Below are positions 1 to 64,000 of a DNA stretch of 64,000 nucleotides, piece after piece. Source of the stretch: Enterocloster clostridioformis (GTDB taxonomy: Bacteria > Bacillota > Clostridia > Lachnospirales > Lachnospiraceae). The notes under the pieces are model-generated. The model did not search any database. It worked only from the letters and a program-made list of their open reading frames with translations, and had not been told where the DNA came from. The translations under genes and the position numbers were made by a program. Within the stretch, counting starts at the first letter, position 1. Each line of letters begins with the position of its first letter. The stretch is taken from contig NZ_JAIWZC010000002.1 in the NCBI RefSeq assembly GCF_020297485.1, positions 1 to 64,000 of the forward strand. The letters run 5' to 3'.

Positions 1-1032
1 AATGCCTCCGCTGCCAGGGATGCCGCATTTGCCCCTTCCAGGGGCACACCGCTTGCCAGGATGGAAAAGCCAGTGGTACTGCATATAACCATGGTATCCA
101 CCAGCACCTCCGCCACACCGTAAAGCCCTGTCTGGCCGGATGGTCTACCTGGGCCGCGGAAATGGATGACGGCCGCAGAACCTTCGCCTGCCTCGTTGGA
201 ATACAGTCCCCTGGCCACGCCGAACCGCATGGCCCTCCTTCATTGTCAGCCCTGCCGCGGCCCCCATCCCCGCCTTCATGGAACATGCTTCCCGGAAAAT
301 GCGGTTCAGCATGGGCAGAATGGATTCCAGATTGGCAAACACCACCACAGCGCCTCCCACAATATACAGCGACGCCATGATTGGCACGACTTTCTGGGCT
401 GTATCCGCCAGACGTTTCAACCCTCCGCCAATGATAAAAATCATGGCAGCCGCCAATACAACACCGGTACACAGCTTCGGGACCCCGAACACCTGATAGG
501 CTGCGCCTGATATGGTATTGGACTGAATCAGGGTTCCGCCTGCATTCTGGAAAAACAGAAGGACAGCCGCGGCCACGCCCAGACACCGTGTATGGAGTCC
601 CTTTTCAATATAATACATGGGACCGCCGTAATAGCTTCCGTCCACGCCTTTTTGACGGAACACCAGACCCAGTACGATTTCCGCATATTTGGTGGCCATT
701 CCTAAAAATGCAGCCGCCCACATCCAGAACAGGGCGCCCGGACCTCCACCAATCAATGCAGTGGCAACCCCCACGATATTCCCGCTTCCCACACAGCTTG
801 CGATTGCCATATAAAGAGCCTGGACGGAGGACACGGTTCCCTTATGGTTCCGGGATGGTTCTGTTCTATCTTCTTTTTTGCAGAATTCCTTTATAATCCA
901 GGGGATGGACCTGAACTGGATGCAGCCCGTGGCAATGGTATAAAACACGCCCAGCCCCAGCAATACAAACAGCATCCAGTTTCCCCACAGCAGGCCGGCC
1001 AGATTCCCCAGAACTGCCTCTGCTGTTTTCAT
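1..1032 (-). pseudogene. AGCS sodium:alanine/glycine symporter, partial and frameshifted
   Basis: Membrane carrier that takes up small amino acids with Na+ (AGCS family, about 450-480 residues when complete). The hydrophobic N-terminal part is clear, with SCVGSGNIVGV near residue 80 and GGPMYYIEKGL near 138. The frame then breaks at three homopolymer runs: an extra G at 233-235, an extra T (plus-strand aaa at 160-162) and a missing C at 126-128. Repairing them restores GLYSNEAGEGSAAVIH and GLYGVAEVLVDT, and the gene runs off the window edge. Its ATG overlaps the phosphatase stop (TGATG), so it is the third gene of the deoR operon. Three indels in about 110 bp at the very edge may be sequencing errors rather than decay; I cannot tell which. 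Confidence 0.8.
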
Positions 1033-2342
1033 CACTCCAACCGGTTCCTTCCCTCTGCCTGCGGCATATGAAATCCCATGACAGCTGCCAGAGTAGGCGC
1101 TATGTCAATCAGCTTCATGGAGCCTATATCGTGTTTCCGTTCTATCCCGCATCCTTCTATCATGAAAGACGCCCTCATTTCCTCGAAGTTTTCACAGTAG
1201 CCATGCTGGGCTTTCTGGTGCAGTTTTTCCGTACAGTAATCCCCCTGCACATCGTCCCGTATTTCATATCCCTTTTGAGAGACCAGCACATAGTCAGCCA
1301 GAGGGAAACCGCCTCGTTCTATGGCCTGTTTCCGGTCCAGTACCTCCAGAATGCCCAAATACGGATTGGATGACAGCTCCTTCATTACCTGCTCCAGCTT
1401 TTTTCCGGCATCTTCATCCTGCCCGTCCTTCAGCCGGATTTCAGACATGCCCCCTGCACGCTGGGACCAGGCTTTCCAGTCCGTTACCCTGCCATTTTCA
1501 TCTGTAGTGATAAGCCCTGCTTCCCTCAGCTTCACATTAGGCCGGATATTATACCGATTGTCCAGTGTCCCATGGTCGGAAACAACGCAGACAACCGCCT
1601 GGTCATCCGTTATTCCATGTACCTTCTCAACCAAGTCTCCCAGCATTCTGTCAATGGCCTCAACCGCATGGGCAGCCTCTTTGCTGTATACCCCATACTC
1701 ATGGGCCATCTCGTCAAAGGACGCAAAGTAGGCTGACATGAAAAAAGGCTGTTCCTTTACCCTGGGCGCCAGCTTATGGTCCAATACCCACATGGCTGCC
1801 TTGTACCGCTGCCTGTCCCCGGCTTCCGTCAGGTCCAGGCCTCCTGCATACCTTCCAATTTCCTCCTCCATCTCCAGAACCATGCCCTGCGGCACGGACA
1901 TGGCGTCGATAAACCGGCTGTCCAGCTCTGTTCCATCCCACCAGAATTCCGGCGCCATAAAATCTCCCCCGGCAGCCACTGATGTGGGAAATGCCACGCT
2001 GGCAGACAGATATCCGTGTTTTCCGGCAGCCTCCCACAGATTTTCCACTTTTCTGCTGGTAAACCAATGCCATGCTCCCATATGCTCCTCCATGGGGTCA
2101 AATATTCCATTGTTATATATGCCGTGGACAGCGGGATTGGTACCTGTGATGATGCTCTGGTGGCAGGGATAGGTAAAGGTAGGAAACACACTCTGCACGC
2201 CCTGGCCTGCAAAGGTACCATTCTCCACAAAATATTTACTTATATTAGGAAGGCTGATTCCCAGACGTTCCTGTTCAAAAACAAACTCCGGCTTCAATGC
2301 GTCCACCGATACCAGCAATACACTTACCTTATTTTGCTCCAT
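1032..2342 (-). CDS. Alkaline phosphatase superfamily protein (phosphodiesterase/nucleotide pyrophosphatase type)
   Basis: Predicted metal-dependent phospho-ester hydrolase of about 436 residues with no signal peptide, so cytoplasmic. Visible superfamily features are the first metal site (VSVDALKPEF), the nucleophile loop FPTFTYPCHQSIITG with the following NPAVHGIYNN, the VVSDHGT metal site and a late AQHGY histidine. I chose the ATG at 2342 (MEQNKVSV), not the upstream in-frame codon, because it has GGGGGATAAAGG just before it. It overlaps the end of deoR by 14 nt, which points to translational coupling. The neighbouring AGCS and MFS carriers suggest it acts on an imported phosphorylated compound. 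The exact substrate cannot be read from the sequence. Confidence 0.85.
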   Translation of the reverse strand: MEQNKVSVLLVSVDALKPEFVFEQERLGISLPNISKYFVENGTFAGQGVQSVFPTFTYPCHQSIITGTNPAVHGIYNNGIFDPMEEHMGAWHWFTSRKVENLWEAAGKHGYLSASVAFPTSVAAGGDFMAPEFWWDGTELDSRFIDAMSVPQGMVLEMEEEIGRYAGGLDLTEAGDRQRYKAAMWVLDHKLAPRVKEQPFFMSAYFASFDEMAHEYGVYSKEAAHAVEAIDRMLGDLVEKVHGITDDQAVVCVVSDHGTLDNRYNIRPNVKLREAGLITTDENGRVTDWKAWSQRAGGMSEIRLKDGQDEDAGKKLEQVMKELSSNPYLGILEVLDRKQAIERGGFPLADYVLVSQKGYEIRDDVQGDYCTEKLHQKAQHGYCENFEEMRASFMIEGCGIERKHDIGSMKLIDIAPTLAAVMGFHMPQAEGRNRLE

Positions 2343-3147
2343 GACCTTTATCCCCCTGTTTTTCCGGTTTCTCGACCCTGATGCCTGCCTGTTCAAAGGG
2401 CTGTATCTGCTCCTTTGCTGCCTCGGAATCCGTAATAATCATCCCCACCCGGTCGATGTCGCACATCTTTACCAGTGAATTCACGCCCAGCTTGGTACTG
2501 TCCGCAATGACAATGGTCTGGTCTGAGGCCTCCATCATCTTTTCCTGCACAATGATTTCATCCATACGCTGGTAGGTGATTCCCCGGTCAACCGAAATGC
2601 CGCAGGTGGTCAGAAAAAATAAGTTGATGCTTAATTTGGAAAATATCATGCCTGCAATATCAGACACAAAGGCCAGCTCCTCAGGGCGGTATACGCCGCC
2701 CGTTGCAATGAGTGTGATTCCCTTTGCATCAGCCAGTTCATTTAAAATAGCAATGGAATTGGTGACCACGGTCAGTGAACGGAATGTCCTCTTTATGGCG
2801 CGGGCCAGCTCATAGGAAGTGGTTCCGGAGTCCAGGGCTATGGACTGACCCTCCTTAATAAAACGGACCGCAAATTCTGCAATCTCCACCTTGCTCTCCA
2901 GGTTTTCCCTTTCCCTGGCTGAAAAATTCTGGTATTGGATGTTCTGCTCCCCAGGCATATTTTCCCTATCCGCCAGAAAAGCCCCTCCCCTTGTACGGCG
3001 TATCAGTCCAAGGGCTTCCATGTTCTCCAGGTCCCTGCGGACTGTTTCAGGAGAGACTCCCATCTTCTTTTTTAAATCCGCGACCCTGACGCTTCCGTCT
3101 GTCTGCATCAGGCTTATTATCTTTTGATACCGTTGTTCTGCCAGCAT
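2329..3147 (-). CDS. DeoR-family transcriptional regulator
   Basis: Repressor of about 272 residues with an N-terminal DeoR helix-turn-helix (VADLKKKMGVSPETVRRDL, about residues 20-40) and a C-terminal sugar-phosphate-sensing DeoRC domain (DSGTTSYELARAI, VTNS, ATGGVYRPEEL, DSTKLG). The ATG at 3147 has AAAGGAG nine bases upstream; a TTG at 3153 would be too close. It is the first gene of an operon with the phosphatase and the AGCS carrier, and it diverges from the MFS gene. It probably controls both directions through the repeats in the 240-bp gap and should respond to a phosphorylated sugar. The regulatory role is inferred from the family and the layout. Confidence 0.92.
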   Translation of the reverse strand: MLAEQRYQKIISLMQTDGSVRVADLKKKMGVSPETVRRDLENMEALGLIRRTRGGAFLADRENMPGEQNIQYQNFSARERENLESKVEIAEFAVRFIKEGQSIALDSGTTSYELARAIKRTFRSLTVVTNSIAILNELADAKGITLIATGGVYRPEELAFVSDIAGMIFSKLSINLFFLTTCGISVDRGITYQRMDEIIVQEKMMEASDQTIVIADSTKLGVNSLVKMCDIDRVGMIITDSEAAKEQIQPFEQAGIRVEKPEKQGDKGHGAK

Positions 3148-3200
3148 CCGCAAACGCTCCTTTCTGTTTTGTTTCCCTGCTCACCTCTGGTTTTGCTTAG

Positions 3201-3321
3201 TTTAACTTATTTTAGCACATGTAAGCACATCATTCAACTATTTTTCTCCGCAAAACGCCACAAATTAACTTATTTATTTTCGTATATATTCCACAAAACA
3301 GCTCGTTTTAACTCATCTTAG
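3201..3321. promoter_or_regulatory. Three TTAACT(T/C)AT-type repeats, candidate DeoR operators
   Basis: Three related sites lie between the divergent genes: tttaacttattttagc (3201-3216), attaacttatttattt (3264-3279) and ttttaactcatcttagc (3306-3322). The first covers the -10 of the deoR promoter and the third abuts the -35 of the MFS promoter. That placement fits repressor operators for the adjacent DeoR protein. The repeats are seen; the binding is inferred. Confidence 0.5.
3209..3237 (-). promoter_or_regulatory. Sigma-A promoter of the deoR operon
   Basis: On the minus strand, TTGAAT and TAAAAT are separated by exactly 17 bases, about 60 nt upstream of the deoR start. The -10 lies inside the first operator-like repeat. 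Confidence 0.65.
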
Positions 3322-3322
3322 C

Positions 3323-3351
3323 TTGACTCAGCTCATTTCGTCACATATACT
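3323..3351 (+). promoter_or_regulatory. Sigma-A promoter of the MFS gene
   Basis: TTGACT, a 17-base spacer and TATACT end 44 nt before the MFS start codon, which has its own GAGGAG ribosome binding site. This is a near-consensus promoter. Confidence 0.75.
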
Positions 3352-3395
3352 AAGAGTACGGAAACAAATGGTAAATATAATGAGGAGATGAAAAA

Positions 3396-4673
3396 ATGAA
3401 AACAAATGCAGACAACAGTCAATCAAAGAAATGGATTTCATTTGGTACATTGGTATTGGGCGCCGGGACCATTTATAAGCTGGGATGCTTAAAGGACGCG
3501 TTCTATGTTCCCATGCAGGAATTCATGGGGCTGTCCCACACACAGATTGGTACGGCCATGAGCGTGGCAGGGCTGATTTCCACCTTCGGATTCCTGATTT
3601 CCATCTATCTTACGGACCGGGTATCTAAAAAAATCATGATTCCCATGTCCCTGCTGGGTATCGGATTACTGGGCATCGGTCTTTCCGCCTTCCCGCCGTA
3701 CTGGCTCTTTCTGTTAATCAACTGCGGTCTTGCCGTCTGCGCGGACATGCTCTACTGGCCCACCATGTTGAAGGCGGTCCGGCTTCTGGGAACAGAGGAA
3801 GAGCAGGGGCGCATGTTCGGAATCATGGAAGCCGGACGCGGGCTTGTGGATACCATCATTGCCTTTGGCGCACTGGGTGTCTTCGCATTAATAGGGAGCA
3901 ATGCCGCCAGCCTGAAGGCAGCCATTCTCTTTTACTCAGCCGTTCCCATGGTAATCGGCATCATCGCCTATTTCCTTCTTGAACCGGATGAGATTAAGGC
4001 TGTCAATGCTGCCGGTGAAAAGGTAAGCAAAAACAAGGCTGCCATGGATAATGTCATGCTCGCCCTTAAGAACAGGAACATCTGGCTGGTATCATTTAAT
4101 GTATTTGCCGTCTACTGTGTTTACTGCGGACTTACATATTTCATTCCCTTCCTCAAGGACCTTTATGCCATGCCCGCTGTCCTGGCAGGCGCCTACGGAA
4201 TCATCAACCAATATGCCCTTAAAATGCTGGGAGGCCCTGTCGGCGGCTATCTCACCGACAAGGTCTTCCATTCAGCAACCAGATATCTTCGGGTCGTATT
4301 CGTAATTACAGGGGCGGCCCTGACTGTCTTCGCTTTCCTGCCTCACAGCAGCATGAACGTATACTTCGGCATGCTCATGACCCTCAGCATCGGCGCCTGT
4401 GTATTCAGCATGCGCGCCATATTCTTCGCACCCATGGACGAAATCAATGTTCCCAGGGAGATAACCGGCTCCGCCATGTCGCTGGGTTCCTTCATCGGTT
4501 ATCTGCCGGGCGCATTTCTGTACTCCGTCTACGGAAACATTCTGGACCGCAATCCGGGTATCAGCGGCTACCGCATTGTATTTCTCATCATGGCTGTGTG
4601 CGCCGGCGCCGGTTTCCTGCTGAGCAGTTACATCCTGGGTGTGATTGGAACGAATAAAGCCATCAATAATTAA
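3396..4673 (+). CDS. MFS transporter
   Basis: Major facilitator superfamily permease of 425 residues with about 12 hydrophobic helices. The loop after helix 2 carries a DRVSKK version of the MFS signature, and a longer hydrophilic loop (about residues 200-220) sits mid-protein as usual. The start has GAGGAG eight bases upstream. It is transcribed away from the deoR operon and is probably under the same regulator, so it likely imports the compound handled by the phosphatase operon. The substrate is unknown; the sequence is of the general anion or sugar-phosphate MFS type, but I see no decisive motif. Confidence 0.85.
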   Translation: MKTNADNSQSKKWISFGTLVLGAGTIYKLGCLKDAFYVPMQEFMGLSHTQIGTAMSVAGLISTFGFLISIYLTDRVSKKIMIPMSLLGIGLLGIGLSAFPPYWLFLLINCGLAVCADMLYWPTMLKAVRLLGTEEEQGRMFGIMEAGRGLVDTIIAFGALGVFALIGSNAASLKAAILFYSAVPMVIGIIAYFLLEPDEIKAVNAAGEKVSKNKAAMDNVMLALKNRNIWLVSFNVFAVYCVYCGLTYFIPFLKDLYAMPAVLAGAYGIINQYALKMLGGPVGGYLTDKVFHSATRYLRVVFVITGAALTVFAFLPHSSMNVYFGMLMTLSIGACVFSMRAIFFAPMDEINVPREITGSAMSLGSFIGYLPGAFLYSVYGNILDRNPGISGYRIVFLIMAVCAGAGFLLSSYILGVIGTNKAINN

Positions 4674-4679
4674 TGCCTT

Positions 4680-4820
4680 TTACAGCCAGCACTCCGTCGG
4701 ATACCCCGAATATAATGTTAGGGGTTTCGGATTTCCATTTTCATTCATATAAAACTTGGTTTCATCCGTGATTCCTGCAAATCCGCCCTGGGACCGGGAC
4801 CAGAATTCGATGCCCCTTCT
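4680..4820 (-). pseudogene. C-terminal remnant of an unidentified, possibly DUF3298/RsiV-like, protein
   Basis: A 46-codon stretch closed by stops on both sides. It reads like the tail of a real secreted or anti-sigma-type protein: EFWSRSQGGFAGITDE followed by FYMNENGNP. DUF3298 domains often end in a similar FYLDxxGN pattern, but I rate that as a resemblance only. No start or ribosome binding site is present. It overlaps another remnant on the opposite strand, so this stretch after the MFS gene holds decayed DNA. Confidence 0.3.
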
Positions 4821-4968
4821 TCAGCAGATATCCGTGATTCATCACAAGGACCGTTACCTCTCCACCTATACACAGTATTTTCAGGAATTAATACTGAAAT
4901 ATTTCCATGAGGTTGAGCAGATTCCGATTGATGAGCTGGTGAACTCGTCCTCTGTTTCTCTGCAGTGA
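4810..4968 (+). pseudogene. Possible C-terminal remnant of a LysR-type regulator
   Basis: About 50 codons whose translation (QQISVIHHKDRYLS, then QYFQELILKYF) resembles the last strand and helix of a LysR substrate-binding domain. No N-terminal helix-turn-helix is present and no ribosome binding site precedes it. The rest of the gap (4969-5172) shows nothing I can identify. Confidence 0.3.
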
Positions 4969-5172
4969 AAAGCACCAGGCGTAATTATATTGCATTAAAG
5001 TATCGTTAATATTCCTCCCATCCCGTTGACATTGTCCCTTTATCCTCATATAATTCCAGCAGGACAGGATATTTCCATATATAAAACACCGGAAGGAAAA
5101 TGACATACATATGGACGCCACCGTCAACGACGATGACCAAATTTTCACCATAACCACACTTCATATGTTCAA

Positions 5173-5222
5173 AAAAAGGCATGACCCGCATTCATTCACA
5201 TGGATGCGGGTCATGCCTTTTT
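5173..5222. terminator. Bidirectional intrinsic terminator
   Basis: A perfect 19-bp inverted repeat (aaaaaggcatgacccgcat / atgcgggtcatgccttttt) with a 12-base loop. It is flanked by A and T runs, so it can end transcription from either side. It sits 43 nt before the Na/Pi symporter start and insulates that gene from the decayed region upstream. Confidence 0.85.
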
Positions 5223-5265
5223 CTTTCCGCACAACACTGTCAAACATGTAAAAGGAGGAGTCATT

Positions 5266-6915
5266 GTGAGTATTCAATCGTTTTTCAGTCTGCTGGGAGG
5301 GCTGGCGTTATTTCTGTACGGGATGCAGATGATGAGCACCAATCTGGAGGCCGCAGCCGGCAGCCGCATGAAGCAGATACTGGAGCGCCTGACTGCCAAT
5401 CGGTTTTTAGGCGTGTTCGTGGGGGCCGGAATCACGGCAATCATCCAGTCCTCATCCGCCACAACCGTCATGGTGGTGGGCTTCGTCAACTCCCAGCTCA
5501 TGACGCTTAAGCAGGCTGTCTGGATCATCATGGGTGCCAATATCGGAACCACCGTGACCGGGCAGCTCATAGCCCTGGACATCGGGGCCGTCGCGCCGTT
5601 GATTGCATTTGCAGGTGTTGCTCTGATTCTTTTTGTCAAGCAAAAAAAGGTCCAGTTTGCCGGAGGGATTATTGCGGGTCTGGGTATCCTCTTTCTTGGC
5701 ATGGAAATGATGAGCGCCGCAATGATACCGCTGCGTGATTCCCGGCATTTTGTCAATTTGATGACAAAGTTTTCCAATCCCTTTCTGGGGATTCTGGCAG
5801 GAGCTGCTTTTACTGCTGTCATCCAGTCTTCTTCTGCATCCGTTGGTATTCTTCAGGCCCTGGCCGTAAGCGGATTAATCGGACTGGACAGCGCGGTCTT
5901 TGTGCTGTTCGGTCAGAATATCGGCACCTGCATCACGGCTGTCCTGGCCTCTATCGGGGCAAACCGCGACGCCAAACGGACCACCCTGATTCACCTGATA
6001 TTCAATGTCATTGGCACAGCTGTGTTTACTTTGGTCTGTCTGGTGTCACCCTTTACCCAGTGGATGGCCTCGTTCACGCCGGATAATCCCGCGGCACAGA
6101 TTGCCAATGTGCATACCCTGTTCAACATTGTTACAACCCTGCTTCTGCTGCCCTTCGGCACGCAGCTTGCACGGATTTCCGAAAAGCTTCTGCCGGACAA
6201 GCCACAGAATACAACGGATGATGAGCGCTGGTTTGAGGATTTGCTGGCCTCTGAACATGTACTTGGCGTATCTGTCATAGCAAGGAAGCAGCTGAATGAG
6301 GACATCGGTCAGATGCTTGCTCTGGCTGCCGCCAATGTTGAAACCAGTTTTCTGGCGTTCGTGCATAGGGATGAGGACGAATTGGAGCAGATTCAAAAAC
6401 GCGAGGAAGAGATTGACCTTTACAATGCCCGGCTGTCCAGGAGGATTTCCAGGGTACTTGCCGTGGAAAATTCCCCGTCCGAGGTAAATGCGCTTAACCG
6501 CATGTTCTCCATCATCGGAAATGTGGAACGCATTGGCGACCACGCAACAAATATCGCGGGCTATGCCCGGACCATGATGGAGCGCAGGCTGGAGCTTTCT
6601 TCCCAGGCATCTGCTGAGCTGGCCGATATGAGGACCTCATGCATGGGCGCCGTACGCCTGATTTGCAGCGCCTGCATCGCTGAGTCCAAACCCCGGCCAG
6701 AGCAGGACTCCCTTCCGGAACAGGCTCTGCTTCTGGAACAGGACATTGACAGGCGGACAGCCCGGTACCGTTCCAACCAGATTGAGCGCATGAGAAAGGG
6801 GAAATGTCATGTGGAAACTTCCATCCTGTATTCGGAAATCCTGACCGATTATGAGCGCATCGGCGACCATGCGTTCAACATTGCCCAGGCGCTTGACAAG
6901 CTGGATGAAAATTAA
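5266..6915 (+). CDS. Na/Pi cotransporter family protein with C-terminal PhoU-like domain
   Basis: Sodium-dependent phosphate carrier of the NptA/SLC34-like bacterial family, 549 residues. Two inverted membrane repeats each carry the QSSS motif (AIIQSSSATTVMVVGF and AVIQSSSASVGILQAL). The cytoplasmic C-terminal 200 residues form a helical PhoU-like domain (NVERIGDHATNIAGYA and later YERIGDHAFNIAQAL). I chose the GTG at 5266 because AAAGGAGG lies eight bases upstream; an ATG at 5200 lies inside the terminator. The gene stands alone. PhoU-like tails usually regulate the carrier, but no Pho box is obvious. Confidence 0.9.
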   Translation: MSIQSFFSLLGGLALFLYGMQMMSTNLEAAAGSRMKQILERLTANRFLGVFVGAGITAIIQSSSATTVMVVGFVNSQLMTLKQAVWIIMGANIGTTVTGQLIALDIGAVAPLIAFAGVALILFVKQKKVQFAGGIIAGLGILFLGMEMMSAAMIPLRDSRHFVNLMTKFSNPFLGILAGAAFTAVIQSSSASVGILQALAVSGLIGLDSAVFVLFGQNIGTCITAVLASIGANRDAKRTTLIHLIFNVIGTAVFTLVCLVSPFTQWMASFTPDNPAAQIANVHTLFNIVTTLLLLPFGTQLARISEKLLPDKPQNTTDDERWFEDLLASEHVLGVSVIARKQLNEDIGQMLALAAANVETSFLAFVHRDEDELEQIQKREEEIDLYNARLSRRISRVLAVENSPSEVNALNRMFSIIGNVERIGDHATNIAGYARTMMERRLELSSQASAELADMRTSCMGAVRLICSACIAESKPRPEQDSLPEQALLLEQDIDRRTARYRSNQIERMRKGKCHVETSILYSEILTDYERIGDHAFNIAQALDKLDEN

Positions 6916-7013
6916 CATGTGGATTCTCCTCCTCACGGCAGTCCCCCAGCTTCAGGCATCAATACCTGCTTCTTCCCGGAACCTTATCGCCTTTATTTCA
7001 ACCGTAAAAGAAA

Positions 7014-7039
7014 ACCGGGTAAACACTCCCGGTCTTTCC
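7014..7039 (+). terminator. Weak terminator after the Na/Pi symporter
   Basis: accggg / cccggt hairpin with an eight-base loop, preceded by an A run and followed by cttt. The rest of the 6916-7162 gap shows no gene. Confidence 0.45.
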
Positions 7040-7162
7040 ATTGACAAATCATATAAGGCTCTATATACTTAAATCAATCATTGTCACGAAGACCATGTCC
7101 TTCTCCAAGAGAAGTCTGTTTACGATTTGAAATGAACGCAGCAACATTAAAATAAAATGGAT

Positions 7163-7220
7163 AAAACGCCACGAAGACGCACCGGACTGTTGAAACAGTC
7201 TGCTTCTTCCGGCGTTTTTT
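7163..7220 (+). terminator. Long branched hairpin with T tail upstream of the lacI leader
   Basis: An outer stem aaaacgcc / ggcgtttt, a middle gaaga / tcttc stem and an inner perfect gactgtt / aacagtc stem stack into one structure ending in six Ts. It is a good intrinsic terminator. Because it lies only 18 nt before a translated leader and lacI, it could also be an attenuator. Confidence 0.7.
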
Positions 7221-7238
7221 ATGTTCCTGGAGGTTATT

Positions 7239-7295
7239 ATGATTAAACGTACGCCGCTGTTGGCAGATAAGGGCATCTGGAGGCAGATTCCATGA
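7239..7295 (+). CDS. 18-residue leader peptide coupled to lacI
   Basis: A short frame starting at ATG with GGAGG four bases upstream encodes MIKRTPLLADKGIWRQIP. Its stop TGA overlaps the ATG of the LacI gene (ATGA), and the lacI ribosome binding site (CTGGAGG) lies inside the leader. Such an arrangement normally couples translation of the second gene to the first. The peptide has no run of a single amino acid, so classical amino acid attenuation is not evident. It is too short to be recognised as a protein family, and whether it has a regulatory role is inference. Confidence 0.5.
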   Translation: MIKRTPLLADKGIWRQIP

Positions 7296-8332
7296 CACTG
7301 AAAGAAATCGCTGCCGAAGCCGGAGTTTCCGTATCCACGGTCTCCCGCGTAATCAATAAAAGCGGAAAGTCCCCCGCAGGCAAGGAAGTCCGGAAAAGAA
7401 TACTGGAAATCGCGCAGAGGACCGGCTATACCCCCAATGCTCATGCGCGGAATTTAAAAATGCATTCCGTCCGCGAGAACGGTAATGCATGCCGCTCCAT
7501 CGCATGCCTGTTCGCCCAGGCTGCCGACATTGGCAGCGAGCTGGCGCGCGCCGTCCTGGTGAAAGGCATGGAGGAGGAAGCACGCATACATGATTACAGC
7601 TTGAAATACAGCCTGTCTTCCCTTGACGGCTTCCTTCCCCCGGCTTTTGACATGATGGCAAATTCCAGCGTGGACGGAATCGCCATAATCGGCAGCAGCC
7701 TTGCGGACACGGATTCCACCGGGCAATACCTTTCCCAACGGACTCCCCGGCATATCATCTACACGGGCTTTGAATATCTGGACGCCGGCCTGGACCAGAT
7801 TGTCTGTGACGGACAACGGGCTGCCTCCGATGCAGCAGACCGCCTGATCCTGTCAGGCCACAGGCAAATTGCCTATATAGGCGGCCGCGGATATAGCGTC
7901 CCTTTCCTGGGGTACTGCGCGTCCCTGAAGGAGCATGGCATTCCCTGCCGTGAATCCTGTGTAAAGCTTGTCCCCATTTCCATGGAAGGCGGGTATCTGG
8001 GGGCAGGCGAACTTCTGAAATCCGGATTAAGCCCCACGGCATGTTTATGCTCCAATGATGTTATCGCAATCGGAGCCATGCGCGCAATCAGGGAATTCGG
8101 GCTGACTGTCCCCGGAGATATATCCATTATCAGCATGGACGATATCAATGTGGGGCAATACTTAGACCCGACGCTGACTACCATTCATCTTCCCCTGGCT
8201 GAAATGGGACGGATGACCGCAAAAATCCTGATCGACAGGATTGAAGGAGGACATCATCTTCCTATGAAAATCGTACTTCCATACCATATGGTGGAACGCG
8301 AGAGCTGCCTCAGCTCCGATGCCCCCGATTAA
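7292..8332 (+). CDS. LacI-family transcriptional regulator
   Basis: Repressor of 346 residues. The N-terminal LacI helix-turn-helix and hinge are typical (TLKEIAAEAGVSVSTVSRVIN, residues 2-22, then AQRTGYTPNAHARNLK). The rest is a periplasmic-binding-protein-like sensor with the family pattern SNDVIAIGAMRAI and ISMDDINVGQYLDPTLTTI. It should bind a sugar or sugar derivative. No target gene follows it in the same direction, so its regulon lies elsewhere or is the gene itself. Expression appears tied to the 18-codon leader through a 4-nt overlap and to the hairpin upstream. Confidence 0.93.
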   Translation: MTLKEIAAEAGVSVSTVSRVINKSGKSPAGKEVRKRILEIAQRTGYTPNAHARNLKMHSVRENGNACRSIACLFAQAADIGSELARAVLVKGMEEEARIHDYSLKYSLSSLDGFLPPAFDMMANSSVDGIAIIGSSLADTDSTGQYLSQRTPRHIIYTGFEYLDAGLDQIVCDGQRAASDAADRLILSGHRQIAYIGGRGYSVPFLGYCASLKEHGIPCRESCVKLVPISMEGGYLGAGELLKSGLSPTACLCSNDVIAIGAMRAIREFGLTVPGDISIISMDDINVGQYLDPTLTTIHLPLAEMGRMTAKILIDRIEGGHHLPMKIVLPYHMVERESCLSSDAPD

Positions 8333-8558
8333 TAACCGTTTGCGGATTTTTAGCGGATTTTCCCGTTAAGTGGGAGTCAACAACCGGCTGCCCTGAATTA
8401 TTTTTACACGGTTCCGGACGGGGCGGCTCCCGTGCAGACTTACCGGAATAAACTGTACGGAAAACAGGAAACAGAACCGCATCCGTATAGATAAAAAATA
8501 TAGTTATCTTTTCACTATAGAAAAAATAAATGCAGGCCCTGTAAAGGGGCAAAAGCGT

Positions 8559-8586
8559 TTGCATACACTTCCAAACCTGCTATAAT
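8559..8586 (+). promoter_or_regulatory. Sigma-A promoter of yedF
   Basis: TTGCAT, a 16-base spacer and TATAAT preceded by TGC (extended -10) lie 80 nt before the yedF start. The 8333-8558 part of the gap between lacI and this promoter holds no recognisable gene. Confidence 0.7.
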
Positions 8587-8666
8587 TAGAGACATGTGAT
8601 GATAATTTCAAAGCACACTTCCGGGAATAGGAAGAATCAGATACATATTTAAGGAGGATACGAATC

Positions 8667-9293
8667 ATGAAATTAGATGAACGCGGAAAGCAGTGCCCAA
8701 GACCTGTCATTGACACTAAGAAGGCATTGGAATCCTGCAATCCGGGAGAGACGGTTGAGGTATTGGTAGACAACGAGATTGCAGTCCAGAACCTGAGCAA
8801 GATGGCTGCCAGCAAAGGCCTTTCGGCTGTTTCCGAGAAAATAAGCGATAATGAATTTTCCGTAAAAATCGCAGTTGGCCAGGGAGTAACCCCTGTCTCC
8901 GGTGCGGCGGATGATTCAGGTGAGGAACCAGTGGCCTGCCAGCCGGACAGCCGCAAAAAGGGCATGACAGTGGTTCTGTCCTCCAACCTTATGGGTCACG
9001 GCGACCCTGAACTTGGAAAGGCTCTGATGAAGGGGTTTGTCTACGCGCTTACCCAGCAGGACGCTCTGCCGGAAACGATTCTTCTGTATAACAGCGGCGC
9101 CTATCTTTCCTGCGAAGGTTCCGACAACCTGGAGGATTTGAAATCCCTGGAATCCCAGGGAGTGGAGATTCTCACCTGCGGAACCTGCCTGAATTTCTAT
9201 GGATTAAGCGAAAAGCTTCAGGTTGGCAGCGTCACCAACATGTATGAGATTGTGGAACGCATGACGGCCGCCAAACTTTTGGTGCGTCCTTAA
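8667..9293 (+). CDS. yedF: YedF, sulfurtransferase-like selenium metabolism protein
   Basis: Two-domain protein of 208 residues. Residues 1-75 form a TusA/SirA domain with the CPxP motif (GKQCPRPV, Cys10), which in TusA carries a persulfide. Residues about 90-208 form a DsrE-like domain with a further cysteine pair (LTCGTCLNFYG). In many Clostridia this architecture is the YedF protein linked by genomic context to selenium use. AAGGAGG precedes the start by eight bases and a strong extended -10 promoter drives it. It is monocistronic here, with no selD beside it. A general sulfur-relay role is equally possible; selenium involvement is inference from the family name. Confidence 0.88.
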   Translation: MKLDERGKQCPRPVIDTKKALESCNPGETVEVLVDNEIAVQNLSKMAASKGLSAVSEKISDNEFSVKIAVGQGVTPVSGAADDSGEEPVACQPDSRKKGMTVVLSSNLMGHGDPELGKALMKGFVYALTQQDALPETILLYNSGAYLSCEGSDNLEDLKSLESQGVEILTCGTCLNFYGLSEKLQVGSVTNMYEIVERMTAAKLLVRP

Positions 9294-9330
9294 GCTTCCT
9301 GACGTCCAGACTGGCAAAATGATTATAATA

Positions 9331-9396
9331 ATCGGATAGGGGAGATTTTAACCTCCCCTTCCACACCACGTAGCGTACCGTTCGGTACTACGCGGT
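9331..9396 (-). ncRNA. Group II intron domains V and VI
   Basis: On the minus strand, GAACCGCGTAGTACCGAACGG and its complementary return strand form a domain V-like hairpin. It is followed by the domain VI stem (GGGGAGGTTAAAATCTCCCC) with unpaired As and the terminal CTATCCGAT. This is the catalytic 3' end of the ribozyme, immediately after the maturase stop. Confidence 0.75.
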
Positions 9397-10317
9397 TCAA
9401 TAGTTTACTCGGACTTTCAGATAGTGGGCAGTCATATCGGGATAACCAAGTCTGTCCACTATGATTCTTTTGGTGAGTGCCGAGTTGAGCATTCCCGCCG
9501 CTCTCCACACTCCCTTTCGGCAGTTCGCCATCTCATGCACCTTCCACTCCGGTAAATGTAACGCCCGCAACATTTTATATCTTGTGCGTACCTTCTTCCA
9601 TTGTTTCCAGTACACCGCTCGGATTCTGTGGCGCAGCCACTCATCCGTCTGTTCCATCAGGCTTTTCATGTCTGCATATCGATAATAGTTAATCCATCCC
9701 CTTGCATAGCTTCGGCGTTTTTCTTCCCTCTCCTGATTGCTCCATTTGTTCCCTCTGGTTGTCAGCTCCCGTATCCGGTTCTTCATTTTTGCCACCGACT
9801 TCGGGTGTATCCTCATGCGCGGCATTTCCCTTTATGCCGGTAAAAGCCGTAGCCCAGGTATTTTATCTTGCTGACGTGGCTCTCTGTCGTTTTCTGGAGA
9901 TTGACTTTCAGAAACAGTTTTCCTGTGATGAATGGCACAATGTTTTCCATCGTCCTCTCTGCGCTTTTCCTGCTTTTGCACAGAATCAGGCAGTCATCCG
10001 CATACCTCACATACTTGTGTCCCCTGCTCTCCAGTTCCTTGTCCAACTCATTCAGCATGACATTTCCACACGAGGGACTTAGCGGGCCTCCCTGCGGCAC
10101 GCCCTCGGTCGCTGCGTGAAATCCTCCGTCCTCCATTACTCCGGCTTTCAGGTACTTGTGTATCAGCGAGATTACCCTCCCGTCCTTCACCGTCCTCGAC
10201 AGCACCTCTATCAGCTTGCTGTGGTTCACCGTGTCAAAGTAGGATTGTAAATCCATGCTGACCACGCAGACATATCCTTCGTTGATATATTTCCTGCATC
10301 TTTCCAGTGCGTCATGC
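9397..10317 (-). pseudogene. Group II intron maturase, middle and C-terminal part
   Basis: This part begins at the HDALERCRKYINEGY segment and contains the reverse transcriptase palm (VVSMDLQSYFDTVNH, GVPQGGPLSP, YVRYADDCLIL with the YADD active site). It ends with the maturase domain (WINYYRYADMKSLMEQTDEW). The frame is broken near 9820: after HKGKCR a two-base GC insertion gives an early stop, and the next frame resumes MRIHPKSVAKMKNR. At the right edge the gene is cut where the recombinase fragment begins. There is no HNH endonuclease domain. It is non-functional as written. Confidence 0.85.
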
Positions 10318-11441
10318 GCCCCTCCTCCCGGGACTCCTGATCTGCGGCAAGTGCGGCCGCCGCATGACTGTCCGTTATACCGGGAATGGCGGCATACGCC
10401 CCCTGTACGAATGCGTCGGCCGCTGGAAACACGGCAACAAGGCCACCTGTTCCTCCGTCCCTGCCGTTCCCCTCGACCAGGCTGTATCCGATAAGATCCT
10501 CTCCATTATGAAGCCTTCGGAACTGGAAATCTCCCTGAAGGTGATGCACAGTATCAATGACACGGACAGGATGTCGGATAAGCAATGGCTCCTTGCAGTC
10601 GAACGGGCACATTACGAAGCAGACCGTGCAGAAAGGCAGTTCATGCTTGCAGATCCGGAAAACCGGCTCGTTGTCCGTTCCCTGGAAGCGAATTGGGACC
10701 AGAAGCTCAAGGATCTGGAAAAAGCAAAGCAGGATTACGCTGCATACCGTTCAAAAAAAACCTGGGTCCCTTCCGAAGAAGAGGAAAAGGACATCCTGGA
10801 CCTTGCCCGCAGGATCCCTGAGATCTGGAACGCACCCTCTTCAACACCAGTGGAGAAGAAGCGCATTATACGTGTCCTGATTGAAGATATCACCGTCCTG
10901 TCAGAAAAAAGATGTCCTGATTTTTCAATAGGCATCCGTTTCCGCAGCTGCAGAGTCGAACACTTATCCTTAAAAAAGCCCCTCCCCTGCGCGGACCGCA
11001 GGCGGCACACGGATGATACCATCACCATCATCCGTGATCTCGCTTCATCCATGGATGATTACGAGATCGCCGACTGTCTGAACCAGGACGGCCTGACCAC
11101 CCCGGAAGGAAAAAACTTCACTTATGCCGGTGTCAGACGGATCCGTTACAAGCATGCTATTTCCGGCCCTTACCAGAGAAACCGTCAAGGCATCTCTGTT
11201 GCTGAAGCCGCCAGCCTGCTGGGCATATCCACCGGAAAGATCTATTATGGCATCTCTGCGGGAAAGATCCCCGCCAAAAAGCAGCATCCCGGGTGGCCTT
11301 GGGAGGTATTGATCGATGATACCAATCTGGAATCAATAAAAGCTCTTTATACATAGGTTTTCTTTACCCTGAAACCAGCTGCCTTCCGTATAGCTGGAGG
11401 CAGCATTCCAAAACATCGTTGGGAGGTGTGCAGTATGAAGT
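10318..11441 (+). pseudogene. 3' part of a large serine recombinase gene, captured inside the intron
   Basis: A continuous frame to the stop at 11356 gives about 345 residues of the C-terminal half of a large serine recombinase. It holds the zinc-ribbon (LLICGKCGRRMTVRY, then CVGRWKHGNKATCSS), a coiled-coil segment and a terminal helix-turn-helix (VAEAASLLGISTGKIYYGI). The N-terminal resolvase catalytic domain and its serine are absent, and no start codon with a ribosome binding site exists, so it is a fragment. Downstream (11357-11441) are a gctgcct/aggcagc hairpin and GGGAGG plus ATG, which look like the start of a following gene cut by the junction. It replaces roughly 35 codons of the maturase. 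Confidence 0.8.
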
Positions 11442-11837
11442 CACCGTGGGTATCCCCAGTTTCCTTGTTTTTCCTTTCTCCTCTTTGGGTATTTCTACCC
11501 TTCGGACTGGGTTTGGCTTGTATTTGCCTTCCCTCACCTGCTCGACCAATTCGGACTGGTGTTCTCTCAGGTAGGGTAGAAGTTCATCCACCTGCATTCC
11601 GTCAATCCCACCAACGCCTTTGTTCGTTTTGACCTTCTTATAGGCGGCATTTAGATTGTCGCTTCTAAGAATCGTATCTAGCAGGTTGTCCGTCCGAAAG
11701 TCCGTGTTGGTGTCGGGGTTCCCGGTAATCCTTTCATGGGCGTACTCTCCTGTTTCCCTTCCCTGTTCCGCAGGTATCTCTCGCAGGTAGTCCTCAATAT
11801 GAAGTTGTCTGTACTTAATTCCATGTCCGGTTTCCAT
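11442..11837 (-). pseudogene. Group II intron maturase, N-terminal part
   Basis: 132 codons from an ATG preceded by AGGAGGTG, matching the start of intron-encoded reverse transcriptases (NAAYKKVKTNKGVGGIDGM, then KYKPNPVRRVEIPK and KTRKLGIPTV). The frame leaves the family sequence directly after GIPTV, where the usual DRxxQQAI segment should follow, and enters antisense recombinase flank. Confidence 0.85.
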
Positions 11838-12240
11838 TTGGTAACGACACCTCCTACTGTTCAGTCCTTCCCGGTGCGTTTGCGACCGCCCGGTACTATG
11901 ACCTCTGCTGACTTCTCACGGCAGGCTTTACTCCGTGACAGCGAATGTTTTATCGCCACTTTCACGTCCGTGAGACCTCCCCGGGTACTCACACGTTCTT
12001 TCCCACTTATACCTGCCCCGTTTACTGCTGGCGTTCCGTGCAGTTATTGGACTTTAGTTTGTTAGGCAACCTCATCCACGCTTCACAGCCTATCCGGACA
12101 ACTTTTACAGGCCAGTGGTTTGCCTCCGGCTTCCTTCAGACCCCACCTCACGATGACGCCCTTGCCATTGGCTGCACCCTTCCCACTGCCGGGCGGGTCA
12201 GGGACTTTCACCCGTTAGAACGTGCGCCCGCCGGGCGCAC
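11838..12240 (-). ncRNA. Group II intron 5' ribozyme region (domains I-IV start)
   Basis: About 400 bases without a gene. On the minus strand they start with GTGCGCCCGGCGGGCGCAC, which folds on itself, followed by TAACGGGTGAAAGTCCC and other segments typical of group II intron domain I. Its orientation matches the maturase. Confidence 0.75.
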
Positions 12241-12244
12241 CCAC

Positions 12245-12274
12245 AAAGGACCCTTTCATTTTAAGGGTCCTTTT
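12245..12274. terminator. Bidirectional terminator next to the intron
   Basis: aaaggaccctt / aagggtccttt, an 11-bp perfect stem with a seven-base loop and T runs on both strands. It lies between the convergent yedF and nucleoside hydrolase genes and would serve both. The group II intron sits directly on the side downstream of the hydrolase. Confidence 0.85.
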
Positions 12275-12339
12275 AACTTGCAGACAAGTATAAGTTGGCT
12301 GAAAGAGCAGGCGAAGCCTTCAAAGACGGCTCGATTAAA

Positions 12340-13269
12340 TTAATTTTGTCTGCAGACACCGGTCCTGATTCCGGGCACGCTCAGCCATGTCTCATAAATA
12401 TTGTCCTTAAACGCCTCCGGCTCTCTGATGACCGGCAGATTGCAGGTACACCTTTCCCCTTTCTTTCCGGCTGCCGCTCCATCCCGCATCCCATCACCAT
12501 CCATTCCCAGATACCCTGTCTCCAGGTCCTGCTCCGACACCCGCAGGCATTTTACATCATCCTCAAACAGTTCCGGATGCATGAGATAAGCCGCGGCCGT
12601 CACATCCCAGTTATAAAATCCGGGAATGCCGTAATCCTCATCATTATACCCGAACCAATAATCTGTTTTTTCCATGATATATGCTGCCGCCCTGTTTTCT
12701 TTTCCTGAGAACCGTTCCCTGTATTCCTGCTTTGTAAATAAAACCTTAAGGCAGTTGTTGCCTGTCATTATGGAAACATTCCGTCCCTTTGTGAGAACGG
12801 TCCTGGTTGCCGGCGGGTCACAGGAAAAATTCAGCTCATTCATTACCTTCTTATCAAATACAAGGGGACTTGTGATTCCGCCCATCAGGACAATCTCTTT
12901 TACCTTTTCAAAGAAATACCTGTCCCTCTCATAGGCGCCTCTCAGGTTTGTCAGGGAACCCGTGGCAAGAATCGACAGCTCCCCCGGATGGCGGTCCGCC
13001 ATTTCCGCCAGAAAACCGGCAGCCTCGCTCTGGTAACAGCCTCTCTTCTCCCCGCCTCTTTTTACGGGAATGTCCCTGCGTCCCAATTCTTCCAGCATCC
13101 GCAGATTCACTTCCTGCACCACATCCAGGCTGCTGTTGCCATAGGTGGAAGTGACCCCCAGAAATTCGGCTTCCCTGCTTCCCAGCAAATACATCAGGGC
13201 CAGCCCGTCATCCACATCGCAATTCTTTATTCCAAAGGTATTGTCACAGTCAAATACAATTTTCTTCAT
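12340..13269 (-). CDS. Inosine-uridine preferring nucleoside hydrolase family protein
   Basis: Predicted N-glycosidase of 309 residues that cleaves ribonucleosides to base and ribose. The calcium-binding signature at the N-terminus is partly unusual but recognisable (FDCDNTFGIKNCDVDDGLALMYLL), followed by GVTSTYGNSSLDVV and ATGSLTNLRGAY. It has AGGAGG eight bases before the ATG. It is the last gene of the leftward ynj-like locus, 26 bp after the ABC ATPase, which suggests that the imported molecule or a downstream intermediate is a nucleoside or nucleoside analogue. Family assignment is firm, substrate is not. Confidence 0.88.
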   Translation of the reverse strand: MKKIVFDCDNTFGIKNCDVDDGLALMYLLGSREAEFLGVTSTYGNSSLDVVQEVNLRMLEELGRRDIPVKRGGEKRGCYQSEAAGFLAEMADRHPGELSILATGSLTNLRGAYERDRYFFEKVKEIVLMGGITSPLVFDKKVMNELNFSCDPPATRTVLTKGRNVSIMTGNNCLKVLFTKQEYRERFSGKENRAAAYIMEKTDYWFGYNDEDYGIPGFYNWDVTAAAYLMHPELFEDDVKCLRVSEQDLETGYLGMDGDGMRDGAAAGKKGERCTCNLPVIREPEAFKDNIYETWLSVPGIRTGVCRQN

Positions 13270-13295
13270 CTATATTTCCTCCTGGCACATTCCTC

Positions 13296-14336
13296 TCATG
13301 CCATACCATGCCCAAACAGCACGGCTCCTTCTGTTTCCACGGCCAGTCCGGCCTTCATGCCTGCCCGGAATCGTCCGGGACGGCCGGGACCTTCCATCCT
13401 CTGGCACAGAATGCTTCCGCCGGGAGAGATTTTCTCCGGCACTCTTACCCTTATCTCTGTCATCTCCCCCATGAATGTGACCTCCTCCACCGCATAATCT
13501 CCTTTCTCCTGAAGACGCACTGAGTATGGACGTATCATGGCGTCATAGGCTCCATCCGGCAATTCCGTCCTTTTCTCAAACAGAGGACTGACAAATCTGC
13601 CTCCTGTCACCTCCCCGGAAATATAATTTACCTTTCCAAAGTACTCTGCCACCTTTTTTGTTTTTGGATGGCAGAACATCTGCTCCGGAGTACCGTACTG
13701 AAGAATCTGCCCATCCTCCATCAGCGCAATTCGGTCGGACATGCGAAGAGCCTCCGCCTTGTCGTGGGTGACAAGAATGGTTGTAATTTTCCACGCCTCA
13801 TGGAGTTTTCTTACCAGCCGCGCCATCTCCGTCCGCAGCCCCTCATCCAGGCCGGAAAACGGTTCGTCCAGAAGCAGTACCCTGGGTTCTGCCGCCAAAG
13901 CCCTGGCCAGGGCCACTCTCTGCATCTGGCCCCCTGACATCTCCCTCATTCTTCTCTTCCCGAATCCGGGAAGCTGCACTGCCCGCAGCAGTTCCTCCAC
14001 CCGCTCCTTCCGCTCCTTTTTCGGCACCTTTTTAAGTTCCATTGGAAAGGCGATATTTTTCTCCGCCGTCATATGGGGAAACAGCCGCAAATCCTGGAAC
14101 ACGATTACCGTTCCCCTATTCTTTGGCTGCCGGTCCATCACTGATGCTCCCTGTATCCGTATATCCCCGCTCTCCTGCTCCAAAAGACCTGCTATACATT
14201 TTAACAGAGTGGTCTTTCCGCAGCCGGATTTTCCTAAGAGGGATACAAACTCTCCCTCCTGTATTTCCAGGCTGATTCCGTGCAGTATCTCCTTTTTCTG
14301 AAGCGATACCTTCAGATCTTCTATGTTAAGACTCAT
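13296..14336 (-). CDS. ABC transporter ATP-binding protein (YnjD-like)
   Basis: Cytoplasmic ATPase of 346 residues. Walker A (GKSGCGKTTLL), Q-loop (FQDLRLFP), signature (MSGGQMQRVALARAL), Walker B (VLLLDEPFSGLD) and the switch histidine (VTHDKAEAL) are all intact, with a C-terminal TOBE-like regulatory region. I chose the ATG at 14336 (MSLNIEDLKV). It overlaps the permease stop by 11 nt, and the upstream in-frame extension is hydrophobic permease sequence in another frame. It powers the two permeases encoded just upstream. The set matches the YnjB-YnjC-YnjD importer family of unknown substrate. Confidence 0.92.
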   Translation of the reverse strand: MSLNIEDLKVSLQKKEILHGISLEIQEGEFVSLLGKSGCGKTTLLKCIAGLLEQESGDIRIQGASVMDRQPKNRGTVIVFQDLRLFPHMTAEKNIAFPMELKKVPKKERKERVEELLRAVQLPGFGKRRMREMSGGQMQRVALARALAAEPRVLLLDEPFSGLDEGLRTEMARLVRKLHEAWKITTILVTHDKAEALRMSDRIALMEDGQILQYGTPEQMFCHPKTKKVAEYFGKVNYISGEVTGGRFVSPLFEKRTELPDGAYDAMIRPYSVRLQEKGDYAVEEVTFMGEMTEIRVRVPEKISPGGSILCQRMEGPGRPGRFRAGMKAGLAVETEGAVLFGHGMA

Positions 14337-15156
14337 AATATCCTCCCGCCATCTGTCCGGTCCAATACCCCGCGATCCGTTCAAACACAGCAAATACCAG
14401 CAGGGTGATGCCCATGAACAGAATGCTGTATACGCAAGCAATATTCCGGCTGCCGCTCTGTAAATAGGGTACCATCACAACCGCAAATGTCTTTATCCTG
14501 CCGCCTCCAAGAAGCAGCGTCAGAAAATACTGGCTAAAGGATACAATGTATGACATGCTGACTGCCGACAGTATCACCGGGACCAGCATTGGCAGTGTGG
14601 TCCTTCTGAATGCCTGAAAGGGACCGGCCCCCAGCACCCGGGCCTGCTCCTCCAGCGCAATACCCACTGCCCGGGTGCCGTCCATGATAAGGCGCACCGC
14701 GTAGGGCAGGGAATAAATCAGGTGTGCCAGGATGACCCCTGCCACTGTATTGTTAAGTCCCATGCGGATAAATGTAATCTGTATCCCCATGGCAAACACA
14801 GTCGCAGGTACCATGAGGGGAAGGACCGTAAGAAAGGACATCAAATCCTTTCCCCGGAACCGGTACAGGATAAGGGCCCTGGATGTCAGTACCCCGATTG
14901 CGGCCGACAAGACGGCTACCACGGAAGAAATCATAATGCTGGATGCCATGAGGGAGAACAGTTCTCCCTTTCTTCTGACTATTTCCATGACTGCCCGGTC
15001 CGAGAGCACCTGGGGAAACAGGCCGGGCCAGGCCCATCGTTCCGTAAATACCCATACAACCAGACTGGCCGCGGGGATCAGAATGGATGCACAAAGTACG
15101 GCCAGAATTATATTTGTGATAAACGATTTTCTCTTCTTCATCTCCTGCCGCTCCAT
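14326..15156 (-). CDS. ABC transporter permease
   Basis: Inner-membrane permease of 276 residues with about six hydrophobic helices and a BPD_transp_1 EAA loop (EEQARVLGAGPFQAFRRTTLPML). It starts three bases after the first permease stop and overlaps the ATPase start, so the importer genes are tightly coupled. By itself it is a generic polyamine/iron-type permease; its neighbours point to the YnjC type, here split into two separate polypeptides. Confidence 0.9.
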   Translation of the reverse strand: MERQEMKKRKSFITNIILAVLCASILIPAASLVVWVFTERWAWPGLFPQVLSDRAVMEIVRRKGELFSLMASSIMISSVVAVLSAAIGVLTSRALILYRFRGKDLMSFLTVLPLMVPATVFAMGIQITFIRMGLNNTVAGVILAHLIYSLPYAVRLIMDGTRAVGIALEEQARVLGAGPFQAFRRTTLPMLVPVILSAVSMSYIVSFSQYFLTLLLGGGRIKTFAVVMVPYLQSGSRNIACVYSILFMGITLLVFAVFERIAGYWTGQMAGGYYES

Positions 15157-15159
15157 CTT

Positions 15160-16026
15160 CTACTGCTCCGTCAGCGCCTTCATATTTTTTTGCACAATAA
15201 AATAATAAATCCAGGCGCTGAGTACGGAGAGAATGATAATGATTCCATTTAACGCCATGGAATAGGGCCGGTTTCTCAAATCCGGATGGATATACTGCTG
15301 GTATGCCAGCACCGGAAGGGCCTTTGGCGAGGTGGCGCCCAGGAGAAAGGGCAGCTCATAGGCGCCCAGGGCAAATACAAATATAATCAGGAACCCGCTG
15401 ATTACCGCGCCTTTACAAAGAGGCAGGGTGATTTTACAAAAGGCAGTCCACCGGCCCGCCCCCAGGTTTATGGCTGCCTCCCCCAGGTTCTCATTGATAT
15501 TTGCCATCAGCGCAATGACAAAATAAAGGATGAAGGGAATCTCCTTCCACAAATATGCCAGGATGACTCCCACCCCCTTTGTATCGTAAATGAGCATGGG
15601 AAACTGCTGTTGTTCCTGTAACATTCCAAGGGCATAACCAATTCTGGCCAGCACACCATTCTGAGAAAAGATGTTGACCACAAAAATGGCCACCACTACA
15701 TGGGGGACAATGATGGGAAGCTGTATCACCCGCATCATGGGTCCCTTTGTCTTTTTGTGCGCCACACACACAGCGCTTAAACCCACGCCCGCCACAGTGG
15801 CAATCCCCGCGGACAGGAATGCCACCTTCAGGCTGTACAGCACAGATTTAAGCATCTCCGGCCTGGTCAGCACTTCCCTGTAATATTTAAACGTTGGCTC
15901 CCTTAACCCAAAAGCTGGAATTACCCCAAGACTCTGGGTAATTCCAGTTGCCAATCCTATGATAAACAACAGGGATAATATGATTTGGGGAGCCAGAAGC
16001 AAATACGGAGTCAGCTTTCTTCTCAT
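15160..16026 (-). CDS. ABC transporter permease
   Basis: Second permease, about 288 residues, six helices, EAA loop (LGEAAINLGAGRWTAFCKITLPL). I prefer the ATG at 16026 because GAGG lies seven bases upstream; the ATG at 16041 sits directly on its own GGAAGG. In E. coli YnjC is one double-length permease, whereas here the two halves are separate genes. It follows the substrate-binding protein in the operon. Confidence 0.88.
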   Translation of the reverse strand: MRRKLTPYLLLAPQIILSLLFIIGLATGITQSLGVIPAFGLREPTFKYYREVLTRPEMLKSVLYSLKVAFLSAGIATVAGVGLSAVCVAHKKTKGPMMRVIQLPIIVPHVVVAIFVVNIFSQNGVLARIGYALGMLQEQQQFPMLIYDTKGVGVILAYLWKEIPFILYFVIALMANINENLGEAAINLGAGRWTAFCKITLPLCKGAVISGFLIIFVFALGAYELPFLLGATSPKALPVLAYQQYIHPDLRNRPYSMALNGIIIILSVLSAWIYYFIVQKNMKALTEQ

Positions 16027-16050
16027 TCCTTTTCCTCTCATTCCTTCCCG

Positions 16051-17319
16051 TTATTTACCCACTACCTCCTCTGTCCAGATTTCCTCAATGATGGGAACCA
16101 GCTGCGCGGGCATCTCAGGAAGGCGTTTGGAGAGAAGTTCATCCTGGGGTATTGTCCCCTTGCCCAGGTCCACCCGGTCAAAGGCGGCTTTCTGCTCACC
16201 GGACAGCTTCTCGTTGTCCAGAACCGGAATGACCCTCAACTTCTCATAGCGGTCTGCCTGGATTTCCGGCGACATCATCTCGTTGATTGCCACCATGGCC
16301 CCGGCCTTATTGCCTGAGTTAGCCGCAATTGCCATAAAGTTGGTATTGCCGATGGTTCCCTTGTCAAACTGGAAGGCTGCCGTGGTATCTGTGTATTTGC
16401 CGTCCTCAATGCTCAGAGCCACGTCATAAGCTCCGTATGTCATGTTCATCACTAGTTCCCCGTCCGCAAACATGTTGTCCACGGTAGTGGAGGAATCCGG
16501 GAAGGCAGCTCCCTGGTTCCAAAGATATGGATTCAGCTCTCTCAGGTACTCCATGGCCGGCGCCACTGCCGCCCTGACGGTTTCCTTGTCCTCCTCCATA
16601 TCCATAAACTGCTCGTAGCCGCAGATTTCATAGATAATATTTCTCACAAACGCGCTGCCTGTGAAATCAGGAAGCGCGGGATACGTCACCTTACCCGGAT
16701 ATTTCTCCACGAATTCCCTCAGCGCTCCGGCGCTCTCCGGCACATCCGGCGTCACTGCCAGGTCCGCCACCATGACCAGCTGGGCCTTTCCGTAAGGCGC
16801 CTCATACCCTTCAATCGGATAAGCAAAGTCCATGGTCACATCCTCGCTGTCCCCATCCACATAGTCATTAAAATTGGGAAGCTTATCTGTAAAGGGGCCG
16901 TACAGCATGTTGTTTTCCTTTGCTGACCGGAAGTTCTCCCCGTTAATCCAAATCATATCAATGCTTCCGTCCTTCCCGCCCGCCTGTATCTCCCCGGTGA
17001 GCTGGCTTAAAACCTGGTCGATATCCATGGGCACACGCTCCATTGTGATATCGTATTTTTCCTTCATGACCCGCGCAAATTCATCGTCCAGCCACCGGTT
17101 CAGTTTTTCATCCCCGCCCCAGCCGTAGAAGGTAACCGTTGTTCCCTTTGCTGCCTCCTTCATCTGTTCAAAGGTCATGTTCTCCATGCCGGGCTGGCTG
17201 CTTCCCGTATCCCCGGCCTGGCTGCCGCCTGTGTCCTGTGTCCGTCCGCTTCCCGAACACGCTCCCAGAGACAGCATCATTGCGGCGGCCAATACCGCTG
17301 CTGTGATTCTTCTCCTCAT
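16051..17319 (-). CDS. ABC substrate-binding lipoprotein (YnjB-like)
   Basis: Cell-surface solute-binding lipoprotein of 422 residues. It has an N-terminal signal with a lipobox (LSLGACSGS, Cys at about 21) and a Gly/Ser/Thr-rich linker before the binding fold. The segment FYGWGGDEKLNRWLD and especially DMIWINGENFRSAKENN are characteristic of the YnjB group, whose ligand is unknown. AGGAGGAG precedes the start. It is separated from the rhodanese gene by a large inverted repeat at 17351-17436, so the importer may be expressed at a different level from the genes upstream. Confidence 0.88.
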   Translation of the reverse strand: MRRRITAAVLAAAMMLSLGACSGSGRTQDTGGSQAGDTGSSQPGMENMTFEQMKEAAKGTTVTFYGWGGDEKLNRWLDDEFARVMKEKYDITMERVPMDIDQVLSQLTGEIQAGGKDGSIDMIWINGENFRSAKENNMLYGPFTDKLPNFNDYVDGDSEDVTMDFAYPIEGYEAPYGKAQLVMVADLAVTPDVPESAGALREFVEKYPGKVTYPALPDFTGSAFVRNIIYEICGYEQFMDMEEDKETVRAAVAPAMEYLRELNPYLWNQGAAFPDSSTTVDNMFADGELVMNMTYGAYDVALSIEDGKYTDTTAAFQFDKGTIGNTNFMAIAANSGNKAGAMVAINEMMSPEIQADRYEKLRVIPVLDNEKLSGEQKAAFDRVDLGKGTIPQDELLSKRLPEMPAQLVPIIEEIWTEEVVGK

Positions 17320-17350
17320 GCTTTCTCCTCCTGCTGTTTCTCTAAAAATA

Positions 17351-17436
17351 ATAACCCTGCCTGATAATTTTATGATTTCCCCTGCCGTAATCTTATGCAG
17401 TGCGGTCAGGGGAAATCACATCACCGGAAGGGTTAT
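17351..17436 (-). terminator. Nested long inverted repeat between rhodanese and importer genes
   Basis: On the minus strand an outer ATAACCCT / AGGGTTAT stem encloses an 11-bp perfect GATTTCCCCTG / CAGGGGAAATC stem that continues into CCG/CGG past one bulged base. The outer stem is followed by TATTTTT. It begins two bases after the rhodanese stop. It can act as a terminator that partly uncouples the importer genes. The multi-helix shape also leaves room for a regulatory RNA. Confidence 0.6.
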
Positions 17437-17437
17437 C

Positions 17438-18280
17438 CTATTCTGTTACAAATGCAGCCTGGATATCCTTATCCTTCGCGCCGTTTTCAATGATAAACAG
17501 ATTGTCAACATCGAATCCGGCATCCTTCATGACGGAAATACCTGTTTTTGCGCACTTGTTTCCGCTGTAGCAAAGCAGGTATACGGGTTTGGACGGGTCC
17601 ATTTCCTCTTTTGCCATCTTGTACATGGCAGTCTGCGCTGCCGGGTCTTCGATTTCCTTTAAGGGGCTCTGGAGGGATCCCTTTAAATGGCCCTCTGCAT
17701 ATGTATCATTGTCGCGGACATCCAGGATTTGGACATCGCTTCCTCCCACTGCCTTTAAGGCATCTGCCGCCGTGACTGTTTTCCAGTCGATATCCTCGTC
17801 AGCGCGGTTGGTGGTAAGGGCGCCTTTCTCAGACTCCAGGGCTTTGGCTCCGCCCTCCACGGTATAAATCAGGGAACCGTCGATGCCGGCCTCCTTAAGA
17901 ACACCGGTTGCCTTCTCAGCGCCTCTCTTGCCGCTGTTGCAGATGATATAGATTTTCTGTCCGTCGCTTAAGTTTTCCTTTGCATATGTATTCATGGCAT
18001 CTGCCAGGGAATCATCCTCCAACGGGAAAATAGGGCACCAATCGGAATCAGCCACCCTTCCCTTCACATAATTATCCCATTCCCTTACATCCAGCACATG
18101 GGCGCTCTTATCTTTTGCCGCCGCCACAGCGTCTCCCGGAGATACATACTGATAGCTGTCATCAGACTGCGCTGCCGCTGCCTGAGCTGTTGTTTCAACT
18201 CCTGCTTTCTGGCCGCATCCGGCCACTGCTGTCATGGACAGCGCCATCATGATCCCTAATGTAACGATTTTCTTTTTCAT
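17438..18280 (-). CDS. Exported lipoprotein with two rhodanese domains
   Basis: Sulfurtransferase-like protein of 280 residues. A signal peptide ends in a lipobox (TAVAGCGQ), so it is anchored outside the membrane. Two rhodanese domains follow, each with a candidate active cysteine loop: IICNSGKRG in the first and LLCYSGNKC in the second; both keep the preceding LDVREWDNY / LDVRDNDTY motif. Rhodaneses carry sulfane sulfur as a persulfide. It overlaps the TVP38 stop by 4 nt. Another exported rhodanese opens the same locus. Its partner and acceptor are unknown; the YnjE analogy in E. coli supports a role together with the YnjBCD importer. Confidence 0.88.
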   Translation of the reverse strand: MKKKIVTLGIMMALSMTAVAGCGQKAGVETTAQAAAAQSDDSYQYVSPGDAVAAAKDKSAHVLDVREWDNYVKGRVADSDWCPIFPLEDDSLADAMNTYAKENLSDGQKIYIICNSGKRGAEKATGVLKEAGIDGSLIYTVEGGAKALESEKGALTTNRADEDIDWKTVTAADALKAVGGSDVQILDVRDNDTYAEGHLKGSLQSPLKEIEDPAAQTAMYKMAKEEMDPSKPVYLLCYSGNKCAKTGISVMKDAGFDVDNLFIIENGAKDKDIQAAFVTE

Positions 18281-18987
18281 TTCTTCCTCCTTGTTTTATC
18301 TTGTTTTTCTATATATATTTTCCTTACCATGGCAACAAAGGCAGATAAGGCAAATAATATCAGTAAGCCGGTGACAAAGAACCTGGCGCCGCCGGTCAGC
18401 ATTCCTCCCACATAGGAGTATACAATGGTCGCCGGAAGCTGTCCGATTCCCGTGGCTATGAAAAATGACAGAAAGGGCATGGATGTAAGCCCCGCCCCAT
18501 AGCTCACAATGTCAAAGGACACAAAAGGCAGAAGCCTGCAAATCAATATTGTATTTTTGCCGTATTTATCAAAAAAAGTGTCTATCTGTTTAAGCCCCGC
18601 CTTGCTGGTCAGCTTTTCCGCCGCATCCCTTCCCAGTATCCTTGCTATGTAAAAACAAAGGGCGGCGCCTGCCATGGCACTGGACCAGGACAGGATTGCT
18701 CCCTGCCACCATCCAAAGAGATTCGCGTTGGCAAAGGTGATGAGGAAGGCCGGAAGAGGCGCCATGACAGACTGCAGCACCATCAGTCCGAAGGATACCG
18801 CAGCAGCATAGTTTCCGTAGGAAGCCACAAATTCCCTGACCACCCCAAAGTCTCCGGTGGCAAACATGGTAACGATTTTATTCATCATATCCTTTACAGA
18901 CGGTATGCACATATAGCTCAGTATGGACGCGGCTATGCATGCAGCCACCACGGTTTTCCATATCCATTTACTCTGTTTTTTCTCCAT
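18277..18987 (-). CDS. TVP38/TMEM64 family membrane protein
   Basis: Integral membrane protein of 236 residues of the DedA/TVP38 (SNARE-associated) superfamily, like E. coli YdjX/YdjZ. The conserved core is present: GWWQGAILSWSSAMAGAALCFYIARILG, seen in part as FYIARILGR, then the LICRLLPFVSFDIVSYGAGLT loop around residues 150-170. Relatives act in lipid flipping or scrambling and membrane-potential homeostasis; the role here is inferred. AAGGAG precedes the start. It is followed by the rhodanese with a 4-nt overlap and preceded by the APH-like kinase by 13 nt. Confidence 0.88.
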   Translation of the reverse strand: MEKKQSKWIWKTVVAACIAASILSYMCIPSVKDMMNKIVTMFATGDFGVVREFVASYGNYAAAVSFGLMVLQSVMAPLPAFLITFANANLFGWWQGAILSWSSAMAGAALCFYIARILGRDAAEKLTSKAGLKQIDTFFDKYGKNTILICRLLPFVSFDIVSYGAGLTSMPFLSFFIATGIGQLPATIVYSYVGGMLTGGARFFVTGLLILFALSAFVAMVRKIYIEKQDKTRRKK

Positions 18988-19000
18988 TCAGACTCCTTTC

Positions 19001-20002
19001 CTACAGCCTGTCCATCTTTTCTAAAAATTCCATGTCCAGATACTGCCCCAGCTTTTGAAACGTGGACTGATTAAACAGCAGCTTGTCCGGCTGCTGGTAC
19101 TGCACCCAGGCCATGGCGCACCATGTAATTCCCCGCAGGCAGGTGATGGGTATATAGGCAAGAGTCCTCTCCATCAGCCCCCTTGTGTCAAATCTGCCGT
19201 CCACCTTTTGTATATACAGATTTATGAAGTTCTCCATCTCCTCCGGGCTCAGAATCACATCTGTTTTCCAAAATGTGGTGGTTGGCGCAAGGAAATGTCC
19301 CAAATCCTGGGCCGGTTCCCCCCGGACAGGCTTCTCCCAGTCCACCAGGTAGTTTCCCTTTCCCTCTCCGTTGATGAGGAAATTAGTGGAATTGAGCTCC
19401 GTATTGACGCAGCATTCATAGCCTTTGCAGACTGCTGCCTCCCTGCAGCGTCTCCAGCCCCGGTCCAGCATCTGTCTTATTTTCATTTTGAGCTTCCGGT
19501 CCCCCAGGTCTGAATCCATGTATGTCCTGACCATTTCCTCGCATTCTGTCAGGATTGCCTCCAGGGGGTTCTCCGGCCTAACCAGATGGCTGCCGCTTCC
19601 CACCCTGACACTGTGGATGTCCGCCAGGCACTCCGCTCCAAAGGACAGCTCAGTCCTGTAATCCATGGGGTGTCCCGGCAGGAATTCCATCACCATGATG
19701 CCATGAGGAATTTTCACCAAACTCCCGTCCACATAAAAAGGCCGCGGTGTCCTGCCCGAATGCAGGAGCAGCTTTAACGTATCGTATTCGTACTGTATCT
19801 GATGTTCCAAATGCATCTGGCTGCCGCAGTTTACGCGGAGCACCAGCTTTCTGCCGGTGACAGGATGGGTAAACAGGTAATTCCTGTTGTACTCCCCCTG
19901 GGCCAGCATACGGTATTCCTCCGTCACCTGGTCAGGCAGTCCCAGCGCGCTGCGGTACTGCTTCCAGGCCACATATTCCCTTAATCCGGCTATCCGTTCC
20001 AT
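19001..20002 (-). CDS. APH/choline-kinase-fold phosphotransferase family protein
   Basis: Cytoplasmic protein of 333 residues with the aminoglycoside/choline kinase fold. The nucleotide-binding lobe shows NRNYLFTH and KLVLRVN, the linker IMVMEFLPGHPMD, and the metal-binding aspartate YLVDWEKP (Asp221). The catalytic loop, normally HxDxxxxN, reads NTELNSTN (residues 200-207): the base Asp is Glu202 and the His is Asn, while Asn207 stays. So it may be a kinase of altered mechanism or low activity. It lies 6 nt downstream of the fused glycosyltransferase, which suggests action on an alcohol or sugar headgroup in the same pathway. It is not a resistance gene by context. Confidence 0.82.
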   Translation of the reverse strand: MERIAGLREYVAWKQYRSALGLPDQVTEEYRMLAQGEYNRNYLFTHPVTGRKLVLRVNCGSQMHLEHQIQYEYDTLKLLLHSGRTPRPFYVDGSLVKIPHGIMVMEFLPGHPMDYRTELSFGAECLADIHSVRVGSGSHLVRPENPLEAILTECEEMVRTYMDSDLGDRKLKMKIRQMLDRGWRRCREAAVCKGYECCVNTELNSTNFLINGEGKGNYLVDWEKPVRGEPAQDLGHFLAPTTTFWKTDVILSPEEMENFINLYIQKVDGRFDTRGLMERTLAYIPITCLRGITWCAMAWVQYQQPDKLLFNQSTFQKLGQYLDMEFLEKMDRL

Positions 20003-20008
20003 TTTATG

Positions 20009-21340
20009 TCACCTCACATCCCGGTACATCCGGTCAATCAGTCCAATGGGCACCCGATCCCGGTACATCTTACGCAGCCGGTTCATTTTCCACATCAGCT
20101 TAAGCTTGGGCAGGGTTCCTTTGGGGAAACGCCTGTCCGAAGTATAGATGCGGCGTCCGGTCATGCCCAGCTTTACTCCCCGCTCCTTAAGCGTCAGAGA
20201 AAACTGGTAATCCTCCATCACAGGAATCTCCGGAAACATGCCCGCGTCGAAAAACAGGCTGCGGTCCACAAAGATGCCCTGATCCCCAAACATGACCTTG
20301 CGGTCCTTAATCCGGTGGTTTGATATCACGCGGCAGGTAAACATGAAGAAGTTGCGCGAATGAAAGGCAATCCCGAAACATCCCGCGCTGTGGTCCTTCA
20401 TCACTCTGCGTATTTCAGCCAGGGGACGGGGCGGCAGTTCACTGTCGCAGTGGAGAAAAAACAGAATATCCCCATGGCTCTTCCTGGCGCCCGTATTCAT
20501 CTGCTTCGCCCGTCCCTTTTCTGAGTGTATGACTTTAACCCAGGGGCGAATCCGTTCCATGGTCCTGTCCGTGCTGCCGCCGTCTACAAACAGTATTTCA
20601 CATGTTCCTCTCAACGGTTCCAGCTGGTCCTGCATCTGACAGATGGTCTTCTCCTCATTGTAGACAGGTACAATGATGGAAATACGGCTGGTTTTTGCCA
20701 GATACCGTCCTGTGGACGTATTTTGCAGCCTCTTATCCTCCCGCATTCTCCGGCGGTATCCCTGAAGATCCTGGTAAACGTCCATGTCCCACATTGCTTC
20801 GGTAAATCCCACCGTGCACCCTTCCGTCTTAATCCGGCGCACAGTGTCCCAAAGCACGGAGCCCTGTCCATATCCTTCCACCTCAAACACGGCCCGCCGC
20901 GGTTTCTTCATGCCCACCAGATAATATCCCCCGTCCCTGGTAGGCCCCAGTACCACATCCTTTTGTTCAAGCAGACCAAATGCCCGTTCCAGATACTCCG
21001 CCCGCACTTCGGGTACATCAGTTCCCATGAGTATACATGCGTCATAACCCCGGCCCAATACCTCCCGGATGGCCTGATACATCCGTTCCCCCAGGCCGCT
21101 GCCTCTCTGGGAAATGTAATATTCCCCTCTGCCAAAAACCGGATGTAAAAGTTCTCTGCCCTCGTCCGGTGTAAAGCATACAAAAAGCTGCCCCTCCACC
21201 TTCCCGCATTCCCTCTTTATATCTTCCAGAAAACAGGTGTGGAGACGGGCGCAGCCCTTAGCACTGAGCGCGGGCATCATCCTGGTTTTTGTCTGTCCGG
21301 GTTCAGGAACCCTTGTGAAAATAATAATCGCGCGTTTCAT
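20009..21340 (-). CDS. Fused glycosyltransferase: TIGR04282-like plus TIGR04283-like domains
   Basis: Bifunctional-looking protein of 443 residues. Residues 1-200 are a DUF2064/TIGR04282 domain (FTRVPEPGQTKTRM, ILMGTDVP, GPTRDGGYYLVGM). Residues about 217-443 are a family 2 glycosyltransferase of the TIGR04283 type (ISIIVPVYNEEKTI, FVDGGSTD, HCDSELPP, FGDQGIFV). The two families are normally separate neighbouring genes and are named after arsenosugar biosynthesis, but no arsenic methyltransferase or ArsS-type radical SAM gene is in this window. Here they are fused in one frame. It probably builds a glycosylated or glycerol-type headgroup. The protein is soluble, with no clear membrane helix. 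Confidence 0.85.
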   Translation of the reverse strand: MKRAIIIFTRVPEPGQTKTRMMPALSAKGCARLHTCFLEDIKRECGKVEGQLFVCFTPDEGRELLHPVFGRGEYYISQRGSGLGERMYQAIREVLGRGYDACILMGTDVPEVRAEYLERAFGLLEQKDVVLGPTRDGGYYLVGMKKPRRAVFEVEGYGQGSVLWDTVRRIKTEGCTVGFTEAMWDMDVYQDLQGYRRRMREDKRLQNTSTGRYLAKTSRISIIVPVYNEEKTICQMQDQLEPLRGTCEILFVDGGSTDRTMERIRPWVKVIHSEKGRAKQMNTGARKSHGDILFFLHCDSELPPRPLAEIRRVMKDHSAGCFGIAFHSRNFFMFTCRVISNHRIKDRKVMFGDQGIFVDRSLFFDAGMFPEIPVMEDYQFSLTLKERGVKLGMTGRRIYTSDRRFPKGTLPKLKLMWKMNRLRKMYRDRVPIGLIDRMYRDVR

Positions 21341-21377
21341 CTTTCAGATTCTCTCCATCTTCCGTCTTGCCAAACCA

Positions 21378-22361
21378 TCACCAAAATTTTGTAAGCATCC
21401 TGTTAACCATTGATTTCCCGATATCCGGCTTCTCATCACATCCCAGAATCTCAGGCAGCAGGTGTGTGACTCCCTGGCAGCCGCCCCGGGTAAGGTTTCC
21501 GGCGCAGGACGCACAGTAGGTAAATACAGTCCCATTCCCCTGGTCCCTGGTCTGGTGCGCCATCTCACGGGCCAGTTCCGGCTCCTTTCCTCCCGCGCAC
21601 CCTCCCAGACCGCAGCACTGGACGCCCTGCACAGTCTCAGGCATGTTCTTTAGAAATGGAGCCAGCCACTGCACCCACTGTTTTCTCTCCCTGTCAGGGC
21701 ATGGAAGGAACAGCGCCCCGTTCCCTTCCAGCTGGAGGCCCATTCCCAGCCGGGCTAATTTCTCATAAATGCTGATAACCTTTACCTCCAGCTTATCCTT
21801 CAGGAACTCATAACAGTTGGGACAGAGCATCACGGCCTCCTCAGCCCCTGCCCTGCGAAGATTTTCATTTATCCTCCCTGCGATTTCCTCCTCATCCCTT
21901 TTAAGTCCAAGCTCTGCCACCGGTTTGCCGCAGCAGTCAAACAGGACTCCCATATCTTCCTTTTCCTCCAGCAGACTGATTAGTTTCCTGGTGGTCTTTG
22001 GATAAAAGGAAGGAAAATTGCACCCCGGAAACAGAATGCTCCTGCCTGCCAGCCGCCGTTTATTGCGGTAAATATAATTCCGCTTTTCCGCCAGAACCAA
22101 GGCGTACCCTTTTTCCGGACATTTTCCCTGATTTTCCTCCACCCTTTCCCGGCGCATATCCAGGATGACCGCCCTGCCGTCAATTCCCAGCGGGCAGACC
22201 TGGGTACAGGTTCCGCACAGGAAACAGTGATAAGCTAACTCCTTGAGCTCTGCCGTGTCACCGATATCAAGGCCGTACTTACTTAAAAAAGAGCAGTTTT
22301 CCCGGCATATGCGGCAATGTACGCATTTATCGCTGTCTTTTATCCTGAATTTCCCGTTCAT
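21378..22361 (-). CDS. (Fe-S)-binding protein with two ferredoxin clusters and CCG domains
   Basis: Redox protein of 327 residues. Two 4Fe-4S motifs lie at the N-terminus (Cys13/16/19/23 in CVHCRICRENC and Cys46/49/52/56 in CFLCGTCTQVC). CCG-type domains follow (FDCCGKP, MLCPNCYEF, VQCCGLGGC, TYCASCAGN), as in heterodisulfide-reductase subunit B and LldE-like proteins, which hold noncubane clusters. I chose the ATG at 22361; the longer reading frame enters the TVP38 gene out of frame. It overlaps that gene by 35 nt. It probably carries electrons to or from a thiol/disulfide or quinone step. It occupies the place of E. coli YdjY between two TVP38 proteins, although the domains differ. Confidence 0.82.
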   Translation of the reverse strand: MNGKFRIKDSDKCVHCRICRENCSFLSKYGLDIGDTAELKELAYHCFLCGTCTQVCPLGIDGRAVILDMRRERVEENQGKCPEKGYALVLAEKRNYIYRNKRRLAGRSILFPGCNFPSFYPKTTRKLISLLEEKEDMGVLFDCCGKPVAELGLKRDEEEIAGRINENLRRAGAEEAVMLCPNCYEFLKDKLEVKVISIYEKLARLGMGLQLEGNGALFLPCPDRERKQWVQWLAPFLKNMPETVQGVQCCGLGGCAGGKEPELAREMAHQTRDQGNGTVFTYCASCAGNLTRGGCQGVTHLLPEILGCDEKPDIGKSMVNRMLTKFW

Positions 22362-23076
22362 CCTCTTCCAACCTTTCCTCTGTCTCCCGCAGTACATACC
22401 TTTTTTTAAAAAACATACCCAGGCCAATGACAACTGCCGCCAGCACAGCCGTGATGGAGAAATAGAGAACCCGGTTCTCCCTGTCAGCCAGGCCCGCGGT
22501 TCCCACTGTATACATGGCTGTTCCGGGCAGCATGAATACGAAGGAATATATGGAATAAGTCCCAAAGGGGATGTCCGTAACTCCATAAGCAAAATTCTGC
22601 AAATTATAGGGAAACAGGGGAACCATCCTTGTAATCATCAGCACAAACAGTTCATTTTTCCCCGACTCGTCAAACAGCCATTTTTTCAGGTATTTATTCT
22701 TCATAACCACAGGCTTGATACTGTCCTTCAGGAAAAAACGGCCTGCCAGAAAGGCTGCCATGGCTCCCAGAGTAGCTGCCACCGTACAGCATAAGGTCCC
22801 CAGTACCGGACCGAACAGCAGGCCTGCCAGGATGGCAAATGTAACTCCCGGCAGCGTGAGCACCACACAGCCAATCACCGTGACTGCCGTGTATGCGAAA
22901 ACCGCAGCCGCCATATGCTCCTGTGCCATTCTTCCCAGAAACTCCAGCGTGTCTCTGCCCCCTACCCGGGCTGACCAGCCGAATACATGGTTGCAGACCA
23001 ATACCGCCAGGATGATTACGGTGAATAATACCGGCTTTTTAATATTCTTTTTATTATGCTTTCCGCTTTCCTTCAT
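22327..23076 (-). CDS. TVP38/TMEM64 family membrane protein (second copy)
   Basis: Integral membrane protein of 249 residues, second DedA/TVP38-type gene in the locus. It has about five to six helices. The family core includes LTLPGVTFAILAGLLFG, LGAMAAFLAGRFF, and the ITRMVPLFPYNLQNFAYGVTDI loop. The C-terminus is charged and cytoplasmic (RETEERLEEDEREI). The ATG at 23076 follows AGGAACAGAGG; earlier codons overlap the upstream gene. The pair of TVP38 proteins flanking the Fe-S gene copies the E. coli ydjX-ydjY-ydjZ arrangement. Confidence 0.88.
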   Translation of the reverse strand: MKESGKHNKKNIKKPVLFTVIILAVLVCNHVFGWSARVGGRDTLEFLGRMAQEHMAAAVFAYTAVTVIGCVVLTLPGVTFAILAGLLFGPVLGTLCCTVAATLGAMAAFLAGRFFLKDSIKPVVMKNKYLKKWLFDESGKNELFVLMITRMVPLFPYNLQNFAYGVTDIPFGTYSIYSFVFMLPGTAMYTVGTAGLADRENRVLYFSITAVLAAVVIGLGMFFKKRYVLRETEERLEEDEREIQDKRQR

Positions 23077-23098
23077 CCTCTGTTCCTTACCCTGCGTT

Positions 23099-23536
23099 TC
23101 ATCCCATTCCCTGCCGGCCATGCCTGCACACCAACATTCCAATCCACGTCTTCACAACCTGAATCAGGGACACGCCCCCCAGTATCGCACTGATGAAATA
23201 GTAAGCCCGAACCTCATCCGCTGAATTCATCCATGTATATCCCCCATAAGCAGATGTCAGCGCTATCATACCTGCATTCATAAGCCACACTGTTTTTGTC
23301 AGGTTCCTTCTCTGTCTCAGGAAATAGAGAAGAAGCATCACGGTCAGGACCGCCATCAGAAGCACAGCCCCATTTGCCAGCAATTCCATGGGATATCTGG
23401 CTTCCCAGCTCCGGTTTTTATACACCACGTACCGTGCCATCCCCATTTTCCTGCGGGTAAAATACTGAATGGCCCATGCCCCTGCCAGGCACAGGATTTC
23501 CAGTATTGTCACAGATATATATGCAGCTTTCTTCAT
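23099..23536 (-). CDS. Small four-helix membrane protein of unknown function
   Basis: Protein of about 145 residues with four predicted membrane segments (about residues 5-25, 52-72, 85-105 and 113-133) and a basic loop after helix 1 (YFTRRKMGM). I do not recognise a family. Position between the first rhodanese and the second TVP38 gene, same strand and 22-nt spacing, makes it part of the locus. It could be a membrane anchor for one of the redox or sulfur proteins; that is speculation. Confidence 0.7.
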   Translation of the reverse strand: MKKAAYISVTILEILCLAGAWAIQYFTRRKMGMARYVVYKNRSWEARYPMELLANGAVLLMAVLTVMLLLYFLRQRRNLTKTVWLMNAGMIALTSAYGGYTWMNSADEVRAYYFISAILGGVSLIQVVKTWIGMLVCRHGRQGMG

Positions 23537-23559
23537 AACCATTTTCCCTTTTACATTTA

Positions 23560-23594
23560 ATAAGCGTTGGACTTAATCAAGACGCAACGCTTAT
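23560..23594 (-). promoter_or_regulatory. 9-bp hairpin between rhodanese and membrane-protein genes
   Basis: ataagcgtt / aacgcttat perfect stem with a 17-base loop in the 64-bp gap. No T run follows on the minus strand, so it is more likely a processing or mRNA-stability site than a terminator. Confidence 0.45.
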
Positions 23595-23606
23595 CTTCAC
23601 CAATCT

Positions 23607-24761
23607 TTATTTTTTTGCTTTGTCCGTGGACAACTCACCCACCGTGGTAAACCGGCAGTCGCTATTTGCCGGGTCTCCCACCTGCACCGGAAGTGAATCA
23701 TCCATCTGCCACTGGTACCAGCCTCCGTCATACAAGGTCATATTGGTCATTCCGTTTTCATAGCAAATCAGGAACGGGATCGTAGCTCTCCAGCCTGTGC
23801 CGCAGTAAAAGGAAAGCTCATTGTCAAGAGAAGCACCGGATTCCTCCAGATAGCCCTTTAATACATCCAGGCCGGCTGTGGTTCCGTTCTCATTAAGATA
23901 GGAACCGTCATCCGTATCATGTCCCCAGACAGCGCCCTCAGGTTCGCCTGCCCTGTCAATGTATCCATATCCGCTTGTCTTGCCCAGGAATTCGTCCCTG
24001 CTGCGGATGCTGACCAGCTTAAAGTTATCGTCATCTGCCAGCTTTTCCTTTACCTGGTCAATGGACAGGATGTATTCAGGATGGGCCGGGATTTCCACGC
24101 CGAACTCCTTGTCAGCGGCCTGCGGGGTATTGATAGTTTTCTCAGTCTCGTAGCCGCTCTCAAGCCAGGCTTCAAAACCGCCGTCCAGACATTTTACATT
24201 CTCCACACCGGCCCATAAAAGGGTGAATGCCACGCGGTCGTCCGCAGAATTCGTGCCCTTATCACTGTAGCAGATAACCGTTGTATCTTTTGTGATTCCG
24301 TATTCAGCCATCAGAGCCTTTATCTCTTCCGGAGTCCGGATATTCCAGTATTCCTCTGATTCAATATCATCTGTATTCATATGATAGGCTCCTACGATAT
24401 GGCCGTCCTTATAAGACGCCGCATCCTGGACAGTACCCCATGCACATTCCAGAACCATATAATCCTTTGACTCCTCCTGATTCCCGTCCAGAACGCTCTG
24501 AACCCAGTCCGGTGACACATAGACCTTTTTCTTCTCAACCGGGTCCGCCTTTACAGCAGATGAATTCCCTGTCTCTTCACCTGTTTCTAACTTTGCCGCG
24601 GCTGTGTCCTTTGTCGTATCCGCGCTTGTATCCGCTGCCATCCCAGCTGACGCGCTGCTGTTTGACCCGGCTGCCGTCATTGAAGCATCTGTATTGGAAG
24701 AACACCCTGCTGCCAGTAATGCAGCAGTGCATAAAACAATGCCTAAAAATCTTCTCTTCAT
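23607..24761 (-). CDS. Exported two-domain rhodanese lipoprotein (thiosulfate sulfurtransferase type)
   Basis: Sulfurtransferase of 384 residues. The signal peptide ends in a lipobox (LAAGCSSN) and an 80-residue Ser/Thr/Ala-rich linker leads to two rhodanese domains. Active-loop cysteines are in TVICYSDKGTNS and SFYCGTGWRAT; the second matches the C-G-T-G-W loop of SseA/TST-type enzymes. It would transfer sulfane sulfur outside the membrane. It is the first gene of the leftward locus, with a sigma-A promoter 65-90 bp upstream. It is longer and in a different subgroup from the second rhodanese at the end of the same run. Confidence 0.9.
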   Translation of the reverse strand: MKRRFLGIVLCTAALLAAGCSSNTDASMTAAGSNSSASAGMAADTSADTTKDTAAAKLETGEETGNSSAVKADPVEKKKVYVSPDWVQSVLDGNQEESKDYMVLECAWGTVQDAASYKDGHIVGAYHMNTDDIESEEYWNIRTPEEIKALMAEYGITKDTTVICYSDKGTNSADDRVAFTLLWAGVENVKCLDGGFEAWLESGYETEKTINTPQAADKEFGVEIPAHPEYILSIDQVKEKLADDDNFKLVSIRSRDEFLGKTSGYGYIDRAGEPEGAVWGHDTDDGSYLNENGTTAGLDVLKGYLEESGASLDNELSFYCGTGWRATIPFLICYENGMTNMTLYDGGWYQWQMDDSLPVQVGDPANSDCRFTTVGELSTDKAKK

Positions 24762-24823
24762 AATTATTTTCCACTCCCGGTTTCGTATTGTCTCAGTATA
24801 AATAATATAATGTTACTTTGATT

Positions 24824-24853
24824 ATTATAAAAACACCTGCTTGTTTTGTCCAA
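24824..24853 (-). promoter_or_regulatory. Sigma-A promoter of the rhodanese/ynj-like locus
   Basis: On the minus strand TTGGAC, an 18-base spacer and TATAAT in an AT-rich 200-bp gap, about 65 bp upstream of the first gene of the locus. The rest of the gap shows only a weak agtc/gact hairpin near 24910, which could end the oxidoreductase transcript. Confidence 0.6.
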
Positions 24854-24961
24854 TCGACGTAATATATATGTTTTGTGTTATATATAGTTTTTTTTTATAA
24901 TATAAATCTCTAAAAAGTCCCTGACTTCCCGGACCACGAAAAATCCTCCCGGTTTTGACAT

Positions 24962-26347
24962 CTATCTCTTATCCGCCTTTAAATCAGTCTGGGCAGGATT
25001 GTCAATCAAACTGCCATCTTCAGAAAACCGAGAGCCATGGCATGGACAGTCCCAGCTGTGTTCCTCCTGGTTCCAGGACAGCCTGCAGCCCATATGCGGA
25101 CATCTGGGTGTCCCGAAGGCGGTAAGACCGCGTAAAGCATGGTATCCTTCCTTTAAAAAGGAGCCCGCAGATGCCTTCCATGTCCATCTCTGAGGAGAAA
25201 AAACCTGTTCCCACGGGCTCTCTATGCCCATGACCAGATTCCTTAAAATCAGTGCCGAGACCATGGAACCGGTCATTCCCCATTTCTGGAAACCGGATGC
25301 TATATACCAGTACGGCCGCAGACGGGAATATTTTCCGATATAGGGAACAGCATCCAGCGTCATACAGTCCTGTGCCGCCCACTCTGAAACAATCCTCAAA
25401 TCCGGCCACAGGGTTCTGGCCTGACCTCTCAGGTATTCAAAGGAAAAGCCGTCACACCCTTCTCCTGTGCGGTGTCCTCCGCCTCCCATCAGAATATAGG
25501 GACCTGCCTTTCGAAAGGACAGTCCATCCTCATCAACGCCATAATACATGCCGTCCAGATTAACCTGCTTCCCGCCTCCGGCCTCCAGCGCCAGCACATA
25601 GCTGCGTTCCTGATGCATCCTGGCAAAATAAAATCCAGGCACATTCTGAAACGGATAATGGCAGGCAAAAATAATTTTCTCTGCCTCCATGATTCCCCGG
25701 TCCGTAATCAGACGATGCCCCTCCACCTTTTGCACCGCAGTGTGTTCAAAGACAGGGATTCCCTCCCTGACAGCCTCAAGAAATTTAAGCGGATGAAACT
25801 GCGCCTGATTTTCAAATAAAAGCGCCTCTGTTACCGGAAAGGGCAGACTGGTGTCAGATGTCAGGACAGCCGGAAGTCCAAGGCTTACAGCTGCCCTGTA
25901 CTCCTTTTCCAGATGTATCCTTCCGCTTTCCTCCTTTGAATAGAGACAGGCGGGAAGGCGGACAAAGCCGCAGTCAATGTTCCGGGCCCGAATCATCCTC
26001 TCATATTCCTCAACGGCGCTTTGGTTAGCCCTTGCATACAGAAAAGCCCTGTCATGTCCCATTGTCCTGACCAATTTGTCATAGATAAGTCCGTGCTGGG
26101 ATGTGATTTTTGCCGTGGTATTCTTTGTCTGACCGTGGCCCGCCACCCTGGCCTCCAGAACCGCCACATCTGCGCCCTGGTCCGCAAGCATGCGGGCGCA
26201 TAGCATTCCCGCCATTCCCGCGCCTATCACAGCCACCTCTGCCCTGGGTGGAAGGTCTGTCCTGCTTTTGCGGCCCGTGTCCGAGGGACCTGACTGTGCC
26301 GGATGTTCCGTATTCTCACGTATATCTTTTAACCATATAGATTCCAT
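24962..26347 (-). CDS. FAD-dependent oxidoreductase with C-terminal Rieske domain
   Basis: Protein of 461 residues. The DAO/GMC-type FAD fold begins with VIGAGMAGMLCARMLADQG (about residues 40-58) and the TTAKITSQH segment typical of this group. A C-terminal Rieske 2Fe-2S domain has both ligand boxes (CPHMGC and CPCHGSRF). Similar Rieske-containing oxidoreductases are common in bacteria but poorly characterised. I prefer the ATG at 26347, seven bases after GGGAGG. It sits upstream of, and in the same direction as, the rhodanese locus, but an AT-rich gap with a separate promoter divides them, so it may be a companion redox gene rather than part of the operon. Confidence 0.87.
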   Translation of the reverse strand: MESIWLKDIRENTEHPAQSGPSDTGRKSRTDLPPRAEVAVIGAGMAGMLCARMLADQGADVAVLEARVAGHGQTKNTTAKITSQHGLIYDKLVRTMGHDRAFLYARANQSAVEEYERMIRARNIDCGFVRLPACLYSKEESGRIHLEKEYRAAVSLGLPAVLTSDTSLPFPVTEALLFENQAQFHPLKFLEAVREGIPVFEHTAVQKVEGHRLITDRGIMEAEKIIFACHYPFQNVPGFYFARMHQERSYVLALEAGGGKQVNLDGMYYGVDEDGLSFRKAGPYILMGGGGHRTGEGCDGFSFEYLRGQARTLWPDLRIVSEWAAQDCMTLDAVPYIGKYSRLRPYWYIASGFQKWGMTGSMVSALILRNLVMGIESPWEQVFSPQRWTWKASAGSFLKEGYHALRGLTAFGTPRCPHMGCRLSWNQEEHSWDCPCHGSRFSEDGSLIDNPAQTDLKADKR

Positions 26348-26491
26348 TTCATGACCTCCCAGCAATGCGTACTAATGGTTATTGTTCCCCGGAAAAGACA
26401 AAATATGAAAGGTATTATTTTGAAACATTCTGTTTATAATGAAACACGCGCTTGGCCCGGCTCTCTCAACCCGGCTCTCATCGACCCACGC

Positions 26492-26527
26492 AAAAAGGCG
26501 GACCCGGCCAATGCGCCGGTACCCGCC
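26492..26527 (-). terminator. Terminator after the cysteine-rich gene
   Basis: On the minus strand GGCGG...CCGG / CCGG...CCGCC forms a stem followed by five Ts, 9 bp after the stop codon. Confidence 0.8.
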
Positions 26528-26535
26528 CTCCTGTT

Positions 26536-26748
26536 TTATCTGTTGCAGGGACGCCAGTTCCGTCTCCCGTCTTCAAATCCCACTCTGTATCCGTCGTTAA
26601 AGCCGGCGCGGTAAGCCCACCGTCTCTCACCTGCACACGGGTCCCATACCGGCCACCAGTCGTTGTCCCAGTCATTCTGATTGGAGCCACACCCTCTGCA
26701 GCATCTACAGCACCTGCAGCATCTGCAGCAGCATCTATTACAACACAT
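26536..26748 (-). CDS. Cysteine-rich small protein of unknown function
   Basis: 70-residue protein with a perfect ribosome binding site (AAAGGAGG) seven bases before the ATG and a strong terminator just downstream, so it is a real monocistronic gene. The first 21 residues contain a regular Cys-Cys-Arg array (MCCNRCCCRCCRCC and on), then an acidic Trp-rich linker (NDWDNDWWPVWDP), then a charged helix (RAGFNDGYRVGFEDG). The array could bind metal or make multiple disulfides, and the C-terminal part resembles small spore-coat-like or cell-surface proteins of Clostridia only in a general way. I do not recognise the family. It precedes the FAD-Rieske gene in the same direction. Confidence 0.75.
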   Translation of the reverse strand: MCCNRCCCRCCRCCRCCRGCGSNQNDWDNDWWPVWDPCAGERRWAYRAGFNDGYRVGFEDGRRNWRPCNR

Positions 26749-26927
26749 ATCAAATCCTCCTTTCAAATATGATTATGGTATATTGTATGGGACAGATGGA
26801 CAATGTGTGACTCTTCTCAATGGCTTTTCCTTTTTGTCTCTGCCAGCCGTGGTGAAAGCTTCCAGATTGAGTAATGTGAGCACAAGAGCAACGTCAATCA
26901 GGTGCATCCCACTCCGGTTTCATATCC

Positions 26928-27767
26928 TTACCGCTCACTCCCCCGGCCCACAGACCCAAACAGTCTCATCTTCTCCATCACAGACTGTTTCACAGCCTCT
27001 ATCTCTGGCAGGATGATATCCGTAAGCCCCATTCCTTCCCTGCGGCCAAGGGCCGCTGCCCTGGCACCGGCCTGGTTGATATCCGTGAAAATATTGACCT
27101 TGCTGATTCCCCGCTCCACCGCTGTCCTGAAATCAGAATCCGACAGACCGGAGCCCCCGTGAAGGACCAGGGGCGTTGGAATGTTTTCCGCAATCTCAGC
27201 AATCCGGTTAAAATCCAGCTTGGGCGGAAGCTTGTAGGCGCCATGAGCCGTACCCACGGCAATGGCCAGCGCATCTGCTCCGGTCCTCTCAATGAAATCC
27301 CGCGCCTGGGCCGAATCCGTATAAAACAAGGATGGGGCCTCTCCTCCGTTATCTCCCACATGACCCAGTTCCGCCTCAATGGACGCCCCGCAGGAATGGG
27401 CTGTTTCCGCCATCCTTTTTACATGCTCGATATTAGCCTCGTATTCCATGGTGGAACAGTCATACATAATGGAGCTGAATCCCAGGTCCAGGGCTTGTCT
27501 GCATGTCTCCTCCTTCAGGCCGTGGTCCAGATGCACCACCACAGGGACCGACGCTCTCTCCGCCATGGGAATCAGAAGATTTGCCAGGTCCTCAATCGGC
27601 CCATAGGGCAGCAGTACCTCGGCTGTTCCGATGATAACAGGGGAGTCCAGTTCCTCGGCAGCCTCCATCACGCCTCTGGCCAGTTCCAGGTTGACCGTGT
27701 TAAACAGTCCCACCGCGTACTTTCCCCTCCTGGCGGGAATCAATACGTCATTTAAGTTTACCAGCAT
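26928..27767 (-). CDS. Class II fructose-bisphosphate aldolase family protein
   Basis: Zinc-dependent ketose-bisphosphate aldolase of 279 residues. Visible features: GLFNTVNLELARGVMEAA, the metal site VVHLDHGLKEE, GASIEAELGHVGDNGG, AVGTAHGAYK, and VLHGGSGLSDSDF with KVNIFTD. It would cleave a ketose (bis)phosphate to triose units (fructose, tagatose or a related sugar). It is the last gene of the sugar locus with the isomerase-kinase fusion upstream. It is the only complete enzyme left there. Substrate within the family is not decidable. Confidence 0.9.
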   Translation of the reverse strand: MLVNLNDVLIPARRGKYAVGLFNTVNLELARGVMEAAEELDSPVIIGTAEVLLPYGPIEDLANLLIPMAERASVPVVVHLDHGLKEETCRQALDLGFSSIMYDCSTMEYEANIEHVKRMAETAHSCGASIEAELGHVGDNGGEAPSLFYTDSAQARDFIERTGADALAIAVGTAHGAYKLPPKLDFNRIAEIAENIPTPLVLHGGSGLSDSDFRTAVERGISKVNIFTDINQAGARAAALGRREGMGLTDIILPEIEAVKQSVMEKMRLFGSVGRGSER

Positions 27768-27785
27768 TTTTCTTACCTGTCCTTC

Positions 27786-28274
27786 TTACTTTGTCTTTAA
27801 TGCATCGTCAAAGGCAATATCTGACGGTAAAAAGTTAATCTTCTTCGTAAATGCACATGCCTCTGTTCCCCCGAAAATACGGTCCATGCCGCTGTCCTCC
27901 CATTCAACGGAAAGAGGCCCGTCATATCCCTTTACATTCAGTATCCGGATGATTTTGTCAAAATCCACGTCACCATGGCCCGGCGATACAAAGTTCCAGC
28001 CCCGTCTTGGGTCACCGAAGGTGATGTGAGAGCCCAGGATTCCATTTCTTCCGTTCAGGTTTACGGCCGCGTCCTTGATATGTACGTGATACACCCTGTC
28101 GGCAAAATCATACAGGAACATGGCCGGGTCCATTCCCTGCCAAATCAGGTGGCTGGGGTCAAAATTAATGCCCAGAGTCTCACGGTATTCAAACACCTCC
28201 AGCAGTTTCCGGGTGCTGTAATAGTCAAATGCGATTTCCGTTGGATGGACTTCCAGGGCAAACTTTACGCCGCA
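27786..28274 (-). pseudogene. Sugar phosphate isomerase/epimerase, C-terminal remnant
   Basis: About 160 codons of the C-terminal half of a xylose-isomerase-like TIM barrel epimerase (FALEVHPTEIAFDYY, NFDPSHLIWQGMDP, YHVHIKDAAVN, EWEDSGMDR). It begins without start codon or ribosome binding site, directly at the point where the kinase fragment ends in another frame. The N-terminal half is missing. It is the product of a deletion that removed the end of the kinase gene and the start of this gene. Confidence 0.8.
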
Positions 28275-29806
28275 TCCCCTGCACCTGTACCGGACACCAC
28301 TGCATCCGGTTCAAAGCTTGGCTCAAAGCCCTCCTTATCCTTCCAGGATTCCATGGAAAGATTCAGTTTCCTGCACAGGTCCTCTATCCGTTTTCCGGAG
28401 GCCGTGCGGTAATAGATGCCCGGAGCGCCGCATTTAATCAATACACCCCCGGCCCCCATATCCAGGACCGTCTGCCCCAGGGGCTTCACATCCCGGACCC
28501 GGATTACCTCTGTGATATCCCTGCCCTCCGCCCGTTTGCTCCATTCCTGGTAACGTTCCCGGTCCAGCATAAAGCACAGCTCCTCTGCGCTTGGCACAAA
28601 GAAATCCACATAGGGCAGCACCTTTTCCAAAATCCCTTTCCAGTCCTCCCTGGCTGCTTCCGAGGACGGGTCAATGGCTGCCATATCCAGGGATATGGCG
28701 GTTCCCCCCTCTTTTATCCGCCTGAACATCCGTGCCAGCTCTTCTCCCTGATTCTGGTACATGCGGCGCATCAGGGTTGGATATCCGAAATGGAACAGGT
28801 GCGCCCCTTTGATTGCCTCAAAGTCCCTGTTCTTCACACATTTCTTCTGGAACTCATAGTCAAACCGGTCCGCCTTTTCCTCCAATGCCTTGAATATATT
28901 CAGGCTGTTCTCCAGATGCTTATAGCTGTCCTCATCCCTGGTGGTCCTCATGGCCTTTACATCCAGGCCCACGTATTCTCCGTTCTCACCGTATCCGTTT
29001 TCCTTCAGCACCTTGACCTGGTTAAAGGCAGACCGCAGGTTTTCCACGCCAAAGGCCTTGTCCTGGTCATACTTGATTCCGTTCTGGTCGTTGAGGTGCA
29101 CGGTCATCAGTTTCCCCATTGCCATGGCAAATCCGATTTCATGGGCAGGGTCAAGACCGGCCAGGATGGCGTGGGCGCTCTCCAGGTTTCCGCCCACCCG
29201 CTTGGGGTCAATGGTGGCTGCCGACACAGCCAGCACATGGCCCATGGTCCCGCAGATGCTTCTGTCAATGGGCTCGTTTGGCTTTGGCTCAATGCATATC
29301 CTGATATCCGAATCATATTCCAGCATTTTGTTGATGGCATGAATCAGCATCTTTGTGGCCCACACCGGGGATTTGGACTCCGCACAGAGGGTTCCCTCCC
29401 TTGCCAGCCACAGCACCACCATATTGCAGCCCAGCTCCTTTGCAATGTCAATGGAGCGGTAAGCCCTCCACATGGCGTATTCCCTGTCCTCCTGTGAGGT
29501 GCTCATGAATCCGCCGTCCGCGGTGCGTCCGTCCATCCAGAGCCTGGGCGCCACAAACTCAGCCGCCAGCCCGTATTTGTCCAGCATCCTTTTAAGTTCC
29601 CTGGCCTTTTCCTTTATCTCTTCCTCTGTGTAATCATTGATATTCGGCACTGCGTCGTCATCATGGAACTGGATGGCGGAAAAACCCAGCTCCGCGAATT
29701 TCCTGATTTTCTCCTCAAAATCAATTTCATTTCTGGTAGCCGGCCCATAGGAATCCACTCCTGAATGCACATTCCATGGCCCCACGGAAAACTTGAATTT
29801 TGTCAT
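28265..29806 (-). CDS. In-frame fusion: TIM-barrel xylose isomerase-like domain plus truncated PfkB kinase
   Basis: Open frame of 513 residues from an ATG preceded by AGGAGGGG. Residues 1 to about 335 are a xylose-isomerase-type TIM barrel (VGPWNVHSGVDSYG, CIEPKPNEP, HLNDQN, GLDVKAMRT) that lacks its last roughly 60 residues. After AIKGAH the sequence switches to the middle of a PfkB carbohydrate kinase (FHFGYPTLMRRMY, SLDMAAIDP, FFVPSAEELCFML) and stops inside the kinase catalytic motif (SGTGAGDAA). The kinase N-terminus and everything after GAGD are missing. It looks like a deletion product of an isomerase-kinase-epimerase operon. Neither half is likely to be fully active, so it may be a pseudogene despite being open. 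Confidence 0.75.
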   Translation of the reverse strand: MTKFKFSVGPWNVHSGVDSYGPATRNEIDFEEKIRKFAELGFSAIQFHDDDAVPNINDYTEEEIKEKARELKRMLDKYGLAAEFVAPRLWMDGRTADGGFMSTSQEDREYAMWRAYRSIDIAKELGCNMVVLWLAREGTLCAESKSPVWATKMLIHAINKMLEYDSDIRICIEPKPNEPIDRSICGTMGHVLAVSAATIDPKRVGGNLESAHAILAGLDPAHEIGFAMAMGKLMTVHLNDQNGIKYDQDKAFGVENLRSAFNQVKVLKENGYGENGEYVGLDVKAMRTTRDEDSYKHLENSLNIFKALEEKADRFDYEFQKKCVKNRDFEAIKGAHLFHFGYPTLMRRMYQNQGEELARMFRRIKEGGTAISLDMAAIDPSSEAAREDWKGILEKVLPYVDFFVPSAEELCFMLDRERYQEWSKRAEGRDITEVIRVRDVKPLGQTVLDMGAGGVLIKCGAPGIYYRTASGKRIEDLCRKLNLSMESWKDKEGFEPSFEPDAVVSGTGAGDAA

Positions 29807-29851
29807 ATCCTTCCCCTCCTGCTTCATTGGTTGTCTGTATCTCATACTCAT

Positions 29852-29880
29852 ACTATAGCAGGTTTACGGCCTGGAATCCC
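29852..29880 (-). promoter_or_regulatory. Extended -10 promoter of the sugar locus
   Basis: TGCTATAGT on the minus strand, about 45 bp before the fusion-gene start, with a poor -35 (TTGGGA at 19 bases). This pattern is usual for activator-dependent AraC-controlled promoters. Related CAAACTT/CAAATTT half-sites lie upstream near 29882-29911. Confidence 0.4.
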
Positions 29881-29973
29881 AAACAAATTTACGGTTCAAA
29901 CCATGACAAGTTTGCTTTTTGCTTTACAAGTACGGCCAGGAGGACGTATACTGTCAGAAAGGAGGGGAATTCG

Positions 29974-30673
29974 ATGAACCAGGAATTTGAAATTATATCG
30001 CACAGCCAAATGAACTTTAAACTGTTTCTCGTCAACATGCTTTACCGCACGCCCCATATCCACAAGGATTTTGAGCTCTGCCTTCTGCTGGAGGGCAGTC
30101 TGAGCCTTCAGGCCCAAAATGAGAATCACAGCCTGAAGCCAAATTTGATTAAAATGCGCAGGGCTTTTAAACCTGCTCTTTGCCGGCCTTCTGGACACCC
30201 TGCCCAGCAGGCTTTTGTCTGATAAGGAAAAAAACGCCTCCCAGAGCAAGGCTTCCCGCATGCGCAAAATCATCCACTATATTGACGAACATTATTCGGA
30301 AAAGCTTCTCCTGTCCGACATTGCCCTGAAGGAGGATTTAAGTCTTACCTACCTTTCCCATTTTTTTAAAGATTACCTGGGAATCCCCTTTCAGGAATAC
30401 CTGGCCAAAATCCGATGCGAAAAAGCCCGCCAGCTTTTACTGCTGACGGACTTCCCATTGCTGGACATCTGCATGTCCTGCGGTTTTTCTGATTCCAAAT
30501 ATTTTAACAGCGGCTTCAGGCGGCAGTATGGCTGTTCCCCCAAGGAGTACCGCCTAAATTTCCGCCATGACCAGCTGAAGCAGCAGCAAAAGTCCATGCT
30601 CACCACCCAGGAATTTTTGTCCGCCGCCTCCAGCATCGTGATTTTAGAGCGCTGCCTTCTTCCATTTCAGTAA
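29974..30673 (+). pseudogene. AraC-family regulator with internal deletion and frameshift
   Basis: The start is good (AGAAAGGAGGGG before the ATG) and gives about 58 residues of an AraC cupin sensor (MLYRTPHIHKDFELCLLLEGSLSLQ). Near 30145 the frame is lost. In another frame it resumes with the linker (LLFAGLLDTLPSRLLSDKEK) and a complete double helix-turn-helix (KLLLSDIALKEDLSLTYLSHFFKD, LLDICMSCGFSDSKYFNSGFRRQYGCSPKEYR). About 80-100 sensor residues are missing. It diverges from the damaged sugar operon it presumably controlled, so the whole locus is decaying. Confidence 0.8.
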
Positions 30674-30701
30674 TAAATCTGAGCAGCAATTCAAACACGC
30701 T

Positions 30702-32312
30702 CTATTTTTCAAAGTAGCGATAGAGTACTTTTGTAAAGGGAGGTATATTTGCACTCATATTTCGGATAGAGTTATCCTCCTCATATTTCATTTCTTTTTC
30801 CCGGCAGCTTTTGGCATACTCCATAAGCTGAATAAAGTCCGTTTTAACGCCTGTTCTGTATGTGAATAATTCCGCCATCAACTCCATTGCCTCCCTGTTG
30901 TTTAACAATGCAAACGAAGTAAAAATACAGAATCCCAGATTTTCCAGAACAAATATCTGGTCGTACAGGTACTCTATATCCGGTACCGACCGGTAGCGTT
31001 CATCTATCCTTTCCAGGCGGATGTCAAACCGCATTTCATCATCAATTGCCTTCCGGTCCAACAGGGGAACCAGGTCCTCTCTGTCCGGGTACAATCTTAA
31101 GATGCCTTCTGTTCTGGATGCTACAAGCCTTCCGGTCAGTGTTCCCTGGTCAATCTCCTCCAACAAGCCAAGAATACTCTCTCTGTCCTGCCTTTTCCCC
31201 TCTGCGCTGAGGTACATCTTAGCGGCAGTGACAAACTCTGTCCCTGTTATGCCAAGGTCCATGGCTCTTTTCTGTACCTGTTTTGTAAATGCCATATCAT
31301 CAATATTAAAGCCTCTTTTTAAAGCCGCCATGACCTCGCTCTGGTCAGGAGAAATATATGCCTCTCCATCATTGGACATATGCCGGTTTAAACACCCCAC
31401 CACGCACATAGGCGCGCAGCAGTAGTTAGTCTTTCTGGCTTCCCTCCGCCCCTCTTTCTGCTTCTCTGCCGCTGATATCCTTACGGAAGGCTCCCGCGTC
31501 CTGTTGTAAAGCTTCTGACTGTCCCTTTCCAGGAAATCTGTCCTCTTTTCTCTATCCTTTAGGAGTTCCAGCAAAGTGATGGAGCCATAGGCCGGAAGGG
31601 CCTGACCGCACACCTCGCTTTCCAGGATGATACGGGCCAGCCTTTTTCCGGTTTTAAAAAAGTTATCCCTATCCCGGCACTCACGCCCAAAATATCCGTT
31701 TCCTGTAACCACCACTGCCCTGAGCCCCTTGCTTCCCGGAATATCCCCAAACCCGTTTCGGGGACAGTGGTATTGCGGATCCCCATCCGGGTAGGTACAG
31801 AAAAAAGTACTCAGGGAAAGCTGCATGTCCGCTGCCTTCCCGACTCCCAGTATGGCTGCATCCGCCCCGAACCGTTTCTTTAAGCGTTCCACTATGGTTC
31901 CTGTATCTTTCCTCTCTAATTCCGGCATGTGGATTATTTCAGCCGAATCTTCCCCTATATGCAAGACAGCATTTTTCTCAGTGGATTTCCCGCAAATCAA
32001 CAGACCTGCAATTGACAGGGATGCCATCTTCTGCGGAAGGTTCCCTGAAACATTACAGACCTGCAGGCCTTCTCCCTTTCCTCTTTTGGAAGCAATGGTA
32101 ACCCTGCAGCAGCTGGCAACCTTACATCCGGTCAGTATGCCCGGAACAAGGGCAATTGCATTTTCCGGCGAATAGCGCCCTGCATAATGGGGTACGCTGG
32201 AAGCCACCAGTTTCAGGGCAAGCCCCCGCCCATAACAGCCCCACGATTTTGGCTCATAGTCCAGGACTTCTATTCTTTCAGTGGTCAAATCCGCTTTTAA
32301 AATCTTCTCCAT
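30702..32312 (-). CDS. Aldehyde ferredoxin oxidoreductase (AOR) family protein
   Basis: Predicted tungsten- or molybdenum-pterin enzyme of 536 residues, shorter than the usual roughly 600. The N-terminal AOR domain ends with DIPGSKGLRAVVVTG. Cluster cysteines appear as C-x3-C-x3-C (CAPMCVVGC) with the distant fourth ligand in ENLGFCIFTSF. AOR enzymes oxidise aldehydes or related substrates using ferredoxin. It is the last gene of an operon with a FecBCD-type importer, 12 bp after the ATPase. That pairing is unusual, because AOR genes more often sit near moaD, ferredoxin or tungstate uptake genes. Substrate unknown. Confidence 0.85.
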   Translation of the reverse strand: MEKILKADLTTERIEVLDYEPKSWGCYGRGLALKLVASSVPHYAGRYSPENAIALVPGILTGCKVASCCRVTIASKRGKGEGLQVCNVSGNLPQKMASLSIAGLLICGKSTEKNAVLHIGEDSAEIIHMPELERKDTGTIVERLKKRFGADAAILGVGKAADMQLSLSTFFCTYPDGDPQYHCPRNGFGDIPGSKGLRAVVVTGNGYFGRECRDRDNFFKTGKRLARIILESEVCGQALPAYGSITLLELLKDREKRTDFLERDSQKLYNRTREPSVRISAAEKQKEGRREARKTNYCCAPMCVVGCLNRHMSNDGEAYISPDQSEVMAALKRGFNIDDMAFTKQVQKRAMDLGITGTEFVTAAKMYLSAEGKRQDRESILGLLEEIDQGTLTGRLVASRTEGILRLYPDREDLVPLLDRKAIDDEMRFDIRLERIDERYRSVPDIEYLYDQIFVLENLGFCIFTSFALLNNREAMELMAELFTYRTGVKTDFIQLMEYAKSCREKEMKYEEDNSIRNMSANIPPFTKVLYRYFEK

Positions 32313-32324
32313 TTCAATCCCTTT

Positions 32325-33107
32325 CTATATGGACTTTACCAGAACGAATTTCTCATTATGCTCTAATATTTCTATCTTATCGTATAATAGGGACATCTTC
32401 CTCTGCACCTCCCCGGCGCTCAGAAGTCCCGGCATGAAGGAATCCCTGACTCTCCCATTTTTCAGAATCAGAATCTCGTCACAATATTCCAATGCAAAAT
32501 TAGGGTCGTGCAGTGTAATCAAACCGCATTTTCCTTCCCTGTGAATAAGTTCCCTTATTTTTGACAGAATCAGATGGTGGTTCAAAAAATCCAATGCGCT
32601 GTCCGGCTCATCAAAAAGCATGACCGGGGCATTTTGTACCATTGCCCTGGCCAGGATAATCAGCTGTTTCTGTCCCTCGCTCAGCGACATAAAGTCCGCA
32701 TCCGCCTTTTCCTCCAGCCCCAATTCCCGGATGACGCCCCGGGCCTCTTCCTTTTGCCCTTTGGACGGCGTGGAAAAAAAGTTCAGATATGGATTGAAAC
32801 CCATGGCAACCACATCGGTTGTGGAAATACTGTAGATGATTGTGTTTTTCTGAGGGACATAACTGATTAACTGAGCTTTTCGCTTTTCATTCATCTTATA
32901 AGCATCCTCGCCGCAGACCCTCCAAACCGCAGACCTTCCCCTAAGGAGTCCGCAGGATGCCTTTAGCATGGTTGTCTTACCGGACCCGTTCAGCCCTAAA
33001 AGCGCAGTCAGTTTTCCTTCTCTCAAGCTTATGTCACAATGCTTGATTACTTCCCTTTTTCCATAGGAAACCGACATATCCTTAATCTCTAACAGAACCG
33101 TTTCCAT
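32325..33107 (-). CDS. FecE/BtuD-type ABC transporter ATP-binding protein
   Basis: ATPase of 260 residues for a chelate importer. Walker A (LGLNGSGKTTMLKA), Q-loop (SYVPQKNTI), signature (LSEGQKQLIILARAM), Walker B (VMLFDEPDSALD) and switch (LITLHDPNFAL) are intact. It starts 26 nt inside the permease gene, so both are translated together. The C-terminal 50 residues (AGEVQRKMSLLYDKIEIL) are of the usual type. It serves the permease and lipoprotein encoded upstream. Confidence 0.92.
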   Translation of the reverse strand: METVLLEIKDMSVSYGKREVIKHCDISLREGKLTALLGLNGSGKTTMLKASCGLLRGRSAVWRVCGEDAYKMNEKRKAQLISYVPQKNTIIYSISTTDVVAMGFNPYLNFFSTPSKGQKEEARGVIRELGLEEKADADFMSLSEGQKQLIILARAMVQNAPVMLFDEPDSALDFLNHHLILSKIRELIHREGKCGLITLHDPNFALEYCDEILILKNGRVRDSFMPGLLSAGEVQRKMSLLYDKIEILEHNEKFVLVKSI

Positions 33108-34095
33108 TCCAGTCCCCCCTTTTACAGAGAAGGTATACCAATAAGGGAACCCCGCATACGGATGTCAGTATGCTGATAGGAACCTCGCTTCCAGCCATAC
33201 TCCTTGCGAAGCAGTCCGCAGCCATCATGATTGACGCGCCTGTCAGCCCGCTTAGTATGCATGTCCCAAAATCGCTTTTCTTAAGCAGCATTCTGGCAAT
33301 ATGCGGGGCCACCAACCCAATAAAACTGATGATTCCTGTTACACAGACCGTGGAAGCCACCAGAAGCGTAGAAAATCCCAATACAATACACCGTACCAGA
33401 TTTACCCTCATCCCAAGCATCCGCGCCTCATCATCTCCCAGGGACAGCAGCGTAATCTGCCATCTTAACAAAATGATTCCAATGAAGCCCGCCAGGAAAA
33501 CAGGAAAAATCACTCTCAGCTTATCCATTGTGATATTCGCAAAGCTTCCCATTGCCCAATAATCAATGGCAGACAGCTGTTTGTCCGGGTCAGCAAAATA
33601 TTTCATGGCCATGACAAATGCTTCTGCCGCAGCCTTTACAGCAATGCCTGCCAGCACATAAGTTGCCGATGTTCTCTGTCTCACAAATCCAGCCAGGACA
33701 ACCACGGCAGCCACCGCTGTTATGCCTCCCACAAACGAACTCCCAGCTGCCAGAATCATCCCCCCATGAAGGCATACAATTGAAAATGCAGCACCCGCAG
33801 CAGCGCCATTGGCTACACCAATCAAGTCAGGTGCAGCCAATGGATTTTTAAAAATATTTTGATATACGGCCCCTGCCATACTCAGGCCGAATCCTGCCAT
33901 CAATGCCATGATTGTTCTGGGCAGACGCAGTGTGAAAAACACATTGCGCGCCATTCCCTCATGGACAGTTCCGGTACAGATTTGAAATATTTCCCTTAAA
34001 GTCAGATTGTATTTTCCAACATAAAGAGAAATCAGGAATGCAGCTATGGTAACGGCAGCCGCTCCCAGGTAAATGTGTGATTCTTTCTGTTTCAA
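33082..34095 (-). CDS. FecCD-family ABC transporter permease
   Basis: Inner-membrane permease of 337 residues with about ten helices. The FecCD pattern is clear: VFFTLRLPRTIMALMAGFGLSMAGAVYQ (seen as LRLPRTIMALMAG), NPLAAPDLIGVANGAAAG, LGMRVN, and ISFIGLVAPHIARML. Such permeases import iron siderophores, heme, cobalamin and other large metal chelates. It follows the lipoprotein by 12 bp. One permease gene implies a homodimer. Confidence 0.92.
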   Translation of the reverse strand: MKQKESHIYLGAAAVTIAAFLISLYVGKYNLTLREIFQICTGTVHEGMARNVFFTLRLPRTIMALMAGFGLSMAGAVYQNIFKNPLAAPDLIGVANGAAAGAAFSIVCLHGGMILAAGSSFVGGITAVAAVVVLAGFVRQRTSATYVLAGIAVKAAAEAFVMAMKYFADPDKQLSAIDYWAMGSFANITMDKLRVIFPVFLAGFIGIILLRWQITLLSLGDDEARMLGMRVNLVRCIVLGFSTLLVASTVCVTGIISFIGLVAPHIARMLLKKSDFGTCILSGLTGASIMMAADCFARSMAGSEVPISILTSVCGVPLLVYLLCKRGDWNGNGSVRD

Positions 34096-34107
34096 TCGTG
34101 TATACCT

Positions 34108-35253
34108 TTACTTTGTAATCAATGCCGTATCAATGTCTGTATGATAAAATTCTTTATAAAAATCAGCTGCTTCTTCTGCAAATGTATCAAAGGGATACTT
34201 ATCCTCATTGATAATACTGGAAAGCCACATGCATCCCAGGATACCGGAAGGAACCGGTGAATCCCATGCCTCGAAGTCTTCCGGCATTTCATACACCTGC
34301 GCGTTCTTGACTGCATTGATTTCAGCCAGCTGCCCATCCTTCATCACATCTTCTTTTGTAAAATCCGCTTCCGGGATGATTACAAGAATGTCAGGATTGT
34401 ACGCAATCAACTGTTCATACGATATATTGGCCCAGCCTTTATCGGTCAAATCACTGGCAGCATTTACACCGCCTGCCGTTTCAATCACACTGTTCTGGTA
34501 CATGGCCGGAGCAGCCGCTGTCAGTACGCTGCTGGTTCCTGCAATGTAGACCGATGGTTTTTCCGTCTTTTCCCCTGAAATTTTATCTAATTCCTCCAGC
34601 TTTGTATCATAATATGAAATCAGTTTCTCTGCCTGTTCTTTGGCCACAGCTGCCTGTCCAATCATGGAAATGGTTTCCAAAAGCAAATCCGTATCCTCCG
34701 GATTCACCACTAATACTGCAATCCCCATGCCGGATAAAGTCTCGGCCTGCTCAGACAAACGCTTTGGAAGTACTACCAGGTCCGGCTCAAGAGATATGCA
34801 CCCCTCTAAATTAAATTCCTTCGCAGTCCCCACATCCGGCAGATTCAAAAGTTCAGGCGCCGCCAATCCATAAATGGGCCTGGATGCTGCCTTTGACTCG
34901 ATACCAACCAGTTTATCCTCAATCCCCAATGCAATCATCATGGAGGTGGTGATATAATACCCGCTTACGATTTTGTCCGCCGGCTTATCTAATACCACTT
35001 CCCTTCCAACCGCATCCGTGATTTTTATTGCCCCTGATGTTCCGGCATCCGCAGCCGAAGAGGGCTCCTCTTTTACCGCTTCTACCTCCGCTGCTTCTGT
35101 CTGGGTTTGGGTATCCGGCACAGCTGCCTGTGATTCGGCCTTCTGTCCTTCTGTCTCTGACTGGACCTGGTTTTCTCCTGTCTGTGAAGAACAGCCGGTC
35201 ACGGAAGCCATGACAAGCGATGCGCTCAATAAAATTGCCAATATTTTTTTCAT
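34108..35253 (-). CDS. FecB/TroA-like ABC substrate-binding lipoprotein
   Basis: Surface-anchored binding protein of 381 residues. The signal peptide ends in a lipobox (MASVTGCSSQ) and a Glu/Gln/Ala-rich linker precedes the helical-backbone binding fold (ITDAVGREVVLDKPADKIV, LEPDLVVLP, YNPDILVIIPEADF). I chose the ATG at 35253 (MKKILAIL), with GGGGAG upstream. It is the first gene of the operon with the FecCD permease, ATPase and AOR-like enzyme. The ligand is a metal chelate by family. Confidence 0.92.
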   Translation of the reverse strand: MKKILAILLSASLVMASVTGCSSQTGENQVQSETEGQKAESQAAVPDTQTQTEAAEVEAVKEEPSSAADAGTSGAIKITDAVGREVVLDKPADKIVSGYYITTSMMIALGIEDKLVGIESKAASRPIYGLAAPELLNLPDVGTAKEFNLEGCISLEPDLVVLPKRLSEQAETLSGMGIAVLVVNPEDTDLLLETISMIGQAAVAKEQAEKLISYYDTKLEELDKISGEKTEKPSVYIAGTSSVLTAAAPAMYQNSVIETAGGVNAASDLTDKGWANISYEQLIAYNPDILVIIPEADFTKEDVMKDGQLAEINAVKNAQVYEMPEDFEAWDSPVPSGILGCMWLSSIINEDKYPFDTFAEEAADFYKEFYHTDIDTALITK

Positions 35254-35296
35254 CTTCTTCTCCCCTGTCTGTATCATATGTATATTTACCCTATAC

Positions 35297-35324
35297 ATTA
35301 TATCATTTGAGAAAATTACCACAA
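35297..35324 (-). promoter_or_regulatory. Promoter of the FecBCD-AOR operon
   Basis: On the minus strand TTGTGG, a 16-base spacer and TATAAT in an AT-rich gap, about 45 bp before the lipoprotein start. No clear Fur or metal box is visible. Confidence 0.55.
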
Positions 35325-35456
35325 ATAGCTTATATTTATACTCTTTTATCTGAAATTGTTTTTATCTATGCACATGACTGAAATAGCCGTGGTATTCCTC
35401 CCGCATATCCCCTTTATTTTTATTGGCATCGGGAACAATGCGAGGCAAATTTCATG

Positions 35457-35485
35457 TTGACACAGGCATTGTGTTATGAGATACT
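35457..35485 (+). promoter_or_regulatory. Promoter of the degV gene
   Basis: TTGACA, a 17-base spacer and GATACT, 40 bp before the degV start; a perfect -35. Confidence 0.65.
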
Positions 35486-35493
35486 TTTATATA

Positions 35494-35508
35494 TAGTATT
35501 TAATACTA
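35494..35508. promoter_or_regulatory. Palindrome tagtat-tta-atacta at the degV transcription start
   Basis: A 6-bp perfect inverted repeat with a 3-base centre, placed right after the -10, fits an operator for an unknown repressor. Confidence 0.35.
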
Positions 35509-35524
35509 CGTATGGAGGTGTTGT

Positions 35525-36367
35525 ATGAAAACTGTTATTCTAATTGACTCTGGCTGCGACGTATCCCATGAGATAGTCCAGAGATTTCACATGAAGGTGA
35601 TGCCCCTTCATATCATTTATCCGGAACGGGATTATATTGACGGCGTGGACATCCTTCCTGAGGCCATTTATCAGCGTTTTCCGGGCGAAATTCCCGCCAC
35701 TTCAACACCCAGTCCCCAGGATGTGAAAGATATGGTTGAAGAAATCAAGGCAGAGGGTTATACTCATGTGCTGGCATTCTGTATTTCCAGCGGCTTAAGC
35801 GGTACATATAATACGGTTGCCAGTGTTCTGGGAGATGAAAAGGACCTGACTTCCTTTGTGCTGGACACCAGAAACATATCCTTTGGGGCCGGTATCCTGG
35901 CTGTATGGGCCGGGATGCAGTTAGAAGAAGGGAAAAGCTTTGATGAACTGAAAGAAATGCTTCCCGGAAAAGTTAAGGATTCCAAGGTATTCTATTACAT
36001 GGATACGCTGACCTATCTGCGCAGGGGAGGCCGAATCGGTCTGGTCACCTCTGCGGCAGGCAGCATCCTAAACATTAAGCCCATCATCTCCTGCAATGAT
36101 GACGGGGTATATTACACTGCTGCGAAAATACGTGGCGCAAAGCGGGGACTCTCCAGACTGCTGGCGGAAGCCAGTTCCTTTGCCGGCGGCCGCCCCTGCC
36201 TGACCGCCCTGTTGAACGGCCAGGGACAGGAGGCGTCCGATGAACTGAGGCCCCGGCTGATTGCCCGCATCCCGGAAGGACGCCTGATTATGGAAAAAGC
36301 CATCACTGCTTCCCTGGCCGTACACACCGGCCCCGGTCTGGTGGGAATCGGCGTGCTCCGTCTGTAG
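35525..36367 (+). CDS. DegV family fatty-acid-binding protein
   Basis: Protein of 280 residues. The DegV signature is seen at the N-terminus (ILIDSGCDVSHEIV), with the lipid-pocket loops ATSTPSPQDV and ISSGLSGTYN and the second-domain segment TLTYLRRGGRIG. DegV/FakB proteins bind a fatty acid and present it to the FakA kinase for phosphorylation. GGAGGTG precedes the start by seven bases. It is a single gene with its own promoter and a palindrome at the transcription start. No fakA is nearby. Confidence 0.92.
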   Translation: MKTVILIDSGCDVSHEIVQRFHMKVMPLHIIYPERDYIDGVDILPEAIYQRFPGEIPATSTPSPQDVKDMVEEIKAEGYTHVLAFCISSGLSGTYNTVASVLGDEKDLTSFVLDTRNISFGAGILAVWAGMQLEEGKSFDELKEMLPGKVKDSKVFYYMDTLTYLRRGGRIGLVTSAAGSILNIKPIISCNDDGVYYTAAKIRGAKRGLSRLLAEASSFAGGRPCLTALLNGQGQEASDELRPRLIARIPEGRLIMEKAITASLAVHTGPGLVGIGVLRL

Positions 36368-36390
36368 CAGGTATGTACCTGCAGGCCGGC

Positions 36391-36418
36391 CCGGAAACAG
36401 TTGGCCGGAAACAGTTGG
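36391..36418. repeat. Tandem 14-bp duplication
   Basis: ccggaaacagttgg occurs twice head to tail between the convergent degV and aldo/keto reductase genes. It follows a small gcaggt/acctgc palindrome with no T run. Confidence 0.7.
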
Positions 36419-36429
36419 ACCTATAAAAG

Positions 36430-37545
36430 TTACAGTGCCTCCGCCGCCCTTGCCAGTTCTTCCCGAATGGCAATATGCTGGGGACAGACCTGTTCACACT
36501 TGCCGCATTTGATACATTCTGCGGCTTTCTTTTTTCCATGCCCTCCAACCAGCCAGTCCTCCTGATGAGCGGCAGCCGCCTTATCCCTATAAAGGGTCAG
36601 ATAATTCATGGCTGTAAATGAACCGGATATGCCAATGTTATTGGGACATACCTTGGCGCAGTAATTGCAGGTAGTGCATGGAATCAGGGGAATCCGGTTA
36701 ATCTCCCTGTGTGCAGCATCCAGTGTCCTCTGCTCCTCCGGGGTCAGGCCGTTAAAATCCTTCATGCTGGAAAGATTATCCTCCATCTGCTCCAGGCTGC
36801 TCATACCGGAGAGCACAGTAATAACGCCTTCCAGACCGGCCGCAAAACGGATGGCCCAGGACGCAGCCGACCTGTCCGGTTCTGCCTTCTTCAGAATGTT
36901 CAGGACAGACTCCGGCGGATTGGCCAGCATACCGCCTTTTACAGGCTCCATGATTACCACTGGTTTTCCGTGCTTTCTGGCCACCTCATAGCATCGTCCG
37001 GACTGCACGGCCGGGTAATCCCAGTCAGCATAATTGATTTGAAGCTGGACAAATTCCATTTCCGGATGCCTGGTCAACAGTTCATCCAGCTCCTCAGGCG
37101 TTGAGTGGAAGGAAAATCCCACATGCTTAATCAGACCCTGCGCCTTTTTCTCCTGAACAAATCCCCACATATCATAGTCATCGAAAAAATGGGTTCGGCT
37201 CTCTCCCAGGTTATGCAGCAGGTAAAAATCAAAATATCCGGCTCCTGTCTGCTTTAAGGAAGTGTCAAACTGTGCAGCTGCTTCCTCCCTGCTCCTGCAG
37301 TTAATCCATGCAGCGTTCTTGGTCGCCAGCTGGAACCGGCTGCGGGGATACCGTTCTACCAATGCCTGGCGGATGGCATCCTCGCTGCCTGCATAGGCCC
37401 ATGCCGTATCAAAATAGGTAAAGCCTGCCTCCAGAAACAAATCTGTCATTTGTTTCGTCTGTTCTATGTCAATTACGCCGTCTTTTTGCGGCAGCCTCAT
37501 CAGGCCAAAACCCAGCTTCTTTATTTCCTCACCTAAATATGCCAT
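36430..37545 (-). CDS. Aldo/keto reductase with C-terminal 4Fe-4S ferredoxin domain
   Basis: Oxidoreductase of 371 residues. The N-terminal AKR barrel has LGFGLMRLP, the catalytic-tyrosine region FDTAWAYAGSEDAIR, and KHVGFSFHS. The C-terminus adds two cysteine groups (CTTCNYCAKVCP and CIKCGKCEQVCP) as in ferredoxin-linked AKRs of anaerobes. I chose the ATG at 37545 with AGGAGG ten bases upstream. It follows the flavodoxin fragment, which shares the same direction and would have been its redox partner gene before it was cut. Confidence 0.9.
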   Translation of the reverse strand: MAYLGEEIKKLGFGLMRLPQKDGVIDIEQTKQMTDLFLEAGFTYFDTAWAYAGSEDAIRQALVERYPRSRFQLATKNAAWINCRSREEAAAQFDTSLKQTGAGYFDFYLLHNLGESRTHFFDDYDMWGFVQEKKAQGLIKHVGFSFHSTPEELDELLTRHPEMEFVQLQINYADWDYPAVQSGRCYEVARKHGKPVVIMEPVKGGMLANPPESVLNILKKAEPDRSAASWAIRFAAGLEGVITVLSGMSSLEQMEDNLSSMKDFNGLTPEEQRTLDAAHREINRIPLIPCTTCNYCAKVCPNNIGISGSFTAMNYLTLYRDKAAAAHQEDWLVGGHGKKKAAECIKCGKCEQVCPQHIAIREELARAAEAL

Positions 37546-37559
37546 CTTTGTGCTTCCTC

Positions 37560-37799
37560 CTATAATCCAAGGCCGTCCACCCATGACTTAAGATCAGCGG
37601 CCTTCACACTGCCGAACCGTCTGCCCTGTTTCCAGCGGGTATCCCGGGAACAGCAGTCTTTTAATACCCGGTCCGTGTCACCCATGCCGCTGCCGCCGGA
37701 AGTCGCAAAGGGAATCACTGTCTTGCCTGAGAAGTCATAGCTTTCCAGGAATGTGTTAATGATGGTGGGAGCTACGTACCACCAGATGGGGTATGAAAA
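37560..37799 (-). pseudogene. Flavodoxin, C-terminal fragment cut by the mobile island
   Basis: 79 codons of a flavodoxin (PIWWYVAPTIINTFLESY, FSGKTVIPFATSGGSGMG) ending at a normal stop 15 bp before the aldo/keto reductase. Its N-terminal half with the FMN phosphate loop is missing. The sequence to the right of about 37799 is unrelated AT-rich DNA. This breakpoint marks the left edge of the mobile island. Confidence 0.85.
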
Positions 37800-37946
37800 C
37801 TTGTATCAAAGTAAATTTCCCTTTATTTATCAGTATTTTAACACCGTACACACTTCCTTCTATTCTGTGTGAAAAAGGCATAATTCTTTCCCTAAGTCCC
37901 ATTCTTCTCTTCTTACATGATATCCCTTGATTATTTTGAAGCTTCC

Positions 37947-40010
37947 TTATTGCAGCTTATTCAACGCTCTAACCAATTTCCGGTTCTCCCTCTTCAGATT
38001 TTCGTTTTCATCCAACAACCTTTCCATTTCCCTTTGATATAACTCTACCTGTTTCTCCAGGCTTTTATCTCGCACCTCTCTCTTGATCCGGGCAAGTGTT
38101 CCTTGATCCTGTTTTTCTTTCTCTTCATTTAATATGTTTCTCACTTGCTCATTCTTATAAAAGAATCCTTTCGACAATCCTGTATTTCTGGAAAGATTGG
38201 ATACTGATAATGGATTTCCCTCTGACACAGTCCTGTGAATCTCAGCAATAGCAAGTTGTATCTTTTTCTCACTTTCCTGCTGGTTCGCTTCTTTCATTTT
38301 ATTGTACTTTGCCATCAACAGCTTCCCTCCCAGACCATTTTCTTCCTGCTGAAAGAACTCGGCCGACTTGCTAGCCACTTCCTCGTCAACCCATCCAATA
38401 TATTTCTTTACTGTTTCATCCGTAGAATAGCCCATGTACTCCCTAATTGCCTGAATCGAAGTGCCATTTCGATAAAATGCTTTACATAATTCTTTTTGAT
38501 ATCCATTTCCTTTAAAGACATATTCACCCTCCAATATGCCAGCTCTCATACATTGTTTCGTAATTACCTCTTCAAAACTCCTTGCTGTGTATTTCTTATC
38601 CCTGTTTAGAAAAAGCAGTCCCTCTATGTCTATATGATTCTTTTCTGAATACTTCAAAACAAGCAAGTGTAAGATATCCGGTATAGGAACACTTCTGTTT
38701 GTCCCCGGCACCCTCATCCAGCTATCTTCATTCTCATAATAAAAATCTGTATTTTTCAGCAAGAACAGCTTTCCTTTATCAATGCCTGTATACAATAGAA
38801 TCAGACTCATGATACGCAGCTGTTCAGGGAATTCTGAAAGATGGAGCATAAGTAAATCCAGTTTCTGATCCAAATCCCTGATCTCATGATCTTTAGGATA
38901 ACTTTTCTTTTTATAAAAGAAAACAGGCACCTTGAAATAATCTATATGCTCCGTCACCTGTAGATATTGGAGAAATGTTATGACTTCCCGTATCTTATTA
39001 TTGTAGCTTTGAGGACTGATCCTCTGTGTGCTCAGTTTTTCGAAATATTCTTTTACTGAATTAACATTTATCCTTGTTATTGCTTTTTCCTGCTCCTCTA
39101 AATATTTAAGAAATTCTTTTATATAGGTTTGTTTTATGCGTATTGTACCCAGATTCAGATTCGTAACCGTAAAAAGATATTTCAAATACTCCTGAAGCAT
39201 CTTTCGATTATCTTCCAGTTGAATATCTAAAAAGGAGAAGCTTTCTATTGTGCTGCTAAGACTGTATCTTTCAGGAGCGATATTTAATTTCTCCACATAC
39301 CAGACATTAGCTTCCCAATCAATCTCTTTCGCTTCCAGAAATAATCTTTTTCTACAAAATGCAATAAAATTTGTAGCGTTTACATTATATCCTCCCATCT
39401 GTTTTCTTAACAATGAAGCAAATTCCTCTTCTTGAGTTGTCTCCATTTTTAGAATATCCTGAAGTCCCGAACTCTCTGCATAACAAAGCAGATACTTTAA
39501 AAGGAGCAAGTACCTGTTTCGCCTCCCTTCTTTGTCTTTAACCGTTTTTACAACATAGTTTAGCATCTGTTCTATTTGCAATTTTATATTTTTATTTAAT
39601 TTTTTTCCAAAATCCCAGTATAAGATTTCCGAATCTACTTCTTTTTTGAAATGACTGAGATATGGTTCCTGTAAAATAATCTGGCAAATAGATTATCTGA
39701 TTCAGTGGTTTCTTTTTCTTCATACTTTTTACTGGATCAAAATTTATTTCTTTACTTTTCCCTCTAAGTACCCCATCTTCGAAACAATCAATAAATGTAT
39801 TACACAAAGACCTTTTCTTATTGCTGATGGCTTTTCTGCTAATGTGCCAATTAATTCATTTAGCACTTTAGGCTGTATCAAAAATATCACGTCTTTTAAC
39901 ATTAATACTTTCCCTATTCCCACAATCTTAAATCTTCTTCCGTATAATCTTCTTCTCCATTCAGAATCCCCTCTCTGGCCTCTTGATGTTGTTGCTAAGC
40001 TAATTTGTCA
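37947..40010 (-). pseudogene. Tn554-like tyrosine recombinase with C-terminal TnpC-like (DUF6262) domain, frameshifted
   Basis: The main frame (37947-39581) encodes 544 residues: a phage-integrase-like region (LLYTGIDKGKLFLL, AIREYMGYSTDETVKKYIGW with the likely nucleophile Tyr), then a TnpC/DUF6262-like tail (IHRTVSEGNPLSVSNLSRNTGLSKGFFY, seen in part, then a coiled coil). The N-terminus continues upstream as CFEDGVLRGKSKEINF and LPDYFTGTISQSF, but an extra A in the A6 run at 39642-39647 shifts the frame. A second shift occurs near 39850. The HxxR box and first catalytic Arg are not recognisable. Tn554 TnpB and TnpC are normally separate proteins. Probably dead. Confidence 0.7.
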
Positions 40011-40135
40011 TCCATACTGCTCTGCTTGAATGTCAGAGACTTGCTCTGTATAATGTCAATGAACATTCTACAGAAAGAGAAAGTCCCAGAAGACCCTCCC
40101 GCTAAGTTGTGTCCTCTGAGACTCATGATAAAACC

Positions 40136-40666
40136 ATGATTATTGTATCAGAGTACACGGAATCTGACAAGGGGGATGGCGTAATTACTATCCATTGTAA
40201 CGAAAATTGTATATGCCCCATATGCCGGTCCCCTGTCAGCCACCGTGACTGGAAACCACGAATCATGAAGCTGGATGGCGGACAGGTGGTGTGGCTGATG
40301 ATTGAGCGGAGACGGTGTGACAATGAGGGCTGCCGGAGGCTTCACAGTCTTCTCCCTGATAAGCTCGTCCCTTATAAGCATTATGGCTCCGACCTTATCG
40401 CTGCCGTGCTGGATGGTGATATCATGCCGGAGGATACCATGAACGAGGATTATCCTTGTGATGAAACCATACGGCGGTGGCACCACTGGCTTATGGCAAA
40501 CTTCTCCCGGACAGAAGGTTACTGTCGGCAGGCTATGAGCCTCTTAAGGAATCCCGGACTGGCCGGCGCGGCCATTTTGGAAACAATTAGGAAATCCTGT
40601 GACAGGTGGCTTCCCGCTGTCCTGCGCATGGTCTATAACTCAGGCGGTTTCCTGGTATCCGTCTGA
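40136..40666 (+). CDS. DUF6431 zinc-ribbon protein of a TniAB-type transposon
   Basis: Protein of about 176 residues. It has a treble-clef or zinc-ribbon region (CICPICRSPV and RRRCDNEGCRRLHSLLP) followed by a helical part with an HTH-like segment (CDETIRRWHHWL). DUF6431 proteins are found next to DDE transposases of this type, so it is probably a DNA-binding or target-selection subunit. The start could also be a GTG at 40109; neither has a clear ribosome binding site. The transposase gene follows within 80 bp on the same strand. Confidence 0.7.
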   Translation: MIIVSEYTESDKGDGVITIHCNENCICPICRSPVSHRDWKPRIMKLDGGQVVWLMIERRRCDNEGCRRLHSLLPDKLVPYKHYGSDLIAAVLDGDIMPEDTMNEDYPCDETIRRWHHWLMANFSRTEGYCRQAMSLLRNPGLAGAAILETIRKSCDRWLPAVLRMVYNSGGFLVSV

Positions 40667-40744
40667 GGACATCTTATATGCACCCACTTTGTTTTGGCTG
40701 TCAGCGCTTTCTGCGGTATGCTGTCCAAAAAGGAGGTGCATACC

Positions 40745-42160
40745 ATGCAGACAATCAAAAAAGATTTAAACGGGAGGGATAACGAGGCGCTCTCACGCTA
40801 CACCTTGATCGCGCCACTGCTTGATGAGAGCCTGGATCCCGCCAAACGCAGCCAGCTGCGGGAAGAAGCAGCCTCAAAGTCAGGCTTATCCGAGCGTACC
40901 ATCTTCCGGTACCTTGCCGCCTATGAAGAAAAAGGCTTCGAGGGTCTCAAACCCGTCGTGCCGGCTCAGGCGGTTGTCTCCGGGAGGCTGCCGGATAATT
41001 ACCGGAAGATTGTGGAGCAGGCAATCCAACTGAGGAAGGAAGTACCCAGGCGGAGCGTGGAGCAGATCATCTTCATCCTGGAGCAGGAGGGCTGGGCGGA
41101 GCCGGGCGTACTCAAGCGCCCTACCCTGCAGCGTCACCTTTATAAAGCCGGTTTCGGCACGAGACAGATGCAGACATACGCAAGCGCACGCGAAAGCTCG
41201 TCCAAACGTTTCTGCAAGCCCAACAGGATGATGATGCTGCAGGCTGATATCAAGTATGGGTGTAAGCTCCCCATAGGGAAAAACGGGGCGATGGTGCAGA
41301 CATATCTGTCCTCCGCCATCGATGACCACTCCAGATACCTGGTCCATTCCCGGTTTTATGACAACCAGGAGGAAAGCATCGTGGAGGATACCTTCCGGAA
41401 CGTCCTCTTGAAGGCCGGGGCTTGTGATGCCGTATACTTTGACAACGGTTCGCAGTATGTGGCAAAACAGCTGAAATTCTCCCTTGCCAGACTTGGGATT
41501 ACGGTTCGGCACGCAAAAGTCCGCAGCGGAAAATCAAAGGGGAAAATAGAAAAATTCCATCAGGTGGTCGATGCTTTTCTCAGGGAGGCCCGGATCCATA
41601 AGGTCAAAACACTGGAAGAGCTTAACCGGCACTGGAAAAACTACCTGGAGGAATACTACCATAAGCAGCCGCACGAGGGCATCCGGGAGTATTATGAGAG
41701 CCTTGGCATGCCCGTCCCACCAGAAGGGATCACCCCTCTCCAGGAGTGGAACCGGGACTGCCGGCCTTTAAAGTTCCTGGATACATCCGTAGTGGCGGAA
41801 GCGTTCCTCCATCATGAAGAACGCCTTGTTGACAAGGGCGGCTGTATCAGCTTTCAGGGCCGCAAATATGAGACAAAACCGTCCCTTATCGGTTTCCGGG
41901 TGGAGATTTCCTATGACCCTGCTTCGCCGGAAACCATCACGATCCGCCATAAAGGGATTGAACCGTTTACCGCAAAGCCGCTCGAAATGAGGCCGTTTTG
42001 TGATAAAAAAGACCCCCTGCCGATTTCCATGCAGGAAACGGAGCCGGATAATTCCCGTATGCTGGAGGCGCTGGAAAAGAAGAGCGCAGCATCCAAAAAG
42101 CACATGGCAGATGCCATCTCTTTCGGACAGTACAGGAAGGATGGTGGCAGCAATGTATAA
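40745..42160 (+). CDS. DDE transposase, Mu/TniA-like (rve core)
   Basis: Transposase of 471 residues. An N-terminal helix-turn-helix (KSGLSERTIFRYLAAYEEKGFEGL) and a second DNA-binding segment precede the integrase core. The catalytic triad is visible as LQADIKYG (Asp), VYFDNGSQYV (Asp) and KGKIEKFHQ (Glu), followed by a Mu-type C-terminal beta domain. AAGGAGGTG lies eight bases before the ATG. It overlaps the ATPase gene by 8 nt. It probably catalyses transposition with the TniB-like ATPase. Confidence 0.9.
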   Translation: MQTIKKDLNGRDNEALSRYTLIAPLLDESLDPAKRSQLREEAASKSGLSERTIFRYLAAYEEKGFEGLKPVVPAQAVVSGRLPDNYRKIVEQAIQLRKEVPRRSVEQIIFILEQEGWAEPGVLKRPTLQRHLYKAGFGTRQMQTYASARESSSKRFCKPNRMMMLQADIKYGCKLPIGKNGAMVQTYLSSAIDDHSRYLVHSRFYDNQEESIVEDTFRNVLLKAGACDAVYFDNGSQYVAKQLKFSLARLGITVRHAKVRSGKSKGKIEKFHQVVDAFLREARIHKVKTLEELNRHWKNYLEEYYHKQPHEGIREYYESLGMPVPPEGITPLQEWNRDCRPLKFLDTSVVAEAFLHHEERLVDKGGCISFQGRKYETKPSLIGFRVEISYDPASPETITIRHKGIEPFTAKPLEMRPFCDKKDPLPISMQETEPDNSRMLEALEKKSAASKKHMADAISFGQYRKDGGSNV

Positions 42161-42965
42161 AGCTTTTTACGAAATGCAGCGTCTCCCTTTCGTGCGCGAT
42201 ATCCCGTCGGGGATGCTGTATGAGTCACCGGCGATGGCGGACACCCTTGGGCGCCTGTCTTATGTGGCAGACCGCCAGCTGTTCGCCGTGGTGACGGCGG
42301 ATGCCGGGTGCGGCAAGTCAACGCTGGTGCGCCGTTTTGTGGAGACGCTCCCCAAAGAGGAATATATCTTCCTCTACCTGTCGGACTCCAAACTGACCCC
42401 AAGATGGTTCTACAAAGGCATGCTCGACCAGCTGGGCGTGGAATCAAAGTTCTACCGCGGCGATGCCAAGAGGCAGCTTCAGAAGGAGGTGGAGATCATC
42501 CGCGGCGTGCAGGGCAGGAAAGTCGTCTGCATCCTGGATGAAGCACACCTTCTGGAAAAAGAGACCATTGAGGAATTCCGCTTCCTGCTGAATTATAAAT
42601 TCGATTCTATGAGCCCTATGGCACTCGTGCTCGTCGGGCAGACGGAGCTGTGGGATAAACTCCGGCTCCAGCGGTATGCGGCCGTCAGGCAGCGGATTGA
42701 TTTAAGCTGCATCCTGCCCCATCTTGACCGTGCGCAGACGGAAAGATATATCCGTTCCCACCTTGCGTATGCCGGAGGCAGGCAGGATATCTTTACCGAT
42801 AAGGCCATGGACGAGATCTTCCGCGAGTCCACGGGGATCCCAAGGCGCATCAACCGGATCTGTAACGGCTGTCTGATGTACGCCAGCCAGCAGGGAAAGC
42901 GTCTCACGGACGAACATCAGGTAAGGTTTGTCCTCGAACATGAGATGCTGGGAGGTGAGGCCTGA
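42153..42965 (+). CDS. TniB/ExeA-like AAA ATPase of the transposon
   Basis: AAA+ ATPase of 270 residues. It starts with the family segment YKAFYEMQRLPFVRDIP, then Walker A (ADAGCGKSTLV), Walker B (VVCILDEAHLL), sensor region (ALVLVGQTELWD) and an arginine-rich C-terminal lid (GIPRRINRIC). TniB/MuB-like ATPases choose the target and activate the transposase. Overlaps on both sides (8 nt and 1 nt) show a strict operon. Confidence 0.9.
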   Translation: MYKAFYEMQRLPFVRDIPSGMLYESPAMADTLGRLSYVADRQLFAVVTADAGCGKSTLVRRFVETLPKEEYIFLYLSDSKLTPRWFYKGMLDQLGVESKFYRGDAKRQLQKEVEIIRGVQGRKVVCILDEAHLLEKETIEEFRFLLNYKFDSMSPMALVLVGQTELWDKLRLQRYAAVRQRIDLSCILPHLDRAQTERYIRSHLAYAGGRQDIFTDKAMDEIFRESTGIPRRINRICNGCLMYASQQGKRLTDEHQVRFVLEHEMLGGEA

Positions 42966-43246
42966 TGGTTCAGAACAAAGAACATCGCCCGGCAGAGACC
43001 TTTGCTGACCGCATGCGCCAGTCCGGCGTATTGGATCTGCTGGAGGAATACATGGACATCCGGGACGAACTGGAGGAAGCCCTCAATTCCATAGAACTGC
43101 TCCATGGGGATATCAGGATCGCCATGGATGACATCAGCGGACAGCTTGAAGATCTTCAGGAGCATATGGATAACGTCAGCAGTAAACTGCGCAGGTTCAA
43201 ATCGCCGCATGCAAAGCAGTATGAAGTTGTCAAAGATCAAGGGTAA
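42965..43246 (+). CDS. Small coiled-coil protein of the transposon, possibly truncated
   Basis: 93-residue protein, start overlapping the ATPase stop (TGATG). It is acidic and helical with a long heptad region (EYMDIRDELEEALNSIELL, then ISGQLEDLQEHMD). No family is recognised. Its last codons run into the IS66 left end and the stop TAA is formed by the IS66 end itself, so the natural C-terminus may have been longer. A transposition accessory role is inferred from position only. Confidence 0.65.
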   Translation: MVQNKEHRPAETFADRMRQSGVLDLLEEYMDIRDELEEALNSIELLHGDIRIAMDDISGQLEDLQEHMDNVSSKLRRFKSPHAKQYEVVKDQG

Positions 43247-43278
43247 GTAATAATCCGTATCTTGACAAAATAAGAAAT

Positions 43279-43298
43279 CCCCCAGCACTTACCGGGGG
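43279..43298 (-). terminator. Terminator after IS66 tnpC
   Basis: ccccc / ggggg stem with a ten-base loop, followed on the minus strand by ATTTCTTATTTTG, just downstream of the tnpC stop. Confidence 0.65.
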
Positions 43299-43310
43299 AA
43301 GATCTGTTTT

Positions 43311-44960
43311 TTACTTTTTAAGTTTGCTGCGGCAATCATCAGGCAGATTGGAGGACCATGGGAGAAGCTCCAGCATTTCTTCCTTTGCCGGAAACGCACC
43401 GAGTTCTTTCATCTTTTCCATCACATATGTGAGATAGTTGTATGGCTTCAGTCCATTCAGAAGCGCAGTTTCTGTGATGCTGTACACAGTCGCACTGGCC
43501 TGTGCCCCGCGGATGCTTTTGGCAAACAGCCAGTTGCGTCTCCCTATGGCAAAATTTTTCAGTGCCCGCTCTGCAGCTAGATTGTCAATACTCAGATGGC
43601 CATCTTCCAGATACCTTTTCAGATAGGTTTCCTGGTTCAGCGTATACAGGACCGCCTCTCCGATCTTAGAAGATCTGTCCACAGCATCCTCCAGGGTATG
43701 AAGCCACTCGAAGAAAGCCTCTAAAAGCGGCTTTGCCTGCTTTTGACGCTCTTCATACCTTTCTTCCGGTGACTTGTCACGGATCATCTCTTCGATCTTA
43801 TAGAACATCCCGATCCGTTCCATTGCCTGATATGCGGTTGTTTCCTTCAGCTGCTCTTTGGTAAAGTCCTTTTTCAAAACGGTCAGGGATTCATCAAATC
43901 TGCGCCTCGCATGGGCCATGCATCCTGTCACGGTGATCCTTTCCGGAAGGCTGTGGTATGCCCGGTATCCATCGCAGGTGAAATATCCCTGGTACTGATC
44001 CCCAAGGAATTCCACCGGATGATATCCCGCCCGGGTTCTTTCGTATTGGAAGAGGACCATCCGGGGTGAGCCGCTGTATTCATCAGTGAGATAGACCCAC
44101 ATCCAGTTCTGAGTGGAACCTTTCTGTTCCGGCTCATCGATCACCTGAACACGGGTTTCATCCCCATGAGCGTATCGGCTCCGGAGGAATTCTTCCTTCA
44201 TCAGTTCATAAAGCGGCTGCAGATACCGGTCCGCACACTGGATGATCCAATTCGCCATGGTCTTTGTGGAAAGGTTCAGGTCGTAACGGGCGAATTCCCG
44301 TTCCTGACGCGCAAGGGGCATGCCGCCCACATACTTTGCGTTCATGATGCCTGCCGCCAGGGATGGTGTTGCCACACTGCCTTTGAGAAGGGAAGGCGCC
44401 TTTTCCGGACGTTTCATGGCCCCGCATTTTGGGCAGCTGTAAACATAGGTGACCTCCTCCGCCACTTCAAACCGTGCAGGGACAAACTTCAGGCGCTTCA
44501 CCGTCTCTTTTGTCACGACTTTATATTTGGTATTGCAGTCCGGACAGTTTCGGTCCGCGCCGGTCAGCTTATACTCAATTACTTCCGTTGTCTCAAAGGC
44601 GGAAAGATCTTCCTCCTTTTTGCCGGAACGTTTCTTTCTTTTATAGGAAGACGGATGGATCTCCTCCATTTCCGGCTCCGGCGCATCAGGCTCTGCTTCC
44701 TGCTCTGCCTCGTTAAAAAGGTTCAGCTGCGTATAGCCATCCGCATATTTTTCGCTGGATGGGCCAAACTGTTTCCGCTGCGCAAGAGTCAGACGGTCAG
44801 AAAGCATCGCATTCAGGAATTCCAGTTCCTTTGTTTTTTCTTCGAGGATCTGGATCTTTGTTTCCTGTTTCTGATAATGCTCCTGCATGGTTTTCATCAG
44901 GGAGATGATATCCTCCCTGCTCATCTTGTTCAGTTGTTCCTCTGTAAAAAGCGGATCCAT
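43311..44960 (-). CDS. tnpC: IS66 family transposase TnpC
   Basis: DDE transposase of 549 residues, normal IS66 length. It has an N-terminal leucine-zipper-like helix (EHYQKQETKIQILEEKT), a zinc-finger segment (CPDCNTKYK, CPKCGAMKRP), the catalytic region (HGDETRVQV, FTCDGYRAYH) and the C-terminal Glu region (AAERALKNFAIGRRNWLFA) with the IS66_C domain. It appears intact. Its tnpB partner is broken by IS256, so the element should no longer move by itself unless another copy supplies TnpB. Confidence 0.95.
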   Translation of the reverse strand: MDPLFTEEQLNKMSREDIISLMKTMQEHYQKQETKIQILEEKTKELEFLNAMLSDRLTLAQRKQFGPSSEKYADGYTQLNLFNEAEQEAEPDAPEPEMEEIHPSSYKRKKRSGKKEEDLSAFETTEVIEYKLTGADRNCPDCNTKYKVVTKETVKRLKFVPARFEVAEEVTYVYSCPKCGAMKRPEKAPSLLKGSVATPSLAAGIMNAKYVGGMPLARQEREFARYDLNLSTKTMANWIIQCADRYLQPLYELMKEEFLRSRYAHGDETRVQVIDEPEQKGSTQNWMWVYLTDEYSGSPRMVLFQYERTRAGYHPVEFLGDQYQGYFTCDGYRAYHSLPERITVTGCMAHARRRFDESLTVLKKDFTKEQLKETTAYQAMERIGMFYKIEEMIRDKSPEERYEERQKQAKPLLEAFFEWLHTLEDAVDRSSKIGEAVLYTLNQETYLKRYLEDGHLSIDNLAAERALKNFAIGRRNWLFAKSIRGAQASATVYSITETALLNGLKPYNYLTYVMEKMKELGAFPAKEEMLELLPWSSNLPDDCRSKLKK

Positions 44961-45473
44961 AACACAGCCTCAACTTTCTGAAATCTCTGCCAGAAAGTAT
45001 ACCAGAAAAAGCATTCCGTTCCTATAGGAAACTGCATTCCGGGACGGAGGAAAATCCGCCCAAAACAAAGTGATTTTTGGCTTTTTGCGAATTGACAGGA
45101 TCCGGGCTCATATGACGATCTTCGGGTGACGTTCTTCAAATGCGCCGCTGGGGTTCAGGGATAAACCATCGCACAGCCAATGGATCTCTTTCAGCGTAAC
45201 TTTCTGCAGTTCATCCGGTGTGTCAGGCCAATGGAAGGAATCGCGGTCCAGCCGTTTCATCAGGATCCAAAACCCTGACCCGTCCCACTGAAGGATCTTG
45301 AGCAATGTGCGCCTGCGATTGCAGAACGCGAACATACAGCGGGAGTACGGATCGAGATGGAATTTCAGTTTGATGATGGCCGCTAAACGAGAGTATGAAA
45401 GTTTTTCTGTAAATAGCTATTAAGCATTAGGTCTTCTATGATAAAATCTATTATCATAAGGAGGCCTATTATT

Positions 45474-46718
45474 ATGGCAAGAAGAGAAAAACAGCCCGTA
45501 CACAAAGTAGTCATGACGGAGGGGAAAAGGAACATCGTCCATCAGCTCCTGGAAGAGTATGACATCCAGACTGCGGAGGATATCCAGGAAGCCCTCAAAG
45601 ACCTGCTGGGGAGCACCCTGAAGGAGATGATGGAAGCGGAGATGGATGAGCATCTCGGCTATGGGAGGTCAGAACGGTCGGATTCGGATGATTACCGCAA
45701 TGGCTACAAGCCCAAGCGGATCAACAGCAGCTTCGGGAGCATGGACATCCAGGTGCCCCAGGACAGGAAGTCCACGTTTGAACCCCAGGTGGTAAGAAAG
45801 CGCCAGAAGGACATTTCCGGCATTGACCAGAAGATCATATCCATGTATGCAAAAGGCATGACAACCCGCCAAATCTCGGATACCTTGATGGACATTTATG
45901 GTTTTGAGGCTTCGGAAGGGTTCATCTCGGACGTGACGGACAAGATACTGCCGCAGATTGAAGACTGGCAGAACCGCCCGCTGGAGGAAGTCTATCCCGT
46001 GGTCTACATCGACGCAATCCATTATTCCGTGCGGGAGGACGGGGTAATCCGCAAGCTTGCCGCCTATGTCATCCTCGGCCTTACGCTGGAAGGTAAAAAG
46101 GAAGTCCTGAGCATACAGATCGGGGAGAATGAAAGCTCCAAGTACTGGCTCTGCGTTCTGAACGAGTTGAAGAACCGCGGTGTGAAGGATATCCTCATTC
46201 TCTGCTCGGACGGGCTCACGGGCATTAAGGAAGCCATAACGGCGGCATTCCCGAAGACGGAGCAGCAGCGCTGCATCGTACATATGGTACGGAACACGCT
46301 GAAATACGTCTCCGACAAGGACCGGAAAGCATTTGCCACGGACCTGAAAACCATCTACCATGCCGCAAACGAGGAAAAGGCGCTGGAGGCGCTGGAGAAG
46401 GTGACGGAAAAGTGGACGCCAAAGTACCCCAACTCAATGAAACGCTGGCATGACAACTGGGATGTGGTATCCCCCATCTTCAAGTTTTCCATGGAGGTCA
46501 GGAAGGTGATCTATACTACCAACGCGATCGAGAGCCTCAACTCTACCTACCGGAAGCTCAACCGCCAGCGGAGCGTGTTCCCGGGCAGCACGGCGCTCTT
46601 AAAGGCTCTGTACCTGGCCACGTTCGAGGCGACGAAGAAGTGGACCATGCCCATCCGCAACTGGGGGCAGGTCTATGGGGAACTGTCCATTATGTACGAA
46701 GGCAGACTGCCGGAATAA
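45474..46718 (+). CDS. IS256 family (Mutator-type) transposase
   Basis: Transposase of 414 residues. The Mutator signature is complete: EAEMDEHLGYGRSER near the N-terminus, catalytic Asp in VVYIDAIHY, second Asp in ILCSDGLTGI with QRCIVHMVRNTL, and the Glu in TTNAIESLNSTYRK. AGGAGG precedes the ATG at 45474 by ten bases; an upstream ATG at 45438 has no such site. It appears intact. Confidence 0.95.
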   Translation: MARREKQPVHKVVMTEGKRNIVHQLLEEYDIQTAEDIQEALKDLLGSTLKEMMEAEMDEHLGYGRSERSDSDDYRNGYKPKRINSSFGSMDIQVPQDRKSTFEPQVVRKRQKDISGIDQKIISMYAKGMTTRQISDTLMDIYGFEASEGFISDVTDKILPQIEDWQNRPLEEVYPVVYIDAIHYSVREDGVIRKLAAYVILGLTLEGKKEVLSIQIGENESSKYWLCVLNELKNRGVKDILILCSDGLTGIKEAITAAFPKTEQQRCIVHMVRNTLKYVSDKDRKAFATDLKTIYHAANEEKALEALEKVTEKWTPKYPNSMKRWHDNWDVVSPIFKFSMEVRKVIYTTNAIESLNSTYRKLNRQRSVFPGSTALLKALYLATFEATKKWTMPIRNWGQVYGELSIMYEGRLPE

Positions 46719-46763
46719 GAGCGCACAGGCATAGGTGTACACCTATCCGGAAAGGAGCTTTCC

Positions 46764-46976
46764 ATGTATGGATTTTCAAAATACGATGCTCAGGACAGGT
46801 ACGACAGCTATAATACTGTACAGGTGAAGTTAAAACTGAATATGAAGACAGATGCAGATATCCTGGCCTGGGTCAGACAGCACAAATATGGCAGGGACAC
46901 TTCCGTCCAAGGGGCCATCAAGGCCCTGATACGGGAAGACATCGCCAGAGGCCAGGCCGATGGGACACAAGGTTAA
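46764..46976 (+). CDS. Passenger gene: small ribbon-helix-helix-like protein
   Basis: 70-residue protein with GGAAAGGAG seven bases before its ATG. The core VKLKLNMKTDADILAWVRQH followed by SVQGAIKALIREDIAR has the beta-strand, helix, helix pattern and spacing of ribbon-helix-helix proteins. It lies 45 bp after the transposase stop on the same strand, and its stop overlaps the convergent gene by 4 nt. It could repress the transposase or act as an antitoxin-like regulator. Function inferred from fold only. Confidence 0.65.
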   Translation: MYGFSKYDAQDRYDSYNTVQVKLKLNMKTDADILAWVRQHKYGRDTSVQGAIKALIREDIARGQADGTQG

Positions 46977-47248
46977 TCCCTCTGCATTTTACATTCGTTG
47001 GCTGTCTGCAGCTCTGACAGGGATTCCATGATAGACAGGTAATCGATCCCCTCCACAACAGTCCCTGTGCCAGGGTCAAACAGTTCATCGTCTGCGGTGG
47101 CTTTCGGGTCATAGGATTTCAGTTCACTGTCATACCAGCTATAGATATCACTGTATAAGTCGGCTGCATGATCCAGCAGGGACTGCAGTCCATTGATCTT
47201 TGCCCTGATATCTTCAGGTACAAAGGGATCGTCTGTTTTTAGCTTCAT
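46973..47248 (-). CDS. Passenger gene: 91-residue protein of unknown function
   Basis: Small acidic protein with a clear AGGAGGTG five bases before the ATG. It is helical (EDIRAKINGLQSLLDHAADLY, then YLSIMESLSELQT). No family is recognised. It is convergent with the RHH-like gene inside the IS256-family element and faces the right-end terminator. Regulatory partner or cargo are both possible. Confidence 0.6.
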   Translation of the reverse strand: MKLKTDDPFVPEDIRAKINGLQSLLDHAADLYSDIYSWYDSELKSYDPKATADDELFDPGTGTVVEGIDYLSIMESLSELQTANECKMQRD

Positions 47249-47342
47249 GGCACACCTCCTGATGTTTTCCTGTAAGAAGTGTACCATAATTTGATGGGAT
47301 TTTCCAATACATCTTGACAGAATCCAAAAGCATCCGTATAGT

Positions 47343-47375
47343 AAAGGTAGGTGGTCACGACATCCACCTACCTTT
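47343..47375. terminator. Bidirectional hairpin at the right end of the IS256-family element
   Basis: Perfect 12-bp stem aaaggtaggtgg / ccacctaccttt with a nine-base loop. It should block read-through between the element and its surroundings. Confidence 0.7.
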
Positions 47376-47501
47376 CTCATTAACTTATCATAGAAGATCT
47401 CAATTTACAGACTTTTTTTCATACTCTCCGCTAAACCAGTGCAGTTCTTCCGGAGGTCCGTGCAGCCACATGCCAGATAGACCGTAGTACTTCCGGAAAA
47501 A

Positions 47502-47873
47502 TCAAGCATAGTTCTTTAAGGCCTGAAGCAGGGCAGTCAACAGTCTGGCTGGACAGTCCGCAGCAACTTCAATCCGGATATTTTCCGGGAGACAGATCAT
47601 CACAGGAGGTTTTCCTGTACCTGCTGTACTGAAATGGAGTTCATGTTCCGAAGGGAGCTTTGCAAACACCGGATCAGAAGCACTTTCTGTCTCAGCTGCT
47701 TCTGACTGGAGCTTTCGGATCCAGTAACCCAGTGTAGACTGTGGGATTCCATTCTGCTGACACCATTCTTTGCGGGATAAACCGCTTTCCTGGAAAGCAT
47801 GGAACCGGTCTGCCCAAAGGTCAGCCTTTGAGGTTACATTGTCATTCGTATTTATTGGTATCACCTCCATCAT
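47502..47873 (-). CDS. tnpA: IS66 accessory protein TnpA
   Basis: 123-residue DNA-binding protein of IS66 elements. It contains the helix-turn-helix ESGLSRKEWCQQNGIPQSTLGYWIRKL (residues about 30-56, given here in two parts of one motif: ESGLSRKEWCQ and GIPQSTLGYW). Its stop overlaps the tnpB start by 8 nt, as is normal. Two adjacent ATGs are possible starts; GGAGGTG lies just after them, so the true start is slightly uncertain. Confidence 0.9.
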   Translation of the reverse strand: MMEVIPINTNDNVTSKADLWADRFHAFQESGLSRKEWCQQNGIPQSTLGYWIRKLQSEAAETESASDPVFAKLPSEHELHFSTAGTGKPPVMICLPENIRIEVAADCPARLLTALLQALKNYA

Positions 47874-47925
47874 TTGAACTTATCTTATCAAATGTGGATG
47901 GAAATTTGCAGATACTGATTATTAC

Positions 47926-49920
47926 CTACTTACAAATATAATTTACCGTGCCAAGATAATCTCCTTCTCCATATCTTGGTATTGTTAAATTTTTTCTTTT
48001 TACAACCTCCCTATACCATTTCACCGCAGTCGGAGAAGCAATATATCTCTTGAAATCATCGATGGTTGGTTGGCTATTTTCCCATATTTTCTCTTTTTTA
48101 TAAATCTTCGACCCACTCCATATCTTTACATACTGGCCATTGTCAGAAAAAAACCTGATTAGAACGGACTCATCGACAATTCTTATGCCATCAATTTCCA
48201 GCGATGTAAAGCTATCTATATTCGTGCAGACCAATTGAATCATTCGTTCTTCCGGATAAGGTTCAGGAGGAAGAAATCCTTTGGTTATATCTCTAATCAA
48301 TGCCCAATCCCTTAATAAAACCTGCTTTCTTAGTTTAAGCTGTTTTATGGCCTTCTTTATCTCTTGGCGGTCTTCATAGTAACGTTTGGGATCGTAAGGT
48401 GTCACCAGATGCTTTATTTCAATTATCACAACATGATTATCAAATAAAGCTATAACATCAAAATCTGTATTTCCTATAGATGATTTAAATTCTATCTTAT
48501 CTGTATAGACATTCCATAAGGAAGACTGCGACAATTGATTTCTTAAATAGGATTCATACTCATCTCCGATTGCCGCCCGCTTTATTTTATAATCCAGCAT
48601 AATCTGCTCAAGCATCCGGGTTATATTAATTTGTTGAATCAAATTAGGGGCAAATAAAACCCTTTTACCACTTATTTGAACCAACGGTTTTGAGAATAAA
48701 TCGCCCTCTTTCCCGCGTTGCGGATAATATATAAACCACTCCACCAGCTTAGCAGCCGTATTTAAACTCTTGCCATATAATCGTGAAAAACTTTTGATTA
48801 ACAAATCAATATCAACTACTGGACATAGATAATTAAATCGATCACGTTCAATTTCTTTCCAATTATGATTTAAGATATTTGAATATATTTCACTCATTGT
48901 CAATAAAAATTCATGAACTTCTAGGAAATCATTCAATTTACCATATGGTAATGTTTGCCTTAAATAGGCTGGAAAAATATCCGTCTGCTTTATAATTTTC
49001 ATTGTGCAGTTAGCAGATAAATTACAACGCAGGTAGACCTCCAATTCCAGTTCAAAAATGCTTCTCCACAAATCCAACTTTATTCTCTTGGCAAGGCGTA
49101 TTATAAACTTATTTCCATAAATTATTCTATTTTGATTTGATATCAATAAATCAATACTATTTTGGAATCTTCTGGCCTCTCTGCGTATTCCTGCAACAAA
49201 ATCAATTAAACTCGCTTCATTGGAATTGGGCGCGAAAACTATAATATCATCATCTGTATCCGTTTTTCCAAGTTTAACAGAGTAATCTTTATATATATAA
49301 AGGGACCATAATCCGTTTGCTAATTCACAAAAATTTGAATGATGAACGAACTCCATAATATCCGGACATCGCAAACATTGCTCATATGTTAGATTATCGC
49401 AAGGTTTTTCAAAATTACTGTCATAATAATATAAATAAGGAATTGAATAATCTATCAGTTCTATTAGATTTTCACTATTCTGTGATGTTGAATATCTCAT
49501 ACCAGGATAGATTTCAGATTCTACATTTGCAACCAAATGCTTTATCCCTGTGAATGGCTTTTTACCATCTATGTCATTCAACTCAATACCAAGTTTATGC
49601 TGATCCTCAAAAAACGAAATTAATGCCCTCAATTGATAATCCAATGGATAGTTCATAAATTCCGTCTTTTCTCTGGCAGCATTATTTTTTTTCATGTTAC
49701 TATAAATAGCCTCATAAGCCAACCCCAGTTCCATCATCATAAATCCAAAGTCTGTTTCATATTTTTCATCCATTGACATTATCATCTGTACTAAAGATTC
49801 TAAATCTGAATCTTTGTAATTATATGAAATTGGCGAGCCAAGAAGGTTGCGATACAATACAATCTTTTTAAATTTCTCCGGATTTCCTTGATATATGTTG
49901 TATAGTTCATTAATGTCCAT
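47926..49920 (-). CDS. Large AT-rich protein with C-terminal PD-(D/E)XK nuclease-like domain
   Basis: Protein of 664 residues, AT-rich compared with its neighbours. The first 430 residues are helical, with no family I recognise; there is one Cys pair region (CLRCPD near 182). Residues about 450-530 fit a PD-(D/E)XK nuclease core: GDEYESYL (Glu455), NTDFDVIALF (Asp488), VVIIEIKH (Glu501, Lys503) and KKAIKQL (Gln527). Such domains occur in restriction enzymes and phage-defence effectors. The stop is made by the IS66 end (TGT AAG TAG), so the true C-terminus may be lost. No methyltransferase or partner gene is adjacent. Function inferred, not known. Confidence 0.7.
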   Translation of the reverse strand: MDINELYNIYQGNPEKFKKIVLYRNLLGSPISYNYKDSDLESLVQMIMSMDEKYETDFGFMMMELGLAYEAIYSNMKKNNAAREKTEFMNYPLDYQLRALISFFEDQHKLGIELNDIDGKKPFTGIKHLVANVESEIYPGMRYSTSQNSENLIELIDYSIPYLYYYDSNFEKPCDNLTYEQCLRCPDIMEFVHHSNFCELANGLWSLYIYKDYSVKLGKTDTDDDIIVFAPNSNEASLIDFVAGIRREARRFQNSIDLLISNQNRIIYGNKFIIRLAKRIKLDLWRSIFELELEVYLRCNLSANCTMKIIKQTDIFPAYLRQTLPYGKLNDFLEVHEFLLTMSEIYSNILNHNWKEIERDRFNYLCPVVDIDLLIKSFSRLYGKSLNTAAKLVEWFIYYPQRGKEGDLFSKPLVQISGKRVLFAPNLIQQINITRMLEQIMLDYKIKRAAIGDEYESYLRNQLSQSSLWNVYTDKIEFKSSIGNTDFDVIALFDNHVVIIEIKHLVTPYDPKRYYEDRQEIKKAIKQLKLRKQVLLRDWALIRDITKGFLPPEPYPEERMIQLVCTNIDSFTSLEIDGIRIVDESVLIRFFSDNGQYVKIWSGSKIYKKEKIWENSQPTIDDFKRYIASPTAVKWYREVVKRKNLTIPRYGEGDYLGTVNYICK

Positions 49921-49999
49921 TTTAAACCACCTTTTAAATTACAATTTCAGCCACCTAATCATCTAACTCCATTATACAATATACCGAAATAAAAATACA

Positions 50000-50029
50000 G
50001 CAGTGTATATACTCTCATACATACACTGC
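50000..50029 (-). terminator. Terminator at the end of the glycan cluster
   Basis: gcagtgtat / atacactgc stem followed on the minus strand by TGTATTTTTATTT, between ugd and the nuclease-like gene. Confidence 0.7.
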
Positions 50030-50040
50030 TCTTCTTCCTA

Positions 50041-50072
50041 TTTATAAGTTTCCATCTTTATAAGTTTCCATC
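50041..50072. repeat. Perfect 16-bp tandem repeat
   Basis: tttataagtttccatc occurs twice head to tail at the end of a decayed reading frame. Confidence 0.75.
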
Positions 50073-50210
50073 CTTACCCTTTTGTGGAAACCACTTATTC
50101 CGCCACCGATATCCATCATAGTTTTCACAGCTATATGCAATGAGATGGTCTGACTCCATAGAAAACTCTGCTTCTGTCGCTTCCTCGTATAATCCATTGC
50201 CACTCTGATT
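50058..50210 (-). pseudogene. C-terminal remnant of an unidentified protein
   Basis: A 50-codon open stretch without start or ribosome binding site (GLYEEATEAEFSMESDH, CENYDGYRWRNKWFP). The composition looks protein-like but I do not recognise it. It fills the gap between the terminator and ugd, and its stop lies in the tandem repeat. Confidence 0.3.
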
Positions 50211-50221
50211 TTAAACTAATT

Positions 50222-51430
50222 TCAATCCCTATAATAAATATCCCTTGTATAAACCTTTTCCATCACATCAGCCAATTCGTCACTATACCGGTTGGCTATA
50301 ATAATATGCGATTTTTCCTTAAAATCCTCCAATGATTTCTCTACCGGACAGTCACAGAACTGACCTTCTTTTAATGCAGGTTCATATACTATCATCCTTA
50401 TTCCATGCCTTTTGAGACGGCGCATAACACCTTGTATGGACGATTGACGGAAGTTATCCGAGCCTGCTTTCATGGTGAGGCGGAAAATTCCTACCGTGCA
50501 TCCCTCTGATTCATACACTTTGTTCCCCACCCTTTCCAATATCCTCTGGGCTACAAAGTCCTTTCGTATACGGTTGGATTCCACAATCGCCCTTATTAAC
50601 TGTTCCGGAATATCTTTATAATTCGCCAGAAGCTGCTTTGTATCCTTAGGCAGACAATATCCACCGTATCCAAAGGAGGGATTGTTATAATGATTCCCTA
50701 TTCTTGGGTCGAGACATACGCCTTCAATAATCTGTCTGGTATTTAAATTCCTTGCCTCTCCATAAGTGTCCAGTTCATTAAAAAATGAAATCCGCAGCGC
50801 CAGATATGTATTGGCAAACAACTTTACTGCTTCTGCTTCCGTACTATTGGTGAGAAGCACTGGAATTTCTTTCTTCCGGGCCCCATTCTCCAGCATATTT
50901 GCAAACAGATGCGCTTTATTTAGCAGGACTCTGTCATTTAACTCTGTTCCCACAATAATTCTGGAAGGATATAAATTGTCGTATAAGGCTTTTCCTTCTC
51001 TCAGAAACTCGGGTGAAAACATGATATTTCTATAATTCAGCTTTTTACGAATCTCCTCTGTATAGCCCACAGGAACGGTTGACTTGATAACAATTATGGC
51101 ATTGGGGTTTACAGCCTTGACCTGGCTTATGGCACTTTCCACTGTAGTAGTATCAAAATAGTTTTTAACCGGGTCATAATTGGTAGGCGTGCTGATAATC
51201 ACATATTCAGCTTCTTTATAAGCTGATTCTCCATCTGTCGTGACCTTAAGATCTAAATTTCCTTTTTTTAGATACCGCTCTAATTCCCTGTCTTCAATCG
51301 GTGAACAACCATTGTTTATTAATTCGACCTTGTCCTTCATAATGTCCACGCCTGTGACCTTATGATGTTGTGCCAAAAGAACAGCATTGGCTAGTCCAAC
51401 ATACCCCAACCCTGCAACTGCAATATTCAT
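50222..51430 (-). CDS. ugd: UDP-glucose 6-dehydrogenase family protein
   Basis: Nucleotide-sugar dehydrogenase of 402 residues that oxidises C6 of a UDP-hexose to the uronate with two NAD+. The Rossmann motif is at the N-terminus (MNIAVAGLGYVGLANAV). IVIKSTVPVGYT, FSPEFLREGKA and the catalytic-cysteine loop GYGGYCLPKDTK are all present. I chose the ATG at 51430 with AAGGAG nine bases upstream. It overlaps the stop of a small nucleotidyltransferase remnant. It supplies UDP-glucuronate or a similar donor for the glycan cluster; UDP-glucose versus UDP-HexNAc cannot be fixed. Confidence 0.92.
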   Translation of the reverse strand: MNIAVAGLGYVGLANAVLLAQHHKVTGVDIMKDKVELINNGCSPIEDRELERYLKKGNLDLKVTTDGESAYKEAEYVIISTPTNYDPVKNYFDTTTVESAISQVKAVNPNAIIVIKSTVPVGYTEEIRKKLNYRNIMFSPEFLREGKALYDNLYPSRIIVGTELNDRVLLNKAHLFANMLENGARKKEIPVLLTNSTEAEAVKLFANTYLALRISFFNELDTYGEARNLNTRQIIEGVCLDPRIGNHYNNPSFGYGGYCLPKDTKQLLANYKDIPEQLIRAIVESNRIRKDFVAQRILERVGNKVYESEGCTVGIFRLTMKAGSDNFRQSSIQGVMRRLKRHGIRMIVYEPALKEGQFCDCPVEKSLEDFKEKSHIIIANRYSDELADVMEKVYTRDIYYRD

Positions 51431-51531
51431 AAGCATATTCTCCTTAATAACTCTTTGGCTGCATTCCCAAGACTAAGAGGCAAAAAACGGCTCCCTCCTC
51501 CTCCGGCCATAATCACTGCGTATGTATTCAC
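51427..51531 (-). pseudogene. 34-codon remnant of a sugar nucleotidyltransferase
   Basis: The frame starts at a GTG overlapping the upstream stop (GTGA) and reads VNTYAVIMAGGGGSRFLPLS, the exact N-terminal signature of mannose-1-phosphate guanylyltransferase-type enzymes. It then switches to LGNAAKELLRRICL and stops with TGA overlapping the ugd ATG. The body of the enzyme is deleted. The overlaps on both sides mean it could still be translated and couple ugd to the upstream gene. Confidence 0.7.
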
Positions 51532-53381
51532 TGTCCCCTTCCCCCTGATTTCAGCTGTTTTGTCCGGATTCCATTTTGGTTCATCCATTGATTCATGCCC
51601 CGCCCCTTGATATACAAATGGTAATCCGGACTTTCTGTTTCCATATCCACTAATTCAAAATAGTCTCCCTGGTCCAACTCCTCATTTATCACTCCTTTGG
51701 GAGAGACGATTATCATATCTTTTATCTGTGTCCTATTATTATCCCTGCCTGTCACAATATAGTAATCACGGAACATATACTGATAGGAGCTTCTGGTAAT
51801 CTCATCGTCCAAAAAAATTACTTTGTAATCCTCTGGAAGCTGCTCAAGACCTTTTACCAGGTTTCTTGTCATTTCCATGTTCTCTATCTCATATTTGTCC
51901 ATCCGGTAAATCACATTATAGGAACTCCAAACAAAGATTGAAATAAAAACAGCTATCAATCCCATACAAGCCATTCTCTGCTTTTTATGAAATACGAATA
52001 TTGACATAAGAATTACGATAGCCAATGCACCATAGACGGTCAGCCCCTGGGCCAGATTACGGATAGCACCGTATCCATGTCTGCACTGGGCCAGATTGCA
52101 GAATATATTAATAGTCATCGTATTATGGGGCCATGCAACCACCCCATTCACCTTACCTGCGATATTAACAAGAAAAAATAAATATACCGAGCCCATGATT
52201 AAAAAGATATATCTTCTGCGTTTTATAAAAAGAGAGCCTTTCTCCAGAAAAAAATACATGCCCATTAACACCGGTATCGATATGGAAGACTCCAGATATC
52301 TTCCATAAATAAGCTTGTCGCATCTTCTAACCATTTCTCCGGTATAATACAGATAAATATCGGAGAAGAAAAAAAGACCTCCCAAGGCAAATGCACCAAC
52401 AAAGCATAAAAGGGAAAATACACTAATCAAATGGATGCAGTATCCCCCTTCACTGGATTTGTATCTGAAACAGCAGACCAAGGTGACACACAGCCCCAGA
52501 CAAACAAGACCGCCACTGCCGGTAAACACATTAAATAGCCAGCCGTATATAATCTTTATTATGGTTTGAAGGCCGGTAAAGGACAGCAATCTCTCCCACA
52601 TGTTTGCATCCCAAAAGGAAAATGTACTGTTTACCGTGTTCACACCCGCATTGAATACATACTGCTTTACCAGCCCGTCCACCAACCTGTCAGCAATCAG
52701 CAAAACCATAGCTGTAATCAGATAAACTCCGATTCTCAGATTTGCCTTTTTCCGAACAAAACGTATGTATACAACGGTCAGAAACGTGGCCAGAACCACC
52801 ACAATGCCTCTTTGATGTGCCATATACGCAAATACAGAGGAACACGCAATTAAGATGCTGTCCCTTACCTGTTTCCCGGCATCCTTATCTTCATGGATTC
52901 TCAGAAGAAGAAGGAGGATCATCCAAGGCGAGACCAGAAGAACGGTCTCCGCCCATGTGTATTTTATATTCAATGTTAGCGCCGGCAAAAAGGCGGTTAC
53001 GCCTGCTATGAGAAATGCATTTTCCTTTTTTTGTATATCCAAATAATCCATGGATATTCTATATGCGATGACAGGAATTACCCCTGCCGCTAAAACATTC
53101 AACAGCAGCATGGCCCGATACAGCACAATCGGGGAACGGAACAGATAAAATAATGGCAAATATAAAATCGTTACTCCATATTTGTAATAATACCCGTCTG
53201 CATACAGATATTCATTCCAATCACAGCCGCTTATATAAGCCGGTACCGCGATTGTATTCAATCCATCACAAAAAACAGGTACAGTCAAAAAAAGGCATGG
53301 AATACTGTTTATTAAAACAAACGCGGCATACAAAAAAATCTCATACTTGTATTTTCTTATATTTATTTTTCTCTTATGCAT
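51528..53381 (-). CDS. GT-C-like integral membrane protein (glycan cluster)
   Basis: Membrane protein of 617 residues with about 11-12 helices and a soluble C-terminal tail. It looks like a polytopic GT-C glycosyltransferase that uses a lipid-linked sugar. The first luminal loop has CDWNEYLYADGYYYKYG, followed by SPIVLYRAMLLLN. The same pattern (DWNE, YYSFGYG, PVVLYR) occurs in the gene at 59456-61159, so the two are paralogues. No exact family assigned. It lies between the UPF0104-like gene and ugd. Confidence 0.75.
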   Translation of the reverse strand: MHKRKINIRKYKYEIFLYAAFVLINSIPCLFLTVPVFCDGLNTIAVPAYISGCDWNEYLYADGYYYKYGVTILYLPLFYLFRSPIVLYRAMLLLNVLAAGVIPVIAYRISMDYLDIQKKENAFLIAGVTAFLPALTLNIKYTWAETVLLVSPWMILLLLLRIHEDKDAGKQVRDSILIACSSVFAYMAHQRGIVVVLATFLTVVYIRFVRKKANLRIGVYLITAMVLLIADRLVDGLVKQYVFNAGVNTVNSTFSFWDANMWERLLSFTGLQTIIKIIYGWLFNVFTGSGGLVCLGLCVTLVCCFRYKSSEGGYCIHLISVFSLLCFVGAFALGGLFFFSDIYLYYTGEMVRRCDKLIYGRYLESSISIPVLMGMYFFLEKGSLFIKRRRYIFLIMGSVYLFFLVNIAGKVNGVVAWPHNTMTINIFCNLAQCRHGYGAIRNLAQGLTVYGALAIVILMSIFVFHKKQRMACMGLIAVFISIFVWSSYNVIYRMDKYEIENMEMTRNLVKGLEQLPEDYKVIFLDDEITRSSYQYMFRDYYIVTGRDNNRTQIKDMIIVSPKGVINEELDQGDYFELVDMETESPDYHLYIKGRGMNQWMNQNGIRTKQLKSGGRGQ

Positions 53382-53398
53382 GGGGACTTCCTTCGCTA

Positions 53399-54349
53399 TT
53401 ACTGTGTTTTTGCTGAAAATGTGTATATGATATCTGCCATCAAAAATCCGCCTATATCCCCTAACACATTCACAAACCGATAAAGCAGAATCGCTTCCAG
53501 TATTATCTTCTGATCAAACGAGGCTGATAAAATTACAACCGTGACAGCTTCCCTTACACCTATCCCTCCTGGAGCTCCCGGTATCACAAACCCCGCTGCC
53601 CATCCAAACAGATATCCTCCCATAAGCAACGGGACCTGTGACACTAATACATTTTCCCCCAATACGACAGATACGATGAAGTAAAACATAATACCTGTAT
53701 AAATACCCAGGAAGAAATAATAGGCCATACAGAACATACCTCTGGGAACAATCTCTCTCACTACTTTCTTTCCGAACCGTAACTTCCGGCGGTCTCCTTT
53801 CTTCCTGCGAATTTGTATGCCAATGATACCAGCAATGACTGCTAGCAGGATTAGGATTCCACCTCCAAAGCATAATACCCAAAGGCGCTGTTGAAGATTA
53901 TAATATAACCATATGTCCCTAATTCCTCCTCTGCAGAGCATTATGGACAACAGAGCCACTGATACCAGATTCATCAGAATATCCCCAAATGTTGACAAGG
54001 CCACCTTTCCATGGCTGATATTCTGTCTCACAGCTATTTCATTCCGTCCAACATATTGAAACACATTTCCGGGCAGGTATTTATATAGATTTGCCTTACA
54101 TACAACAAAGGCTACCAGAGGATAGGGTATCTTAATTCCGGATATATATTCCGTGATGCATTTCCAGGGAACTCCCACTATTACCATATGTACGGCAAAC
54201 AGTAAGCTCAAAAGCATTAGATACCCCAGGCGGCCGGTTTCTAGAATCTGCTCCGGCTTCAGATGAAAGGAACACAGCTTCCTGATAAGGAAGAATACAG
54301 AAACGACAGTCACTCCAGTTCCCATTGCTTTTATGACCCTTTTGCTCAT
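53399..54349 (-). CDS. UPF0104/lysylphosphatidylglycerol-synthase-type membrane protein (flippase-like)
   Basis: Membrane protein of 316 residues with about eight helices. Typical segments are YKYLPGNVFQYVGRNEIA and FVIPGAPGGIGVREAVTVVIL, as in the membrane domain of MprF and the UPF0104 family. These proteins move or help synthesise lipid-linked products. I prefer the ATG at 54349, right after AAAGGGGGAGG; the ATG at 54364 overlaps the radical SAM stop. It probably assists export in the glycan cluster. Confidence 0.85.
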   Translation of the reverse strand: MSKRVIKAMGTGVTVVSVFFLIRKLCSFHLKPEQILETGRLGYLMLLSLLFAVHMVIVGVPWKCITEYISGIKIPYPLVAFVVCKANLYKYLPGNVFQYVGRNEIAVRQNISHGKVALSTFGDILMNLVSVALLSIMLCRGGIRDIWLYYNLQQRLWVLCFGGGILILLAVIAGIIGIQIRRKKGDRRKLRFGKKVVREIVPRGMFCMAYYFFLGIYTGIMFYFIVSVVLGENVLVSQVPLLMGGYLFGWAAGFVIPGAPGGIGVREAVTVVILSASFDQKIILEAILLYRFVNVLGDIGGFLMADIIYTFSAKTQ

Positions 54350-54360
54350 TCCTCCCCCTT

Positions 54361-55509
54361 TCATTTACGGGAAAACTCCAACATCTTTCTGCCAGCTTTC
54401 ACCAGGGAAGGTACATGCATCAGAATATTTGAATATCCCTGATTGGCTAATGGGCAGGCGCAGTTTTGAGATTTTATATAGGCTCTCACCTCTTCAGCCT
54501 TGGGAGAACGCCATAATTTCTGGAAATCATACTCATAATCTCTCAGGTTACCCATCTCCTTCTCATATCCAAGAACACAGCATGGCCACACCCCTCCATC
54601 ATAATTGATATGGACATTGGAAACTCCCGCATAACATGGAATCACCTGCTTTCCCGTTTCTAATATCTTCCCTGCAATTTCATAATAAACCACACGCAGT
54701 GCTTCTGTTGTCTTGGCTAATGATTTCTTTGACCCAATATTGTCCTCTACTTTTCCTGCGAATTCCTTAATCAGTTTCTGATAAACCTCCGCCGGCGGGG
54801 TTATATTGTCTCCCAGGTTAAAAAACTCTGTGCGGCATTCCGCCACTTCATTCCGGTAACTCTCCACGCCCAGTCCATGAACGAAATCCTCTATTTCATC
54901 CAGATAGTCAATATTAAAATTGGATACAACGGTTCCCAATTCCAAATGAAAATTATCATAGCAATCTTCTAGTCTTTTAAGTGATACAATTGTCTTTAAA
55001 AGCTGGTTAAAATTCCCCTCTACACCACGGATTTCATCGTGTAATTTTCCCACTCCGTCAATAGAGGGTTTGACGGTCACAGGCACGTTTTTATCATACT
55101 GACGGACGATTCTGATGATTTTTTCCGTATGCTCTGCGATTCTTTCTGTCATAATTCCGTTGGTAGGGGTATGTACTACCCTTGGCTTTATATATTTACA
55201 TGCCAGTTCCACGATTTCCGGCAAATCTGGTCTGAGAAACGGCTCTCCGCCGCTCATATTGAAAAAATAAACCGGTCTCATATTCTTAAATATCTTTTCA
55301 ATCTCATCCAGTCTCAAATCTTTTTTGGCTCTGGATGGATCCTGACAGAACATAGCTCCAATCTGGCATGTTTTACATTTTGACTGACATGCTGCTGTCA
55401 CTGAATAGGTCAATGTTATGGGCTGGAAATCTTTGTATCCAAACCAACGGTTTAACCTATAAGAAATCAATTCCGGCCCTAATATAAAAAATAAGTCTTG
55501 TTTTTTCAT
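54361..55509 (-). CDS. Radical SAM/SPASM domain protein
   Basis: Radical S-adenosylmethionine enzyme of 382 residues. The cluster motif is CxxxCxxC (ACQSKCKTCQIG), followed by FNMSGGEPFLRPDL (SAM site). A C-terminal SPASM-like region has cysteines for an extra cluster (CYAGVSNVHI, WPCCVLGYEKEMGNLRD, CACPLAN). Such enzymes modify peptides, sugars or lipids. No precursor peptide gene is adjacent. It directly follows the methyltransferase gene (stop and start touch) inside a glycan cluster, so a sugar or lipid carrier is the likelier substrate. Confidence 0.88.
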   Translation of the reverse strand: MKKQDLFFILGPELISYRLNRWFGYKDFQPITLTYSVTAACQSKCKTCQIGAMFCQDPSRAKKDLRLDEIEKIFKNMRPVYFFNMSGGEPFLRPDLPEIVELACKYIKPRVVHTPTNGIMTERIAEHTEKIIRIVRQYDKNVPVTVKPSIDGVGKLHDEIRGVEGNFNQLLKTIVSLKRLEDCYDNFHLELGTVVSNFNIDYLDEIEDFVHGLGVESYRNEVAECRTEFFNLGDNITPPAEVYQKLIKEFAGKVEDNIGSKKSLAKTTEALRVVYYEIAGKILETGKQVIPCYAGVSNVHINYDGGVWPCCVLGYEKEMGNLRDYEYDFQKLWRSPKAEEVRAYIKSQNCACPLANQGYSNILMHVPSLVKAGRKMLEFSRK

Positions 55510-56289
55510 TTATTTCTCAACTTTCGCAATGGTATAATTAATATGAGAATGGATTGATTTTATCTTCTTTGGCATGGGCAGCTTTTCTACAAGATAAACC
55601 AGCTTTATCCATAGGGGAAATCTGTTTTGAGCCAGCATCTGGGTATAGGGAGTTTCCCAATCCATTGTGTTAAAATCCACATTCATCCTGTGCAGTCTCA
55701 CATCCCGAAATCCCAGAGAATCCGGCCACACCGGACAATCCACAAAACCGGTTTCCACGATTGTCAGCCCATGTTTCTCTAACCTTTTTCTTATAAAGCC
55801 GCGCTTGTTGTACCTTATATCTCCATGTGTCCATGGAATCCCTGTTTTTTTATGGACAAGCCTGTGGACCGGAAAACCAATATTTCCTGCGTTAACCGAG
55901 AACACAGCCACATATTTTTTACTGATACGTTTCATTTCCTCAATCAGCTTATCTGGCTCCGGACAAGTCGGAAGGTATGCGAAATTCCATACAAAATCAT
56001 AGGACTTGTCCTGAAAGGAGCTTTGCAAAATGTCATCTTCATGAACCCATTCTATTTTGTGCGCCGCACCAATCTTTTTCCACTCAGATATATATTTGGG
56101 ATTGCCGTTAACCAGTGTAATCTTTTGTGCACACGTTCCAAATCCTAAGGAATAAATAGATGGCATGGCCTTAGCTCCGTGAGCCGGCATTTCCAGCACT
56201 GTCTTTATATCATGTTTCACTCCAAATGAAGATAGTTTCCGCCCCACGGAAAACCGTTCATATATTACGCCAAATACCTCTTTTTCCAC
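55510..56289 (-). CDS. Class I SAM-dependent methyltransferase
   Basis: Predicted methyltransferase of 259 residues. The SAM fold is recognisable though the first glycine motif is divergent (TVLEMPAHGAKAMPS); the acidic loop (ITLVNGNPKY), EDDILQSSF and YDFVWNFAYLPT correspond to later motifs. It lies between the epimerase and radical SAM genes and probably methylates a sugar or lipid precursor of the same glycan. Substrate unknown. Confidence 0.75.
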   Translation of the reverse strand: MEKEVFGVIYERFSVGRKLSSFGVKHDIKTVLEMPAHGAKAMPSIYSLGFGTCAQKITLVNGNPKYISEWKKIGAAHKIEWVHEDDILQSSFQDKSYDFVWNFAYLPTCPEPDKLIEEMKRISKKYVAVFSVNAGNIGFPVHRLVHKKTGIPWTHGDIRYNKRGFIRKRLEKHGLTIVETGFVDCPVWPDSLGFRDVRLHRMNVDFNTMDWETPYTQMLAQNRFPLWIKLVYLVEKLPMPKKIKSIHSHINYTIAKVEK

Positions 56290-56301
56290 GTCCGCCTCCT
56301 G

Positions 56302-57276
56302 TTATAAATACCCATTTTCCTTTGCCCATTCAACTGACAGCCTGATTCCGGTATCCAGATTTATTTGGGGTGCGTATCCCAATACCCTGCGTGCCTTACT
56401 TATATCACAGGAATGATCTTTTGCCAGGAAATCAATTCTACCTTTATTAACAAAACCAGCTTTTTTAAACATAACCTTTGATATTCCATCAATCACATTT
56501 GCCAGACAAACAGACATTGTATATCCTATATTCATATGAATCAGACTGCTTCCTGTATATTTAGCTATACACTCCAAATATTCTTTGACCGTGCAGTCTT
56601 GTTCTGCGCCTAAATTAAAAATTTCATTATACGCATTTTCATTCAGAACAGACAATAAAAACCCATCAACAATATCAGACACATACGTAGGATGAAGGTA
56701 AGCCTTTCCATTTGTAGTCAGAACAAACCTCTTCTTTTTAATGCTTCTGTATAAGGCAGTCCTTCTCACATCACCTGCTCCATAAACAAAGCAAGGCCTT
56801 AAAATAGTATATGGCATCATATTCTTACATCGTTGTATAACCGCCTGTTCCGCAAGCATTTTCGTTTCACTATAAGGGTTGGTGGGATGATAGGGGGCAT
56901 CCTCCGATACATTCCGTCCTTCCAAACCAGTCACAAATGGCGCGCTGCAAAATATGAACTGCTTTACTCTATGTTTAATGGCCAGTTCAGCCAGTTTTAA
57001 TGTGGCAAGATAATTCACCTTGTAATAATATTCATAAGGTATCCCATAATGTCCTAATTGAGCCGCCGCATGTATTACCACATCTATCCCCTGCATCTGG
57101 TCATCTATCGTTTCAATCTCCCGCAAATCACAGATGATATTCTCCACTGGTTTTGAAAACTCTCCATCGGATATTTTCTTTCTGGTTACACATACCACTT
57201 CATTTCCATTTAACAGCAATGCTTCCGTAAGATGTTTCCCTATGAATCCAGTTGCTCCTGTAACTAGTAAACGCAT
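56302..57276 (-). CDS. NAD-dependent epimerase/dehydratase
   Basis: Short-chain dehydrogenase of the extended type, 324 residues. It starts with the NAD(P) motif VTGATGFIGKHL and has the active-site YSETKML (Tyr-x3-Lys), and IVDGFLLSVLN. It modifies a nucleotide sugar or lipid-linked sugar (epimerisation, dehydration or reduction). The gene overlaps the GT4 gene end by 13 nt. Confidence 0.88.
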   Translation of the reverse strand: MRLLVTGATGFIGKHLTEALLLNGNEVVCVTRKKISDGEFSKPVENIICDLREIETIDDQMQGIDVVIHAAAQLGHYGIPYEYYYKVNYLATLKLAELAIKHRVKQFIFCSAPFVTGLEGRNVSEDAPYHPTNPYSETKMLAEQAVIQRCKNMMPYTILRPCFVYGAGDVRRTALYRSIKKKRFVLTTNGKAYLHPTYVSDIVDGFLLSVLNENAYNEIFNLGAEQDCTVKEYLECIAKYTGSSLIHMNIGYTMSVCLANVIDGISKVMFKKAGFVNKGRIDFLAKDHSCDISKARRVLGYAPQINLDTGIRLSVEWAKENGYL

Positions 57277-58430
57277 CCTCCCGTACCTCCATCTATCATT
57301 TTGTCCAGCTTGTCCACCACCTCAACCATTCTGTCCCAGGAAAACCGATACGCATCTTTTCGTACATTTTCCGTGAATTCTTCCGCCCTTCCTTCTTTAA
57401 AATAGCGGATTATCGCCTCTGCCAATTCTGTATGGTTCCCAGCCTCCACCACGTATCCGGTTTTTCCATCCTGGACCACGTCAGGCAGCCCGCCCACATT
57501 GGTAACCACCACTGTTTTTTCAAATCCAAAGGCAATCTGCACGATTCCACTCTGCGTGGCGCTTTCATAAGGCAGAATAACTAAATCGCAGGCTGAAAAA
57601 TATGGTTCGACCTCCCGGTCAGGTATGTAGCCATCACATATTCTTATATAATCTGCCATGGAATTTTCATCAATCAGCTTCAAATAGCTCTCCCTGTCAC
57701 TACCAAAATCCCCCACAATCAACAGCTTTACCTGTTCACATGATTCCACCACGGCGGGCAGCGCTCTTATAAGATGCTTCAGGCCTTTATATTCCCTTAT
57801 AAAACCAAAGAACAACAGCACTTTGTACCCGCTATCAATACCCAGCCGTTTTCTGCTTTCTTCCCTGGTTATATTACTGAATTTAAACGCATTATAAGTG
57901 GGATGGACGGTCTGATGATACAGAGCCTCCGGAATCATCTGAAGCAAATCCGCTGCATCTTTCTTTGACTGGACAATAAACCCGTTTCCTCTGGACAGTA
58001 CCATTCGGGTTAAAAATCGGTCTCCCGGGAAATGTTCATGAGGTAATACATTATGACATACAAACAGAATTCTGCACCTTTTTAACAGACAGGCCAATGC
58101 CAAATAACAGGGGGTAAAATATGGATGCCACCATTGGATGATAATCAGATCCGGCTTTAGCTGTTTGATTTTTTTGCTGCACTCAATCCAATTCCAAGGA
58201 GCCATTGTGTTAATCCAGTATTTGGTCCCTTTTATTTTGAAACTGTCATTGCTGTAATCCTTTTGTTCCTTCCGAAAAAGGAATCGGGGATACTGCAGCC
58301 GGTAGGACACCATTTCAACCAGATAATTTTCAGAAAGAGCACGGTACATAAGGCTGGTATAATGTGAAATTCCCCCTTTATACGGATAAACAGGGCCAAT
58401 CAGAACAACTCGTTTCTTACTATCATTCAT
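57264..58430 (-). CDS. Glycosyltransferase family 4 protein
   Basis: GT-B glycosyltransferase of 388 residues. The N-terminal fold begins PVYPYKGGISHYT, and the donor domain has KVLLFFGFIREYKGLKHLI and the E-x7-E region LPYESATQSGIVQIAFGFE. It transfers a sugar from a nucleotide donor on the cytoplasmic side. I chose the ATG at 58430, with GAGGGGG upstream. It overlaps GT2 by 8 nt. Confidence 0.9.
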   Translation of the reverse strand: MNDSKKRVVLIGPVYPYKGGISHYTSLMYRALSENYLVEMVSYRLQYPRFLFRKEQKDYSNDSFKIKGTKYWINTMAPWNWIECSKKIKQLKPDLIIIQWWHPYFTPCYLALACLLKRCRILFVCHNVLPHEHFPGDRFLTRMVLSRGNGFIVQSKKDAADLLQMIPEALYHQTVHPTYNAFKFSNITREESRKRLGIDSGYKVLLFFGFIREYKGLKHLIRALPAVVESCEQVKLLIVGDFGSDRESYLKLIDENSMADYIRICDGYIPDREVEPYFSACDLVILPYESATQSGIVQIAFGFEKTVVVTNVGGLPDVVQDGKTGYVVEAGNHTELAEAIIRYFKEGRAEEFTENVRKDAYRFSWDRMVEVVDKLDKMIDGGTGGCVY

Positions 58431-59445
58431 GGGCATCCCCCTCTGCATCACCTGTTCCTTCACTATATTCCTTTATTTCTCTTTTATTTTGTAAGATATC
58501 ATATTCAATCCGCCTAACATGATATTGGGTGTCTTCCAGCAACTTCTTATTGGATGCAAGTATATCACCTAAAAGTCCCATCATTAACGTGAGAAATCCA
58601 ATTATAATTAACGTACATGCCAAAATCAGAGACTGCACATGTCCGGTTCCTGTGCCCTTAAAATAGAAGATCAAAAAACGGATTCCAATCATTCCACCAA
58701 CTAATATGGGAGGAATGCACAGAAATGTAAAACACTTTAACGGTTTATACATCATATACGCCCTGATAATTGTAATCATGGATTTCTTTACATACCCCCA
58801 TATGCTGTTAAACAGCCTGGAAGGACGCAGTTCTCCATTGGTCCTTACAGGTACGCTTGTCATCGGTATCTTTTCCCTGCCGGCCTGTACAATGGTCTCT
58901 AACGTATATGTATAGTCATTAACTACATTCATCCTCATGGCCGCTTCTCTACTGTATGCCCGAAATCCACTGGGCGCGTCTGGAATCTGAGTATTGGAAG
59001 CTTTTCTCACTACCCAGCTTCCAAAATGCTGCAGCTTTTTCTTAACGGGGGAAAAATGTTCTGTTTTATCAATGGGTCTTGCTCCCACTACGATATCGGC
59101 CTCTTCCCGAAGAATAGGCTCTATCAGTTTGCTGATATCCTCCGCGCAATACTGGTTATCAGCATCTGTATTCACGATAATATCTGCCCCTTTGCTGAGA
59201 CATCCATCTATCCCAGCCATAAAGCCTTTCGCAAGGCCTTTATTTTGTTTAAAATTCACAATATAGTTTACGCCCCACTGCCTGGCTGCCTGAAGGGTAG
59301 CATCCCTGCTGCCGTCATTTATGATTAGATATTCGATACAATCGATTCCCTCAAGTTTTCTGGGCAATGCGTCCAATGCAATGTTTAATGTTTCCGCCTC
59401 GTTATAACAAGGCATCTGAATGATTAGCTTCATATATTTATCCAT
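58423..59445 (-). CDS. Glycosyltransferase family 2 with C-terminal membrane helices (DPM/GtrB-like)
   Basis: GT-A enzyme of 340 residues. Motifs are IIQMPCYNEAETL, IINDGSRD, VNTDADNQY (DxD) and PSGFRAYSREAA. Two hydrophobic helices follow (about residues 235-260 and 275-300), as in dolichyl/undecaprenyl-phosphate sugar synthases. It probably makes the polyprenyl-phosphate sugar used by the GT-C proteins. The start is uncertain: ATGs at 59466, 59445 and 59433 are possible and none has a strong ribosome binding site. Confidence 0.9.
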   Translation of the reverse strand: MDKYMKLIIQMPCYNEAETLNIALDALPRKLEGIDCIEYLIINDGSRDATLQAARQWGVNYIVNFKQNKGLAKGFMAGIDGCLSKGADIIVNTDADNQYCAEDISKLIEPILREEADIVVGARPIDKTEHFSPVKKKLQHFGSWVVRKASNTQIPDAPSGFRAYSREAAMRMNVVNDYTYTLETIVQAGREKIPMTSVPVRTNGELRPSRLFNSIWGYVKKSMITIIRAYMMYKPLKCFTFLCIPPILVGGMIGIRFLIFYFKGTGTGHVQSLILACTLIIIGFLTLMMGLLGDILASNKKLLEDTQYHVRRIEYDILQNKREIKEYSEGTGDAEGDAHE

Positions 59446-59455
59446 CGTATTTTTC

Positions 59456-61159
59456 TTATTTCTCATTGTAATAAACTTCAAAATGGGCGGACTCCCTCTT
59501 TGTCCCATAGGTCTGACTTAATTCCTTTGAAAAGATATCCCGTCTGCTGGTCACCACAATATCTTCCTGTGTCACATCCCCTATGCTTCCATAGGGTTCT
59601 TTTAACACGTGAACCGATTTCTCTTTTAGACAGAATTGAAGCAGATCCACATATCCGTAACCATCTGAGTATAGAAAAACAATCCTTTCATAGTCTCCAA
59701 CCATGTCCTTTATTTGCTCTGCGATCATGATGTCTTGATAATTATCCTTGTTGTATTTGTAATTCATCTGGACGCATACATCCATTCCCAGCCCCCATTG
59801 AATCACGGCCCATAAAAAGGCCAAATACCAAAACCGTTCTCTTTGCCTCACAATCCACAGCACACCCGCCATGGTTAAACCCAAAAACACGCCTCCCAAA
59901 TATACATTTTTCGTAAATGCGAATACTCTGTTTGACGATAATTCCAAAGCGTATGCCACCGCCGGAATCGAATGTCTGTAAATACCATAGGCACCAGATG
60001 AACTTATCTTCCAATTGACAAGGTACATCATAACACTTTGGAAACATATAATTCCAAAGCTCACTTTCCACATACTTGGGCTGCGGACCATTGCTGTCAG
60101 CCCTGTTCCAATAAAGATTGGGAGGAGTATCTCGCTGTAGCGGCCGTATATAACACCATCTACACGCGGAGTGTCAATCATGAACAAAGATACAATACTA
60201 AGGGTAAACAATGCTGATAGTAAAACGAAACGCGCGGCAACCATTTTATGCCTTATACTGCAGGCCGTCATGGAATGTAAAGACATTATTCCCCAATAAA
60301 ACAAACCTCCGGTTGCACTTCCCAAATAAAACAGCTTACCGCCTAAGGAGCAGATGAAATCTGCCATCCCCTTAATATTTGTCAGTTTCCCCAGCTTTTC
60401 AATCTGACCGCTGAAATCATTCAAGGCTGCCAGGGAACCTCCTGATACACCATAAATTTCGTCTATATAGTTGTTCTTATATACCATTCCTGCTATGATA
60501 AGGATTCCATAGGCCAATGCTCCTGTAAGGACATGTGCACGTATATCTTTATTTATTACCGCTTCCCAAACCAGCACCAGCCATAGAGCCATTCCGATTC
60601 CAAGGGTTCTCATGTGTACGAAATACAGGCCAGCAGATATTGCTGCCATTGCTCCCATGTAATAAGCGCTTGGCTTTTGGAAAAACATCAGGACTGAGGC
60701 TATAAGCAGAAGGTACAGCAATGCAAGAAGGATTTCTGGCAGTGTCGTCTGTGCATATACCATAAAAGATGAATAGAGAATGGCCAGTCCTGAAAACAAT
60801 GTCATAAAGGGATATGCAGGAGCATGAAACAGGATTACCAAAATCTTTTTTAGAAGCACATAGCACCAGACAATCAGTATGAAATTTATACTTACAGCTA
60901 TTCTGTACAAAACAACGGGATTGGAACACCATTTAAGCAGCGGCGCCATAAGCATTCCGTATCCAAAAGAATAATATGGATGGATGCCTGAAACCTCATT
61001 CCAGTCATACCCCAGAAGCCTGGCGCCATGACTCCAGTACCCAAATTCATCCGGAAAACGGATTGGTCCGAATAGCTTTCCTATTCCATGCATGTAAACG
61101 GATAACAGGATCAGAAAAAAACAAAATTCCATATATGCTTCTGCTTTTCCCTTTTTCAT
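59456..61159 (-). CDS. GT-C-like integral membrane protein (paralogue of the 617-residue protein)
   Basis: Membrane protein of 567 residues with about 11-12 helices. The first outer loop has RFPDEFGYWSHGARLLGYDWNE (acidic residues expected for GT-C catalysis, cited here as PDEFGYW and DWNE), YYSFGYGMLM and NPVVLYRIAVSIN. The C-terminal soluble tail also resembles the 617-residue paralogue (DIVVTSRRDIFSKEL versus IIVSPKGVINEEL). It is the first gene of the glycan operon and likely receives polyprenyl-phosphate sugar from the GT2 downstream. Confidence 0.78.
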   Translation of the reverse strand: MKKGKAEAYMEFCFFLILLSVYMHGIGKLFGPIRFPDEFGYWSHGARLLGYDWNEVSGIHPYYSFGYGMLMAPLLKWCSNPVVLYRIAVSINFILIVWCYVLLKKILVILFHAPAYPFMTLFSGLAILYSSFMVYAQTTLPEILLALLYLLLIASVLMFFQKPSAYYMGAMAAISAGLYFVHMRTLGIGMALWLVLVWEAVINKDIRAHVLTGALAYGILIIAGMVYKNNYIDEIYGVSGGSLAALNDFSGQIEKLGKLTNIKGMADFICSLGGKLFYLGSATGGLFYWGIMSLHSMTACSIRHKMVAARFVLLSALFTLSIVSLFMIDTPRVDGVIYGRYSEILLPIFIGTGLTAMVRSPSMWKVSFGIICFQSVMMYLVNWKISSSGAYGIYRHSIPAVAYALELSSNRVFAFTKNVYLGGVFLGLTMAGVLWIVRQRERFWYLAFLWAVIQWGLGMDVCVQMNYKYNKDNYQDIMIAEQIKDMVGDYERIVFLYSDGYGYVDLLQFCLKEKSVHVLKEPYGSIGDVTQEDIVVTSRRDIFSKELSQTYGTKRESAHFEVYYNEK

Positions 61160-61188
61160 ATTTTCATCCTAATCCAGCTTTTTGCAAA

Positions 61189-61220
61189 GAAATAGCTAGC
61201 AGTTACCCACTAACTATTTC
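61189..61220 (-). terminator. Hairpin between repeat-protein gene and glycan operon
   Basis: gaaatag / ctatttc with an inner agtta / taact stem. The T run after it is short, so termination would be partial. Confidence 0.4.
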
Positions 61221-61246
61221 CCCACAGAAGCCTATGCGAATTTTAA

Positions 61247-62116
61247 TTATCTGTAAGCTGCGAAACTACCTGACGGTCCCTTTACCAGAGTAAATGTACC
61301 ATAAACATCTGTTGAAAATGTCATAGTATCACTATCATCATCCGTATCAACAATCACTGAAGTGGTACCATCTGACTGGACAAAGATTAATGCATATTCA
61401 TAACCATCCGTTTTAAAATTAGCTGGAATGCCAATTTTAAATTCAATGGGTCTGGCAGCCTTCCCTACTTTGGTAAAATTATTATTAATGTCAGATATTC
61501 CAAGCCATATATCCAGCGCCGGTCCCGAAACAATCTCCGGTGAAATTGACTTCAGCTCTTCCAGCTTTTTCATCATACATGCCTTGGAATCCTCTCCGCA
61601 CACGCTGTTCTCAATAACAGCAAATGGCTTCTGATTCGTCCCTGCGCCAACGGCTGCGGCTACATCCGAGTAAGGTGTCGTCACTATAACCCCGGCAACT
61701 GAATTTGCTGAATAACGGCCAGCAACTGTTGTGAACACTTTTACTCCCTTCACCATAACGCTGTCTAAAGCTGATGATACGCTACTACTATTGGTTGTTA
61801 CAGTGCCTCCTGAACTAGAACCTCCGCCTGACGACGAGCCTGAATTGTTTGGAACATCCGGAATGTCTGGTACATCCGGCACGTCCGGAACATCCGGCAC
61901 GTCCGGCACATCCGGCACATCCGGTATATCTGGTACATCGGGCGTATCTGGAACATCGGGTTCATCTGGCGTGTCCGGTGTATCCTGTGTCCCACCACTG
62001 ATTTTGGAACTAAATACAGCTCCGGGATTAGCGTGAGCTATCAGAACTGGTGACACGGCCAGTACACCCATTAAAGAAAACGTTACCGCCTTTTTTAACA
62101 AAAGCTTTTTTCTCAT
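61247..62116 (-). CDS. Secreted protein with PD-V-P tripeptide repeats
   Basis: Protein of 289 residues. It has an Sec signal peptide with an Ala-x-Ala cleavage site (VLIAHANPG). Residues about 40-90 are Pro-Asp repeats of the type P-D-V-P-D-x, followed by a Ser/Gly linker and a 170-residue C-terminal domain with one pair of cysteines (VCGEDSKACMMKKL). The C-terminal domain resembles small secreted domains of Clostridia, but I cannot name it. There is no sortase motif. AGGAGG precedes the start and a strong promoter overlaps an operator-like inverted repeat. It may be a cell-surface or wall-spacer protein. Confidence 0.75.
   Translation of the reverse strand: MRKKLLLKKAVTFSLMGVLAVSPVLIAHANPGAVFSSKISGGTQDTPDTPDEPDVPDTPDVPDIPDVPDVPDVPDVPDVPDVPDIPDVPNNSGSSSGGGSSSGGTVTTNSSSVSSALDSVMVKGVKVFTTVAGRYSANSVAGVIVTTPYSDVAAAVGAGTNQKPFAVIENSVCGEDSKACMMKKLEELKSISPEIVSGPALDIWLGISDINNNFTKVGKAARPIEFKIGIPANFKTDGYEYALIFVQSDGTTSVIVDTDDDSDTMTFSTDVYGTFTLVKGPSGSFAAYR
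61848..61987 (-). repeat. 9-bp coding repeat array (Pro-Asp-x)
   Basis: About 15 imperfect copies of a 9-bp unit (type gacgtgccg/gatgtgcca on the coding strand). Units are a multiple of three, so copy-number change alters spacer length without shifting the frame. Confidence 0.85.
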
Positions 62117-62221
62117 TCCTTTTCCTCCTGCTCTTTTTCTATAGTCACACAGAATCTCTCATACAAGGCTTCTTCTTTTCTTCTGTGACATGACTACCGA
62201 ACGTACATAATTACATTGGTC

Positions 62222-62250
62222 ATTATATAACACTTTTTAGTTGTTGTCTA
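62222..62250 (-). promoter_or_regulatory. Promoter with operator-like inverted repeat for the PD-V-P protein gene
   Basis: On the minus strand TAGACA, a 17-base spacer and TATAAT. The -35 side carries tagttgttgtctataacta, an inverted repeat (tagtt / aacta) that lies between this gene and the divergent XRE regulator and may be its operator. Confidence 0.6.
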
Positions 62251-62320
62251 TAACTACTATTAAGTTTTTTATAATTTTTATTTAATTGCTAATATTAATC
62301 CCAGAAGGTGGTAAACAATT

Positions 62321-62668
62321 ATGAAAAATCTAAAAAAGCTACGGAATAGCAGGCATCTGAGCCAGTTTAAGCTTGCAGAACTTTTCCATATCAGCCAACA
62401 GTCTGTTTGGAAATATGAAAATGACCTGGCACAGCCTGATCTGGAACTAATCATTGCATTTGCTAACTTTTTCAATACATCTATTGATTATCTTGTGGGA
62501 AATACGAATAATCCAAGAAAGTATGAAACCCTGTCTGAAACAGAGCTAAATGAAGATGAACTGGCACACTTACGTTTATATCGTGCTTCTGCTCCAGAGG
62601 TAAGAAAGCTGTCAGAACAAATGATGCAGCTATACTTTGATATGCAGAAAGGTTCTGAAAAAGAGTAA
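62321..62668 (+). CDS. XRE-family helix-turn-helix regulator
   Basis: 115-residue regulator. The N-terminal Cro/C1-type HTH is intact (LRNSRHLSQFKLAELFHISQQSVWKYE, seen as LSQFKLAELFHISQQSVWKYE split around residue 20) with the usual AFANFFNTSIDYLVG end. The C-terminal 45 residues are charged and helical. AGAAGGTGG precedes the start. It diverges from the PD-V-P gene and probably controls it and itself. Confidence 0.88.
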   Translation: MKNLKKLRNSRHLSQFKLAELFHISQQSVWKYENDLAQPDLELIIAFANFFNTSIDYLVGNTNNPRKYETLSETELNEDELAHLRLYRASAPEVRKLSEQMMQLYFDMQKGSEKE

Positions 62669-62699
62669 AATTATCAATACCGTTTACAATTTTGAAAAA

Positions 62700-62719
62700 A
62701 CGGGTTCCATAGAACCCGT
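62700..62719 (-). terminator. Terminator after the Uma2 gene
   Basis: acgggttc / gaacccgt stem with a four-base loop. On the minus strand it is followed by six Ts, downstream of the Uma2 stop and convergent with the XRE gene. Confidence 0.8.
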
Positions 62720-62769
62720 CATGGTGATAAATTACGACAAGCAGCCTGACCTTTTGCAATAAAGCTTGA

Positions 62770-63333
62770 TTAGTCAAGCACTATACTACTGAAGCTTATT
62801 TCCAAGTCATGGAACACATGTGTCTTTATCGTACTGTCAAACCGATAAAGGGCGGCTGGTGACAAATTTTCAAAATCATAGACAATAACAATTTTTCGTT
62901 CTGTATCCACTATCCAATATTCTCTAACACCATTCATTTGATACAGAGAAAGTTTTAGATAATAATCCATGCTCCGGCTGGACGGGGATACAATTTCAAC
63001 AATCCAGTCAGGAGCACCTTTACAACCTTTATCATTAAGTTTACTGGAATCGCAGATAACGCTTATGTCAGGCTCTACATAATTTTCATAATCCTCGCTA
63101 TTGTCATCCGTTTTTAAAAAAACTGCAAACGGTGCCGGATACACTTTACAGTTCCCTTTATTTTTGTCTATATAATTGCCAATTGTCTTTGTAAAAAACG
63201 CGACGATTTCTTGATGCTTTCGACTTGGTGGCGCCATATCAAAAATCTCACCTTCAATTAATTCGGCTCGCTTTCCTTCTGGCAATGCATAAATATCCGC
63301 TATCGTATAATATTGCCGATTTAATAATGGCAT
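62770..63333 (-). CDS. Uma2 family protein (PD-(D/E)XK fold)
   Basis: Protein of 187 residues of the Uma2/DUF820 family, a predicted restriction-endonuclease-like fold. The family segments are RAELIEGEIFDMAPPSR, YVEPDISVICD (Asp) and PDWIVEIVSPSSRSMDYYLKL (Glu), and REYWIVD. The biological role of Uma2 proteins is unknown. AAGGAGG precedes the start. It is a single gene. Confidence 0.9.
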   Translation of the reverse strand: MPLLNRQYYTIADIYALPEGKRAELIEGEIFDMAPPSRKHQEIVAFFTKTIGNYIDKNKGNCKVYPAPFAVFLKTDDNSEDYENYVEPDISVICDSSKLNDKGCKGAPDWIVEIVSPSSRSMDYYLKLSLYQMNGVREYWIVDTERKIVIVYDFENLSPAALYRFDSTIKTHVFHDLEISFSSIVLD

Positions 63334-63406
63334 GGCATATACCTCCTTTTATTTTATTATACACAGATAAAAACACTTTTACAATAATTATCTGCTCCCC
63401 ACATGA

Positions 63407-63940
63407 TTAAAGGTTACTGTTCAGATGCCCTCTGAACAGTAACCAAAGCACGGTCAGGAGCTGTTTTCTGGTTAATGCCTTATTCCTGTTGTGTGCAAGC
63501 ATCATCAGGCAGTCGAATTCCATTGGTTTTAAGCTGATTTCCTGTCCTTCTCTCGTTACAGTTCTTTTTTCCGGGTCAATGACGATATCCTTAATGTGGA
63601 TCTCCGGTTCCTCCTGTTGAAAGCGTTTTAGTATCTTGTCGATACGAACCAGCAATTCCAGCATTTCAAAAGGCTTTACCATATAGTCCTCTGCGCCGCC
63701 TGTCAGCCCTTTGACCTTATCTGACAGTTCACCTCTTGCTGTAAGGAAGATAACAGGCACTCCATAGCTTTTAAGTTCCGGAAGAAGGGCAAAACCGTCC
63801 TTTCCCGGCAGCATGATGTCCACAACTGCCAATCCATAATCGTGGTTCTTAACAAGCGATTCACTTGCCATATCTCCGTCCTGAAAAGAAGCCACTTCAT
63901 ATCCGGTCGCTTCTAAGCTTGTACAAATCAGTGATAAAAT
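63407..63940 (-). pseudogene. OmpR-type response regulator, truncated at both ends
   Basis: The middle of a two-component response regulator: receiver with the phospho-acceptor (AVVDIMLPGKDG), Thr (IFLTARG) and Lys (MVKPFEML), then the start of a winged-helix domain (SLKPMEFDCLMML, KALTRKQLL). At the left the frame leaves the family sequence at LTVLW and enters a 14-bp palindrome; at the right the first beta strand and acidic pocket are missing and a second palindrome follows. No sensor kinase is next to it. It cannot be functional. Confidence 0.8.
63412..63444. repeat. Perfect 14-bp palindrome at the response-regulator breakpoint
   Basis: ggttactgttcaga / tctgaacagtaacc with a 5-base centre. 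It sits exactly where the winged-helix coding ends. Confidence 0.8.
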
Positions 63941-63944
63941 CGCT

Positions 63945-63995
63945 TAAAAGACAGGACAGCTGGTTAGATAATCTAGCCCGCCGCCCTGTCTTTTA
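63945..63995. terminator. Hairpin at the other response-regulator breakpoint
   Basis: taaaagacagg / cctgtctttta, an 11-bp perfect stem with T runs on both strands and an inner tagat/atcta stem. It may terminate transcription from the gene beyond the window. Confidence 0.6.
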
Positions 63996-64000
63996 ATGCT

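Follow-up and report, generated by a model that had tools for sequence, protein, structure and literature searches.

In a 64,000-nucleotide stretch of the Enterocloster clostridioformis genome (the window), a cluster of thirteen genes shares homologs with the unexplained ydjXYZ-ynjABCDEF genes of Escherichia coli, and across loci that carry the binding-protein gene ynjB, a set of sugar-type enzymes found in this cluster is exchanged for a YnjF-type CDP-alcohol phosphatidyltransferase. The reading that we tentatively prefer, with rather less than even confidence, is that these loci turn an imported glycoside- or nucleoside-like compound into a lipid headgroup through either of two interchangeable routes. 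We infer such a pathway from the survey of the partners of YnjB, the YnjB tree, descent-corrected tests and genome searches for YnjF. The exchange of YnjF for the kinase/TIGR04282/TIGR04283 set suggests that both yield equivalent products, probably lipids, and points to mutants and lipids worth examining, so that the E. coli genes become a testable pathway.

The thirteen open reading frames all lie on the minus strand between 12340 and 24761, as a sequence-only reading of the window had claimed, with intergenic gaps of -35 to +118 bp. Pfam and NCBIfam scans of each confirmed the families that had been named (importer, double rhodaneses, two TVP38 proteins, kinase fold, TIGR04282/TIGR04283 fusion and nucleoside hydrolase); the exception is a predicted membrane protein of 147 aa (23099..23542, minus strand as are all features below), which matched no family in either collection at E 0.001. 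A consensus scan upstream of the first gene gave a promoter-like site, TGGACA-17-TATAAT (24824..24852, 11 of 12 positions matched), which is the best of its kind but only suggestive, because 18 such sites were found against 12.6 expected in shuffles.

To assess kinship with E. coli we used BLAST, which found relatives of YdjX, YdjZ, YnjB, YnjC, YnjD and YnjE in the cluster; judged by identities and E values, the proposed link to ydjXZ-ynjBCDE is true homology and not mere likeness. YdjY and YnjA had no match at E 0.01 among the thirteen proteins. YnjF is absent from the locus, and a search with a Lachnospiraceae YnjF matched nothing anywhere in the genome at E 1e-5. The cluster thus differs from that of E. 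coli in having no relatives of these three, and in adding a nucleoside-hydrolase-like protein, an APH kinase, a TIGR04282-TIGR04283 fusion, a CCG Fe-S protein and a second rhodanese. The Fe-S gene had been taken for the counterpart of ydjY, which the lack of BLAST similarity rules out; YdjY is a lipoprotein, and its family, NF040466, was seen on locus L004. The open-licence literature, searched by E. coli gene names and families, yielded no paper on the function of such a locus, and none on TVP38 together with rhodanese or selenium, or with CDP-alcohol phosphatidyltransferase or ABC transporters. The ydj and ynj gene names do occur in expression tables, two of which place ydjY and ynjE next to genes of anaerobic respiration, and PMC9184624 names ynjC 15 times.

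The importer consists of a YnjB-family substrate-binding lipoprotein (16051..17319; NF008633, 466.9 bits, cut-off 203; E 4.4e-63 to YnjB), two ABC permeases, and an ABC ATPase related to YnjD (13296..14336; E 1.2e-27). The permeases (15160..16041 and 14326..15156) match the N- and C-terminal halves, respectively, of YnjC, which is one protein in E. coli (E 9.5e-10 and 2.0e-7). In its fold YnjB looks more like sugar binders, which is weak evidence for a sugar ligand because binding-protein folds are alike across ligands. A PDB sequence search returned nothing for YnjB at E 0.01 or for the APH-fold kinase at E 0.1.

The nucleoside-hydrolase-family protein (12340..13269) scores over the cut-off for PF01156 (137.7 bits) and shares with the IU_nuc_hydro enzymes the metal-site Asp residues and the ELN motif, but 7 extra residues interrupt its DxD..DD metal motif, Trp-Asp replaces His-Asp towards the C-terminus, and its family lacks a stretch of about 28 residues found in known nucleoside hydrolases. 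Because of this missing stretch and the Trp for His, the protein may act on something other than a nucleoside. The Trp-Asp pair resembles that of IAG-type nucleoside hydrolases; a purine-specific enzyme of that type is nevertheless a weak candidate, as a profile search ranks IAG low (best E 1.3e-12, versus 4.8e-41 for plant NRH3). Domain scan, alignment and fold comparison place the protein at 19001..20002 in the APH/choline-kinase fold, close to choline kinases. The catalytic Asp of such kinases sits in an HxDxxxxN loop; this position is Glu in 24/24 aligned proteins, which makes kinase activity unsure. The single ORF at 20009..21340 passes the cut-offs of both TIGR04282 (196 bits, cut-off 134), a half with a CofC-like nucleotidyltransferase fold and KTRM and DGGYYL motifs, and TIGR04283 (229.7 bits, cut-off 182), a GT2 glycosyltransferase. 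Both domains occur in the 120 listed homologues of the fusion, which were picked by similar length, and they are separate genes in 11 of the 13 YnjB loci that hold both.

Two membrane proteins with TVP38/VTT domains, the only VTT_dom matches in the genome at E 0.001, are closest to YdjX (22327..23076; 32% identity, E 2.8e-29) and YdjZ (18277..18987; 56% identity over the whole length, E 3.7e-93). They were said to flank the Fe-S gene (21378..22361; a ferredoxin-type and two CCG, heterodisulfide-reductase-like, domains by Pfam and NCBIfam), which does adjoin the first but is separated from the second by two genes. Of the two double-rhodanese lipoproteins, one (23607..24761; loops CYSDKG and CGTGWRA) is 39% identical to the C-terminal two thirds of YnjE (E 2.6e-67), and the other (17438..18280; CNSGKRG and CYSGNKC) was recognised by domain scans. 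Reading of the sequences gives each a lipobox, from which a location outside the cell membrane is predicted, and four active-site Cys between them.

To follow these genes across genomes, we surveyed 90 YnjB loci. The 80 genome loci among them rank highest among 574 relatives found by tblastn and therefore lean to the window's YnjB, some being short contig ends; of the plasmid records, the survey covers 9 of 93 with a hit. Gene calling relied on a script that takes the longest ORF; it overlooked YnjB at nine loci, as well as the YnjF of L010 and L011, which the records do show. Because family labels include script-made profiles at >40 bits, some TIGR04282/04283 labels are weak (e.g. L019, L033, L044). 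Forty of the 90 loci, including the window cluster, are of type A, with the nucleoside-hydrolase-like protein, APH kinase, TIGR04282 and/or TIGR04283; another 36, including E. coli, are of type F, with a YnjF-type CDP-alcohol phosphatidyltransferase; in 14 no such enzyme lies within 9 kb, and none has both sets. The two are not strictly exclusive, which tells against our preferred reading: of five more loci, one, L146, has a diverged CDP-alcohol transferase alongside APH, TIGR04282, TIGR04283 and YnjB. On the YnjB tree the label switches 8 times. YnjF matches above 31 bits are missing from all 23 type A genomes searched, several of which are metagenome assemblies and possibly incomplete. In Bacillota, Fusobacteriota, Actinomycetota, Spirochaetota, Desulfobacterota and Pseudomonadota, YnjB is accompanied by differing subsets of the partners. 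The single uniform pathway once imagined is not supported by the survey, because the enzyme sets come in two alternatives or more, and YnjB can also stand with the hydrolase alone, the kinase alone or neither set, partial loci that also count against our preferred reading. The earlier idea of a lipid product is strengthened, because a CDP-alcohol phosphatidyltransferase is what is exchanged for the hydrolase/kinase/TIGR04282/TIGR04283 set.

Under the lipid-headgroup reading, YnjBCD would take in a compound X, glycoside- or nucleoside-like. In the type A locus of the window the nucleoside-hydrolase-like protein would split X to give a sugar, which the APH-fold protein would then phosphorylate; of the two halves of the fusion, TIGR04282 would use a nucleotide to activate the phosphorylated sugar, and TIGR04283 would pass the sugar on to a lipid acceptor in the membrane. 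In loci of type F, YnjF would join an imported alcohol, or its phosphate, to CDP-diacylglycerol, yielding an equivalent lipid by another route. The YdjX/YdjZ-type TVP38 proteins may then carry the lipid across the membrane, with the rhodanese lipoproteins and the Fe-S protein forming a linked sulfane-sulfur or redox branch.

Parts of the set do stand alone, as in L003, in the loci of the arsenosugar enzyme ArsS, and in L135, where rhodanese, TIGR04282, two TVP38 genes, TIGR04283 and Fe-S lie together without YnjB (a locus that also tells against the lipid-headgroup reading), and one could suppose that the genes are neighbours by chance, or belong to separate operons that share no function. This is unlikely, and indeed carries very little weight with us, given the recurrence over many families and the co-occurrence in a sample of 118 Clostridia genomes chosen irrespective of the locus, in which YnjB occurs in 5, TIGR04283 in 4 and both in 3 (Fisher p 1.5e-4), more than chance gives; the two lie within 4 kb in this genome and in G254, and on separate contigs in G200. 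An absence of co-occurrence beyond this genome had been named as the outcome that would tell against the pathway, and these Clostridia and several phyla show the opposite. A plain salvage system, in which YnjBCD, the hydrolase-like protein and the kinase feed a nucleoside or glycoside to carbon metabolism while TVP38, rhodanese and glycosyltransferase form a separate envelope operon, is doubtful to us but deserves more attention. It accords with the 118-bp gap before ynjB, which divides the cluster into two halves, and with the hydrolase and YnjBCD occurring apart from TIGR04282/04283, TVP38 and rhodanese in L003 and L034 (full stretches) and in L012 and L028 (truncated at contig ends). It sits badly with the mixed gene order in L016, L057, L063 and L077, with YnjF as the partner in 36 other YnjB loci, and with the 54 YnjB loci without YnjF, in which Fe-S accompanies TIGR04282/04283 (13/18 with them versus 3/36 without), as does rhodanese (12/18 versus 3/36). 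Descent-corrected tests, all of low power with few independent pairs and in that respect a weakness of the lipid-headgroup reading, gave median p 0.125 for F versus A (9 pairs, too few; 0 the same way, about 4 opposite), 0.125 for TVP38 versus lipid-type enzyme, 0.69 for TVP38 versus TIGR04282/04283, and 0.5 for TIGR04282/04283 versus selD.

The last of these tests speaks against a sulfur or selenium system, in which the rhodaneses would take S or Se outside, TVP38 would pass it through the membrane, CCG/Fe-S would reduce it and the sugar enzymes would make a thio- or seleno-sugar carrier or store, an unlikely account to which we still allow a modest share. selD, tested in 79 genomes (29 + 50, leaving out L035, L072 and plasmid records) and positive in 57, tends to accompany the locus, with a thio- or seleno-sugar product as a possible outcome: it is present in this genome (G000:C2:460833-461756), in 17/18 YnjB genomes with TIGR04282/04283, and, in the Clostridia sample, in 4/4 TIGR04283 and 4/5 YnjB genomes versus 21/118 overall. 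The Fe-S protein resembles positions 345-639 of NF045663, a dicluster protein named for its nearness to Sec genes (109.7 bits, far under the cut-off of 530), and when 162 sequences, the window among them, were scanned for selenocysteine codons, an in-frame TGA at a rhodanese Cys position turned up in L057 (a YnjB locus, within the rhodanese loop) and L101 (an ArsS locus) only; the scan, which sees only frames with Cys-bearing relatives among called ORFs, gave none in the window locus. Yet ordinary selenocysteine use may explain selD, because SelA is also in 25/31 tested genomes; YnjB has more resemblance to sugar-binding proteins; and type F genomes keep the locus without selD in 11/28, so that an obligatory dependence on selenium is not borne out for them. 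Less probable again is a membrane glycolipid with an S- or Se-bearing sugar, built by arsenosugar-type enzymes from an imported precursor, for which the rhodaneses would supply the chalcogen, TIGR04282/04283 or YnjF the attachment to lipid, and YdjX/YdjZ the movement; if true, gut clostridia and E. coli would share a class of bacterial lipid that either of two interchangeable routes can produce. An organoarsenical pathway, with X an arsenic-containing nucleoside or arsenosugar that becomes an arsenosugar lipid, we consider very improbable. NCBI names TIGR04282/04283 for arsenosugar synthesis, TIGR04283 is present in 33/35 ArsS genomes, and G116 holds both ArsS and the L146 locus; however, ArsS (TIGR04167) has no match in this genome at E 1e-20 and passes the cut-off in 1/28 YnjB genomes, which tells against it as the type A partner. 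The label "arsenosugar biosynthesis glycosyltransferase" sits on a gene of a genome without ArsS.

Among the known systems close to the cluster are the ArsS loci, of which we sampled 22 (20 of 36 ArsS matches and two of Raoultibacter). As in the window cluster, part of them have TIGR04282 (5), TIGR04283 (6) or TVP38 (10) near ArsS, the low count for TIGR04283 speaking against our preferred reading, but YnjB, hydrolase and APH are found in 0/22, and the cluster has importer, hydrolase and kinase where ArsS would stand. MTA-phosphorylase-type genes as a stand-in for hydrolase plus kinase were not supported, with no phosphorylase match by NCBIfam among ten ORFs of six ArsS loci, four of these ORFs also being read by eye. 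Around TIGR04283 itself (15/15 ArsS-less and 20/33 ArsS genomes sampled), TVP38 lies near in only 4/15 and 3/20 stretches, respectively, low counts that likewise speak against the preferred reading. The choline headgroup offers another comparison, as it is made by two routes, directly by phosphatidylcholine synthase or through Lic/choline kinase. There too, two enzyme sets stand behind an importer, a CDP-alcohol transferase or a kinase with a nucleotidyltransferase; the cluster differs in that its nucleotidyltransferase, TIGR04282, is CofC-like, its last enzyme is a GT2, and its kinase has Glu for Asp.

Thirteen minus-strand ORFs, separated by gaps of -35 to +118 bp, fill positions 12340-24761 of the window, in agreement with the locus described by the sequence-only reading. 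In transcription order they encode a double-rhodanese lipoprotein, a 147-aa membrane protein, a YdjX-like TVP38 protein, an Fe-S/CCG protein, a TIGR04282-TIGR04283 fusion, an APH-fold protein, a YdjZ-like TVP38 protein, a second double-rhodanese lipoprotein, YnjB, two permeases, an ATPase and a nucleoside-hydrolase-like protein. A promoter-like site about 60 bp upstream of gene 1 is the top match of the stretch in a consensus scan (11/12), terminator-like matches across the window are close to noise (16 seen vs 11.4 expected), and the 13 genes are predicted to form what is likely a single transcript. The 5.87-Mb genome has only two VTT-domain matches, both inside the locus. The best supported reading of the locus is a proposed import-and-activation pathway whose last stage would yield a lipid headgroup and for which two sets of enzymes can stand in for each other.

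Immediately downstream of the operon lies a group II intron (9397-12157), with Rfam intron domains on the minus strand (11864-11934 and 11990-12157), reverse-transcriptase-like ORF pieces (9397-9825, 9813-10265 and 11364-11837) and, between these pieces, a recombinase-like ORF on the plus strand (10307-11356), the ORFs being named by reading the sequence. Just upstream of the cluster, on the same strand, an FAD-dependent oxidoreductase (DAO) is fused to a Rieske domain (24962-26365); among the clustered locus ORFs, this fusion is a member of no recurrent cluster.

The recurrence of YnjB with partner genes across 90 loci bears out the earlier claim of a wide spread. The set, whose members are not independent of each other, was drawn from 9 of 93 plasmid records and the best 80 of 574 genome-contig relatives; loci were split into ORFs and these were clustered by script (plasmid record L004 has no annotation), with genes counted within 9 kb around YnjB, or over the full stretch for 9 loci without a called YnjB ORF. 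Two kinds are prominent, type A (hydrolase-like, APH, TIGR04282 and/or TIGR04283) and type F (YnjF-type CDP-alcohol phosphatidyltransferase). The script counted 40 A, 34 F, none with both and 16 with neither; YnjF is annotated in the records of L010 and L011, giving 36 F and 14 neither (Fisher 7.6e-14). In a phylogeny of 81 YnjB proteins (69 carrying a label), the A/F assignment must change 8 times, with well supported branches forcing at least 5 of these changes (shuffled mean 23), so the two sets were swapped several times. Corrected for descent, 9 independent pairs, too few to decide, gave 0 the same way and about 4 opposite (median p 0.125). Among 5 extra YnjB loci from the genome samples, L136 and L139 are type A and L137 is type F; L138 has a hydrolase-like protein 8.5 kb from YnjB. 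The sole exception to the split is L146 (8945-9739 and neighbours), where YnjB, APH, TIGR04282 and TIGR04283 accompany a diverged CDP-alcohol phosphatidyltransferase. Whole-genome searches found no YnjF match above 31 bits in 23 type A genomes; scores were 145-174 bits in six of 7 type F genomes, the seventh being the query's own, and 45 in the genome of L146.

In 118 Clostridia genomes chosen regardless of the locus, YnjB occurs in 5, TIGR04283 in 4 and both in 3 (p 1.5e-4). The two YnjB genomes without TIGR04283 are those of L137 (type F) and L138, and the only TIGR04283 genome without YnjB is that of L135, where rhodanese, TIGR04282, two TVP38 and Fe-S genes surround TIGR04283. This 1.6-Mb genome (G236) carries a compact rhodanese-TIGR04282-TVP38-TVP38-TIGR04283-Fe-S row (6872-11393) without YnjB, hydrolase or kinase.

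The earlier suggestion of a sulfur pathway runs ahead of the evidence. We found selD in 57 of 79 YnjB genomes tested (17/18 with TIGR04282/04283, 17/28 of type F; class baseline 21/118), and selenocysteine use as such may account for this link, because most also have SelA (25 of 31 tested). The rhodanese genes of L057 (TGA at 2067, 13/14 alignments) and of the ArsS locus L101 (3489, 20/21) show, in a read-through scan, an in-frame TGA aligned to Cys of relatives, so that both probably encode selenoproteins. In the window's genome, selD (G000:C2:460833-461756) has an in-frame TGA and selA lies on the other contig; near the locus is YedF (TIGR03527, 218 bits; 8667-9293, plus strand), a selenium-linked sulfurtransferase-like protein. 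The available portions of the selenium-gene literature (PMC5322559, PMC9312934, PMC5029168, PMC2432076) leave the locus unnamed, and a portion of one lists an unspecified Slackia glycosyltransferase (Shel_25140) near selenium genes (PMC5322559).

NCBI names TIGR04282 and TIGR04283 arsenosugar biosynthesis glycosyltransferases. The product of the radical SAM enzyme ArsS is a purine nucleoside, and the sugar of arsenosugar phospholipids is attached to a headgroup glycerol. Among 118 genomes from the phylum of Halodesulfovibrio (G017), ArsS occurs in 35, TIGR04283 in 48 at E 1e-35 (43 above the family cut-off) and both in 33 (p 2e-15), a co-occurrence by which the arsenosugar name may be apt in that phylum. 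Near 22 ArsS genes (20 of 36 matches from this sample and 2 from Raoultibacter) we found TVP38 at 10, TIGR04283 at 6, TIGR04282 at 5 and a MerA-like FAD oxidoreductase at 5, and YnjB, hydrolase or APH at none; 20 random stretches of ArsS genomes had TVP38 in 1 and the remaining families in 0. TVP38 is less common near TIGR04283 (3/20 stretches in ArsS genomes, 4/15 in ArsS-less ones) than around ArsS. The MerA-like gene adjoins TVP38 near ArsS or TIGR04283 in L107, L112 and L118 (also L125 and L131), and the pair also occurs in type F YnjB loci, as a two-gene module common to both settings. ArsS has no match in the window's genome and exceeds the cut-off in 1 of 28 YnjB genomes; G116 carries ArsS alongside a YnjB locus (L146). 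In the parts available, the literature cites ArsS for the adenosylation in arsenosugar synthesis (PMC12159101) and counts it among the steps of this pathway (PMC8552651).

For the E. coli counterpart, the accessible parts of published tables place ydjY and ynjE next to anaerobic respiration genes (PMC9068703, PMC2241611) and, in the BaeR regulon, show ynjA-ynjB weakly raised (1.6 and 1.4; PMC2731931). The E. coli YnjA at 9377-9925 of the locus stretch L009 best matches a YciW-related (seleno)protein family, under the family cut-off. By BLAST, YdjY, YnjA and YnjF have no match among the window proteins at E 0.01, and the proposed equation of the Fe-S gene with YdjY thus falls. The wider relation to E. 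coli holds, with BLAST identities of 56% to YdjZ, 32% to YdjX, 39% to YnjE, 35% to YnjB and 33% to YnjD, and with YnjC matched by the cluster as two halves.
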